From Malania oleifera (Eukaryota; Streptophyta; Magnoliopsida; Santalales; Ximeniaceae): DNA of 64,000 bases. Every line of letters starts with the position of its first letter. Position 1 is the first letter of the stretch. The DNA is taken from NCBI RefSeq assembly GCF_029873635.1, contig NC_080417.1, positions 31,422,214-31,486,213 on the forward strand, written 5' to 3'. The notes beneath the pieces are model-generated. The model made no database searches. It had not been told where the DNA came from and was given only the letters and a program-made list of their open reading frames with translations. Both the position numbers and the translations under genes were made by a program. Below are positions 1-64,000 of this stretch, piece after piece.

Positions 1-186
1 AAGACCAAAAATCATTGTACTTCAACCTACAAATTTGTCTAATTCTAAGAAATATGATTCTTATTTTATTTTATAAGTTTTTATTTTATAATTATCACCA
101 TTGTACTCATTGTGCTCAATATAACATAATTTCCAACATTCTAAAACTGAATTCTTGACTTAATGAGTGCAAGTTTCATAATAACA
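1..186. other. AT-rich DNA, no gene seen
   Basis: No coding frame or recognisable element is visible. A T-rich run at the right edge leads into the inverted-repeat arm. Confidence 0.5.
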
Positions 187-256
187 TTTTTTTTATGACA
201 CGGGATCTTCAGCCACCGACGAACCCTTCGGACCCTCCGGTGCGGCACCAAACCCG
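187..256 (-). repeat. Left arm of a ~65 bp inverted repeat
   Basis: A T-run followed by a GC-rich segment containing CAGCCACCGACGAACCCTTC matches, in reverse complement and with scattered substitutions, the segment near 3626-3700. Each arm ends outward in a T or A homopolymer, so the two arms may be opposite-facing copies of one A-tailed repeat rather than the ends of a single transposon. I do not recognise the family. Confidence 0.6.
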
Positions 257-458
257 CGAAGTAGCTAAAACCAACAAGTGATTTGTGGATCAAGTGATAT
301 ATCGATATAGTAATGTGTCAATTTTTTATTTTATACCACAATCCAAGTCACCATCTTCTTTACTATTATTTAATTTGAATTAACTTTTTCTATATTTTTG
401 TTTTTTATTTGAATTGTTTTGTAATTTGTTATTTTGATAGTCTTTATATTTGTTATTT

Positions 459-781
459 GGGCAAAAGACACTATCCTTCCCTTTTTGATAAAAAGACAAT
501 GACCTTCCATAAGGTTTCAAAAATCTCAAAAACCTCTTATGAGATTTTAAGAATTTCAAAGAACTCTATTGAGGTTTACTAAAAAGACACAAATCTCACT
601 TTATATCTTGTAAACAAAAAAAAAAAGTTTTTTGAAGGGAGATCTGTTTTTTTGGTCAAACCTTAGGAGAGATTTGTGGAATTTTTGAAATCTCACAAGA
701 AGTTTGTGTCATTTTTTAAATCTCGAAGGAAATATTTATCTTTTTACCAAATCTTGGTAAAGGTGTGTATTTTTTGCCCTT
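459..781. mobile_element. Foldback MITE (GGGCAAAA termini)
   Basis: The segment starts GGGCAAAAGACAC and ends with the reverse complement of GGGCAAAAAATACAC. Its interior carries imperfect inverted segments around GAGGTTT and GAGATTT, so most of the ~320 bp can fold back on itself. It has no coding capacity. A clean target duplication was not found. The layout fits the short non-autonomous foldback elements common in plant intergenic DNA; the superfamily is not assigned. Confidence 0.6.
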
Positions 782-1134
782 ATTATCTTAATTGACATTT
801 TTTCTTCATGCTTTGCAAAACTTTGGTGGAATCGAACAAGTGCATTGGAGTTGATGACGCAAATCAATTATAATTGACATTCAGTGTTATATAAATTCCT
901 TACTATCAATCTTTTAAGTGGACTTGATACTCTAGCTATCTATTGCCACTCGGAGCATTAGTACTAGCACTGTATAGTGTGCTTTACCAAACTTTTAACA
1001 GAAGAATCCTTTATATCTAATTATCTGATGGACATATATCCTATCAGGTCAAAGATAAAAAACATTGCTCTCACGGCATGGGGCAGTGGAAAGGCATAAG
1101 CAAGTATGAAGGAGTAACGGGGATTCAATTTTAG

Positions 1135-1292
1135 GTAGATACACTCACGAAACCAGCGGTACCTGTGGATGGTGAGAGTTTACTCTGTGAACTAGTGGAG
1201 ACCGTAAATGGTGAGAGTTCGCTCTGTGAGCCAGTGGGGACCGTGGATGGTGAGAGTTCTTTGTGAGCCAGTGGGGACCGTGGATGGTAATG
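1135..1292. repeat. Tandem repeat, unit ~45 bp, about 3.5 copies
   Basis: A unit containing GACCGTGGATGGTGAGAGTT and ending near CTGTGAGCCAGTGG recurs with a few substitutions and one short deletion. It abuts the left end of the next solo LTR. An open frame on the minus strand here follows the repeat period and is not considered a gene. Confidence 0.65.
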
Positions 1293-1325
1293 GAGATGTG
1301 TCCCAAGAGTCGAATTGGCCAAATA

Positions 1326-3537
1326 TGTTGACCTTATAGGTCATGCCTAGTTTTGATTATGACAAATACTCATTATATCTAATGGGTGTTTAAGATTTTA
1401 TGTAGGAACTAAGATTGTTAAGATCAAGATGGGTACAAAGCAAGCAAAGCCTAAAGACAAATTTATATTCAGTGTTGTAATATATTTCATTTAATTGGTC
1501 TGTAATATTAATTAGGGCTCTGGTTTGTAATAAGCTCACACACATCACATGCATGATAATACGTAAACTCAAACAAACCATAAATGAAAAATGACCCAGT
1601 TGACCAACACCGGACTTTTTCGGTGTATTCAATATTGGACCCCAAGTGACCTTAAGACACTCACCTTTACACTTGCATGTATTAGACACTTGAATAGGGT
1701 TTATATGTTTCGAAATGGGACCGAAATGCACACTTGGTGCACTTTCAGTCGACTGGCCAAGACAGTTCATTTTGCCCTGGTCGACTGAAACAAGCCTGGT
1801 TCAATAGTTGACCAAGGCCCTGGTCGACCGAACCTATGTAGTTCAAAACCTCCTAGTCGACCAAAACCCTCTCTGGTCAAATTTGACCATCTGGTCAATC
1901 GAGACATTTTTGTACTCCAACTGCCTAGTCGACCGAAGGTCCTCAAGAAAAATCCCAACAGTCTGGTCAACCGAACCAGTCAGTTCAAAAATGCCCCGGT
2001 CGACTGAACCTCGAAGAAATGGGAAATCGCCCACTTTCGGTTCGACCGACCACTCAGATCAAAAATGCCCTGGTCGACCAAACCATACAAGTCTTGGTTG
2101 ACCGGACCTCTTGGGTTGCCCTGATTTTTACCGCAGTTAAATATCTTTTAAATAGGGTTAACATGTTTTAAATGTTATTAAACTTTTCCAATAAATCCTA
2201 ATAGGTCCCTAACGGTCATATTTCTTCCCATGTCTATATATATATAATCATTTATGAAAATTAAAGGGCATGAGCTACCTTGATTAGGGAATATTCTCTG
2301 ATAATCCAAAAACATATACTACTCATTTTTTAGCCTCATTCACTCATCTTACCTTCTATTAGTGCCTACATCATTTGTAAGTGGATTGAATGTTTGTTTC
2401 CATAGGTTTGCTCTCCTTGCCTTTATTGATTGACTTGATTTTCTTGAGAGCTAAACCCAAGTATTTTAGGGGACTTTGTTAATAAGTCTCTCCTAAAAAG
2501 ACTTTTATTTGATCTTCTAAGATTGTATATTCATTGCAATATCTTGAGAAGATCGTATAGTATTTTGGTTGCAAATCTTTTCATAATCACTTTCAAATAT
2601 CTATTGTGCTCTTATCTTGAAAAATATTTGAAGAGATATTTGTTTGTGTGATAGTGATCTTTGTTGCAATATTTACTTACTCATATATTATTTGTTGAAT
2701 ACAAAGATAACACATCTTTTGCAAACCAAGCATTTACATCATTTGATACTTACATGCTTGAGACATCCTGCTGATTGAAATACTTGAGACTCGACATCTT
2801 TGTGTGAACTTATTTGCTAAATATCTTGTGATACAAAGATTGCTTAATTGATACTCTCACGTACTTATTACACTAATAGTAAACACATATATATATATGA
2901 GAGTTGAGATACTGGACCACATTAAGCTTACATATTATATCATTTGTGGTGTATGTAATTGCACGTATTTGGGTACATATTTGCTTTACACGAAAGCACA
3001 ATCATTGTACCATTTGATTGTAATACACATCTGTTGTATTTCCAGGCACGGGCCTGAAGAGGGAGACTAACCCTGGAATAGTCCCGGATTGGCTTAGACC
3101 CAGTTAGGAAAGCTACGTGCGCTATCCTGTTAAGGTGTGTAGGTTGAGGTCAGTCCCGCTAATTGACTTGATTAAGGTTGACGTCAGCCCTGTGCTAATT
3201 GACCTGGTTATAATCGGTGTTGCTCCACCCTTAAGTGAGCTATTAGTGAAATCCTCAGGCTTGCGAGCTAGAGGCGAGGACGTAGGCACAGTTGGCCGAA
3301 CCCCGATAACATATTGTGTGTTTGTGTATATTGTCGCACTTTATATTTATCGCACGTGTATGTTATTATGTGAATGATGCGCTTGATTCAAATTTCTGCA
3401 TATTATATTTATCAGCATATTTGGAACTGGATAGAAAGACCCTAGGTCATTATACTTAGCCAACATCTAGTTCAACTTAGGAGAAAAGTTTAAAATTCTA
3501 ATTCACCCCCCATTTTGGGAATACACCAATTCTAACA
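1326..3537 (+). mobile_element. Solo LTR, TGTTGACC family, copy 1
   Basis: The segment begins TGTTGACCTTATAGG, ends ACACCAATTCTAACA, and carries TG..CA termini. It aligns over its length with two other copies in the window (20157-33757 and 33804-37967, each interrupted). There is no internal coding region, primer-binding site or second LTR, so it is a solo LTR. The 5 bp on either side (AAATA and GAATG) do not match, so the target duplication is lost or this copy is rearranged. A TATA-like stretch sits near 2232-2250. Confidence 0.75.
1745..2105 (+). promoter_or_regulatory. U3 array of GTCGAC-type palindromic motifs
   Basis: About a dozen copies of a motif close to CTGGTCGACCGAACC lie 20-45 bp apart, with variants such as GGTCGACTGAAC and GGTTGACC. 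The core GTCGAC is palindromic. The array lies upstream of the TATA-like sequence of this LTR, the position expected for U3 enhancer elements. Binding by any factor is inference. Confidence 0.6.
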
Positions 3538-3625
3538 GAATGTTCAACTGATGCACAGAAATTGTGTCTGCATCTGGACTTTACGCTGATCAGCGATACT
3601 TAAGGGCGAAGGACGTTGATCCGTA

Positions 3626-3700
3626 GGTTTGGTGCCGTACCAGGGGGTCCGAAGGGCTCGTTGGTGGCTGGAGTTCCTATGTAATAAAAAAAAAAGATAA
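3626..3700 (+). repeat. Right arm of the ~65 bp inverted repeat
   Basis: GGTTTGGTGCCGTACC and the following GGGTCCGAAGGGCTCGT, GGTGGCTGGAG and A-run mirror the left arm at 187-256. Confidence 0.6.
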
Positions 3701-4185
3701 AAAAAAATTCATCAGTATTGGAAGTCTTAAAATTATTCATAAAGATAGATTTTCATGGATGCATTTGTAATTTCAACAAATATGTCAAAGATGCGTAAAT
3801 TTTATCCAATTTAATTGAATCAATCACAAAGGTGTGAAACATAAGTTATTTATATTATATATAATTACATTGTGCTTCATATGTGATATAGCCAAAATTA
3901 ATTAGGTATATCAATCAAATATCAAAGTCAAGGAACCACCATTATTACCCATTATATATATCTTTAAATTAGATCAAAACCTTCATCCTTCAAATAATGG
4001 ATCATAAATACTAAATTTAATAGGGGTATAACCTCCATTACTATAAAAGTGGTACTCCAAAAGGACGTAAACATCTCATTCTTATATATTTTTTCTTACT
4101 GTTACAATCTTATCTTCCCAGGTAGTCATGGTCAGAGATCGATTTATATTAACCAGTCAATTTTTGATAGCAATAATATATTTTA

Positions 4186-4242
<57 letters not shown>

Positions 4243-4636
4243 GTAGAGGAAACTACATGATGTAGTCAACTAGAATGAAGGTGGCAAGACAAGTGGGCTT
4301 TAAACCCAATTAACAAGCATCTTGATTTGGTGAAGAATTCATAGTTGAGTTTATATTAAATTTTACTATTAAAAAGTTTTATGAAATGTTATAATATATA
4401 TATGTGAGTATATATATTAAATGTGACTTTTCATGAGCTGCGTGTAGTGTGGGCTAGCCAATGTGATTTTCAGTATTCATATTTATGCGTGAAGCATATG
4501 TTGGTGCATAATTAAATACATAAATAAAATATATGTTCCTATCCATTAGTAATTATTTTTTTAGTCTTTGATAAACAAGTTAACACGTGCAAAAGAAGCA
4601 CAATGCATGGTATGATAATGGTGTCATTTAGATTAT
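3701..4636. other. AT-rich intergenic DNA with a (GA)n microsatellite
   Basis: No gene is seen. A perfect (GA)n run of about 24 units occupies 4190-4238. The only open frame crossing it reads through the microsatellite and is not credible. Confidence 0.6.
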
Positions 4637-4840
4637 GTTTGGTTTGTAAAATGTCTATTTCCAAGAATATATTAGTTTTAGTGGGTTAGTTACAATTATC
4701 ATGGAGATGCCTATTACTTTCTCATTACATGTTGAATTAAATAATTAAAAATGTACAAGGAATTACTATTCTCTTAATTTTCAAAATGTAGACTATATTC
4801 CATCTTATTTAAACGAATAACTATTCTGCTGAACTAAACG
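4637..4840. mobile_element. Degraded MITE, same family as the one at 62046
   Basis: The left end GTTTGGTTTGTAAAATG and the right end, read in reverse complement as CGTTTAGTTCAGCAGAATAG, are imperfect inverted termini. Both resemble the termini of the better preserved element at 62046-62337. It is about 200 bp with no coding capacity. Confidence 0.5.
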
Positions 4841-5445
4841 AGCCAACAATTCAATGAGCCATAAAAGAAATGGAAAAATAAATTTTGGAGTAGGTCAAAT
4901 TAGTGTAGTACACATAAATGTGTAAAACTTTGAGGTGTATTGCCCATAAAGGATAGTAGGCACATGCCTATATATTGGCATTATTTTTTTTATTTTTTTA
5001 TTTTTTATTATTTAGCGTATTTGTGGACTAACCAATTAACTAGCTGAATAGTCAAATTGGACTATTATTTGAGAGTTACCACAAAATATGAAAGGTACTT
5101 AGTACCTATACAATTGAATTATGAAAATTCAATTGTAACTAAATGTAATATTGATTTATGATTTTAGGTTGCTTTAGAAGAAAAATTATTTTTAATGTAA
5201 TATTGATTTATGATTTTGTAACTAAAAAATTAATTACATATTTTATAATGAATGTGATAGGTATTGTTTTAATTATATAATATATTTTATAAACCTTACA
5301 ACCATCAATTATGATTTTTTAAATTTTATTTTATTTAATATCTTATTTATTTCTTTGAATTTAACTAAGCAACAATGGCTACTTATAACACCCATATAAA
5401 GGTGTTAGTAGTGTAATTTTATTATTTTCTATGAATAATATGTGA
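4841..5445. other. AT-rich DNA, no gene seen
   Basis: A short local duplication of a segment containing ATATTGATTTATGATTTT is present near 5147-5215. Nothing else is recognised. Confidence 0.5.
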
Positions 5446-5701
5446 TAAAAAGACAAAAATATCACAAAATAATTAATTAATTAAATTATAATATGAATTA
5501 ATAGGATTAAAATCTGTACAAATTTTAAGATTTGATTAATGACAACGTAAACTTGTAAGGTGGATATCTAAATCAAGCATCAATTTGATGTGTTTGTTGT
5601 CAACAATAAAGAAATAAGGCTTTAACTTTTTATGAATATTAGTCAAATTAATTAATATCTTATTTAATTAATTATTCTGTGGATATTTTCGTCTTTTTGC
5701 A
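5446..5701. mobile_element. Small foldback element with ~38 bp inverted termini
   Basis: The left end AAAAAGACAAAAATATCAC and the segment to about 5490 are the reverse complement, with few mismatches, of the right end from about 5662 to 5699 (GGATATTTTCGTCTTTTTGC). The interior is about 170 bp of AT-rich DNA. No target duplication could be fixed with confidence. Confidence 0.55.
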
Positions 5702-6033
5702 TGGTTTGTCAATGAAATAAGATGAGATTATAATTTAATGTACTTCTGAAAAGTAAAAGATGATTTTCATTTTTCATTCAAACCTCATAGGAGATTTTCA
5801 AACCATAGAGAAGATTTTCCTTATTTTTCCTATTCTCTAATAATTTTTAAAGTATCTTTTTTTCTATATTATAAAGACCAAATAGAAAAATATGCATACA
5901 CATTTGAATAATTGCAAACTATAATTGAGCACTTGAGAATAAAGGATTAAAAAAGGTAACTTATTTTTTCCTTCCCTTCCCCTTCTTTAACTTTTTTTTT
6001 TCTTGGGCACTTCTTTTGTTTTTTGTTTTTTGG
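5702..6033. other. AT-rich DNA, no gene seen
   Basis: Contains pyrimidine-rich tracts near 5965-6030 and no coding frame of note. Confidence 0.5.
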
Positions 6034-6038
6034 AACTT

Positions 6039-7926
6039 TGAGAGTTATGGTGTATTCCCAAAAGGGGGGGTGAATTGGGTGTTTAAAAAATTATTCTTAA
6101 GTCAATTTATTCCTATTTTAATTCTACAATCAGTATAACACAACTTAAGATCTTTCTAAACAAGCATGAATCCCACAAATAATAATGTATGCAAAAATTC
6201 AAAATAATTATAACATTCAGCACAAATTGAACATAAACATACAAGTACGGAAAGTAAAGTGCGGAAATTAAATAGAGAGGGGAGAGGGAGCACAAATACA
6301 AAGTTTTTAATGAGGTTTGGCAACTCTCGCCTACGTCCTCGCCTTGGGCAAACCATCAAAGGATTCCACTATCCGCTCCTTAAAACTGGGACGGAGCTTC
6401 TCATTATAATCCGCTGCTTGCACGAGGCGCAACTACCTCTTTAAAATCCACTACTTACACGAGGCGTAACTACCTCTTCCCGGTTCACAACCCAAACCGT
6501 AAATACAAATGATATGAAATTTTATAAACAAGTAAAATGCTTCTCAAATAAGTTGATTTGTACAAATAAAATTCTTAATGCATTCTCAAATGATTTTCAA
6601 ATGAAGCTCGGTAGAGTATGATAAAATCTCTCAAAAATATTTTACAATTAATTGAGTGAGAATGAAAAATGATTTTCTTTTCAAATGACCTTTGATAAAT
6701 CAAGAAGCCTTTCAAACAATTAATATATGAGTTAAAATATGCTCAAGACTTTTTGTAATACTCAACAAGAATTTTCTCAAAAAATGATATTTCAAAGAAA
6801 GAGTAAGAGAGTGAATTTCTTCCAGATTGACCTTTAAAAAACATCAAATGGCAAGAAGGTTTTCAGCAATATATATTGGTATAAGTATATAGTCAAACTC
6901 AAACCTTGCTTGTAAACCCTAAAAAATAATTTCCCCAAAAAGATTTTCAAGAAGAATAATAGGAGAAATAAGTTTTGATCTTCAAAAATTGAGTATAACA
7001 TATGCTTGAGAAATAGAGAATATGCAAGAATGCTCCCAAATGGTTTTTCTAACATTTTTCAAGTAGTTTAGCCTTGTATTTATAGAGAAAACCTATTATT
7101 AGCCGTTTTATGGCCGTTGGGGGTATTAAAATATAATTTAATTTGAAAACTAGCCTTTTTTAGACCATTGGGGCGCTTTCTGCGCGGACACCCTTTGGTT
7201 TTTTAGATATAACTTTTTATATATAATTCTAAATTGGACATTCTTGATATCAACGGAAAACTAATAGAAAATGCCACAACTTTCATGTTGAACACTTTTT
7301 AAGACAAGGAGTTTTCGATAGATAAAATTATTCATCAATGAGACAAAAGAAACATGAAGGAAATTTTTCTATTGTGGATACCCTTCAGTATTTTGAACAT
7401 AACGTTTTCTATACAACTCCAAATTCAACATACTTGATATCAAAAAAAAAGGTAAGAGATAATCCCACAACTTTCATGTTGAATAATTTTTAAGATAAGG
7501 AGTTATTAATAGGGAAAAGTGCTCATCAATACAACGGAAGAAACATGAAGGGTTTTTTTTTTTTTTTTTTTTTTTGAAAAAACTTGTTTTGGAAAAACAT
7601 TTTCATGAGAAGTTTATGCCCCTAAGGTCAATCTAAGGTCTTGGTCATTTTGTGAAAACTTCAATTCAAATCATATGATTATGCATGCACAAATTGAAAC
7701 CTAATTACTATTACAACTTAAAGAATAAACAAAATCTTCATGCTTCTACTCCTTAATACTCCATGGAATACGCCAAAATTTGTGCTCGATTAGGAACTCC
7801 TTGACTTCCATTTTGCGTCCCTTATTTGCGCCTTCTGTATCATAAATTTGTTCAAAGACTAAATGCACAAATGAGATACTGTGGTTTGTTATAATCAAAC
7901 TAGGAATCAGACTAAAAAAGTCAACA
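6039..7926 (-). repeat. 3' LTR of the TR-GAG element
   Basis: Matches 12800-14625. The minus-strand TATA box (CTATAAATAC) is near 7077-7086. Upstream of it (7200-7560) is a tandem duplication of about 195 bp, each unit containing ACAACTTTCATGTTGAA. A T-run follows at 7553-7575. Confidence 0.85.
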
Positions 7927-7927
7927 A

Positions 7928-7941
7928 TCTCCCCCTTTTGA
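7928..7941 (-). other. Polypurine tract of the TR-GAG element
   Basis: On the minus strand TCAAAAGGGGGAGA directly precedes the 3' LTR, the usual plus-strand primer position for LTR elements. Confidence 0.75.
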
Positions 7942-10900
7942 TGATAACAAACATAGGGGCAAAATTGGGATTGCCCGACAAGGCTCCCCCTTACAAAATG
8001 CATAATTTAAAATGATATTCAATAAAGTTCATATTCACACATGAAAACTTTAGAAATTTCTAAGTTGAGCATTTGAGATTAGTTTAGTTTAATGTGCAGT
8101 TTATGTTGAAGCTGATTTAAAAAATATTCAGTTAAGCACATTTATCATTTTCCATTTTGTAATTAACAAAGGCAAGAGAGTAAATGAATTTTAATTTTGC
8201 TTGTAGATCGTCTCCTCCTTTTGTCATCAGAAAAAAGGTTAAAAAATATATTTTTTAAAAAGAGAACATGTAAACTTACTCTCTATTTGCCTTTGAATTT
8301 TAGAAATATCATGACAAAACGAATTGAAGAAGATTACAAAATATATGTCATGAATGCTTTTAAACTCAAGGCAATAGATAAAATATATCTTTTATAAAAC
8401 TGATTCTTGCCATAAAAAATTTCCCCTTAATATTAACAATAATAATGCGAACGATGCTTACAATATAATAATTTTAATCACTAAAGTTTAAGTAAGCAAA
8501 ATTTTTCTGGTAGTCGTTTAAGCACGGACATTTCATAAATTAATCAGAGAACTTCAATCATATAGATCAAAAAAGGTAATTCAGACAATTTAATCCTAGA
8601 TCATATGGTTGGAAAAGAAGGTTGTGGCAAAACAACATATTTCAATATAAGATTTTCAATAAAATCATCATATTCTAATGCACATGTCACAGAAGATTTC
8701 TAATCTAAGGTATAATGTTGGTGACCATAACAAGATAGAAATTTAACATTAAGAGCTCCCTTTTTCAATTTGAGTATGTGCTTAGATGTTTTCAACTACT
8801 TATACTAATGCTGATTGTGAGAACTTCATTTCAACAGTATAAGCAACTAACTTAAAAAATTTACTAGATATTGTTTTGGCATTTTATCCAACCAGTAAAA
8901 TCCCTATAGAATACACATGCATTAGAAAATTGAAATTAAGCCCTATAATGGTGTTGATATAATCCAAGAACAATTCATATCAAATTATAGATCCATAAAA
9001 GCTGGATATGATGTTTATGGTTTCTATAAAAGTTTTGGACTCAAAAACAAAAACAATAATGCATATGAATCCACAAGAATGCTCAATAAAGCTCTATTTT
9101 ATTTTCTAATGATGGGGCTTAATTCCCCTGTATACTTACATACATGCATGTTTGCATTTTTAGTTCAAGGATGATGTTCATTTTTCACGCATTCATCATA
9201 TATTCATCCTTCAAAAGATTTCAACATGCAACAAATATTAATCATTCAGCACATATGCATGATGTATTGCATTTCAATCAGCACTCAATAGACAATCAAG
9301 GCTATACACAAATATTATACAATAACTGTGCAGTTGGGGTTCAAGAAGGTAACACGACTCAAAAGACTAAATGAGCGTGTGACAAATAAAAGCTACCCCA
9401 ATGTCATGTAATTTTTCCAAGTTTATGGTCTTTAATCAAGGCATATGATTTTGAATTTAAAACAACATGATTAACCATTTGAGTCTTACATGAAGTTCAT
9501 AATCCAAAGATTTTGACCAAATGGTGTCCATGATCTTAGACTATCCTAAGAACATAGAATATGCATAATTTAGAGCATCCTAGGAGAATTTCATGAAAAG
9601 TGTACATGTCTTTCAATTTAGCACATAGCATACAGACTTCAACATGTACCAATCAATTATATTACTTAGCATGCTATTTAAGATATTTCTAAAATCCAAT
9701 CAACATGCACTAAATTTTAAACCATGATCATTCTACATGCAAAGGCTTACAATTACCATTAAATCAGCATGCAAATGATCTTTTTATCATGCATCAGTTA
9801 TAATTATTTAATAATGACACAATGCATGTAATAGACTAAGTGACCTCTTAAGTTTATAAATGCTAAGTTCAACATGGTCACTATATGATACTACATAAGA
9901 CTTGTAAAATAATTTTGTATTTAAAATTAGTCTCATGGAGTTATATCCTCAGTCAACTAGTTAGCATGTATGACTGTATTTGATCATTCAAGATCACGTG
10001 TAAGATCCTAGTTAATTACCAGCATGCAATTCACAAGCATCTGCATTAGCCATGCAAATGACGTTCAGCTCAAGCATGCAAGTACCTTAATTATCTTTAT
10101 AGTAAGCAATTTAGTATCTCAATAATAGTTCAGGCTATAAACAATATTAATTATCCATCAAATATATTTAAATATTTAGCAAGATATGGATAGTGATATG
10201 CAGTTCTCACAAAGACATAAAGCATAAAGATATTCCCAAAATAAGTACAATGTCTTATAGTGTTTATCCAATGAATTTCAAAATTACCGCTCTCTCCTTC
10301 AATAATGCAACCAACTCTTTATTATCTTATGCCCTTAATTTTCAATAATTTTAGATTTAACCTTAAATGTATAGGCTTAAGGAACCAAAGGGTCACAACC
10401 AATATTCATTTAGTGAATTAAGCCTATTTTCACATTTTTGCAGCATGTGAGGGCACTAGTGCAAATGGCCTTCCATTTCAACTACTTATGCATAGGCTTC
10501 TTAGACATTTTAACATTCTTTTAGATTGAAACCTAGTGCAGTCATCCTAGCCATTCAACATTATTCAAAAGCTCTAACTAATTTTATTTAAGGACGAGAG
10601 CTTGTGAGGGGAGAATGCATAAATACTCTTACACAAGATAAATCAATTATGAATTCATAAGAGTATTCAGACTAACTTTTTTTTTTTTTTTTCTGTTTAA
10701 CTCAACCGTATGATCTAAATAATAAAAATTATATTGCATTTCACAAATACTTTGAGATTCAAGGTTGAGTGAGGGTTCTTGGATTAGTATTAGAATTTAT
10801 CTTCAGAGAACCCATCTTTGATAACATTATCCAAACTTTCCACTAAAGATGTTTATTAAAAAAAAAACATGAAAATCTAGCAACTCTAGTATTATGATCT

Positions 10901-11436
10901 TTCTTGAACGCTCTTGGATGATTTTAGGGATAAAAGATAAATAGTACTATGATCAATTCCCTAAAGCTCAAGCTTGTGTAATGGACAAAATATGCTATAA
11001 TTAAGATAATCACATTTAAGCATTCATATAGCATTAAACTCATTTAACAAATGAAGACATGTTTGTCCATTTGCAAGTGGATTTATTTGAGCAAACTATA
11101 ACCAATATTATCATATTTTGTCCAAGCATTATGATATGTTAACATCAAACGACTAGATTGGACCTATCACACAAATTTTTCGTATTGGCTTGCTTTTCAA
11201 TAGTTCTTTGTATAACAGTGAATGTGTATACTAAGACTAGACATTTAAGCACTATTCACTAATTAATTATCACGACCCCTTTTAGACAAATTTCTAAAAA
11301 CTAAGGAAAAGAAAATTTATGTAATTCTTTTCGGAAACCATTTTTCCTTGGTTTCTAAGGGGTTGATTTTCTTAATAACCTATTCTTCTTTGAGTCTTGG
11401 CGAGTTAAAACCCGACGTTTCTTTGATTCTCCAGAC
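7942..11436. other. Non-coding interior of the TR-GAG element
   Basis: This 3.5 kb stretch lies where pol should be. It is AT-rich, full of stops in every frame, and shows none of the protease, integrase, reverse transcriptase or RNase H motifs seen in the other elements here. A homopolymer T run is at 10678-10691. Confidence 0.6.
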
Positions 11437-12650
11437 TTATTTGGGTTTCACATATTTTCTTTTGAAAGGACAATTGAATTTGATATGACCCTTCTTTTTG
11501 CATAAAAATGACGTGGTGTGAGCATATGGAGTGGAGGAGGTACTAACATAATGTTTAGATGCTCTTACAAAGTACCCCATGTATAAGTTATTTTTCTTCC
11601 TATTTTCAATGCCATTAAAACCTATACCTTTCTTATCTAAGGTCATCTTTTGAGAATCCAAGAGCTTGTCAAAATTTCTTTGCCCCTAGTAAATGTGTGA
11701 ATGGTCTTAGATTGATCCTCTACTTTTCTTTCTAGGCTTATCATTTTTAAATCTTTTAAGCCTTTACAAACTGCTTGCAATTTTATGAACTCTTTGGTCA
11801 TGGTGTTTGCTTTACACTCAAGTTAAGAAATAAGAAGATCCTTTGTATTATCATTAGAATTTGGGATCTTAAGACTTTCGGCTCCTTTTCCAATTTTTCA
11901 TTCTTGTTTTCTAATCTCATGATTTTCAGATCTTTTTCCTTATTAAAAAGAATTTTAGATTCTAGTTCTTTCAATGATGCCTTATTCTTGTTTTCTAATT
12001 CCTTAATTTCTACTTTCTTTTCAATCTTTTCCTTCTCTAAGATATTACAATATTTTTTTAAATCAACTATTTGTTTTGCTAAAATTTTATTTTCATTTTT
12101 CAAAAATGTTTTCTTTTTAGACAACTTTATTAGAATCTTTTGAGCCTTAATAAATCCCTTTTGTAATTCCTTACAAGATGGCATGTTATCATCACTGCCA
12201 GATTCATCACATGATTCACTAGAATTTTCACAAAATAAATTGCAAGAATTAGTGCATGAATTATTTAAAGAAATAGAAGGAGAGGAATGCATCTCTTTGT
12301 CAGTTAGAGCAATAAAGCAAGCATTTTCTTCTTCTTGATCTTTTGAACTTGAAGCAGCCGGAGTGGAAGTTACATTCTCCTTGGTCTCTCTATATCTCCT
12401 ATTTAGTTCATCCCATATCTCCTTTGCACTTGAGCATACCATGATTTCCTTAAAAAATGTTAGCATCTAAAACACAATAAATCATGTTCAAAGCACGTGA
12501 ATTAATTTGCAATACATTCATATCATATTCATTTAACTCATTCTCTAATTTGGGAATTTCAATATTATCAATAATTTTCATAGGCACAAAATTCCCTTGA
12601 GTTATTATTTTCCAAGCCCTCCAATCCATAGATTTGATAAAAACACTCAT
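11437..12650 (-). pseudogene. Copia-type gag, frameshifted
   Basis: The frame starting at 12650 encodes a typical Copia gag N-terminus (FIKSMDWRAWKIITQG, then INSRALNMIYCVLDA). It stops at 12450 and the reading continues in another frame from about 12440 with CSSAKEIWDELNRRY, a conserved gag motif. Next comes an acidic, serine-rich stretch and a long lysine/glutamate-rich helix (about 12150-11800) that should form a coiled coil. A zinc-knuckle remnant, FLCKKKGHIKFNC, is at 11460-11510, with its first cysteine replaced by serine. The protein would have formed the virus-like particle core. At least two breaks make this copy non-functional. No pol follows. Confidence 0.8.
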
Positions 12651-12785
12651 TTTTAATTTTTAAATAGTAAAATTTTCACCACGAAAAATTGGAGGCCTAA
12701 AACAAGATTGTCCCTCACAAAATAGGGATACACCAACTCGAGCCATCGTGATTTTTAACAAATGCGTTTAAGTTTTTTGTAACAA

Positions 12786-12798
12786 GGCTCTGATACCA
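12786..12798 (-). other. Primer-binding site, initiator Met-tRNA type
   Basis: TGGTATCAGAGCC on the minus strand lies just inside the 5' LTR and is complementary to the 3' end of initiator Met-tRNA. Confidence 0.85.
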
Positions 12799-12799
12799 A

Positions 12800-14625
12800 T
12801 CGAGAGTTATGGTGTATTCCTAAAAGGGAAGGTGAAATGGGTGTTTAAAAAATTATTCCTAAGTCAATTTATCCCTATTTTAATTCTACAATCAGTATAA
12901 CACAACCTAAGATCTTTCTAAACAAGCATGAATCTCACAAATAATAATGTATACAAATATTTAAAATAATTATAACATTCAGCACAAATTGAACATAAAC
13001 ATACAAGTGCAGAAAGTAAAGTGTGGAAATTAAATAGAGTAGGGAAGAGGGAGCACAAACACAAAGTTTTTAACGAGGTTCGACAACTCCAGCCTACATC
13101 CTCACCTTGGACAAACCATCTAAGGATTTCACTATCCGCTCCTTAAAACTAGGACGGAGCTTCTCGTTACAATCCGCTGCTTACACGAGGCATAACTACC
13201 TCTTCCCAGTTCACAACCCGAACTGTAAATACAAATGATATGGAATTTTACGTACAAGTAAAATGCTTCTCAAATAAGTTGATTTGTACAAATAAAATTC
13301 TTAATGCACTCTCAAATGATTTTCAAATGAAGCTTGGTCTGTATAATTAAATCTCTCAAAAATATTTTGCAATTAATTGAGTGAGATAATGGAAAATAAT
13401 TTTCTTTTCAAATGGCCTTTGATAAATCAAGAAGCCTCTCAAGCAATTAATATATGAGTTAAAATATGCTCAAGGCTTTTTGTAATACTCAATAAGAATT
13501 TTCTCAAAAAATGATATTTCAAAGAAAGAGTAGGAGAGTGAATTTCTTCAAGATTGACCTTTGCAAAGCATCAAATGGCAAGAAGACTTTCAAGCAATAT
13601 ATATTGGTATAAATATATGCTCAAACTCAAACCTTGCTTGTAAACCCCAAAAAATAATTCCCCCAAAAAGATTTTCAAGAAGAATAGTAGGAGAAATAAG
13701 TTTTGATCTTCAAAAATGAAGTATAAAATATGTTTGGAAAATAAAGAATATGCAAGAATGCTTCCAAATGGTTTTTCTAACAATTTTCAAGTAGTTTAGG
13801 CTTGTATTTATAGGGAAAACCTATTATTAACTGTTTTATGGCTGTTGGGGGTATTAAAATATAATTTAATTTGAAAACTAGTTATTTTTTGGCTGTTGGG
13901 ACGCTTTTTGCACAGACACCCTTTGGTTTTTTAGACATAACTTTTTCTATAAAATTCCAAATTGGACGTTTTAATATAAACGGAAAGCTAATAGAAAATA
14001 CAACAACTTTCATGTTGAACACTTTCTAAGATAAGGAGTTTTCGATAGAGAAAATTGTTTATCAATGAAACAAAAGAAACATGAAAGGAATTTTTTTTTA
14101 ACATAATATTTTCTATACAACTCCAAATTCAACGTACTTGATATCAACAAAAAGTTAAGAGATAATTTCACAACTTTCATGTTGAATAATTTTTAAAATA
14201 AGGAGTTATTAATAGGGAAAAGTGCTCATCAATGCAACGGAAGAAACATGAAGGGTTTTTTTTTTTTAAAAAAAAAAAAAACTTGTTTTGGAAAAATGTT
14301 TTCACAATAGGTTTATGCCCCTAAGATCAATCTAAGGTCTTGGTCATTTTTTGAAAGCTTCAATTCAAATCATATGATTATGCATGCACAAATTGAAACA
14401 TAATTACTATTACAACTTAAATAATAAATAAAATCTTCATACTTCTACTCCTTAAAACTCTATGAAATACGCCAAAATTTGTGTTCGATTAGGTACTCCT
14501 TAACTTCCATTTTGCATCCCTTATTTGCGCCTTCTACATCATAAATCTGTTCAAAGATTAAATGTACAAATGAGGTGTTGTGATTTGTCATAATCAAAAT
14601 AAGAATTAGACTCAAAAAGTCTACA
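12800..14625 (-). repeat. 5' LTR of the TR-GAG element
   Basis: Matches 6039-7926, with the same TATA box (near 13805-13815, minus strand) and the same duplicated upstream segment, here slightly shortened. Its inner terminus has decayed from CA to CG. Confidence 0.85.
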
Positions 14626-14630
14626 AACTT

Positions 14631-14904
14631 AAGTTAGCCTATTCAAAGAAAATGTTACTCACTCTTCACACCTACAAAATATTGAAAAAAAAAATTGCTT
14701 AATGTATTATAGTGGGAGATCAAACCAATAATTTTAAAATAGAAAATTACAACAAAAAATAAACTCAAACTTTAGTTACTAAAAAGATGAACAATCATGG
14801 TATATTTTTCTTAAACAATTTTCACTAACTCAAAAAATGTTGTAAATTTTTAGTGGTCAGTCTCTAACATTAGATAATTGAAACTCTATGAGAAAAATTG
14901 ATCA
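14631..14904. other. AT-rich DNA, no gene seen
   Basis: Lies between the TR-GAG target duplication and the 3' end of the RTE LINE. It may contain LINE 3' untranslated sequence, but nothing specific is recognised. Confidence 0.4.
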
Positions 14905-14906
14905 TT

Positions 14907-15131
14907 TTAACAATAGAATGGTGGAGAGCAAGAAAATATTTTCATTAAAGGAGAGGAAGCATATTTGAGGAACTCTCGTAACATGATTAGATAACAATTA
15001 AGTTGCTTAGTAATACAAATATTACATAAATAATTAAGTCCCACTAGGCGTGGTCGCAAATTCACTCGATTCAGAGCATTTTCCTCTATTAGATTAAGGG
15101 TTATTAAATTCTTCCTCACTACCTCATTCAA
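14907..15131 (-). pseudogene. C-terminal end of the RTE LINE protein
   Basis: The frame reads NEVVRKNLITLNLIEENALN, the conserved tail of RTE proteins that follows a GRPK segment. It belongs to the surrounding LINE and is not an independent gene. It carries no catalytic residues. Confidence 0.7.
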
Positions 15132-16271
15132 ATTTATTTTTAGGTCTACCTCTACTCCTTTTTATACCAGAAACAATGACTAATTCACTCTTCACAGGTG
15201 CTCAACTAGGCGTGTGTTTGAAATGCCCAAACCATCTAAGCCGTCCCTCCCTTATCTCGTTTTCAATCAATGCTATACCTAAATTATTGTGTGTATGCTC
15301 ATTTTTTACTTTATCTTTTAATGTTAAACCATTCATCCACCTTAACATGCACATCTTAGCAACTTTCATTTTTTGTACACATTGTTTCTTAGTTGCTCAA
15401 TATTCTGAACCATAAAGCATAACTGGCCTTATAACTATCTTATAAAATATTTTATTTATTTTTAAGACTATTCTACGATCATACAACACACCTGACAGAC
15501 TCCTTTATTTTAACCAACCTGTCTTAATTCTATGTACTACATCTTCTTTAATTTTTCCCCTTCAGCTTCAATAATAGATCCAAGATATCTAAATCTATCA
15601 ATGTTATTAATCTCTTGATTATTCAGTTTAATCTTATCTCCATTGCTACTCCTTACATTACTAAAATTACATTTCATATATTATATCTTATTCCTACTTA
15701 GCCTAAACCCTTTAGACTCTAACGTGGCTCTCCAAAGTTTTAGCTTAGATTCTGCTCCGCTTCTACTATCATAAATCAACACGATATCATCTGCAAACAA
15801 CATACACAAAGGGATCTCATTTTAGATATTCATAGTTAGTTCATAAATTGCTAAAATAAAAAGATAAGGACTCAAAGTAGAACCTTGATATATACCTATT
15901 GTGATTGAAAACTCTTTAGAATCTCCTCTTACAGTCCTAACGTTAGTCACTACTTTATCATACATATCCTTAGTGATCTCCATATATCTACTGCAAACTT
16001 CCTTTTTTCTTTAACACCTACCAAAGAACTTCAATAGGTACTTTATTATAAGCTTTCTTTAGGTTAATAAAAACCATATCCAAGTCCTTCTTATTTTTCC
16101 TAAATTTTTCAATAAAAACACTTTAAAAGATAAATAACTTCTGTTGTTGATCTCGCAAGCACAAAACCAGTTTGATATTCTAAAATTTTCATTTTAAATC
16201 TTATTCTATGTTCAATTATCCTTTCCATAATGTCATCGTATGACTCATAATTTTAATTCTATGATAGTTAT

Positions 16272-17855
16272 TGTTAATCATCGCAACCCGGAGTATATAG
16301 AGTCATAGGGGAGGTGAATGGACTCTTTTCGTGTATTTTGATTTTCTTTAAAAAATAAAACTCTTGGCAAGATTGCAAGCAATTATATCACAATATACAT
16401 AATATAAATCAAGCACAAGACAAATAAAATAAAGAGAATGGTAGAGAAAGATCAACACTAGGATTTTTACATGGTTCGGCACCAAGCCTATGTCCACGCC
16501 TTAGCACTAAATCAAGGATTCCACAATCCACTAAGGATACTCCTTCACCGGCAGAGAAGTCTTACAACTCGGGAACAAATCCCTACCGCGCTCACCAAGA
16601 GTCTTCACTTTGGTTCACAAAGAACCTTCACCAAACGGTTCACAAAGAACATTTACAACAAGAAGATTATTTACAAAGAAATGCTCCTCAAATGAGTTGA
16701 AATCAATTACAATTCAAACCTCACACAATTCTCTCAAGTAATGAATCAGACAAGACTGGAGAGCAAGAGAGAATGATCACTTGTAATGAAAAACTAATAT
16801 GCAAAGTGCCTAGGTTTTGTAATCAAAGATGTTTTTCACTAAGAATGATCAAAAACCATATTAAACAAGTCTAAGGACTTGTATTTATAGCCAAAAACCC
16901 TTACTAGCCGTTATTGGACCGTTGAGAGCAAATCCCAAAAGAAACTAGTTGTTGGTGCACTGTTCATGATGCGAATCGTCGACGAGTCCTCACCAGTCAT
17001 TGACGAGTAACCCTCACTTTTTGAAGAGTCAAATAGGCTAAAAACTCGTTTTGGCTATTGGAATTGTTAGTTGATGAGTGCAAGCCACTAGTTGACAAGA
17101 ACTCTATTTTTTTCAATCTTAATAAGCCTCTAAATGAACTAACTCATACTAGGACAAGTGCCAATAAGATATGATTGTTCTAATGATGCTTTTGGCTTAT
17201 CCAAATGAATCTCCCCTTGAGTATAAGATATATTGTTTATGAAAATACATTTTAAAGCTCATTTAGATATCTTATATGCTTATATGTCCTCTTATAAAAA
17301 TATGCTTGACTTTCTTGAGGCTTTAGGACATAAAGCTCTTTTTGACAAAAACCGGGACAAAGTATGTAAATGTTTATAAAATAAAGATGTTAAAAGACCT
17401 GTACCTTATGAAAACATATTTGAGTTTAGGATTTATTTGACAAACTATTTGTTTTATATTTGAAAGTTATGTATGTTGAGTTTGTGACTTTAGTGAAATC
17501 TTATAAACTCATGTGTCCTAATATGCATGTGCAAATTGCTTAACTCTTGCTCAGAAATCATGCAAGAAACAAAATCGCAAAAGTTACAAAATAAATTACC
17601 TCAAACACACACCCATTGCATATAAACCTACAATAATCTTCCTTTGGTTGTGCTTGAGCTCTTCCGAGTGAGTGTCCATTTGATCTTTCTTATTCGAACT
17701 TTTACTCAATTTGATCTTTGCCTTTGATTCAGTACTTCATGCAGGAGTACCTATACTAAACATGATTTGTAAAGATAGGAAAGCACTAGGAACAACAAAT
17801 AGGTTAATATCATCAAAACACATTAAATATGATAGCGTAGCCACCCAAGCTAACG
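16272..17855 (-). mobile_element. Solo LTR inserted in the RTE LINE
   Basis: The segment starts TGTTAATCATCGC and ends GCTAACG (CA decayed to CG). It is flanked by GTTAT on both sides (16267-16271 and 17856-17860). It splits the RTE reading between the SDIQSC block and the MSHTM block. The minus-strand TATA box (GCTATAAATAC) is near 16886-16896, and a TCGTCGACGAG motif lies upstream of it near 16976-16987. No internal region is present. An open frame at 16471-16695 lies inside the LTR and is not a gene. Confidence 0.85.
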
Positions 17856-19560
17856 GTTATTACAACTTTGAATATCACTTTTGTTTTTGTATAAAGGTAT
17901 TAACATACTTTTCCTAATTCTTTTGGCATTTTTATTTTTATTTTTATAATAGTGTTGAATATATTTGTGAAATAATTCCTTTATCCCCTAAACATTTCCA
18001 AACTTCAGTTGATATTTTATCTGGCCCTATAGATTTCTTACTTTTTATCCTTTTTAGTGTCATTTTAACTTCAAGGACTCTAATTTTGCGAATAAATCTC
18101 CCATTTTTAGCCTTCTCCTCAGTTGTCACTTCCAAGTTCAATCTTTTATTTTAGTTTTTATTAAACAACTTATCAAATTATCTCTACCACCTCTCTTTTA
18201 TGTCTTCTTCTCTAATTAAGACATTATCATTCTCGTCCTTTATACAGTTTACATCACCTAAATATTTGTATTTTCTTTCTCTAACTCTAGCAAGTTTATA
18301 AATGTCTTATTCTCCTTCTTTTGTATCTAGTTTAGCATATAAAATATCATAAATTCTATATTTAGCTTCATTGATAGTCTTTTTTACATTTTTTTATCAC
18401 TTCTTTATATTTTCAAAGTTTTTTATATTTCTACAATTTTGAGATATTTTATACCAATTTCTTTTTGTCTTAATAGCTTTTTGGACTTCTTGATCTCATC
18501 ACCAACTTTCTTTACTACCCAAGTATCTTCCTTTGGACTCACCTAAAACCCCTTTTGCTATCCTTGTGGTGTAATTTGTCATCTTATTTTAAACAGTATT
18601 TGCATCAAACTTATTCCCTACTATCAAATCACATTCATTGGTTATTTCATCTTTGATTTTACTATGTTATCTCTTTTCAAGTTCTACCATCTAGTCCTTT
18701 TGTGTTAATTCATACTACTCATTCTTTTCCATTTTTAAATATGTATATCTAGTTTTAAGACTTAATGTTGTATAACCAGACGTTCACTTGAAATAACTTT
18801 ACAATAATTATAAGATAGATGATCCCCATTCTTAGTTAAGACGAAATCTATTTGACTTTTATTATACTCACTCTTAAAAGTTATTAAGTATTATTCTCTT
18901 TTTATAAAGCAAGTATTCGATATAACCAAATTGTAAGACATGACAAAATCTAATATTGTAATTGTATCATCGACCTCATCTTTATCTCCATACCATATGA
19001 CTTCCATGTATCCTCTTATATCCTATATTGTCCTTGCCAATGTGACCATTCAAAATAAGATCCTATGAATGTCTTTCAGACATTTGTATACCATCCATAT
19101 CTTCCCAAAATTATCTTTTCAAATTTTTTGTTAAGCCTATTTGGGGAGCATACACACTAATGACATTTGTTATCTCTTGACCTAAGCTATCCTGATTTTA
19201 ATGATCATATCCCCTATTCTTGTAACGTCTATTACATTATCTTTTATGTCTTTGTCTACAATAATACCCACTCCATTTTATGTTTTTCTTTACTAGTGTA
19301 ACAAAGTTTAAATCCCGATTTTTCAATTTCTCTAACTTTCTCTCATCCATATTCGTCTCTTGAAGGCAGATTAAGTTAATTTTTGGTTTAAACATTATTT
19401 TCACTAATTCCATGTTTTTTTCTCATAAGAGTCCCTATATTCTAAGTTGCTAATACTATCTTAATTTCTTGAGCTAACTTATTTACCTTCTCCCTTTTTT
19501 ACCAACCTGATCTACTCCCTTGATGTAGGTGAATTTAGTAAGAACTATCATAAGATTTGA

Positions 19561-20151
19561 CAAAGTTTTACACTGATTGTCAACTACCAAACACAATTTT
19601 ACTCCTTTATTTGGGGTTGGGACCAGCTTTGTTTACAAATAATTTGTGTTACATAGGCGAAACTCACATTTGCATTTTTTTTTTTTTTTTGCAAACTTAT
19701 TTCACATAAATAAATTTCTAAGTCACACCCTATAACTAATAGGAACCACACACACAATACAATGCATTGAAAAAATTTAAAGCATACAATTTTGGGTGTT
19801 AATATCCAAGCTAGACTAAAATTGAAAATCGTGCAATAGTACTTTTTGAAAAATTTTGTTTATTCTAAAACTTGCAAATGAAAAACACAAAAGTGTATAT
19901 ACTAAGCCTACAAATCAAAAACACAAAATTTATATTACAAACCAACAATTGGAAAAATTATTAATAATCATAATAAGAAAAGAAATAACAAGATAGGAGA
20001 AGATCTCACTCACGGGTGAAACTAAAAAAGGTAACAACAACCACTTGAAAAATACTTTCGTAAGTACCATTGACGTAAGAAATTTGATACTGCTAATGAA
20101 AATCAATTTGAAGAATTTTTAAGTAATGAGGGATTGCCAGAATACTTCAAA
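19561..20151. other. AT-rich DNA, no gene seen
   Basis: The left part may still belong to the 5' region of the RTE LINE. A T-run is at 19676-19690. Nothing further is recognised. Confidence 0.45.
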
Positions 20152-20611
20152 TATAATATTGACTCTATGAGGCTGATCCCATTTTAATTATGACAAAACC
20201 AATGTTTTTCACCAGTACACTGAGTTTCTTGAATAGGTTTATTCTTGCAAACACTGATGGTAGAAACTCAAGTAAGTCATACGGACTATGAAGATCAAGC
20301 TTCATTTATGGCATCTGAAGAATCAAAAGAATGAAGACCTATTTGCTATTGTATTTGCATTAATTTTTAATTGGTCTATAATAATTTATAGGGTCTGTAA
20401 TAATGCATATGCATGCATGATAGGGTTTAATGCTTAACATGACCATAGATTGGCCTTACGACGATTTTTTAAGTAGACTTCAAAAGACTTAGATTGACCT
20501 TAAGGCTCATAATTCTACATAAAAATGTTCCCTATTGTCTTAAATTTAATTATCATATGAATAGGGACAACCTTATAAAGAGAATAGGACCGAAGAGCTC
20601 AAAAAGGGCAT

Positions 20612-20977
20612 GTTCGGTCGACCGAACATTTATACACAGGGCTCTTCGGTCGACCAAACCTTTATACACAGGGCTCTTCCACCGGGTCAACAGTTTGACC
20701 CTTCTATCGACTAAACCTAAAATGAGCTGCAACACTCTGGTCGACCGAATTGACACGTGGGGAGATCCCAACTGCCCGGTCGACCGAACTCTCAGTACAA
20801 AAATTACCTAGTCGACCGAACACCAAGTTCAGTCAACCGAACCCAAAACGGTTGACCAAACCTTGGAGGTTCGGAAATCGCCTTATGAATGGTCGACTGA
20901 ACTCATAGTTCAAATTCTTCTTGATAGACCGAACTTGGCACCACGGTCCACTAAACCACAAAAGTGGTCGACCGAAT
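20612..20977 (+). promoter_or_regulatory. U3 array of GTCGAC-type motifs, copy 2
   Basis: About 13 variants of GGTCGACCGAAC are spaced 20-50 bp apart. They lie upstream of the TATA-like CCAATATATAG near 21090. The arrangement matches the arrays at 1745 and 34185. Confidence 0.6.
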
Positions 20978-21884
20978 CTCTCAAGTTGTCAAAATTTTTA
21001 CCGAGTTAAATGAGGTTAATTTCCTTAAACACTTTTAAAAACATTTTTAAAATTTCCCATTGTGTCCCAATGGTTACTTTTTAAGTCCCACCAATATATA
21101 GCACTTTATTTGCCTTAATTTGTCACGCCCCGAACCCATAGATGGGTCTAAGGTGTGAATATAGTAACTTACCCTGTCTTTGTATTAATTCAAACATACA
21201 TGATACAATACAATAAGAGGGTCCGACCCCATGAGATACACGAATGCCCTATACACATACACATATACATCCAAACTCATCAGTTACGTAGCGAAAAATG
21301 TTTCATCTATCTATATAACATACCATACTAGAGTCTATACAAAACTAGGATACACAAACCCATACAATACTAAGATATACAATCCCATAAATATCGTACA
21401 TACTTTGGGTGTCTACAAAAACCATTACGACAACTCGGCTACAAAATCTCGTACCTAATCAAATACTAATAGCAGCTAAAGACACCCCCCGCTTCCGATT
21501 GCTAGGATGCTAAACACAGTTACCTGATGGACCTGAAAACATTGTACGTACATTCAGGGTAAGATACCTCTCAGTAAGGAAGAAAGCAAGTTATATCAGT
21601 GTGGCATGCCAGTGTTATTTTACGCAAAACATAACATTATACAATACGATACAGTTCGAAAACATTTCCATACAATTCCATACAGTTCCAGTATTTTCAA
21701 AAATGCATTCCAGTACATACGATACCCAAAACATACGGTTAGTGTCGTCACACTAATACACAACTACGCTATGAAACTCGAAACTTCACAGCGATTACAT
21801 TGCCAATACAATGTAGCTCACAACAGTACGCAACTACTCCATGAATCCAAAGTTTCACAGTGATTACATTGCCAACACGCAACT

Positions 21885-24221
21885 TGTAACACCCCGACCC
21901 CGAGGGGTCTGGGATATTAACTTTTTACTACTGATTTACAGCGGAAGCAAATAAACTCAACTTTTATTAAACCAGAGCGCTAATCATCCATATTACAATC
22001 ATTTATTTCAAAAGAAGAAAAATTACACAAACATAAATATTGAAACCATACTAATATTTCTAATCAATCTTTATTTTTCTAATCCCCACCCGCATGCTTG
22101 CTAAGCCTGATTTCCGACATGTCCTTCAGAATTATCTGAAATAAAATATGATTGGGGTGAGACAACGCTCAGTAAGTAAATAAGATTATTATTAGTGTGT
22201 GGCCAAAATGAGCTTTTAAAAAAAATTTCGTAAAACAATATTTAATACTATAACTTCAAAACTACTTTTAGAATAAACATAAATTTAAAAAATTCCTGCA
22301 TAAAACTTTTGTCATCAATTCTAACTGTAAATTTTTATAATCATATACTATAACTGTTAAATTAAACTTTTAACTTTAAAACTGTAAAAATATTTAATGA
22401 TAAACATACATATACTTTTCCTTATACGTTTTCCTTAGATCATCATTTAAGCACCAAAATGATCCTTTTCACGTAAACTTACACTTTTCGTTCAAATCAT
22501 CAGTAACTTTGTACACGTAATTAAATATGTAGAAACATATATTGTAAAAATCACCCTTAGGCCTGTTTGCCGTAAGTCATGTTTACCCCCATGACTGGGT
22601 TGTGCGGTCCGAAGACTGGACTTAGTTGGTTGGCCGACCAAACTAAATCAACGTACGTAAACTTTAAGTGAGATTTTCCTTATTAAGTCCTGGTCCGGAA
22701 CCAGGTGTGCACTCAGGAGAAATCCACTAACATAAATAACCACTCTGTAAACAGTGTGGGTGCACTCTGATCCGTATAAACTTTAAGCTGCGGTACCGAG
22801 CATCTGTAACTTTGAACTTTCGTTGCCATAAGGGGTTTGAAATCATCTTATTATCATTTATGCAATTTAAAATAATATCGTGAAAATCTCATCTTTACTC
22901 ATATTTACATAAAAAAATGTAACGTAGAAATAAACTCATGCCACACAATTTTTGTGTTAAAAATATATATAATTTTATTTTTGAATAGAAAGAAATGCTG
23001 AAAATTTACCCGAGAGGATTGGAACATTTCTTAACCCAAAAATAGATGCAAGTATATTAAAGATAGAACTAGTATAATTAAATATACGTAAAAATAAACT
23101 CATGGAAATTTTGTGGAACTAAGTAACATAATTAAAATTTACGTACATAATAAACTCGGGTATGAATTTAAAATAAAAAGAAACTAACATAATCAAAATT
23201 TACTTACCTTCTTCTTTTACCGTGTGCTACGAACACAATAACTATCTTTAAGATATGAGATCGGAAAGAGTGGGTGATTGAGAATTTATTTAAAAATTCT
23301 CTCTCCACCACAATTTCTTTCACTCACTAATCCTTCTCTTCCTTGAAAAATTGTTGTGAAAAATGAAGGTTGAGAGCTCCCTATTTATAGGAAAATTTTG
23401 GGGAAAGAATGAAATTTATAAAAGTGTGGGGAGATGGGTGAAATTATAATTTTTAAAAATAAAGAATGGGCAAGGGATGGGTAAGGTATGGGTTGAGTAT
23501 GGGATGGGGATGGAGACCATGTGGGAGTGCTTGCCACCATTCCCATTAAATAAATTTTTAATTAATCACTTACCTAATTAATTAATCAATTAGTTAATTA
23601 ATTATTTTATTATTTTATTATTTTTCTTAATCATTATTATCATTATTATTATCATTGTTATTACTTTTAAACTATTTTGAGTATTTATTTATTTTATTAT
23701 TTATTTTTGAACAAGAATTAAATTTGAAATTTAAAAACTCATGTGAGCCCCACACGGTCTTGTGGGCCCCACACAACTTCGAGACCCAAATGGATCCTAC
23801 GTAACTCGAATAATTCTTATACGATTTTATGCATCCTAAATAGCTTTGAGACTCGTGTAAACCTCCATACGGCTTCGGGACTCATGTGGGCCCCACACAG
23901 TCTTGTGGGCCCCGCATATGATACTTACATTATTATTATTTTATCATATATTTCTACAAATTATGTCAGTCAAAACATTATTTTATGTACTTATTTACGT
24001 ATATAAACAGTGTCTACCCTGTTTATCCTATGAAATTCCATTTTGACCAGGCCGACCTCCAGGGAGCGACTGAGCCGCAATGGTCTCTGAGCACTCGCTT
24101 AGACAAGGTCTTTCTTAGGCATCAAACATGGAATCAAGGATCCTAACAGAGAAACACTTTCTTTTTTTTTAATACTAACTATTATTATTATTATTCATTT
24201 TTTTTTTCTTGGGTTATTACA
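21885..24221 (-). mobile_element. Solo LTR nested inside the Tekay 3' LTR
   Basis: The segment starts TGTAACACCCCGACCCC and ends GGGTTATTACA. It is flanked by CAACT at 21880-21884 and 24222-24226. It has no internal coding region and is about 2.34 kb long. The minus-strand TATA box (CCTATAAATAGGGAGC) is near 23378-23393, showing leftward orientation. The LTR belongs to a different family from its host. A cluster of GTGGGCCCCAC-like palindromes lies upstream of the TATA box. This is the youngest of the three nested insertions at this place. Confidence 0.88.
23741..23925 (-). promoter_or_regulatory. U3 cluster of GGGCCC palindromes
   Basis: Copies of TGTGGGCCCCACAC, TGAGCCCCACACGG and related forms recur between 23743 and 23920, upstream of the minus-strand TATA box. 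GTGGNCCC is the known core bound by plant TCP factors, so TCP binding is a reasonable inference that the sequence alone cannot prove. Confidence 0.5.
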
Positions 24222-25154
24222 CAACTACTCCATGAAACCTGAAACTTCACAGTGATTACATTACCAATACCGTGTAGCTCACATCCCACGGTGACCAGCC
24301 GGGATACGTAGTGATATTTCACACCCTCGGATAGAGTGCTGGGCACTCTCGCCCATGGTTTTCACACTGGTACATGGCGCAGGAAATTAGCCGTCACATA
24401 GCTATTTCGGCGTACGGTAATTAGCCGCCACATAGCTGTTTTACAAATACCTAGAACAATTACATACAACCATACATACCACACTTATTTGGTTTACAGC
24501 AAATCATATCGTTTTCCAATTCAACAATATAGTTTATGCAAATATGGATAATAGTCATCTCAATAATACAGTTTAAACAAAACGAACGATTTTCCAAACA
24601 AAGTAGAGATGATACCCAAAATCCCTAAATTTTCTCGAAAACTGCAACCCGAAAATCCCATATTTTTACTCGATAGATTTTCCCCAAATTAGTTGCCAAA
24701 ACATACATACGATCGTAGCCTACAAGCTTATCGATCCCGATTTCGAAAATAAACTTAAACTGAATCCCTTTACCTTAACCCGAATTCCAACTACGAACTC
24801 TACGGTCCCCAAAACTACGAACCGAGACTTCAAAACCTACAAACCACAGTACAATACATGCTTACAACTCATACTACTACACATATTTTGAATCAGAAAC
24901 GAAAATCGAGTCTTACCTTGATTTTAGCCCGAAACCCAAAAACGATTAAAACAAGATTCCCATCCGCTATAAATGTAGAGAATCCTTCCCTAATCCTCGC
25001 AGTACGTTGGATTTATGAATCAGGCGACAAATGGCGAAGAAAACTAGAGAGAGAGAGAGAGAGAGAGTTTTTCAAGTTCTAGAGAGAGAGAGAGGGAGAG
25101 GATATTTTGAGATTACTTAGCTCCAAAGTAATGGAAACTGATATTTATAGCCCT

Positions 25155-25370
25155 TTGACTTGGGTGGATTCGTCAACGAATTGGCGTCCCCGTTGACGAG
25201 TTCGCCATTACCTTCGTCGACAAAGCAGTGGCCTCGTTGACGCGCCTGAGATCCTCGGTTTCCCGAAATCTCTCGGTTTCTCCTCGTCGACGAGCCTCTG
25301 AATTTCATCGACAAGAACAGAAGGGACTTCATCGACAAACCCTGACCTTGTCCACGAATCCTACTTAATT
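25155..25370 (-). promoter_or_regulatory. U3 array of CGTCGACGA motifs in the Tekay 3' LTR
   Basis: Repeats of TCGTCGACGAG and variants such as TCGTTGACGAG lie 20-30 bp apart, upstream of the minus-strand TATA box GGCTATAAATATC near 25140-25152. The 5' LTR has the same array at 32300-32495. Confidence 0.6.
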
Positions 25371-25428
25371 TACCAATTTACCCTTCTTTCAAACATTTTA
25401 TCCATATACTATGGTTCAGGTCCTTACA

Positions 25429-25445
25429 ACCTCCCCTCCTTACAA
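25429..25445 (-). other. Polypurine tract of the Tekay element
   Basis: On the minus strand TTTTGTAAGGAGGGGAGGT directly precedes the 3' LTR start TGTAAGG. Confidence 0.75.
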
Positions 25446-25967
25446 AAATTTCCAAAATTTGCAATCTCTCATTACGAACACCTTCATACTACTACATACA
25501 TACACATAAATACACACTTTGAGGTGAACTGGGTGCCATTTATACTTAGCCCCTCTACGATACATACATACTCTAAAGAAAACGGTGGCCCTTTATACGC
25601 AGCCCCGTTATGATACATTCATACTCTAGAGAAAACGACGACTATTTATACGCAACCCCGATACAATACATACATACATACATACTCTAGAGAAAATGGC
25701 GACCATTTATACGCAGCCCCGATACAATACATACATACATACTCTAGAGAAAAAGATAGCCATTTATACGCAGCCCCATCATGATACATACATACATACA
25801 TTCCCTCACTTATGGCATAGGAATACCGTGGTTACATATATACGTGGTCTCGAGAGCTTACAATATAACATGACTCTCCCAGAGACTAACCACCAAATAC
25901 TAATACGATAATAGAGTATTACACATATACATACATACCCACACAAACCCTGCTATCCAACTACTAC
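25446..25967. repeat. Tekay 3' untranslated interior with ~58 bp tandem repeats
   Basis: From about 25528 to 25800, five imperfect copies of a ~58 bp unit are found. Each contains CATACTCTAGAGAAAA followed by CATTTATACGCAGCCCC, and the number of CATA repeats in the spacer varies. The segment lies between the chromodomain stop and the polypurine tract. Confidence 0.75.
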
Positions 25968-27250
25968 TCAGAACAATTGCAGATACTTCCGGCATATTTT
26001 CGTTTCCAATTCCCAAGAAGCTTCCTCAATCTCATGGTTTCGCCACAATACCTTCACTAACGGTATATCTTTGGTACGAAGCTTTTGAACTTTACGGTCC
26101 ATAACCTGAACAGGTATTTCCTCATATGCTAAAGTATCCTCAATTTCCAACTCATCATAACTGATAACATGTGATGGATCCAACACATACCTTCTCAACA
26201 TGGATACGTGAAACACATCGTGGACCTCCGAGAGTGCTGGGGGTAGTGCAACTTTGTAGGCTACCAAACCCACTCGCTCAATAACCTCGAATGGTCCAAT
26301 GTACCTCAGGCTCAACTTGCCCTTTTTCCCAAATCTCATCACTCCCTTCATTGGAGCGATTCTAAGGAATACCTTACCCCCTACCTCGAACCCCAACTCG
26401 CGGCGGCGAACATCCGCATAACTCTTCTACCGACTCTGAGCCGATCTAATCCTTTCCCAGATCAAACTTACCTTCTCAGACGCCTGCTGCACGAGTTTAG
26501 GTCCGAAAACCTGACGTTCACCGACCTCATCCCAATACAAAGGAGATTGACACCTCTAACCATACAAAGCCTCGAACGGTGCTATCCCAATACTAGCCTG
26601 GAAACTGTTGTTATAGGCAAACTCCGCTAGTGGCAGAAACTGAATCCAACTACCACCGAAGTCTAATACACAAGCCTGTAACATATCCTCCAAGATCTGT
26701 ATCGTTTTCTCTGACTATCCATCAGTCTGGGGGTGGAATGCTGTACTAAAATTAAGCTTTGTCCCCAGTGCCTCCTGCAAGCTCTTCCAGAATCAAGAAG
26801 TAAACCTCGGATCCTAATATGAAACAATGGACATCGGTACTCCGTGCATTCTCACCATCTCATGTACATACAGGTCCGCTAGCCTACTCAAAGGGTAGCT
26901 AACCTTCGTCGGTACAAAGTGAGCAGATTTTGTCAACTTGTCCACGATTATCGAAATAGCATTCTGTCCGTGAACGCTAGCGGCAATTCGGTAACAAAGT
27001 CCATGGAAATGTGCTCCCATTTCCACACCGGAATAGGCAAAGGCTACAACGGCCCTACGGGCCTCTGATGTTCAGCTTTCACCTGCTGACACGTCAGACA
27101 CTGCTCCACAAACCGGAAAATATCCCTTTTCATACCACTCCACTAGAAGGATTCGCGCAAATCCCGATACATCTTCGTACTACCCGGATGTATCGTATAC
27201 AAAGAACGATGCGCTTCCTCCAGAATTGTCCTTCTGATCTCATCATCGTG
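25968..27250 (-). pseudogene. Tekay integrase and chromodomain, broken
   Basis: The zinc-binding domain is visible at about 27220-27080 ([20 protein letters not shown], then CLTCQQVKAEHQRP). The catalytic core follows, with AISIIVDKLTKSAHFVPTKV near 26940 and HGVPMSIVS near 26830. The second catalytic aspartate after IVS reads as tyrosine in this copy. Stops interrupt the core, for example near 26813 and 26710. The C-terminal frame 26396-25968 is open for 142 residues and contains the LSLRYIGPFEVIERVG block and the chromodomain VKVLWRNHEIEEASWE. The intact enzyme would insert element cDNA, and the chromodomain would direct it to modified histones. This copy is not functional. Confidence 0.85.
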
Positions 27251-27509
27251 TGGAACACATAGCCTGGTCCCAAACCTCAACACACTTCTATCAGAGATGT
27301 TAAAATCCGTAGCCAAACCTTGCTGTACTTTCTCCACAATGTCAGCTATCTTCACATCATTAGCTTGCGTGGCTTTAATACACTCAAAGAAGGTTGGCTG
27401 AATCACCAAGCTAGCAATGAAAGCCTGATGATCACTGGACACCAACTCCATGCCAAGGCTTTCCAGATCCCATCTGACATGATGCTGAGCTACAACTACA
27501 GATACTACA

Positions 27510-28664
27510 GCATGATCTGACTTCCGACTCAAAGCATCCGCTACCATATTAGCCTTCCCTGGGTGGAAACTGATCGTGCAATCGTATTCCTTGATCAACT
27601 CTAGCCACCGCCTCTGCCTTATATTAAGCTCCTTCTGCATGAAAAAGTACCCGAGGCTTTTGTGGTCAGTGAAAATCTCACACTGAACACCGTACAGGTA
27701 GTGTCATCAGATCTTTAAGGTCAGATCATGCGTTGGAGAATTCTTCTCATACTCCTTAAGTTGCTAAGAAACATAAGCTACCACATTACCCTATTGCATA
27801 AGCACACATCCCAAACCCTTCATGGACGCGTCGCTATAAATCACAAATCCCCTATCCGCCGAATGAATGGTCAATACAGGAGCAGTAACCAGCCGGTGCT
27901 TCAGCTCGAAAAAGCACTGCTCGCAATCACTAGTCTAGTCAAACTTCACCCCCTTCCTAGTCAATCATGTCAAAGGTATAGACAATTTAGAGAAACCCTC
28001 CACGAACCGACGATAATAACCCACCAGTCCTAGAAAACTCTGAACCTCCTGCACACTCTTCGGTCTAGTCCAGTCGACCACAGCTTCAATCTTGCTAGGA
28101 TCAATAGAGATACCACCCCTAGACACCACATGACCTAAGAACGCTACCTGATTCAACTAGAACTCACACTTTTTCAGCTTAGCATACAACTTTTTCTCTT
28201 GTAGAATCTGTAGCACCAACCTCAAATGGTTTTCATGCTCTTCCGGACTCCGTATACCAGAATGTCATCGATGAACACCACTACAAACTGATCTAGGTAC
28301 TCATGGAACACCCTGTTCATCAGATCCATGAACACTGCCGGCACATTAGTTAACCCAAACGGCATAACCAAGAACTTATAATGGTCGTATCTAGTTCGGA
28401 AAGCAGTTTCGCTACATCCTCAAATCTAACCCTCACCTGATGATACCCTGACCATAGGTTGATCTTCGAAAAGACCCGTGTTCCCTGCACCTGGTCAAAG
28501 AGATCATCTATACGAGCCAAAGGGTAATGGTTCTTCACCGTCACTTTGTTGATCTCACAGTAATCAATGCACATACGCATCGACCCGTCCTTCTTCTTCA
28601 CAAACAAAACTGGAGCTCCCCAGGGCGAAACACTCGGTCAAATAAAACCCTAGTCCAGTAATTC
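27510..28664 (-). pseudogene. Tekay reverse transcriptase and RNase H, broken
   Basis: The frame from 28607 contains [15 protein letters not shown] and [17 protein letters not shown], then [16 protein letters not shown]. The first catalytic aspartate of the FSKIDL block is asparagine here. A frameshift follows, and the [12 protein letters not shown] block with the paired aspartates is intact near 28250-28290 in another frame. The thumb ([20 protein letters not shown]) lies at 28156-27965. RNase H ends near 27540 with [20 protein letters not shown], keeping the last catalytic aspartate. Several shifts and stops, plus the D-to-N change, make it inactive. Confidence 0.85.
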
Positions 28665-29384
28665 CTACAACTGCTCCTTCAACTCTCGAAGTTCTACTGG
28701 AGCCATCCGATACGAAGCTTTAGAGATCAATGTCTTTCCAGACAGCAACTCTATTGAAAACTCCACCTCACGATCCGGAGGTAAACCGAGTAAATCATCA
28801 GGCAACACATCCAAAAACTCGTTGACTAACCGAATATCCTCGAGTCTCAACTCATCCCGCAACGGTTCCTTCACACAAGCTAGGTACCTCTGGTACATGT
28901 CCAAGAGCAGCCTCCTTACCTGCGCTGATAGAACCTGTGGCGTCGAACGCACACACGATCCTACGAACTCATACTTCTGCTCTCTAGGAGGTCTGAACAC
29001 TACTACCCTCCTACGACAATCAATCACCGCAAAACTGGAAAATAGCTAATCCATCCCCAGTATGACATCAAAACCAAACATGTCGTATACTACAAGGTTC
29101 ACTGGTAGCAGTCTCCCCTAGATTTCCACTGGGCAGTTCCCTAACATCTTACTACAGATCGTTACACTCACAGTCGGCATAGTCACAGACAACATCTCAT
29201 TCATCACATAGGTTTTAGCCCCACACAACTTCACAAAACTAGTAGATATGAACGAATGGGTTGCCGCCAAATCAAGCAATAACATGGTACCTATCACCAC
29301 GTTCCCAGCGTGTTCCGCATCTGCTGGAGTTAGTGAATATACCCTCGTCGGAGTCGTGGTTGCTTGGTAATTTCCCCGAGGCAT
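28665..29384 (-). pseudogene. Tekay protease and protease-RT linker, broken
   Basis: The protease block reads LLLDLAATHSFIS at about 29270-29230. The catalytic aspartate remains, but the usual D-[ST]-G-A has become DLAA, so activity is unlikely. After a stop near 29046 the linker frame (29027-28665) continues with LPDDLLGLPPDREVEFSIEL and ASYRMAPVELRELKEQL, the conserved approach to the polymerase. The protease would have cut the Gag-Pol polyprotein. Confidence 0.8.
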
Positions 29385-30370
29385 CTGATTACTCCCATAG
29401 TTTTGGCTCTATGCAGGCGTATCTCTCCTCGGTGCCTGATAGATCCGTGACATGTGGCCCAACCTGCCACAGTTGTAGCAGTTTCCCTAGAACAATTGAC
29501 ATTCGCCATCGTGCCTTTTACAACACTTGGCGCACGGTGCAGGGGATGGATCCCCCTAATAACTCTGCCGCTCGATGTTCTGCCAATAACCAGAACTGTA
29601 GCTCTTTTTCTTCTTGCATTGTCCCTGCCAAGGACCACTCTGAGGACCAGAAGATATTGACCTCTTCCCTTGATCCTGCACTACCTCATCTCCCCAAAGA
29701 TCGGTCTCAACTATGGTGGCTTTATCCACCAAGACAGAGAACTCACGAATCTGCAGCATCCCCATAAGATGGCGGATGTATTTCCTCAGACCCCTCTCAA
29801 ACCTTTGAGCCTTCTAGTGCTCATTCGGAACCAAGTACGGTGCAAATCAAGATAATTCGATAAATCTGGCTGCATACCTCTGCACCGTCAAAGTTTCCTG
29901 CGTCAGGCCCGAAAACTCATTAGCCTTTGCATCTTGAGTGGAGATCAGGAAGTATCTCTCGAAAAATACCTCCTTGAAGCAGCCCCACGTCATACCAGAT
30001 GGACCAGCTTTGTGCCTCTCAAGCAGACTTATTTCCGTCCACCAACATCCTGCCTCCCCAGTCAACTGGAAGGTAGCGTACAAGACCTTCTGCTTCTCCG
30101 TGTAGTGGAGGACTTCCAAAATCCTCTCGGCCTTCTTGACCTAGTCCTCCGCCATTATCGGATCAAGTCCTCCTGTAAATGTTGGAGGGTGCATGCGTAC
30201 GAACCTCTCGTTGGTACACCCCACATCAGTAAGTGAGCTCTCTCGCGTCTCCTAACACTCCGCCCAATCTCTCGGATCACTTGTCTCGCCAAACCACGAG
30301 ACACAGAAGGAGACTCATCGCTTGCCGTCTCCTAGGAGCCACTCTCCAAGTTATTATCCTTGGGCTCCAT
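29385..30370 (-). pseudogene. Tekay gag, with in-frame stops
   Basis: The likely start codon is at 30370-30368 (MEPKDNNLES), with a stop shortly after. The capsid block LTGEAGCWWTEISLLERHKA and FFERYFL lies at 30119-29847. A zinc knuckle CYNCGRLGHMSRI is near 29480-29440, and its last cysteine reads tyrosine. Two TAG codons that appear to replace glutamine codons flank the knuckle. It would have formed the particle core and packaged RNA. Confidence 0.8.
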
Positions 30371-30680
30371 TCTAAAAACAGAATAGGAATCGGTTAGAAT
30401 TCCTATATCGTACACAGTTAACACACTCATAGACCTAATCATGTCAACTATTACTCTCACGAAGCTAAGCCTGCCCCGTCACATCGACACGAATCCATCA
30501 ATGGTTTGCCCTGCCTTTACTAGAATTGTCATCCTAGAAAAAACACGGAATACCGCCGATAACTCCCGGTCTAGCAACATAACAACCCTCTACAAACACT
30601 ACCCATTTCCAACATCCTATACTTTGGTATGTACACATCAATACTCCTAACCAAGTCTACAAGACCTAGTAACCTGGTTA

Positions 30681-30692
30681 GCTCTGATACCA
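30681..30692 (-). other. Tekay primer-binding site, initiator Met-tRNA type
   Basis: TGGTATCAGAGC on the minus strand lies 3 bases inside the 5' LTR. Confidence 0.88.
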
Positions 30693-30695
30693 AGC

Positions 30696-32562
30696 TGTCA
30701 TGCCCCGAACCCGCAGATGGGTCCCAGGTGTGAATATAGTAACCTAACCTGTCTTTGTATCAATTCAAACATACATGATACAATAAGAGGGTTCGACCCC
30801 GTGAGATACACGGATGCCCTATACACACACACATATACATCGATACTCATTAGTTACGTAACGGAAAATGTTTCATTTATCTATATAACATACCATACCA
30901 GAGTCTGTACAAGACTAGGATACACAAACCTATACAATACTAAGATATACAATCCCATAAATATCGTACATACTCCGGGTGTCTACAAAAACCATTACAA
31001 TAACCCGACTACAAAATCTCGTACCTATTTAGGTACTAATAGCAGTTAAAGACACCCTCGCTTCCGATTGCTAGAATGCTAAACACGGCTACCTGATGGA
31101 CCTGAAAACATTGTACGTACATTCGGGGTGAGACACCTCTCAGTAAGGAAGAAAGCAGGTTATATCAGTGTGTGGCATGTCAGTGTTATTTTACGCAAAA
31201 CATAACACTATACAATACGATACAGTTCGAAAACATTTCCATACAATTCCATACAGTTCCAGTATTTTCACAAATGCATTCCAGTACATACGATACCCAA
31301 AACATACGGTCAGTGTCGTCACACTAATACGCAACTACGCTATGAAACCCGAAATCCCATGAAACCTGAAACTTCACAGTGATTACATTACCAATACTCT
31401 GTAGCTCACACCCCACGGTGACCCGTTGGGATACGTAGTGATATTTCACACCCTTGGATATAGAGCCAGACACTCTCGCCAACGGTTTTCGCACTGATAC
31501 ATGGCGCAGCGTACGATAATTAGCAGCCACATAACTGTTTCGGTGTACGGTAATTAGCCGTCACATAGTTGTTTTACAAATACCTGGAACAATTATATAC
31601 AACCATACATACCACACTTATTTGGTTTATGACAAATCATATCATTTTCCAATTCAAGTATACAGTTTATGCAAATATGGATAACAATCATCTCAATAAT
31701 ACAGTTTAAAAAAAACAAATGGTTTTCCACACAAAGTAGAGATGATATCCGAAATCCTCAAATTTTTCCTAAAACTGCAACCCGAAGATCTTGTGTTTTT
31801 ACCCGATAGATTTTTTCCAAATAAGTTACCAAAACATACATACGATCATAGCCTACAGGCTTATGGACCCTGATTTCGAAAATAAACTGATATAAACTGA
31901 ATCCCCTTACCTTAACCTGAATTCCAATTACAAAATCTACGGTCCCCAAAACTATGAACCGAGACTTCAAAACCTACAAACCACAGTACAATACATGCTT
32001 ACAACTCATACTACTACACATATTCTGAATTAGAAATGAAAATCGAGTCTTACCTCGATTTTAGCCTAAAACCCAAAAATGCTAAAAATGAGATTCCGAT
32101 CCACTAGTAACGTAGAGAATCCTTCCCTTATCCTCGCAGTAATGTTGGATTTACGAATCAGGTGACAAACGGCGAAGAAAACTAGAGAGAGAGAGTTCTT
32201 CAAGTTCTAGAGAGAGAGAGAGAGAGAGAGAGAAGATATTTTGAGATTACTTAGCTCCAAAGTAATAGAAATTGATATTTATAGCCCTTTGACCCGAGTG
32301 GATTCCTCGACGAATTGGCGTCCTCGTCGACGAGTCCGCCATTACCTTCGTCGACGAAGCGGTGGCCTCGTCGACAAGCTTGAGATCCCCGGTTTCCCGA
32401 AATCTCTCGGCTTCTCCTCGTCGACGAGCCTCTAAATTTCGTCAACTAGAACAAAAGTGACTTCGTCGACGAACCCTGACCTCATCGACGAATCCTGCTC
32501 AATTTACCAATTTACCCTTCTTTCAAACATTTTATCCATATACTACGGTTCAGGTTCTTACA
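30696..32562 (-). repeat. 5' LTR of the Tekay element
   Basis: Starts TGTCATGCCCCGAACCC and ends GGTTCAGGTTCTTACA (plus-strand view), 1867 bp. It matches the left LTR. The minus-strand TATA box GGCTATAAATATC is near 32274-32286. (GA)n runs are at 32187-32232. Confidence 0.9.
32300..32495 (-). promoter_or_regulatory. U3 array of CGTCGACGA motifs in the Tekay 5' LTR
   Basis: Eight or so copies of CGTCGACGA-like palindromes (for example CTCGTCGACGAG and TTCGTCGACGAAGC) lie immediately upstream of the TATA box on the minus strand. In this LTR they occupy the promoter position, so they are the best candidates for functional enhancer sites. Confidence 0.6.
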
Positions 32563-34184
32563 TAATTAGCAATAAGATTAGCTAAAGCGATTAAGATTTT
32601 TTCTCTCAAATTTTTCATACTCTTTTGCTATATTCTTTTCATTCCAAGCTTATATTTTGAAATCTCTCATTCATACTTTCTTATAAACATCTTTTTGAAA
32701 GTGAGAGAAATTGTTAGTTGTTCCCATCTCTTGCAAATCAATTGCTTAGTGCATACACTCTTACATATCATTTCCTTGGCAAAAACTCTCACATATTCAT
32801 ACTTACTTGAAAATCTATTTTTGAGAGTTCTTGCTTGTTTAATCTTTCTCATAATATTTCATATATAAATATTTGATTAGGAAGATTTTGTTTTTTGCTT
32901 GCTAGTCTTAACACTCATATTGCAAGACTTGAAAGCTTGCATATAATTTTTGATATTATTTTTGTAAACTTCAATCCAAAATATCTATTGTGCTTTACAT
33001 TTAGAATATCCTTGAGATTTTTGATTTGGACCGTGTTAAACTTCCTTTGATTATTTATGTGTTGAATATCTTATCTTGAATCAAAGGTTGGACTCTCACA
33101 CATACATACACTCACACATCTTAGAGAGTTTACATATTGAATCTCACATGAGCATTAAATCCATATCATCTGTGAGTGCATATTTATTTGGACTGTATTA
33201 CGGTACATATATGCTTGTATAGAAGCACTTTATTTGTACGTAAATTTTCATATCTGTTGTATTCTGGGCGTGGACCTGAAGAGGGAGACTAGCCCTGTTG
33301 AATAGTCTCGGATTGACTTAGACCCGGTTAGGAATGTTAGGTACACCATCCTAGTAAGGTGCGGTTGTAGGTTGAGGTCAACCTTGTTAATTGACCTGGT
33401 TGTAACTTGTGTCGCTCCACCCGTTAAGTGAGTCATAGTGAAATCCTTGGGCTTGTGAGTCAAGGCGGGGACGTAGGCACAATTGGCCGAACCCCGATAA
33501 CATATCCTGTGTCATTCTCTTTCCTTGCACTATTTAATTTTCCGCAGTTATTTGTTTATATTTCAAATTCTGTGAATGCTTGGGAAATACTGAGATTGTG
33601 TTAATTGTTTAAATATTTGCTCAGTTATTTATCTGCGTTATTGGGGAATGCTTAGACAACCCTAGGTTAAGTTATATTGTTGTTGGATCAGATAAACCTA
33701 GAAAAAATTTTTAAATCTCCAATTCACCCCCCTCTCGGGATTGCACCAAAGCTAACATATAAGATCAAGATTCAAATATAAGAATATTAAGGAAACAAGA
33801 TTCTGTTGACCTCATAGGTCACACCCGATTTTGATAATGACAAATATTCAAGTATTTGATGGCTATCTAGTTTATGTGCAGGTATATAATTAGCAAATCA
33901 AATTGATGACACATGAAGTATAGCTTAAAGACCCTGAAGACTATATTATGTTGTATTTCAATTCATTTTTCATTTGGGTCTGTAATAATTTAAGTTTAAG
34001 GGTTTGTAATAATTAATGCTTTACTTAGATGGTAGGATAGATAAGCTCAAAAAGACCTAGAATGACCTTAGGTCCCCCATACATGCATAAACGAGTGCCC
34101 TATTAAAATTAAGTTAATCAACATATGAATAGAGACAACATTTCAAATAGAAAAGGACCGAAAATGCTGAAATTGACATGTATA

Positions 34185-34500
34185 GTTGACTAAACTCAAT
34201 TACACTAAGATCCTCTATCGACCAAACTCCCACCAGGTCAACAAGTTGATCGCTCGGTCAACTAACCAAGATTATATAGGCAACACCCTGGTCGACCGAA
34301 CCCCTACGTGGGAAATGCCAATCACTGGGTCGACCGAACCTCCTAGTTCAAATTGACCTGGTCGACTGAACCGCGCGGATTTGGAAAATCGCGCTTGAAC
34401 CCCTTAAGTACGGTTGACCATCTTCCTAGTTCAAAATTCTCCCAATCGACCGAACCCCGCCACTCAGTCAACCGAACCTTAAGTTCGGTCGATCGGTGCT
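34185..34500 (+). promoter_or_regulatory. U3 array of GTCGAC-type motifs, copy 3
   Basis: About ten variants of CTGGTCGACCGAACC are spaced 20-45 bp apart, upstream of the LTR TATA region, as in copies 1 and 2. Confidence 0.6.
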
Positions 34501-35591
34501 CTCGGGTTGGCGAGAATTATTGAGGTTAAAACATGGTTAAAATTTATTAATCTCGGTTAAAATTTTTCTAAAATGACTAATATTGTGACGACTTGCTTAA
34601 TTTTCACATTTTTTTTTTCATAATATCATAAAATCAATATCACAGCACTCAACAGATCATAATCCACCTGGACTCGTGAGTACCAGGGATACATCAGAAC
34701 ACATAACGGAAGCCTAAGCAGTAGGAAACATACAATCACAATCTCATAAATATGAAAACATCCATCACATTACCATAAATACCAGAGTCACTATATCCAC
34801 TGTATTTTAGTATACACATTCCAAAAACAAGATCTAGGGACATTTCCCACAAAATCCAACTATTCCACTAAAGCTAACCCTTCAAAGAGAGCAGATAAAC
34901 AACACTAGATCAGTGAGGCTTTTCCCGCTCTCCTATTAGGGGCTTCTGAAAAGTTTATAAAATTTTGGAGTGAGACACCTCTCAATAAGGGAAATAAACT
35001 AATACTAGTGTGTGATAGCATGAGTATTCGTGTTATACATATATCATATAGAAATATATTTAGTAAATTGTCATGTCATATATGGGAAAACGTATATATC
35101 ATCATAGCATGGCAGAATATATTGCATTTTCATAATCATATTTCATCTCATAAAATATAATATAAAAACATTCCTGGTAGGTTAGCTGGTTGTTGTCATG
35201 TATTACCCCCATGTGACTGGGTTGTGTGGCTCGAAGACGGGACTTGACAATGGTTGACCGACCACTGCCAAGTTAAAAGTACAGTTTGTAAGTCTGATGG
35301 GTCTGCTAGACCTGGTCCGTACACCAGGGGCGCTCACACACTTCTTAAAAACCACATTGACCATCCAATCTCACACCACTTTGTCCAGCGGCGTTAACAC
35401 AAATATCATGATCATGATGACCATGGACACATAGCAACGGTACTGTGCAAGTGTTAGCCTAGACCAAGCCAACCAGGTTCTGATATCATATAACATATAC
35501 TGAAACTGTGATACATGGATATTTCATATCATTAATTATCAAATCAATCATATCATTTTGTATATATATGTATATAATGAAAATCATTGAC

Positions 35592-35800
35592 TCGTACGCC
35601 GACAAATCATATCCATAGCACAGCCCGTACGCTGGCAAATCATTTCCATAACTCGGCCTGTACGCCGGAAAATCATATCCATAGCACAACCCGTACGCTA
35701 GAAAATCATACACATAGCTCACCCAGTACGCCGACAAATAATACATATAGCTCGCCCCGTACGCTGGCAAATATATCAAAATCTCGGCCCATACGCCGGT
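35592..35800. repeat. ~43 bp tandem repeat, about 5 copies
   Basis: Units containing CATATCCATAGCACAGCCCG and TACGCTGGCAAAT recur with substitutions. The minus-strand frame gives a periodic AYG-rich peptide, which is a by-product of the repeat. Confidence 0.7.
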
Positions 35801-36419
35801 TTTCCATTTTAAAAATCCGTATCATTAACACATTCCCAGTAAACAGTTTTTCATTATAATTTCTACTCATGCCACACTAAACAGGTTTTTTGTATATTTA
35901 ATATACCATCATTTTCATAAATATTTCCCAAATATAAAGCATATATAAATATATTCATTTTCTTGAAATCAAATGCTATAACAATATACATATTTTTCAT
36001 AAAATTACTAGCTTGGTTTATCCTCTTACCTGGTTCTTAAAAAGCCCCTAAATCAAACACTCCTGCACCCGCAGGGTTCCCCGTTTAACACCCTAAAAAC
36101 AACATTCCTTAGAACTAAAGTTCAATATTTCTACTCGTACTACGCTTTCTACAACTGTGAAAAATCCAAATATTGAGTAGAAAGCCTTACCCTGGATTTG
36201 GGATGGTTTCCAACTCAGCCCCACCAACAATCCGCTCCGACAGAATTGCAGAGAACTTTCCCAGGAGCATCGTGGTGGCTTTTGATCCTCGAATCGGTAG
36301 AAATCCAGCTCGAAATTGAAGAGAGAAGGAGGAGGAACCAAAGGGTAAGAGAGAGAGAGAGAGAGAAGTTTTGCGTAGGAAAATGAATGAAAAATCACGT
36401 TGAACCCTATTTATCCTAC

Positions 36420-36655
36420 GGGATTCGTCGACGAGCCACGTCACCTCGTCGACGATTCCTGTAGAAAGTTCGTCAACGAACTTCAACCCTCGTTGATGAA
36501 TTTCAGGTTTCCACAAATTCTCTCTCGGAATCTTCTCGTCGACGAATCCTGTCCTCGTCGACGAGCTCCTCTTATACCCTCGTCGACGAGGAGCTGAAAA
36601 ATTCCTCGGGATTATCCCATCCAAAATGATACGTGTTCGTCGACGAAGTCGACTG
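36420..36655 (-). promoter_or_regulatory. U3 array of CGTCGACGA motifs in the nested solo LTR
   Basis: Copies such as TTCGTCGACGAG, CTCGTCGACGATTCC and CCTCGTCGACGAGGAG lie just upstream of the minus-strand TATA-like site. The motif is shared with the Tekay LTR although the rest of the LTR differs. Confidence 0.6.
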
Positions 36656-37967
36656 CCTTCTTCTGTTTCCATTTCCATTTCCCTTTCTTTTTATTATTTA
36701 AATACCATTATTCTTCGGGTCGTTACAAATATGTCCCGAACAGTTATAATTTTGGGAAATTCTATATATACCCTCTCATTTGCAAAAATTAGTCAATGAT
36801 TAGCAAACTCAATTAGCAAAAATCCTCTAAAATTAAAAAATTCCTACTCCCATTTTTAAGCATCCTACACTCATTCTTACTCACTCTTATTGCTAAAATC
36901 ATTTTGCAAGTGTGCTTTAGTGTTCTTCTCATTAGACTTGAGCTCTCTCTTGTTCTTGTTGATTGAAATTATTTTATTAGAGAGCAAAACTTCAAGTTTC
37001 CCTATGAGACTTTGTTAATAAGTCTTTCTTATGAATACTTCATTGAGCTTTTGTGTTTTGCATTATTATTGCAATACTCAAAGAGTTCACATTGGATTTT
37101 GATTGCTAAAAATATTTTACAATTCATTTTTGAAATATCTCTTATGCTTATCTTTGAGAAATATATTTTGAGATATTTGCTTGAGTGTTAAAGATCTTTG
37201 TTGCTATATCTTGTGATTGAGATCATCTTCTTGATACAAAGATCAAATAAATTTTTACAAACCATTGTTAAATATCTCTTGTGGTTTATTTTGAGAAAAA
37301 CATTTGTTGAGATATTTGAAGTATACTTGTGATCTTTGTCGCTACATTGTGATTGAGAATATTATTTTGACACAAAGATCCTATCACTTACACTCTCACG
37401 TACTGATTGTAATATTTGCATTAATCTTTTAGAGTAGACACTAAATCTACACTGAGCTTATCTTATCATATCATTCGGTAATGTATTGATTATATTAGTA
37501 CATAATCTGTTTAGTTGAGAAGCATATTTGTTGTACGCAAATTTTTATTGAAAAATCTGTTGTATTCCAGGCGTGACCTGAGGGGGTGGTAATCCAGTCC
37601 GATAAGGATTGGTTGTAAAGGTTGAGGTCAACCTTATGCTAATTGACCTGATTGTTTAGGTGCCGCTCTATCTGTTAAGTGAGCTTATAGTGGTAATCCT
37701 TGTGCTTGTTAGCCAAGGCGGGGATGTAGGCAGTTTGCCGAACCTCAATAAAATTTTTGGGTGGCAACTTTATTTACTGCTTTATTGTGCATGCTTAGCT
37801 AAATTAATTATGTAGTTTAATTTCCGCTGTAGATTTATATTGATTTACTTTATCTGCACTAGATTGACCTTAAACTTGCGTAATACTGCTATTAGTGGAT
37901 TGATCTAGGGGATAAAATTTGAAAATACCAACTCATTCCCCCTCTTGGGATTACGGTAAAGCTAACA

Positions 37968-39623
37968 GATCCTCAACCCACAAATCTTTATTGTTTCTTC
38001 ATGATTTTAGGGCTAAATAAACAAGAATCCTTGGGTTTGTTTAAGTTTTTAGGATAAAATACAGGAAAAGATAGGAAAGAAAGAAAGTTCAGAGAGCAAA
38101 TCTGTTTGGTTGGCGAGAAAAAAAAACAAAAAGAGAGAATATAATATAAGAAAATTTAGTTTCGAAAAATGGATACGAATGAGGTTTTTTGGAAAGTTCA
38201 AAAACTACAGAACTACTGTTTTTTTTTTTTTCAAACTGAAATTTTAGAATAGAGATGATGAGATGAGAGACTCACAGTGAGGGAGAGATTAATAGAGAGA
38301 CTGGAAGATGAAGAAGAAGAAAATAGGAGAAAAACAAAACAAAGAAGAAAGGAGGATTGATACAAAACATAGAGTGAAATAACAGAACAGGGCACGATAG
38401 AAAATTAGAGAACAAGAAGAGAAGAAAGAACCAACCATTTTCTAGACCCATTGGTGGGAATTTTCAAAAACATAACAAAATCATTATAAGAAAAAAGTAA
38501 AAAGTAGATTAGTTATTTTCATTTTTTCATTCCTAAAATTGAAGCATCTAAAACACAATTAAAGGATTTTTAAATTTAAAATTCAAAAATAAATTGGGTT
38601 AAAACTAAAATGGGCTAAGAGTTCCATGTTAGCGAAACAACAATAGGTGACACGCTTGCATCTTACAAATTAAGACATTATCATGACAATGGGCAAAAAA
38701 TTATATACAATAGTAAGCTTGTCAATAAATCAAATTCCTACCCAAAATTGATTGATATTAGTCAAATATGATATAAAATCTTAACCTATAAATTCAATCA
38801 AGGCATTAAATTTATTTTCTATTTAAAATCAAATCTAGATCTATATTAATTTATTCCAATAATTACCATGATTTAATATCACATATGTCCATAATACATA
38901 ATAATAGTTTTGCATACATAAATATTATGCTATTTGTCTTTTAATGAGATGTTACCTTAAAGAAGCAATGTGCATTTTATAAATGAAGTTCAATAAAAAC
39001 AATTTCATTAAAGCAATACGTAAAGATCTTTTAACAATTGTAAATTTTGATGGTTTATGTTTTATTATATAGCATTGTGAAGTCTAGAACTTGGATTGGA
39101 AATATCCAAATTTTAAAAAGCAAGCATTTGGAATCACATTTATAATGTTGATATTTTGATATATATATATATATATATAAAATTATATAAATTATAGAGG
39201 GTTATTTTAATTATAAATTTTATGTAAAAATCTTGCAATATAATAACTGAATAATTAAATTTAATTTTAATATCTATATAATAAGGTAAAAATGGAGTGT
39301 TATCTTCTGTTCACAATTTAGATAATTTATCATTTATTAATTACAAAGGAGTTTGACCCGTAAATTTAAATTAATATAAATTTAGATGTAAGTATAGGTG
39401 AAAAGCAAGTCCGAAACTTAAAATCCATGGATCAAACATAGGAGTAATATTTGTTTTTCTTTCAAACCAATGGAGGGTAATTTCATTTGTCTGGTTCAGA
39501 ACATGCAAACGACGTCGTGTTATTCGCCTCCGCTCATCATTATGCTCGCGTTTCGGCATTGTCGCAATTAACCTGAACAGAACTGTTCGACGGAGGAACA
39601 CTGGAACAGGGGAAAGCAAGGAC
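37968..39623 (+). promoter_or_regulatory. Upstream region of VPS39
   Basis: This is the only 1.6 kb free of recognisable transposons next to the host gene, so it should hold the promoter and 5' leader. It is AT-rich, with a purine-rich stretch at 38250-38420 and an (AT)n run at 39164-39178. The last 150 bp before the start codon are GC-richer, as usual for a plant leader. No single TATA box stands out. Confidence 0.5.
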
Positions 39624-40068
39624 ATGGTGCACAGCGCCTACGATTCCTGCGAGCTCCTCAGCGATTGCGCCACCAAAATCGAAGCAATCGAATCGTACGG
39701 CTCTAAGCTTCTCCTCGGTTGCACCGATGGATCTCTCCGAATCTACGCGCCGGAGTCCTCCTCCGGCCCTGATCTCTCTCTGCCGTCCGATCGCCGCGCC
39801 CAAGCCGTAGAGCTGCGCAAGGAGCCCTACTCTCTGGAGAGAACCGTGAATGGGTTCTCGAAGAAGCCTCTGGTGGCTATGGAAGTCTTGGGATCGAGAG
39901 AGCTTCTTCTATCGCTTTCCGAGTCCATCGCCTTTCATCGCATCCCTAATTTGGAGACTAGTGCGGTGATAACGAAGGCTAAAGGTGCTAATGTGTATTC
40001 GTGGGACGACCGGAGAGGGTTCTTGTGCTTCGCCAGGCAAAAGAGGGTCTGTATTTTCAGACACGACG
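39624..40068 (+). CDS. VPS39: VPS39/VAM6-like vacuolar sorting protein, exon 1
   Basis: The product is the N-terminal 148 residues of a subunit of the HOPS tethering complex, which brings late endosomes and vacuoles together before fusion. The reading starts MVHSAYDSCELLSDC and contains YGSKLLLGCTDGSLRIY, GFSKKPLVAMEVLGSRELLL, SLSESIAFHRIPNLET and AKGANVYSWDDRRGFLCF. These match the start of the citron-homology (beta-propeller) domain of plant VPS39. The ATG at 39624 gives the usual plant N-terminus. Coding similarity ends at RVCIFRHD, exactly where GAC-G is followed by GTAATT, a good splice donor at 40069 (phase 1). Beyond it the frame runs into a T-run. Full-length proteins are near 1000 residues, so about 85% of the gene lies elsewhere. 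No downstream exon was found in the window. The exon itself has no stop or frameshift. Confidence 0.85.
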
Positions 40069-40729
40069 GTAATTTCGTGAATTCAGTGTTTTTTTTTTTT
40101 TTTTTTTAAATTTATTTTGCTGCTTGTGACATCAGTAAGTCGAATTGCTGTTTCTGTAATTCTTTCTGCGGATTTTGAAACAAACAGTCGAGCTTCGTGA
40201 TTAATTAGCTGGAGACGTCTGTTGCCTGCTTATTGTAGTTTTCTTACTCGTTTGAATCAGAACGTGCAATTCATATGAAGTTATAAATGTTTGAATAATC
40301 AGGGTGCGGAGAGTTGCGCCTATGGTACTAATTTGAAATAGAGACAATTGAAATTATACTAAATGATTTTTTTAAGGATTAAGGAATTTATGTTAAAATA
40401 TTTACGATTGTAAGTTTTGGCTGCTTTTTGGTAGTTTAGGAAACTGGGAACAGAAAAGGAATAGAATTTTCAATCTTGTTTTTTTGTTGCCATTTTGGTC
40501 TTTGTAGTTTGGGGTGGTGGTGGTGATGTTGGGGAATGTCTCCAATAAGGTATTGAGGTGGTGTTGCATATAAGCGATGGGAGAAGTAGAGAGGGCCAAG
40601 ACAAATGCAGGGGCAATCCTAAAGAGCTCAATTACAACGTGGAAAGTGAAGAAAGAATAGGATGATGTAACGAAGCAGAGGACAAGGACAATATAATAAT
40701 GAGGTAAGGGAGAGGTGAGCTACCCTTTT

Positions 40730-40768
<39 letters not shown>

Positions 40769-41030
40769 GCCAAATGTATGAGTAAGCAAAAAAAATCTTT
40801 AGATGAGGTTAGTGAGGGGTATTTATAGCGGTAGTGGGTGCCTATCACTTGATGGATGTGTTGCCATTAGTTGTCTTAGTCAATACTCAATAAGAATAGC
40901 TATTGGTAGCATAATTGATCATGGGAGAAGATGACAAATGGTGCTTCTTGATTAATGAGTGGGTTAAAGACGACCTTCTGTCTAGAAATGAAACATTGGT
41001 AGGATTTGAGCTCATAAGGAAAGGTTAAAG
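40069..41030 (+). other. Start of VPS39 intron 1
   Basis: Begins with the donor GTAATT. It contains a T-run at 40089-40107 and a (GA)n microsatellite at 40733-40764. No protein-coding similarity is seen. Its right part may already belong to the L1 LINE or its target, but I cannot place a boundary. Confidence 0.55.
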
Positions 41031-41568
41031 GGGTAGTGTTTGAGCTCAATAGTTTGGGCTAACCTTAAGGCCTTAAACATATTCCAAATTGAGTCAATTA
41101 GGCCAATAGCCAATAGTCTCTAGTTCATCCCAAAGATTTAGGTTTAATTAGGAACAATATCACAACACCCATAATTAATCCCCTTATGAGGCGTACTTGA
41201 ACACTTTGCATAAGGTGTGAGGAGGTGGCAACTTGATCAATATTCTTCACTTTCAAGCACAACAAGGATTAGTCAAAACAAGACGAATATGTCGATAAGG
41301 AGTGTGGGCCCAAAATGATTAAGGGTTATAGGCACATTACAATTACAAGATTAAGTCAAAATATGAAGATTTCCAAGTAGGATATCTTTGAGGTTTTTGA
41401 AGATTTCCATAGAACTTGCAATTTGGTGTCTAGCATCAATTCAACCTTTATCTCCCTGATCCCTAAGAACTCAAGTGCTTGCAACATCAAGGAATTTCTC
41501 CCAATCAACGTAGTTGGTAGTTTATATAAAATCCTATCTGAAGACCTAGTGGTAGGCTCAAACATGCA
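41031..41568 (+). mobile_element. L1 LINE fragment, left copy
   Basis: From about 41380 to 41568 the plus strand reads an L1 reverse transcriptase segment: SINSTFISLIPKN, then CNIKEFLPINVVGSLYKIL. It breaks off at AAACATGCA, where Tat element sequence begins. The whole interval is nearly identical to 55456-55992, where the same L1 continues further. Confidence 0.8.
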
Positions 41569-41644
41569 CTACCATTTTCAGCAGGTTTGTTATGCACTAA
41601 GTCGAACGTATTGACATCCAAGAGCCAACTCGTTACTAAGAGGG

Positions 41645-41914
41645 ATGAACTCCGGTCATTTTGAACATCCCAATCCCAAGCCACCGAGAAGAGAAGGAGA
41701 CTCTTCTTATCACGCCCCAGAAGGAGGTACTCTTCAGCTTTTCGGGGCTTATGCCGGTGACGTCACTAGAGTCTATCGCCGTTGGACAAGATCCAGAGTA
41801 AGTAGTAGTGACGCTACAAGCATTCCGACCGATGTTGACATTGACCTAAGCTTCAGACTCGGGTCAACCGTTAAACAAAAATATGAAAAATTTGATATGT
41901 CTCAATTTATCTAA
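41645..41914 (+). pseudogene. C-terminal half of a WOX-like protein in the plus Tat fragment
   Basis: The frame of 89 codons reads HFEHPNPKPPRREGDSSYHA, then GGTLQLFGAYAGD, then DIDLSFRLGS, and stops at 41912-41914. It aligns with the last third of the WOX-like frame in the complete element on the opposite strand. TLQLF is the WUS-box core, with the usual proline replaced by glycine. DLSFRL is the position of the LxLxL repression motif, with one leucine changed to phenylalanine. In this copy the linker and the WUS-box share one frame, which shows that the complete element has lost one base between them. The homeodomain part is missing because the fragment starts after it. Confidence 0.7.
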
Positions 41915-41923
41915 AAGGATGTA

Positions 41924-42095
41924 TAAAAAAAAAAAAAAGGTAGCCTCGTAGGTGGATACTCATCGACTATACCTCACTTACCCCCAAGGTAAATTCAGGG
42001 CATGAGACCATGTAAAGCGGGGGGAGCTGAAAACTTGAACCCGTGACCTCTTAGAGGCACAACAGGCTCCTTGCTGCTAGGCCACCAACCCAAGT
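41924..42095 (-). mobile_element. tRNA-derived SINE in the plus Tat fragment
   Basis: On the minus strand it starts ACTTGGGTTGGTGGCC. It carries a pol III box A (TGGCCTAGCAG) and a box B-like GGTTCAAGTTT about 35 bp further, and ends in a T-run. It is the same SINE, at the same site and in the same orientation relative to the element, as the one at 45088-45259. Confidence 0.8.
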
Positions 42096-42339
42096 GGTGG
42101 CCAAAGAGGGAGATTAATCACATTTAAAGTACAAGTGATGGAAAGACGGACAAAGGTCTTGAGTTCGTTAATATATGATCCTGACATCTTGAGCACCAGA
42201 CCCTTTCAAGATTGCGTGGGTAGAGAAATCTACTACGCATTTTGCCTTTGACCAGTCAAGATTGTCTGCGGGGGTCAGCAAATTTGTAGAAGCTTCAAGA
42301 CTCGGTTCAGATCACGCCATAAATTATGCGCCACACCGA

Positions 42340-42358
42340 GACTTGAAGTGGGGGCATT
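42340..42358 (+). other. Polypurine tract of the plus Tat fragment
   Basis: ACTTGAAGTGGGGGCATT directly precedes the LTR start TGTAAACAC. Confidence 0.75.
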
Positions 42359-43318
42359 TGTAAACACTAAAATTTTGAAAATAAAAATAATAGTAAATAA
42401 AAGTAAAAATGCAAATACATATGTATACACTTTGTAAGAGTACAAGTGACAAAAAAATACATATGTATAAAAATACGCCTTCTAGGCGTACAAAAATATA
42501 AAGATGTGAACAAATAATACAAAAGTCAAAATCACACTCAGCGCTGGATTTGCGACTTTTGCCGAAAGTGTTGCCGCCAAAGTTGAAAAACTCGCTGGAT
42601 TTGCGACTTTTGCCGAAAGTGCCGCCGCCAAAATTGAGAGATTCATCGGATCTGCGATTTTTGCCAAAAATATGGCCAAAGTTGAGAAGCTCGCCAGATC
42701 TCGCCTATTAATACCCAAACCTCTTGCTAAGACAGGACAGGGATAAAAAAAAAAGAAAGATCAAGCATCAAGCATCTTCGGCCTTCCCTCTTGCTGCTAG
42801 CTCCGGCAAAAAACACAAAGCTCTTGCATCTCCTCCAGCACCAAAGAAAGAAGGAAAGCAAGAGAGAGAAAAGTGAAAGACCTTACCCCACTCATCACTC
42901 CTCCCACACACCCACTCATTATCCCTCCTACACATCCATCCATTATTTTTCCTACACGCCAATCACTTTGTTAGCAAAAAGCAAAGTCAAACTCTTTTCT
43001 TTTTGTCTACCAACGGTCAAATACATCCTTGCAAATTTGACCTTCAAATTTCTTAAATTCGCATATCGGCCCCTCCAAAGATCCAACTATTTTTACTTCA
43101 ACTCCCAAACCAAATATTCCGCTTAGGATCAAACTACTGCTTCTCTTGACGGAATTCCAAAGGAGGATTAATCAAAGGATAGATCAAAGGTTGTACTTGC
43201 GAAATTTTAATATACATTATACTGTATAATTTTGTAATTTGTATTTTTCTTTATTTTTTTTTTCTTGCATTTTTCGTCTCCTTACAAAGTCCAAAGGGTG
43301 CGAGATATGTAGCGAACA
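42359..43318 (+). repeat. Tat LTR A (plus strand)
   Basis: Starts TGTAAACACTAAAATTTTG and ends ATGTAGCGAACA. It is the reverse of LTRs B and C and about 200 bp shorter. It keeps part of the ~50 bp internal repeat with TTTGCCGAAAGTG (42545-42690) and a TATA-like CTATTAATACCC near 42704. Confidence 0.85.
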
Positions 43319-43681
43319 AATTCTTGGCACGCCCCATCGAGGTCTCTAAGTATGCGCAACAAAGTACTACATTAAAGGGGGATCCATGGTTCATCCAATT
43401 TGGAACCTTGGAACCTATAAACGTCTCACACGTGCGGAACGCCGCCGAAGTACGCTGCCACGCAGACTTATTGAACGCCTACCTAGTCAATGCCTTACGC
43501 CCTTGTTTACGGTGTTGAAGCTGTGCCCCCACTTAAGAAACAAATACCATCGTTGTGCATGGCGATCCAAAAAGGTTTCATTGAAGAAGAAAATGCACGC
43601 CTACGATTGGAAGAGTTGGAGGCTCTAGATGAAAAAAGGCTCCAAGCACAATAGCAACTAGAGTGCTACCAGGCTCGACTT
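43319..43681 (+). pseudogene. Collapsed Tat interior: gag piece joined to integrase end
   Basis: After the primer-binding site the frame reads AQQSTTLKGDPWFIQFGTLE and INVSHVRNAAEV, equal to a gag segment at 52200-52320 of the complete element. It then jumps to sequence equal to 46930-46740, with EEENARLRLEELEALDEKR, the end of the integrase core. About 5.3 kb is missing between them. The segment ends at GGCTCGACT, where LTR B begins. Confidence 0.8.
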
Positions 43682-44822
43682 TGTTCGCCACAAATCTCAC
43701 ACCCTTTGGAATTTGTAGGGAGACGAAAAATGCAAGAGAAAAAAATAAAGAAAAATACAAACTATAAAATTATACAATAGAATGTATATTAAAATTTCGC
43801 TGGTACAACCTTTGGTTTTTCTTCTGATTAATCCTCCTTTGGAATTCCGTCGAGGGCTGCAATAGCTTGATCTCTGGCGGAATATTTTGTTTGGGAAGTA
43901 AAAATAGCTGGATCTTTGGAGGGGTTGATATGTGAAATTTAGGAAATTTGAAGGTCAAATTTGTAAGGATGTATTTGACCGTTGGTAGACAAAAAGAAGA
44001 GAGTTTGGATTTGCCTTTTGCTAGCAAAGTGATTGGTGTGTAGGAAAAATAATGGATGGATGTGTAGGAGGGATAATGAGTGGGTGTGTGGGAGGAGTGA
44101 TGAGTGGGGTAAGGTCTTTCAACTTTCTCTCTCTTGCTTTCCTTCTTTCTTTGGTGTTGGAGGAGATGCAAGAGTTTTGTGTTTTTTGCTGAAGCTGGCA
44201 GCAAGAGGGAAGGCCGGAGTTGCTTGATGCTTGATCTTTTTTGTTTTTTTTTTTTGATCCTTGTCTTGTCTCAGCAAGAGGGCTAGATATTTATAGGCGA
44301 GATCTGATCTCGCCATCTTCATTCAATGATGTGGACGTGTAACGAATTTCGGCATTGGAAATACCATTCTTTTCTTCCTCGATGGTGACGTTCTTGACTG
44401 GTTACTTCAAATTTGACGTCGCCGGAGAACGTCTTCTGCTTCGATGGTGACATTTTTGACAAATAGGGTTCAAATCGGGCAATTTTCTCAACTTTGATGG
44501 TAGTTCTTTTGGCAAAAGTCGCAAATACGGCGAGTCTCTCAATTTTGGCAGCGGCACTTTCGGCAAAAATTGCAGATCCAGCGAGTTTCTCAACTTTGGC
44601 GGTGACACTTTTGGCAAAAGTCGCAGATTCGGTGTCGAATGTGATTTTGAATTTTGTATTATTTGTTCACATCTTTGTATTTTTGTACGCTTAGAGGGCG
44701 TATTTTTATACATATGTATTTTTTTGTCACTTGTACTCTTACAAAGTGTATACATATGTATTTGCATTTTTACTTTTATTTATTATTATTATTTTCTTCT
44801 TTTCAAAATTTTGGTGTTTAAA
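43682..44822 (-). repeat. Tat LTR B (3' LTR)
   Basis: Plus-strand view begins TGTTCGCCACAAATC and ends GGTGTTTAAA (CA decayed to AA). The minus-strand TATA box CTATAAATA is near 44290-44298, next to the palindrome GGCGAGATCTGATCTCGCC. The ~50 bp repeats with GGCAAAAGTCGCA lie at 44490-44640. Confidence 0.88.
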
Positions 44823-44842
44823 AATGCCCCCACTTCAAGTCT
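44823..44842 (-). other. Polypurine tract of the complete Tat element
   Basis: On the minus strand GACTTGAAGTGGGGGCATT precedes the 3' LTR. Confidence 0.75.
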
Positions 44843-45087
44843 CAGTGTGGCGCATAACTTGTGACGTGATCTGAACTGAGTCTTGAAGTTTCTGTAGATT
44901 TGCAGACCCCCGTGGACAATCTTGACTAGTCGAAGGCAAAATGCGTAGTAGATTTCTCTGCCCATGCAGTCTTGAGAGAGTTTGGTGCTCAGGATGTCGG
45001 GATCATGTACCGTCAAAAACTCAAGACCTTTGTTTGTCTTTCCATCACTTGTGCTTTAAATGTGATTAATCTCCCTCTTTGGCCATC

Positions 45088-45259
45088 ACTTGGGTTGGTG
45101 GCCCAGTGGCAAGGAGCTTGTTGTGCCTTTAAGAGGTCACGGGTTTGAGTTTTTGGTTCCCCTTGCTTTGCCCAAGTGGTCTCATGCCCTGGATTTACCT
45201 CGTGGGTAAGTGAGGTATAGCCGATGAGTATCCACCTACGAGGCTACATTTTTTTTTTT
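45088..45259 (+). mobile_element. tRNA-derived SINE inside the Tat element
   Basis: Starts ACTTGGGTTGGTGGCCC with box A TGGCCCAGTGG and a box B-like GGTTTGAGTTT, and ends in a T-run. CCATC lies immediately on both sides (45083-45087 and 45260-45264), which fits a target duplication. It is antisense to the host element. A T-tailed SINE with tRNA-type promoters is typical of plants. Its copy in the plus fragment shows it was inserted before the two Tat copies diverged. Confidence 0.82.
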
Positions 45260-45307
45260 CCATCCTTTTAGATAAATTGAGATAGATCAAATCTTTCATG
45301 TCTTTGT

Positions 45308-46129
45308 CTAACGAATGTGTGGGGGCCCGAGTCTGAGGCTTAGGTCAATGCTAGCAGCGGTTGGAGTGCTTGTAGCGTCACTGCTACTTGTTGTGGATCT
45401 CGTCCGACGGCGATAGACTCTGGGAATGTCACTGGCATAAGCTGGGAAAAGCTGAAGAGTACCTCCTTCTACGACGTGAGAAGAAGAGTCTCCTCTTTTC
45501 TCGGTGGCCCGGGGTTGGGATGTTCAAAATGACTGGAGTTGATCCCTCCTAGTAACGAGTTGCCCCTTGGATGCCAGTACGTTCGCCTTAGTGCATGCCA
45601 AATCTGGTTGAAATGGTAGTGCAGGCTAGGATTGCTAGAAACCCCCGTCGTGGTGACTGCGGCGTGAGCAACATATACAGTAATACCTGTCGGAGCGATG
45701 AAGGTGGTAAGCTCTACAGTCGGAGCATTGACGGTGAGAGTAGCAACAAGAGGAGCAGTGGTCAAGGTAGTGGTGTGAGCACTACTTGGTGTGGCGACAG
45801 TGGAAGTGGTGAGATCAAGGGCCAGTGGAGTCTTTGTAGCAGCAGTGAGATCAATGGTTAGCGGGGGTCTGGCTAGCAGTCCGCTCGATCAGCCCCTTCT
45901 TGTGATACCATTGATTTTCGAACTAGAAGCGTACATCCTTTGGTTCGACTGAGCCATATTGTTGGAGCTTTGTTGTGAGCAAGTAAACTAGTTTCGGGGA
46001 AGGAAGTTCCCCCTTGTAGTGAAATGCCGCCTCTAGGATCTCTAGTTGTTCCCTTTCGGGTGTCCATCTAGGGGTTGATGAACTTGCATTGCCCCCTATA
46101 GTTTGTGTCGTTGGGTGATTTGGCATCAT
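45308..46129 (-). pseudogene. Captured WUSCHEL-type (WOX) homeodomain gene inside the Tat element
   Basis: From the ATG at 46129 the frame reads a homeodomain with WOX spacing: PRWTPEREQLEILEAAF, then GELPSPK, then KLQQYGSVEPKDVRF. A TAG at 45925-45923 then stands where the invariant tryptophan of WFxN belongs, and FENQWYHKKG follows. A T/A/V-rich linker of about 100 residues continues in a shifted frame (about 45860-45500). After a 1-base loss relative to the plus copy, the original frame returns with EGGTLQLFPAYASD (WUS-box, 45460-45443) and SIDLSLRLG (LxLxL, EAR-like, 45346-45329), stopping at 45310-45308. Homeodomain, WUS-box and stop are in the same frame, so the ancestor was a single protein of about 270 residues, a normal WOX size. 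WOX proteins are DNA-binding regulators of stem cells. This copy is broken by one stop and two frameshifts. I infer transduction of a host gene. Confidence 0.75.
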
Positions 46130-46238
46130 CTTTGTGGTGAAAGTCGCCTTGGCCAAACGGAAGAAAGAAGGAGATGATTGGGCAGGATAGCTAGGAAGAA
46201 TGAGTTTGAGTGGCTCGCTTTTTTACCATACCCACCTC

Positions 46239-46245
46239 TTTTATA
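46239..46245 (-). promoter_or_regulatory. TATA box upstream of the WOX-like frame
   Basis: TATAAAA within GCTATAAAAGAGG on the minus strand lies 110 bp before the ATG of the WOX-like frame. This leaves room for a leader of about 80 bases. It is separate from the LTR promoter. Confidence 0.5.
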
Positions 46246-46499
46246 GCAAAACTTATCAAAATTCAAAGTTGGTAGGTTGCTTATTTTTGACATTGTGAAC
46301 AGCCGGCACCAACAAGAGCAGCCGCTGGTGTCGCAAAGATTGACGAAGCAGCAGGCGACTGTTCTAAATTATTCCTCCTTACCCCTTACCTACCACATGC
46401 TTTTTTTTTTATTTTTTGATTTTTTTTTGTTGGGCTGTTCACAGTTTATACTCTTGTGGGTTAAGAGTGCGGCGGACACAAAGCAAAGCCTTACGTGCA

Positions 46500-47660
46500 G
46501 TAGCGCTTTAGGAACTTGCCATTTATTGGGCCAATGCCAATGCCTTCATGGTCGAGTAGCATGTAAGCATTGTTTGTGTAGGCTTCTTGCACCAAGTATG
46601 GACCATCCCATTTGGAGGTGAGCTTATCGCCCGGTCGGTGTTTCAGATTGATAGGTCGTCATACTGCGAGAACTAAGTCTCCAACTTGGAATGATCGCGG
46701 GCGGACTTTGCGGTCAAAGGCCTTGGTGAGTCAAGCCTGGTAGCTCTTTAGTTGCTGTTGTGCTTGGAGCCTTTTTTCATCTAGAGCCTCCAACTCTTCC
46801 AATCGTAGGCGTGCATTTTCTTCTTCAGTGAGACCTTCTTGGATCGCTATGCGCAGCGATGGTATTTGTTTCTCAAGTGGGAGCACAGCTTTAACGCTGT
46901 AAATAAGGGCGTAAGGCGTTGATTGGGTAGGCATTCGATAAGTCGTACGGTATGTCCATAATGCTTCGAGAACCGTATCATGCCAATCCCGTTTTGTCTT
47001 GGAGGCCACTTTGCGCAGTAAGTTGCAAAGGGTCTTGTTGAATGCTTCGGACAATCCGTTAGCAGGAGCATTGTACATGGAAGACTTGTACTGTTTGAAG
47101 ATGAACTTCTCGCAGAGTGTATCCATTATGCTATTGTAAAATTGCTTTCCATTGTCGGTGACGATGAACCATGGAATACCGTAGTAGTAGATCATGTGGG
47201 TCTTGATAAAGTTCACGGCGTGCTCCTTCTTCACTTTTCTAAGTGGGATTGCTTCAGCCCATTTAGAAAAGTAATTTGTTGCTGCCAGTATGTACAGGTG
47301 GCCAAGGGAGGACTTTGGCAGTGGTCTGACCCAGTTGAGGCCCCATGCTTCAAAGGGCTAAGATGCTACGGTGGGGTGTAGAGGCTCTGGTGGCTGATGT
47401 ATATAATTTGCATGGAATTGACATGCTCGACAAGTCTTAGCGTATTCCATGGAATCATGCACCATCGTGGGCCAATAGTATCCCATCCTTTTGATTTTAT
47501 GGTGAAGTTTCAGTTCGGATTGATGTGCGCTGCACATGCCAGAGTGAGCTTCTTTTAAAGCCTGCTTCGCCTCGTCGCCATTTAAGCATCGTAGAGTCCA
47601 TCGAAGGATCTTCAATACAATGTATCTTTGTAGTATATGTATCGAGCGGCGTGTAGACAC
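46500..47660 (-). pseudogene. Tat integrase, with one in-frame stop
   Basis: The zinc-binding domain is at 47560-47410 (AHSGMCSAHQSELKLHHKI, then CRACQFHANYIHQPP). A TAG near 47358 separates it from the core, which begins PFEAWGLNWVRPLPKSS; the first catalytic aspartate is asparagine. IVTDNGKQFYN and LSEAFNKTL keep the second aspartate and the glutamate. After GYxxTYRMPTQSTPY the C-terminal domain continues to about 46500 with KLTSKWDGPYLVQEAY and GKFLKRYCT. The enzyme would join element cDNA to the chromosome. Despite the good preservation this copy should be inactive. Confidence 0.87.
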
Positions 47661-48357
47661 AACTCTGTCCTGTGATGACGATCTTTAGGAAGCCTTCCAT
47701 GCTGCAAATAGTCAATAATGGGTTGTTTCCAGTCCTCAATTTTGATGACGTAGACGGATATGGCATATCTTTCCTCTTCTTCTTCATCTTCGATTAGTGG
47801 TACAACCCATTTCTGGCATACAGTAACGATTGCTCTCTGGCTATCTAATTTGGCTAGTGACGTGGCTAGGTTGGCTAGCGCATCTGCTTGACAATTCTCC
47901 TGCCTTGGGATATGCTCCAAGACAATGCTTTCAAACTCTTCTAGTAGACATTGGGCGTACTTGTGATATGGCACAAGATCTTTCTTTTGACGTTTTATCA
48001 TCCAGAGAGTTGGTTGATGACGAGTTGTGAGTCGCCGTATACTTCAAGCACAGGAATTTTCATGTCAGTGGCCATTTGGAGGCCAATGATCAATGCTTGA
48101 TATTCGGTGACTTTGTTTGAGCATAGTTCACCGAGGATGAATGCGTACGACAACACTTGGCATTGAGGAGTAAGAAATACTACACCGGCACCATCACATC
48201 GTGCGGCTCCGTCAAAGTACATTGTCCACGGTGGCAAGATGTCTATTTGGAATACTTCCTCGTCTGGGAGGTCGTATGTAAATTCGTAATCAGATGGAGC
48301 CGGATGATCCGCTAGAAAATCGGCAAGAGCTTGTCCCTTAACCGCCTTTTGTGACAC
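47612..48357 (-). pseudogene. Tat second RNase H (archaeal type)
   Basis: The block starts with KAVKGQALADFLADHP and then WTMYFDGAARCDGAGVVF. All catalytic residues are present: D in YFDGAA, E in TEYQALI, D in VYGDSQLVINQL, and the last D in CQADALANLATSLA. Two adjacent stops near 48000 separate the last block from the rest. This extra RNase H follows the ordinary one, the defining feature of the Tat clade. It would degrade the RNA strand during cDNA synthesis. Confidence 0.87.
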
Positions 48358-48402
48358 ATAGATGATGTCGTAACTTTGTAGTATAACTACCCACTTAGCG
48401 AA

Positions 48403-50099
48403 TCATCCGAATAGGACCGGTCTGGATAGTACATATTTTACTGGGTCAGCTCTTGCAATGAGGTGGATTGTGTGGGATTGCATATAATGCTTCAGCTTAT
48501 CGACAGCGAAGAAGAGTGCCAGACACGTCTTTTCAATGGGCGAGTAATTTAGCTCCGGACTAGCCATCGTCCTGCTTAGGTAGTAGAGTGCTACCTCCTT
48601 TCTTTGCTCATTTTCTTGGGCAAGTAAAGCTCCTAAGGATCTTTCTTTTGTGGCAATGTAAAGAATCAACGACTTTCCTTGGATGGGTGCACCGAAGATT
48701 GGTGAATTTGAGAGACAATCTTTTATGCTTTGGAAAGCTTTGGTGCATGCCTCGTTCCACTCAAAGTCAACTCCTTTTTTCATTAATTGGTTGAAGAGTT
48801 GACATTTCTTGCTAGATTGGAGATGAAGCGTCGGATGTACGCCAACTTTCCTTGAAGACTTCGTAGCTCTCTCAAATTCTTGGGCTCTGGCATGTTTTGG
48901 ATGGCATCGATCTTTGATTGGTCAACTTCGATGCCGCGATGGCGTACAATAAAGCTGAGAAACTTGCCGGATGAGACGCTAAATGCGCATTTAAGAGGAT
49001 TCATCTTTAGATGGTACTTTTGGAGCCTATCGAACACCAATTTGAGATCTTGCAGGAGTTCATTATGCTTCTTTGTCTTCATGACGAGGTCATCGACATA
49101 ACATTCCACCTTCTTATGGAGTAGGTCATCAAAGATCTTTTGCATGGCACGCTGGTAAGTGGCACTAGCATTCTTTAGCCTAAAGGGCATCACTTTGTAA
49201 CAGTGAATCCCTTTTGGCGTGCGGAAGGCTGTGGGTTCTTCGTCCTCCGGGGCCATCCTTATTTGATTGTAACCAGAAGACCCGTCCATGAAAGATAATG
49301 CCTCGTGACCAGTAGTCGCATCCACCGTGATTTCTGTTATGGGTAGGGGAAAATCATCTTTTGGACATGCCTGGTTGAGATCCCTGAAGTCAATGCGGAC
49401 TTGGAGTTGTCTATTCTTCTTCCGGACGAGAACTATGTTTGCAATCCATGTCAGATATGTGACTTCTTGGATGAAACCCGCATTGATTAACTTGTTTACT
49501 TCTTCTTCGATTAGCAGGATAAGCTCCGGGCGAAATCGACGTTGGGGCTGCTTCACTAGTCGCAAGCCTTTCTTTGTAGCCAAACGATGCACCACAATTC
49601 TTGGTTCAAGGCCAGACATCTCCTTGTACCTCCATACAAATACATCCTTGTATTGACTCAGTACTTGGACGTATTCTTCTTCTTCTTCTTGTGTGAGTAA
49701 GGCGCTTACGAAGGTAGGTCGAGGATCCTCTGGAGTGCCGAGGTTGACTTCTTTGAGCTCGTCAATGGTGGCTTGGCCACCATCCTCTAGCTCTAGAGGA
49801 GCGTCCTCGATTTCGCTGTCTGACAAATGAGGTTCGGTTTTCTCATTGATTGTGATGTGGTGTGACATGTATGAGGACTCTTTCTCTCTTTCCTTTTTGT
49901 CGTGACCACCCCTCTGAGCTTGGGTGTCGATTCGACCTTTGTTTGTTAGCATTCCTTCGATGTTGACTTCTATGGTCATCTTATTCTTTTTCCAAGATGG
50001 AACTTTATCAAATTCATAGGCATGTTGGTTTGACAGTGATGGTTCGCCTAGCCTTTGGAAGACCGACATTCTCTTTATGCCTAAAAGTTGTTTGAACAC
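48403..50099 (-). pseudogene. Tat reverse transcriptase and first RNase H
   Basis: A 438-codon frame (50099-48783) holds the complete polymerase core: VRIDFRDLNQACPKDDFPLP, EALSFMDGSSGYNQI (first catalytic aspartate), TYQRAMQKIF and CYVDDLVMKTK (paired aspartates), then GKFLSFIVRHRGIEVD. The next frame (48783-48403) is the RNase H-like connection, with FEWNEACTKAFQSIK and LYYLSRTMASPELNYSPIEK. The polymerase part shows no stop and keeps its catalytic residues, so it is the best preserved coding block in the window. A TGA separates it from the second RNase H. Confidence 0.88.
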
Positions 50100-50854
50100 A
50101 TATTTCCGAGGTCAAAGATTTGGTCCTCGGATGCGTCCAAACACTGTGCCTTGAGGCTTTGATGATTGGGGCTTTTTCGTCCCATTGATCATTTGATTTT
50201 GCGCAAGATCGGGTTCTCTAATGCAATCAAGCATTGAACCGTGATATGTTGCTGTAGGGGGGCTTTCTTCTTCGTTGGTCACCCGAACCGCGATGATGCA
50301 TGTATTCGCCGATTGCCTATTACTCCTTAAGGTGATGCGAATGGGAGACTTTTGTTGATAACCCAAACCCGGCCGAGTCTTAGGAGGTTGAGTGACATCT
50401 TTGGTGCATTTTCCCACTAGTGGGCTTACTGGTTTTGGATTCTTGAAATCATGTCCAGCTTTTGCTAAAAGTTTGTAGGCGTTAGGGTCAAACCCTTCAT
50501 CGGTTCTCTTATTCGGGAGTGCACCATGTTCGATTGCCCCCTTTGTTGGCCGGACGAATCCCTTTAATGGTTTGGTGGTCACCACTGGATCTATCGTTTG
50601 CATTGGTAGGGATAGTGCATCCCTCAGAACACGAAATGTCTTCGGGGTTTAGACTGCCACATCTTTCCTTTGGCTGGGGATCAATATGGTGACAAGAAGA
50701 TTCCTCCTTGTTGCATGGCTTATCTTTCTTTGAGGCTTCCTATTGTCGGAACCTTTGATGCGATGGCCTCGTAGTTGCCCATATCTTTGTAGAATACTGC
50801 GTCGGCTAGGTGGGCCTTAGCTTCGGCGAATGGTTTCAAGTCAGCGTTGACTTT

Positions 50855-51277
50855 TTAGATGCCGTTCTTGTAGTACTTGAAACACTGATGTAGACTTGAC
50901 AAAATGGTCCCATTTCCATGGGTCCTGGGGCGGCCTAACAGCATCTTGTATGCTGTTTGTGCATCGATCACATGTAATAGGGTGCTGGATGTGAGGTCGC
51001 CAATGGTAAGGTCTAGGTGGACCATGCCAATTGCTCGTTGGCCCCCTTGATTGGAGCCTTGAATCATTAATCTACTTTTGGACAGTTCGTTGATGTTGAT
51101 GCCGAGCTCTTTCATGGTGGTTTTTGGGATGATGTTGATTGCGGATCCATCATCAATGAGGATGCGGCTGATCCTTTGTTCTTTACCATACCCTGAGATG
51201 TACAAGGGCCGGTTGTGGGGCTTTGACCCCAACAAAAAATCTTCGTCTGAAAATGCGATCATTGAGTAACACAGCAC
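50855..51277 (-). pseudogene. Tat aspartic protease
   Basis: The 140-codon frame contains RILIDDGSAINIIPKTTMKE (catalytic aspartate in the D-G-S-A form usual for Tat) and MLLGRPRTHGNGTILSSLHQ. It lies between gag and the polymerase. The following stretch to 50112 encodes a poorly conserved linker. It would process the Gag-Pol precursor. Confidence 0.8.
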
Positions 51278-51292
51278 ATAGATTTGTTGTGT

Positions 51293-54044
51293 CTAATTGT
51301 TGTGCATCGTCGCATCGTTTTGGGTCAAAAGCCTTGCCAACTCTTGAAGAGTCAAGGTGGCTTGATTTCGCACCGCTTCAGAGGACTGCATTAAAGAATG
51401 CAATTGGGAGTTCGTGAGGAGATCTTGGAGAGTTTTTGATACCTCATCTTCCACTGGGTGACATTTGTCATGCTGCTGACACTTAGGCTCCTCCTTGATG
51501 ACGTTTATGGACATCATATGGACGGCGAAACTTTGGGTTTGTGAGAAGAAGTCTTCAGGAAAGAAATCCATTAGGGTGATGAGAGAGGGCCTTCCTTGCA
51601 CCATTTCTTCCTTGTTCTTGGTGTCGATGTTTCGCATGACTTTCGTCTTGCGAGACTTCTTTTTCTGGAGAGGTGGGTGAGACCTTCTTTTGTGTAGCAT
51701 CCTTCTTCATAGTGATGGTGTTGCTGATATCCTATTTGCTTGGTGTGGTCTTCTAGTCTTCACCACGGTCCACCCTTCTTCGAGTTCCTTGTGGATGGCT
51801 TGTTTGCTGAGCTTGGCATTGGTGTTGGGTCTCGAAGGGTAGACTTCAGCGGGGTGCGGTAAGGCTGGACTTCTTTTACTTTTTTTACTTTTCCTTGATT
51901 TGGTGATAAATGTGGACCATCCATCGCCGATTTTATCCTCTGATTCTAATGAAGACGCCCAGACCTTGAGGTCATCGGTCATGAGTTCATATAGAATCGG
52001 GATATTTGGGTTACCATCCCGGAGCATATTTGGATAATCGTAGACCTCTTTGACATCTTGGTCTACTATGAACTGGACACATATTGCCTCTTTAGGTAAC
52101 TTGGGTCCTTCCTCTTTTGTCTCGAAGGGCTGCTTGTTTTGAGGTGGTGGTGTTTCACGTGGCTCCCCTTTTGCTGTCAGGGTCCGTTGCCTTTTGTTTG
52201 TTGCATGGGAGCATACTTCAGCGGCGTTCCGCAGGTGTGAGACGTTTATAGGTTCCAAGGTTCCAAATTGGATGAACCATGGATCCCCCTTTAATGTAGT
52301 ACTTTGTTGTGCAGGCTTAGAGGCCTCGGTGGTGATGGTGGCATGATTTGCCTCGGCAACGTCATCCTTGTCTAGGACAATCTTGTTTTGATTTTTCAAC
52401 CTAATGATCAGTTCCTTTAGTATGAAGCATTTCTTTGTTGGATGACTGACTATGCGATGATATTTATAGAATTTTGGATCTTCGACCTTGTGCTTTTCAT
52501 CCGGATGCTTGGGCTCCGACAGCTCTATGAGTTTGGCCTTCAAGAGCTGGTCCAAAATAGTACATCGGAGTCTGGGATCGGATATTTCCTCTGCTCCAAT
52601 TCTTGCAGCTTCGTCATTGGCTTCTCTTGCTGCTTTGGTGGATTGGGCAAGATTGGAGTATTTGCCTTCGTCTTTGCCCTGACCTTGACGAGTGTGGCGT
52701 TGATGGTTATTGTTTCCTTATCCTTGGCTGGCTTTTCAGTCCTTTTGACCTCTTTCCTTTCTCGACGTTGGTCCACGTGGAGCACTGGGTCTTTGCCCCC
52801 AGAGGTGGCGATGCTTATCTCCATGTCATGAGCTTGAGTTGCAAGTTCCTCAAAGGTGTGAGGCTTGATACCTTGGAGGATGTAGAACAACTCCCAGTGC
52901 ATTCCTTGGATGCACATCTCCACAGCGGAAGTCTCAGTTAGGTGGTCTTTGCAGTCCAAGCTCAGCGGGCGCCATCTGTTGATGTACTCAACAATTGGTT
53001 CATCTTTTCTTTGCTTGGTGTTGGTGAGCTCCATCATGCTTATAGTGCGTTGGGTGCTGAAGAATGTATTGAGGAACTCTCTCTCAAGTTGTTCCCATAT
53101 GTCAATGTATTTTGGTTCGAGATTGACGAACCACTCGAATGCATTGTCCTTCAGAGATTGGACAAATTGTTTGACCAACAGATCATCGTATGTTCCCGCG
53201 TTGTTGTAGGTTTTGATGAAATGGGCTATGTGCTGCTTTGGATTACCTCTTCTGTCAAATTATTGGAATTTGGGCAATTGATAGCCCAATGGCATCCTTA
53301 TCCGCTCAATCCTTTGTGAATAAGGCTTTGCATAGGTTTGAGAGCCTTGGTTGAGCCCACCTTGTTGTAGCCCTGTAGTTTTAGCTATCATATCTTGCAG
53401 TTGTTGGACTAATAGCGAGGCAACGGAGGTTGACGGCGCTATATATGCGGGTTCAGCTTGAGGTCTTTTTGCTGTAGAAGTGTTGGCTGGTGTGGCGTGT
53501 GGAGCAAAATCGGGAGGATACAGTTGCTCTTCACCAGATTCAAGATCAACTTGGGCTTTCTCTTTTAAGAAAGCATTCTGTTGATCCTTATCTTCGAGAG
53601 CTTTAGCTAGCATCAATATCTTGCTTTCCAATTCGACAATCCTTTCATCTGCGTTTGCTGTGTTTGCAGTCATTACTGCGACGTTGGCTTCGACAGATGA
53701 TCCTTTGTGGAAGATTGGGGTAGATGGTTCCATTGCGCCATCCTTGTTTGACATAGTGAAGTAGTTTAGGTTTTGCTGTCGAAGGGAGATTGGAGGTAAG
53801 TAGCTGCCCCCAAGCTCGATGTCAGTCGGTGTAGACAATCGGCTTCTCCATGCTTCGAGAGAGTCGAGTGACAGTTCTGGATCTTGAAGGAACTATCGGT
53901 CTTCCGGATTCATAAGCGCCATGGAGGCGAGAGCTTGAGTTCGCCTGCGGGTCTCTGGGCCAATGTAGTCGGGTAAGGTTGTGGCGGCTGACAATGGAGT
54001 GGTGACCTTTCTTTTGTCAGCAGTGGCGTTCTTCCTTGGTGCCA
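51293..54044 (-). pseudogene. Tat gag, interrupted by stops
   Basis: Starts MAPRKNATADKRKVTTP (ATG at 54044) and is broken by a TAG near 53893 and a TAA near 53257. The capsid block is at 53178-52900 (FVQSLKDNAFEWFVNLEPKY and LEREFLNTFFSTQRTISM). The zinc-like C-terminal block is near 52500-52430 (FYKYHRIVSHPTKKCFILK). A further gag-linker frame follows at 51700-51293. The N-terminal part has a heptad-like helix (DERIVELESKILMLAKALED). It would build the particle. Confidence 0.83.
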
Positions 54045-54230
54045 TGTGTTCACCAACTGCAATATTTTTGTTTGTTTTTTTTTTCTTTCCCCTCAAGGCC
54101 CTTTTTTAAAAAAAAAATTTTTTAGGCCTTTTTCTTTTTTCCCCTCCTTTTTTTTGGCCTCTTTTTTATTTTATATTTTTTTCTCGAGGCTTTTTTTTTT
54201 TTTCAAAAAGGAAGAGATGAGGGGCAAAGT

Positions 54231-54255
54231 CGTCCCACCGGGCGTGCCAAGAATT
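54231..54255 (-). other. Primer-binding site of the Tat element
   Basis: TTGGCACGCCCGGTGGGAC on the minus strand lies 6 bases inside LTR C, and the same site follows LTR A. The initial TGG is as expected for a tRNA 3' end. Which tRNA it pairs with is not determined. Confidence 0.7.
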
Positions 54256-55455
54256 TGTTTGCTACAAATCTTGCACCCTTTGGACTTTGTAGGGAGACGA
54301 AAAATGCAAGAGAAAAAAATAAAGAAAACTACAAACTACAAAATTATACAGTAGAATGTATATTAAAATTTCACAGGTACAACCTTTGGTTTATCCTCTG
54401 ATTAATCCTCGGGAATTCCGTCAAGGGCCGCAGTAGCTTGATCTCTGACGTAATATTTGGTTTGGGAGTTGAAGTAAAAATAGCTGGATCTTTGGAGGGG
54501 CTGATATACGGAATTTAGGAAATTTGAAGGTCAAGTTTGCAAGGATGTATTTGACCGTTGGTAGACAAAAAGAAGAGAGTTTGACTTTGCCTTTTGCCAG
54601 CAAAGTGATTGGTGTTTAGGAAAATAAATGGACTAATGTGTAGGAGGGATAATGAGTGGGTGTGTGGGAGGAGTGATGAGTGGGGTAAAGTCTTTCACTT
54701 TTTTCTCTCTTGCTTTCCTTCTTTCTTTGGTGTTGGAGGAGATGCAAGAGCTTTGTGTTTTTTGCTGGAGCTGGCAGCAAGAGGGAAGGCCGGAGCTGCT
54801 TGATGCTTGATCTTTTTTTTTGTTTTTGTTTTTTGTTTTATCCCTAACTTGTTTTAGCAAGAAGCCTGGGTATTTATAGGCGAGATCCGATCTCGCCGTC
54901 TTCATTCGATGATGTGGACGCGCAACGAATTTCAGCATTGGCAACACCATTCTTTTCTTCCCCGTTGGTGACATTCTTGACTGGCTACTTCAAATTCGAC
55001 GTCTCCGACGAACGTCTTCTACTTTGATGGTGACATTATTGACAAATGGGGTTCGGATCGGGTAATTTTCTCAACTTTGGCTGCAGTGCTTTTGGCAAAA
55101 GTCGTAGATCCGGTGAGCTTCTCAACTTTGGCGGCGATATTTTCTGCAAAAAGTCGTAGATCCGGTGGGTCTTAATTTTGGCGGCAACATTTTCGGAAAA
55201 AGTTGCAGATCTGGCGGGTTTCTAAACTTTGGCGGCGACACTTTCGGCAAAAGTCGCAAATCCGGCGCCGAGTGTGATTTTGAATTTTGTATTATTTGTT
55301 CACATTTTTGTATTTTTGTATGCTTAGAGGGCGTATTTTTATGCATATGTATTTTTTTGTCACTTGTATTCTTACAAAGTGTATACATATGTATTTGCAT
55401 TTTTACTTTTATTTATTATTATTATTTTTTTCTTTTCAAAATTTTAGTGTTTACA
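54256..55455 (-). repeat. Tat LTR C (5' LTR)
   Basis: Plus-strand view starts TGTTTGCTACAAATC and ends TTTAGTGTTTACA. The minus-strand TATA box CTATAAATACCC is near 54870-54881, beside the palindrome GGCGAGATCCGATCTCGCC. The ~50 bp tandem repeats with CTTTGGCGGCGA and GGCAAAAGTCG lie upstream of it at 55060-55268. The right flank is L1 sequence. Confidence 0.9.
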
Positions 55456-57064
55456 GGGTAGTGTTTGGGCTCAATATTTTGGGCTAACCTTAAGGCCTTA
55501 AACATATTCCAAATTGAGTCAATTAGGCCAATAGCCAATAGTCTCTTGTTCATCCCAAAGATTTAGGTTTAATTAGGAACAATATCACAACACCCATAAT
55601 TAATCCCCTTATGAGGCGTACTTGAACACTTTGCATAAGGTGCGAGGAGGTGGCAACTTGATCAATATTCTTCACTTTCAAGCACAAGAAGGATTAGTCA
55701 AACAAGACGAATATGTCGATAAGGAGTGTGGGCCCAAAATGATTAAGGGTTATAGGCACATTACAATTTCAAGATTAAGTCAAAATATGAAGATTTCTAA
55801 GTAGGATATCTTTGAGGTTTTTGAAGATTTTCATAAAACTGGCAATTTTGTGTCTAGCATCAACTCAACCTTTTATTCCCTGATCCCAAAGAACCCAAGG
55901 ACTTGCAACATCAAAGAATTTCTCCCAATCAACGTAGTTGGTAGTCTATATAAAATCCTATCTGAAGTCCTAGTGGTAGGCTCAAACATGCAATTTCGGA
56001 AGTTGTCAGAAAGCATCAACACACCTTTATTGCAAATAGGCGAATCATGGATGCTGCTCTGATTGTCAATGAAGTTGTTGATACTCACACGAAGGGTGGG
56101 AAAAGAGGATTGTGGTGCAAGTTGGATATGGAGAAGTCTTTTGACCATGTTAACTGGATATTTCTGTTGTACATTCTCAAAAGAATGGGTTTTTGGGAAT
56201 CTTGATGCAGATGGATACGTTAGTGTATCTGAACCTCATCTTTTTTGGTTTTGGTAAATGGTTGCTCTTTTGGTTTCTGCAAATTTTCTCATGGTCTAAG
56301 TCAAGGTGACCCCCTCCCCCCTTTTATTTATCATGGTCATGGAAGTGCTGAATCTTATGATGTATAATGCAAATGAAGGCAGTCTTCTTAAGGGACTTAG
56401 CATTGGAAAGCGGAAGGCCCAATGACTCTATGGAAATCACCCACCTCCTTTTTGCAGATGATGCTATCATCTTTTGTGAGGATGAGCTAGAGCAAATTCT
56501 TAATAAAAGTTGCATTTTCCTCGATTTTGAAGCGTTTTTAGGCTTAAAAGAAAATCTGGGCAAAAGTGAGATTTTATTCTAATAAGGACTTGCGATCAGG
56601 TTCCTTTTCTTGCAAGTATCCTTGGCTGTAAGTGTGGAGCCTTCCCTATTTCTTATCTCAGCCTCCCCTTAGGAGCCGAGTTTAAGGATAAGGGTATTTG
56701 GGGAACCCATCATCGGCAAGTTCGAAAAGAAACTTGTTGGTTGCAAAAGGAACTTTTGTCAAGATAGACTCGCCTCATTAATTGTACTCTGTCCGACCTC
56801 TTGGTTAACTTAATGTCTCTTTTCCCCATGTGTTATATAGTTTCCAAGAGATTGGAGGGCATCTGAAGAAGATTCCTTTGGGGAAACACGAGTGAGGTTT
56901 TCCAATATCATCTTGTTAAATTGGGAGTGGTTAAACAATGTTCACAAAAGGGCAGCCTTGGCCTTAGATCTCTTATTATCTTTAATAAGGCCTTTTTGGG
57001 GAAACGACTTTGGTGATTCATGATAGGGAAAAATTACTTGTAGAGGGATGTTATTGTTGTCAAG
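55456..57064 (+). mobile_element. L1 LINE, reverse transcriptase part, right copy
   Basis: 55456-55992 repeats 41031-41568. The reading then continues through the L1 polymerase: AALIVNEVVDTHTKGGKRG, WCKLDMEKSFDHVNW (56113-56160), SQGDP near 56300, HLLFADDAIIFCEDE (56445-56490), and GLKENLGKSEILF. The post-polymerase block follows in several frames to 57056. Frameshifts and stops make it inactive. The catalytic FADD is intact. The LINE is cut at TTGTCAAG by the hAT-like element and resumes at 63049. Confidence 0.85.
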
Positions 57065-57471
57065 TATGGGTGTACAAAATTCACCAAAAAACCAAGAACT
57101 AGGCCGAAACTGAATTGTTTGACAATTTGGTTTAGTGTATTGGGTTTAGTCTTCGGTTTTGGTTTTGGCTTTTATAAGAACCGACATTTGGTCTTGATTT
57201 TGGTTTTATAAGAAAACCGAACCAAAAAAATTGAAAAATCGATTAATATCAAAATAATTTTAATATTATATATATGCAAATATAAATATATAATAATAGT
57301 TTAATAATTTTATATAAAAATATAATAAATCTTCAGTTGTATTTATAGGGAAGCAGAGACCCTCCAAATTCATTTTTTCAATGTGGGACAAGTGACTAGA
57401 GTGAAGAGTGAGAGTATTGAGAGAGGATGAAGAGTTGACACTAGACGGTGTGGGCACTGGGTGTTGGGAAT

Positions 57472-57643
57472 TGTTAAATAATTGGGTCAAATGAAAGACC
57501 TAACCTCAATGATAGGTCTCTCCCTCCATTTATAATATATGTCAAGTACAATTCCAATGACCATAATATCCTTACTAGCTCATACTTATTAACATAGCTC
57601 TAACACATAATAATAATGCTAAATGACTAAATAACCACTAAAT
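57472..57643 (-). repeat. Copia 3' LTR
   Basis: Starts TGTTAAATAATTGGG (plus view). The inner terminus has decayed from CA to AT. It matches 62376-62550. Confidence 0.88.
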
Positions 57644-57699
57644 TCCCCCTCAAGCTGGAGCATATATGCTATATGCTCCTAGTCAAATGAATTTCACAC

Positions 57700-59223
57700 A
57701 AACACCTCCCAAGGCTTTAGTGAATAAATCAGCAAGTTGAACTTAGACTTTACATAAGTGGTTGTAATGAACTCTTGTACAAGTTTCTCCTGAATAAAGT
57801 GGCAATCTACTTCAATCAATGTGCTTTGTCCACTTATAGAAGACAAAGTTGGAGGCAATATGAATAGAAACTCGTTTATCACACATTAACTCCATAGACC
57901 GAGAATGTGAAAAACTTAGTTCTTTCAACATGTTCCTCAACCAAACAAGTTCACATGTAGTGTGTGTCATAGCCCTATACTGTGACTCAACACTTGACTT
58001 AGCCACCATAATTTGTTTCTTACTTTTCCAAGACACCAAATTACCACCGACAAAGATATAGTAGCCGGTTGTGGATCTTCGGTCGGAAGGCAACTCGACT
58101 TAATCTACATTTGTATATCCTTGAATATGAGTGTGACCCTGATCCTGATATAAGAGACCTCTCCTTAATGCACCTTTGAGATATCTTAATATGTGAATTA
58201 CTACATCCGAGTGACTTGTTCTTGGGAAATCGAGAAACTGACACACGACACTTGTTGCAAAGAATATATCTGGTCGAGTTATTGTAAGATAATGAACTTT
58301 CCAACAAGTCTTCGATATCTTCCTAGGTTAGGCAACAAATCACCCAAATCTAGAGGTAACTTACTATTGGGATCCATGGGTATATCAGCAGGTTTGGATC
58401 CCAATAGTCCAGTCTCATCTAAAAGATTAAGAACATACTTCCTCTGTGACAAGACGGTTCCTTAATGAGATCTCGATACTTCCATACCTAAGAAGTACTT
58501 CAATGGTCCCAAATCCTTTGTCTTAAACTTAGTTTGTTGGAATGCTTTAGGCTTTGAATACCTTGATCATCATCACCAGTGATCACAATATCATCCATGT
58601 ACACAATAAGCAGAATCCTTTCGGATAGAGTATGACGATAAAATACAGAATGATCTACTGCACACTGTTGAAAGCCAAACTCAAGTAGTACAACATTGAA
58701 GTGACCAAATCATGCCCTTGGAGATGTTTTATACCATATATGACTTCTTGAGCGGTAAGCCTGACTCCCCTTGAGCAACAAACCCACGTGGTTGCTCCAT
58801 ATAGACTTCCTCCTGAAGATCACCATGTTGGAAAGCATTCTTCACGTCTAACTGGTGTTGAGGCTAGCGATAGGTGGTGGCTAAGAAGATGAACAAACGT
58901 ATTGAGGTGAGTTTGGTTACAGAGGAGAACGTGTCTAAATAGTCCAAGCCATACACTTGAGTATACCCCTTAGCAACAAGGTGGACCTTCAATCGAGCCA
59001 AGGAACCATCTAGATTGACCTTCATAGTGTACACCCAACGACAATCAACCACAAATTTATTAGGAGGAAGACGTACTAAGTCCCAAGTATCATTATCTTG
59101 TAGAGCATGCATCTCTTCTATCATTGCATCCCTCCACCCAGAATTGGATAGGGCTTTAGAAATAGATTTTGGTAGAGTAACAGAAGACAAAGTATTGACA
59201 AAATAATAATATGAGGGTGACAA
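57700..59223 (-). pseudogene. Copia reverse transcriptase and RNase H, broken
   Basis: The polymerase begins at 59190-58870 with WRDAMIEEMHALQDNDTWDL, FVVDCRWVYTMKV and LVAKGYTQVYGLDYLDTFSS. It continues in other frames through the LDVKNAF block near 58840 and DLGPLKYFLGMEV near 58500. RNase H lies at 58093-57700: RRSTTGYYIFVGGNLVSWKS, SSVESQYRAM, CELVWLRNML and HIDVDCHFIQEKL. These are the standard Copia order and motifs. Stops and frameshifts are spread throughout. Confidence 0.85.
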
Positions 59224-59613
59224 GAAATCATAACAAACAAAATTAGAGATTGGATGTTGGGTACAACTATGTTTTCCTCTTTGAACAGCAATGGGTGGAT
59301 CAACGTCTTGGGAAATAGGATCATCTGAGAGGGAACTAAAGGCGTAGAAGTCGAAGCTAGATGAGGCTCACCTCCCTTGAGTCGCCATGTGTATACATGC
59401 AAAATTGGGATGATCCAAGCAACGAAAAGGACTCAAATTGGATCAAGATGTTGGAGGATTGGGCACAAATATTAGGTTAGGATTTGGAAGACAAAGCAAA
59501 GGAAGGAACTCGTTAAGGTCAACAAAACTTCAGGAATCAAAGTAGTATGGTGTAAACTCAAAAAAGTTGACATTAGCAGAGACAAAGAATCGATGTAGAG
59601 TAGGGCTATAGCA

Positions 59614-60353
59614 TCAATATCCCTTTTGAGTATAGGAATACCTAGAAAAATGCATTTGATAGTGCAAGGATCCATCTGCTCCAAGAGTTAATTGATGGAC
59701 AAAAGACAGACAACCAAATGTACGAGTAGGAAGGGAGGACAACGGAGGCTTTGGGAAGATAACTAAATATGTGATTTTACCACCAAGGATAGAGGATGGC
59801 ATTTTATTAATGAGAGAGCAAGCAATGATTACGACATCACTCCAAAAAAATTTTGAGGACATTCATTTGATACAATAGGGTACGAGTGACTTCGAGAATA
59901 TGTCTGTTTTTTTTCTTTTAGCAACTTCATTTTGTTGTGGACTGTGGGCACAAGAAGATTGGTGGATATCATACTAGAATTAGTCATATAGTTACCAAAG
60001 TACTCCTTAGCATTATCACTAAGAAGTATCTTGACTGACATATCAAACTGAGTCTTTATTTGATAATATAAGGCACAAAAGATATTAAACAACTCAAAAC
60101 GATCTTTCATTAAATACAACCAAGTCATCCTGGAGTAGTCATTAAAGAATGTAACAAAGGACTGAAACCCCAATTTCGACGTGACACGAGTTGGACCCCG
60201 AACATCAAAATGGATGAGCATGAAAGGACTATCTGCCCATTTGTTGACTGAAGAAGCAAAGGGAACATGATGATGTTTCACCAATTGACAAGACTCGCAC
60301 TCAAGACTAGACATAGAACTCAAGGTAGGAACTAGCTGTTTTAGTTTGTCCAT
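59614..60353 (-). pseudogene. Copia integrase, broken
   Basis: The zinc-binding tail is CESCQLVKHHHVPF (60300-60250). The core follows with FMLIHFDVRGPTRV, FVTFFNDYSRMTWLYLMKDR and VKILLSDNAKEYFGN, keeping two catalytic aspartates. The glutamate block is degraded near 59900. The post-core segment with FWSDVVIIACSLINKMPSSI and RTFGCLSFVHQ is at 59850-59680. Confidence 0.85.
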
Positions 60354-60639
60354 GGATGGATGGCCAAGGTGACGATGGATTTGAAGCTGTGTAGCAGCGT
60401 CTGTCAGGCAATGGGAGAAGAGAGCGACGCAAAGTAGTAGTCCACGAGCCTCATGTCCTGTACCAATTATCTTCCTCGTCTTTAGATCCTAAATAATCAC
60501 AGAATTGGGAAAGAAAGTTACAGAGCAATTTAGTGCCTTTGTAAGCTTACTGACACAAAATTGAATGGGGACTTAGGAATGTATAAAAAAAAGGAGAGAT
60601 GGAGGGAGTAGGATTTATTGTTCCTATTCCTTAGCTGTA

Positions 60640-60870
60640 GTTGTGGAACCATAAAAAAGGGTAACTTGAGGTAGATTTTTAAAATATTGGAGGGCAGAAA
60701 GGAAGTTGGTTACACCTGTCACGTGGCTAGTAGCAGTAGAGTCGATAATCCAAGGTCTAGTGAGAGAGATACAAGATGACATACAAACTATAGGATTACC
60801 CTTCTAAGCAAAAGATGCAATGTGATGAGATGCTTGTTGAGATGTTTGATACTGTAGGAACCTTGAATAC
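60640..60870 (-). pseudogene. Copia protease, broken
   Basis: On the minus strand EEYSRFLQYQTSQQASHHIA is followed by a stop, then by PWIIDSTATSHVTG. The catalytic D-S-G-A is changed to D-S-T-A. LQYFKNLP follows, as usual for this position. Confidence 0.75.
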
Positions 60871-60879
60871 TCTTCCTCC

Positions 60880-62045
60880 CAGATAACTATGGTATGCTGT
60901 TCACTTGAACAAATGCCTGACGATGGAAACACACTTTGGGAATTGAGGATGCCATCCCGACACACACAACCTCAACACAGCTGCAAATCAGAGTTACACA
61001 GTGAATTGGGATTCCAAAAGTGAACTTCTGGACCAACCGAAACAACCTCAAGTGAATTTTCAGACCAACCAAACCAAACACAAACGAGTCAACCATTGGT
61101 TCAACCATGAACGAGTCACCAGAAAATGGACATAGCACTGTCACGACCCTACAAAATCAATGTATAAATGCTGCCAATGCTTCAAGAGACTTAAACAACT
61201 GGGCATTGCACTGCCATAACCCTACAAAATCAATGTATAAATGCTGCCCCTGCTCCAAGAGACTTAAACACATCCCCAAGAAACCAACATGCAGCTGTAA
61301 CTGTACCAAACACCCTCTATACAGTAGAACATATGAAGTACATAGCGAACAACATCCTCCTGAAATTCATGGACACCATCTCAATCACACAATGTTCAAC
61401 AACCGAAGCAAACCACAAGTGCACAATGAACAAGAACGATAAAAAATGAATCAAGAACACAGCAATATCACTGTTTCAGGCCTCAATGAACTCTATAATT
61501 ACTGATCAACAGCTTCAGGCATTAGCAAGCAAACATTCCCGGAATGCCGCACATGAACAACTAAAAAAGGTGATACCTTTGTACAAAAAAATGACTAACA
61601 ACTTGGTATTATGGTGTGAGGAAGGATTCAAGACATTGGGGAGGAAATTGGAGCTAAATAGCTGCTCAAAAATATCTCATGGGACGGGAGGAAATTGGAG
61701 CAACATGGCTGCTCAAAAATATCTCATGCACCGGCACATGGGGTTGGCAAAAGCCGGCGGATGGTGACATGTGGAGGATCCTCTGGCTATGAAATTTTTT
61801 GAGGGCTAGCAGATCGGCAGGTTCTCTGGCTTGCTATGTGGTTAGTTTTGCAAAATATGAGGTATTTCTTGAGGTGTTGAAGAGGACAGCAGCATCCAGG
61901 ATTTTTCCTGTGACTGCAGTATTTTATGGCAATTGCTGAAGCTGCTCCTGGACTTTGGTGATGCTGATGACCCTTCTACTACAGCAGGTTGCGTGGTATT
62001 TTGATATTTAGGGTTTGATTTAGCGGCGGTTATGCAATTACAGCT
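60880..62045. other. Copia 5' interior without recognisable gag
   Basis: This stretch should encode gag but shows no capsid block or zinc knuckle on the minus strand. It holds two local tandem duplications: ~65 bp at 61137-61270, each with CCTACAAAATCAATGTATAA, and ~47 bp at 61642-61736, each with GCTGCTCAAAAATATCTCAT. Two plus-strand open frames (61107-61442 and 61486-61767) cross these duplications and have no recognised similarity. Confidence 0.55.
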
Positions 62046-62337
62046 CATTTGGTTCGGCAGAATAACTATTCTTGGAATAAGATAAAATATAGTTTAAATT
62101 TTGAGAATCAAAGGAATAGCTATCCTTTATATATACTAATTATTTCATTCAAGATATAAAATGAAAAGAATAGACATCCCTATGGTTTAATTTTGGAATG
62201 GTTATTCCTTATCTATTTCTTATTAAGAAACATTATTATTTGTTTTATAATAAAAACATAGTTTATTGTATAACTAATTGTAACCAACTTATTAAAACTA
62301 ATCTATTTTTGAGAATAGGCATTCTGCAAACCAAATG
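62046..62337. mobile_element. MITE with ~25 bp inverted termini
   Basis: The left end CATTTGGTTCGGCAGAATAA and the right end, read in reverse complement as CATTTGGTTTGCAGAATGCC, are clear inverted termini of a 292 bp AT-rich element. Internal GGAATAGCTATCC- and GGAATGGTTATTCC-like motifs add to the foldback. A target duplication is not clear. A degraded relative is at 4637-4840. Confidence 0.72.
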
Positions 62338-62375
62338 TAATCTTACGGTTTAGGTTGGATCTTGCTTTAATACCA

Positions 62376-62550
62376 TGTTGAATAATTGGGTAAAATGGAA
62401 GACCTAACCTCAATGATAGATCTCTCTCTCTATTTATAATATATGTCAAGTACAATTCCAATGACCATAATACCCTTACTAACTCACACTTATTAACACA
62501 ACGCTAACACATAATAATAATATTGCTAAATGCCTAAATAACCACTAACA
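62376..62550 (-). repeat. Copia 5' LTR
   Basis: Starts TGTTGAATAATTGGG and ends AACCACTAACA (plus view), 175 bp. It matches 57472-57643. The adjacent primer-binding site is at 62363-62375. Confidence 0.88.
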
Positions 62551-63048
62551 GGAATTATAGTCCCATATCACCCTAGAGGAACAAGGGAATACCCTTCCCC
62601 CTCCTATAAAAATGATTTCACATGAGCTGGGTTGCATGCTCTTCCTACATTCGAATGAGGTGGGCCAAGCTTGTCTATTTAGATGATGAGCTGGGCCGAT
62701 TTATCAAAGCCCTATTGTTTTGGGTGTTTAATTGTAAATCTTTGTAGGCTGGGCTTTGTTTATTTAATTAATTGCTGGGCTATGGCAGTTAAGGGCCATT
62801 TCTTTTGGGCATAAAACCTATAATTTTTGGCTTCCTTTTGGCCCACCTTTAGTTGGGCCAATTGAAGTTAAAAAATTTGTAACAAATAACTGAGAAAAAC
62901 CAAACTGAACCAGAAAAACTTGGTTTACAATTAAATTAAATTGTTGGTATGTGGTTTGGTATTGGTTTGAATAATTTAAAAACCGATCAGTTTGGTTCGA
63001 TTATCATTTTGGCCAAAACCGAACCAAAAAGAACTAATTGCACCCCTA

Positions 63049-63785
63049 CTGTCAAGTATGATCTCCATCATAATGGTTCAACCTCAAAAGTTTCAAAGGA
63101 AGCTCACAGTACACGTGTTTGGAGATATATTAGAAAAGGTTGAGAGATTTTATTCCTTCTCATCTACTTTCAAGTGGGGAAAGTAGAGGATGCGTTCTTC
63201 TGGCATGACATTTGGTGTGGCAAAGTCCCAACTCTGATCCTCTTTCCCTTGTTCTGTCTTCAGATTTGTGTATGACAAAGATGTCCTTATTTGCAAACGC
63301 ATGGAACTCACTAATCAAGGGATTGTTTGGGATATTCCTATGAATAGGAATGCTTTCGATTGGGAACTTGATGCTCTTACAGATCTTCCAGCAGCCTCGG
63401 TAAGACTCATTTTCAGGCTAATTCAAATGATACTCTTACCATGGAAGATGTACTGAGGAGGACTCAGAAAGGGATCATATTAAATAAGGAAGAACATGTC
63501 TCTCCTCATCCCCCTTGCTACTTTTTGGGCAGCGTGGAGGGAGGAACAGAAGAGCCGTTGAAGGAACTATTCCTCCTATTCAGTCTGTCATGGGCCAGCA
63601 GATAGCCAGATCTCTAGCTGGCGTTATGGCTGGTTGGAAGGGACCCCTTTGTAATCCTTGATTTTCTTGACACTTTTCAGTGAGGGATGTTTCTCTCTTG
63701 TTTTTTTCCTTTGTACTTTGGTGGAATCCACTTGATGCCTCTTTCTAATAGCATTTTTCTTTACTGATATAAAAAATAAAAAGAT
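63049..63785 (+). mobile_element. L1 LINE, C-terminal part and 3' end
   Basis: The reading resumes after the hAT-like element with STRVWRYIRKGWERFYSF-like and AFFWHDIWCGKVPTL-like blocks (63110-63230), which follow the polymerase in plant L1 proteins. A 3' untranslated segment rich in T (63650-63760) leads to a short A-rich tail (ATATAAAAAATAAAAAG) near 63780, the likely 3' end. Frames are broken. Confidence 0.72.
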
Positions 63786-64000
63786 GTGCTCCTCAATCTT
63801 GTCAATTTATTGTTAGTTGAAATTTAAAAATTGATCCCATGTTGGTTAACTAGTCTTCGAACAATGAAAAAGGAAAACTAGAACAGATGGGCAAGATTAG
63901 CACTTGGCTCTGCTAATTGGTGGTTTTTATTTGTATTGGATGTAAAATGTTGAAATAACCTTTTACTCACACACTTTTTGTGAGTGACCAAACAAAGCAT
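63786..64000. other. No gene seen; probably VPS39 intron 1
   Basis: AT-rich DNA without coding similarity or splice-flanked exon-like stretch. If the VPS39 gene continues, this is still its first intron. Confidence 0.4.

Follow-up and report, generated by a model that had tools for sequence, protein, structure and literature searches.

Can an LTR retrotransposon make a developmental regulator of its host its own and, if so, to what end? The question is raised by a stretch of 64,000 nucleotides of Malania oleifera (contig NC_080417.1), here called the window. An original prediction had placed a captured WUSCHEL-type transcription factor gene there, on the sense strand of a Tat retrotransposon between integrase and 3' LTR. 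Position, sense orientation and motif order are confirmed, and so is the proposed length of about 270 residues: ATG to stop comprises 822 nt. Our reading, to which we assign a probability of roughly 0.6, is that an old WOX capture became an accessory gene in two LTR lineages, where it would act in trans as a repressor-type regulator.

The Tat element of the window

The carrier is an old and decayed LTR element (43677-55453, minus strand), the LTRs of which are 87-88% identical by self-blastn, with a K2P divergence of 0.106 (Table 1). Its domains, as identified by Pfam, follow in the order gag, protease, reverse transcriptase (RT), RNase H, second RNase H and integrase. According to the available text of PMC6317226, angiosperm Tat elements (Ogre, Retand) can be told by an additional RNase H (aRH) that separates the first one from integrase. 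By this criterion the window element belongs to the Tat lineage of Ty3/gypsy.

Direct repeats of 539 bp, 95.9% identical, lie on either side of the element (41031-41568 and 55456-55992), one of them beginning 3 bases beyond the 5' LTR; the element may be nested inside another repeat. Two more LTR-like direct-repeat pairs (88-92%) are found in the window at 6040-7927 / 12802-14626 and at 24230-25428 / 31357-32562.

Table 1. Features of the window discussed in the text
Feature	Position	Strand	Basis and remarks
Solo LTR of the second family	21885..24221	-	blastn 88-96% to L036 LTR pieces; AGTTG on both sides (minus strand)
3' LTR of Tat element	43677..44820	-	self-blastn, K2P 0.106; boundaries approximate
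WOX-type gene, decayed	45308..46129	-	ATG 46129; TAG 45923-45925; middle in other frame; stop 45308-45310
C-terminal DLSLRL (EAR-like)	45329..45346	-	sequence
WUS-box TLQLFP	45443..45460	-	sequence; homologous C-terminal block in 15/20 Tat-type copies
T/A/V-rich linker, open solely in a different frame	45472..45888	-	frame reading
WOX-type homeodomain, broken by TAG	45893..46072	-	frames, PDB matches, tree
TATA box (TATAAAA), 116 bases upstream of the WOX ATG	46239..46245	-	sequence
Integrase, zinc-binding and core domains, two ORFs	46731..47684	-	Pfam Integrase_H2C2 2.8e-10; rve 1.6e-6, below cut-off
Second RNase H (aRH type, RVT_3), two frames, Tat mark	47612..48402	-	Pfam RVT_3 2e-9 and 3.3e-5
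RNase H of Tat element	48406..48921	-	Pfam RT_RNaseH_2 4.3e-23
Reverse transcriptase of Tat element	48786..50111	-	Pfam RVT_1 1.3e-25
Protease of Tat element	50858..51292	-	Pfam gag-asp_proteas 3.5e-4, below cut-off
gag of Tat element	52543..53259	-	Pfam Retrotrans_gag 1.5e-14
Probable primer binding site TTGGCACGCCCGGTGGGAC, right behind the 5' LTR	54232..54250	-	sequence
5' LTR of Tat element	54251..55453	-	self-blastn, K2P 0.106; boundaries approximate

The WOX-type gene is read from two minus-strand frames. The stop-to-stop frame 45923-46222 starts the protein with MMPNHPT...PRWTPEREQLEILEAAFHYKGELPSPKLVYLLTTKLQQYGSVEPKDVRF and then runs into a TAG; the frame 45308-45523 reads ...GGTLQLFPAYA...IDLSLRLGPPHIR up to the terminal stop. 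The distance of 46222 minus 45523 is 699, i.e., 3 x 233, and the two frames are thus identical. The claim that homeodomain, WUS-box and stop share one frame therefore holds for the start of the homeodomain, the box and the stop, but this frame contains a TAG, and the middle part (45469-45888) with the linker is open solely in another frame. The window copy must accordingly be classed as a pseudogene: it has one stop and no fewer than two changes of frame.

The nature of the encoded protein

In the WUS (modern) clade of WOX proteins a WUS-box, TLxLFP, lies downstream of the homeodomain. A C-terminal EAR-like motif, LxLxL, is also typical of the clade, although it is missing from some members. 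The homeodomain binds DNA, while the WUS-box and the EAR-like motif recruit TOPLESS.

Even the broken window copy can be recognised. A piece of 68 residues matches WUSCHEL (6ry3, E=1.8e-5) and STENOFOLIA (6wig, 3.4e-4) as the sole PDB entries at E<=1, and the reading from 46129 to 45923 thus finds its WOX homeodomain. The Pfam search that had also been proposed was less favourable to this piece (Homeodomain, E=0.0021, below cut-off), because the TAG truncates the domain; intact relatives pass. The 230-residue ORF of one of them, L036, scores 9.3e-9 against Pfam Homeodomain (35.4 bits, cut-off 22.9) and a second intact copy 2.4e-8. In the PDB, L036 retrieves WUSCHEL (1.8e-10) and STENOFOLIA (4.2e-10), and the only other match at E<=1 has a value of 0.31.

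The C-terminal motifs point in the same direction. In the window copy the box is TLQLFP and the terminal motif DLSLRL, a true LxLxL; a TLxLFP box with a terminal LxLxL-type motif appeared in 0/200,000 composition shuffles of the C-terminal block, the motifs having been picked after they had been seen. The young relatives described below mostly have VLSLFP, which is close to the box, and end in DVDLRL or DVNLRL, which is VxLxL, not LxLxL. Shuffling of L036 yielded the loose pair of WUS-box and terminal motif at a frequency of 5.5e-5 and the strict pair 0 times.

Judged by its sequence, the retroelement ORF is a gene of a WOX-type homeodomain protein. That it is instead an ordinary retroelement frame or one open by chance is so improbable that it hardly deserves consideration, even though the homeodomain is at best 41% identical to those of host WOX proteins and the window piece stays below the Pfam cut-off. 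A chance frame is rejected, since intact copies pass Pfam Homeodomain, match WUSCHEL and STENOFOLIA and have WUS-box and terminal motif in order. An ordinary Tat frame is rejected, as related Tat-type copies carry the same WOX-type gene behind the integrase. A third candidate, an unlinked host WOX gene interrupted by the element, fails because the gene is multi-copy inside LTRs.

Copies in the Malania genome

Searching the genome with the 68-residue homeodomain piece yielded at least 150 scored matches among 682 candidates, all of them at E<=1. The first 20 are 69-100% identical to the piece and are Tat-type. Their 3.2-kb loci contain the integrase in 15/20 cases, the C-terminal block in 15/20 and at least one of both in 20/20; two of them, L012 and L013, are near-identical neighbours. 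Other Tat copies with the insert, for which the original prediction had proposed a search, thus exist (about 20), and what stands behind their integrase is the same WOX gene, not another retroelement frame.

Most of the other matches are about 50-56% identical, many having open frames of 236-253 codons. Of these, 37 were fetched, 17 as 10-kb and 20 as 1-kb loci. They comprise 36 members of a second LTR family and a single Tat-type copy (L060). In 24/37 the ORF is open over at least 225 residues; it is not in the other 13, one of which is Tat-type. All 24 open ORFs terminate in DVDLRL or DVNLRL, and their WUS-box-like motif is mostly GVLSLFPT. The sample is biased toward open copies, because the loci were drawn from protein matches.

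Protein databases contribute little. The only match was LOC131144967, an annotated M. oleifera protein, a relative that lacks the C-terminal part and differs in its N-terminus; the Tat-type query retrieved nothing from these databases, which probably contain few transposon frames. A structure prediction of LOC131144967 from the single sequence reached a mean pLDDT of 34 and was discarded.

At several places WOX ORFs follow each other in the same orientation at a distance of 5.3-5.8 kb (C1:29.24, C1:68.24, C2:95.94, C4:124.24, C6:84.61, C7:96.28 and C8:100.64 Mb). This spacing suggests arrays of the type LTR-internal-LTR-internal-LTR.

A second, young LTR family

The idea that Tat is the sole carrier has to be abandoned: those copies that are intact and have transposed recently belong to an LTR family unrelated to it. 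An LTR pair (2.2-3.1 kb aligned) was found in 13 of the 17 ten-kb loci, with a K2P divergence of 0.0007-0.027, i.e., the insertions are young. In clear cases the LTRs run from TGTGATGACCC to GTGTTACA (TG..CA). The primer binding site, TTTGGTATCAGAGC, is of the tRNA-Met type, a polypurine stretch is present, and 5-bp target duplications can be seen by eye in L023, L024, L027 and L029. The family therefore has the LTR pair, TG..CA ends, PBS, PPT and target-site duplication of an LTR retrotransposon. A blastn comparison of its LTR with that of the window Tat element gave no match. Judging by its ends and the polypurine stretch, it is presumably Tekay/Del-like.

The internal part of L036, about 2.9 kb, comprises an AT-rich leader, a reverse tRNA-like SINE and tandem repeats of about 80 bp, followed by a TATA box, the WOX ORF and the polypurine tract. 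No gag-pol frame, Tekay-type RT or chromodomain was read in this region. Seven of its nine non-WOX frames of at least 60 residues were scanned, the two others being antisense over the WOX ORF, and none of the seven had a Pfam match above cut-off. An autonomous partner was not seen. The family is apparently non-autonomous, with the WOX ORF as its only recognised gene. Older members, L033 and L037, show the same build and are 74-89% identical to L036 in aligned pieces of at least 500 bases.

Is the ORF a regular part of the family? The L036 leader was searched for, and among the best 40 of 2180 candidates 28 had a WOX ORF among the matches of the two homeodomain searches, with the window piece and with Arabidopsis WUSCHEL. 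Eight further leader-bearing places were fetched and contained the ORF region in 8/8 (presence, not openness, was scored). This amounts to 36/36 places examined, out of 40.

Reverse tRNA-like, SINE-like stretches, 72-75% similar, occur near the WOX ORF in both element families at differing positions (window 45028-45259 and 41924-42129; L036 4193-4416). The WOX element copy in L037 is followed immediately downstream by antisense frames (6416-9677, minus strand) that resemble a copia-type pol.

The ORF in both lineages, and its probable origin

The ORFs of the two lineages are homologous. At the DNA level, the Tat and young ORFs are 68% identical over about 220 bases, starting at the ATG; the C-terminal half of the young ORF matches the C-terminal blocks of Tat copies with E down to 2e-12, and the N-terminal MxPNHP is common to both. 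The leaders and 3' flanks have no homology between the lineages and are not alignable, and so lend no support to a shared promoter. Both lineages have a TATA box in a comparable position: at -126 in 4/4 young copies and at -115 to -124 in 12/16 Tat-type copies, with a closer one in 3/16 and none in 1/16 (the count covers those of the 20 Tat-type copies in which the match starts before residue 9).

Host WOX genes were searched for with the Arabidopsis WUSCHEL homeodomain, the best 150 of 641 candidates being scored. By sequence, we presume them to include WUS, WOX1, WOX3, WOX4, WOX5, WOX9, WOX11 and WOX13 types. A homeodomain tree was built from nine retroelement and 14 host rows, the latter taken from at least 19 host-like places with WUS duplicates left out. 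Such a tree had been suggested with the original prediction. It unites 9/9 retroelement homeodomains in one clade (100/100), yet on a long branch apart from the 14 host WOX, not among them; long-branch attraction may have affected their place relative to the host clades. Identity to the 14 host homeodomains never exceeds 41%, and the nearest one is WOX1, WOX13 or WOX9, depending on the retroelement copy. A recent copy of host WUS is rejected because of this low identity.

In the host WUS gene (L078) the homeodomain and the LETLPLFPMH/SLELSL parts are in separate exons, with splice sites judged by eye. The retroelement ORF, in contrast, is uninterrupted, sense to PBS and PPT, and inside the LTRs. 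The lack of an intron fits capture from spliced RNA. The proposed transduction of a host WOX gene thus stands insofar as the gene is WOX-derived, intronless and sense, but none of today's host regulators can have served as a recent template. The single clade and the low identity to the host genes rather argue for an old capture, probably shared between the lineages later.

The alternative is that the gene was captured twice, once by Tat and once by the Tekay-like lineage, from a single host WOX relative that has since been lost or has diverged too far to be seen, with no transfer between the elements. The unalignable flanks and the start of detectable homology right at the ATG would suit this scenario. 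The common clade of the nine retroelement homeodomains, apart from the 14 host WOX, and the MxPNHP shared by their ORFs speak against it, and no such host gene is present among the best 150 of 641 candidates. We consider it rather improbable.

We return to a single old capture. A spliced host WOX transcript of the WUS-clade type would have been taken up long ago, in the ancestry of Malania, by an LTR retrotransposon. It would have become an accessory gene and then have moved between Tat and Tekay-like lineages, and is now placed after the integrase in Tat elements and, as the sole recognised gene, in the apparently non-autonomous Tekay-like family.

Selection

Constraint was estimated from the N-terminal and homeodomain block of four young and three Tat-type copies. 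With kappa set to its estimate of 4.0, dN/dS between the lineages is 0.37-0.52; a kappa of 3 gives 0.34-0.47, one of 5.59 gives 0.41-0.57 and one of 1 gives 0.20-0.30. These values are rough, because dS amounts to 0.7-1.05 (kappa 3 to 5.6) and the Tat-type copies are just three. They indicate constraint on the homeodomain between the lineages. Within the young family, omega computed from five representatives is 0.72 (bootstrap 0.52-0.97); by parts it is 0.66 for the homeodomain (0.30-1.61, which includes 1) and 0.87 for the linker (0.59-1.35). The ORF of the young family diverges at about the same rate as its flanks. The evidence for past constraint on the ORF is fair, that for present constraint weak, and the purifying selection that the original prediction had wished to see tested is accordingly discernible between the lineages and less so among the young copies.

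These data bring up a serious rival. The WOX ORF could be useless to the elements, a mere passenger kept open solely by recent insertion from a few open masters. The young-family omega with its upper bound of 0.97, the equal divergence of ORF and flanks, the 13/37 copies that are not open over 225 residues (including the Tat-type one), and the lack of leader homology and of a binding-site signal (see below) are all as one would then expect. What a useless gene does not readily account for is the motif trio and homeodomain kept across lineages at a dS of about 0.7-1.05 and an omega of 0.34-0.57, the positional TATA boxes, and the ORF region in all 36 leader-bearing places examined of 40. On balance we regard it as unlikely.

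Possible function

If the gene does serve the elements, how? The WOX ORF is probably a sense transcription unit of its own, considering the TATA box some 115-126 bases upstream of it in both lineages. Since the homeodomain, the WUS-box-like and the terminal DLxL-type motifs have been kept, a nuclear, DNA-binding and TOPLESS-recruiting role of the repressor type is the most likely one. Such a regulator would act in trans and would serve expression or transmission of the elements, not development of the host. Transcription, DNA binding, TOPLESS recruitment and a benefit to the element are what we infer, as are the route of capture and the transfer between elements. That a stem-cell regulator may have been spread, as the original prediction put it, is accordingly a conjecture. 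WUS sites were not enriched in those LTRs and the leader of the elements that were tested.

A bolder version would have a WUSCHEL-family repressor, as a shared accessory gene with its own transcription unit, regulate the elements or the host stem cells, with the effect that copying takes place in cells feeding the germ line. This is doubtful. If true, the retroelement WOX gene would be the plant counterpart of a host-derived viral regulatory gene.

Relation to known systems

The literature searched, which did not extend to subscription papers, yielded no description of plant LTR elements that carry a WOX or homeodomain gene. In the available text of PMC11963269, PMC13317346, PMC7264820 and PMC3726574 'WUS' and homeo- words do not occur, nor do homeo- words in that of PMC9289625 and PMC6317226. 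In PMC9289625 a survey of 121 genomes is reported that turned up 15 non-canonical domains; B3 is among the ones named in the accessible part, a homeodomain is not. Published screens for extra ORFs could have missed the gene, which has about 230 codons and sits in elements without RT seen: as far as the accessible texts tell, one required 250 codons (PMC6317226) and another started from RT domains (PMC9289625).

Related phenomena are known, and the following comparisons refer to the available parts of the papers. The 2-ODD (m6A demethylase) gene of Phalaenopsis Ty3/Gypsy elements is likewise a conserved additional ORF that became fixed in a Gypsy family of many copies and was kept over several subfamilies; it encodes, however, an enzyme and is confined to one family, while the Malania ORF is of the transcription-factor type and present in two LTR lineages, of which one appears to be non-autonomous (PMC9289625). 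Closest in position are the antisense TRP28 (Transposase_28) ORFs of Retand, accessory ORFs between pol and 3' LTR in Tat that are proposed to encode a DNA-binding regulator. Their origin is unknown, whereas the Malania ORF is sense and WOX-derived; none of the sense ORFs of the Retand survey encoded known domains (PMC11963269). Extra ORFs of one type in unrelated retroelement lineages have been seen in bdelloid rotifers, but these are animal and enzymatic (PMC5408684). Finally, maize Bs1 and other transduced genes exemplify plant LTR elements with host coding sequence. Bs1 carries segments without a full-length ORF, in contrast to the full-length ORF in many copies of Malania (PMC13317346, PMC7264820), and PMC7264820 describes the transduced ORFs of plant LTR elements as occurring once or a few times.

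In Malania, a large family (at least 150 scored places) regularly carries a gene for a developmental transcription factor, the motifs of which are of the DNA-binding and repressor type, and this gene occurs in two element lineages. It can now be tested whether a stolen WOX gene provides retroelements with a transcription programme of their own or lets them interfere with meristem regulation. With host WUS and the WUS-clade WOX the gene shares the succession of homeodomain, WUS-box or a motif close to it, and an EAR-like end, the latter LxLxL in the window copy and VxLxL in the young family; it differs by being intronless, carried by retroelements and at most 41% identical in the homeodomain to the host members compared.

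The host genes themselves show some peculiarities. Besides WUS there are seven further WUS-like homeodomain loci (C1:44656760-44686224, C13:48345872 and C435:36127), five of which lie within 30 kb on C1; a TAG is seen in 4/7, and a recent amplification of WUS in Malania is possible. Another locus, L071 (C2:15438880), has an odd host WOX-type homeodomain that is 44% identical to WUSCHEL and forms a long branch of its own.
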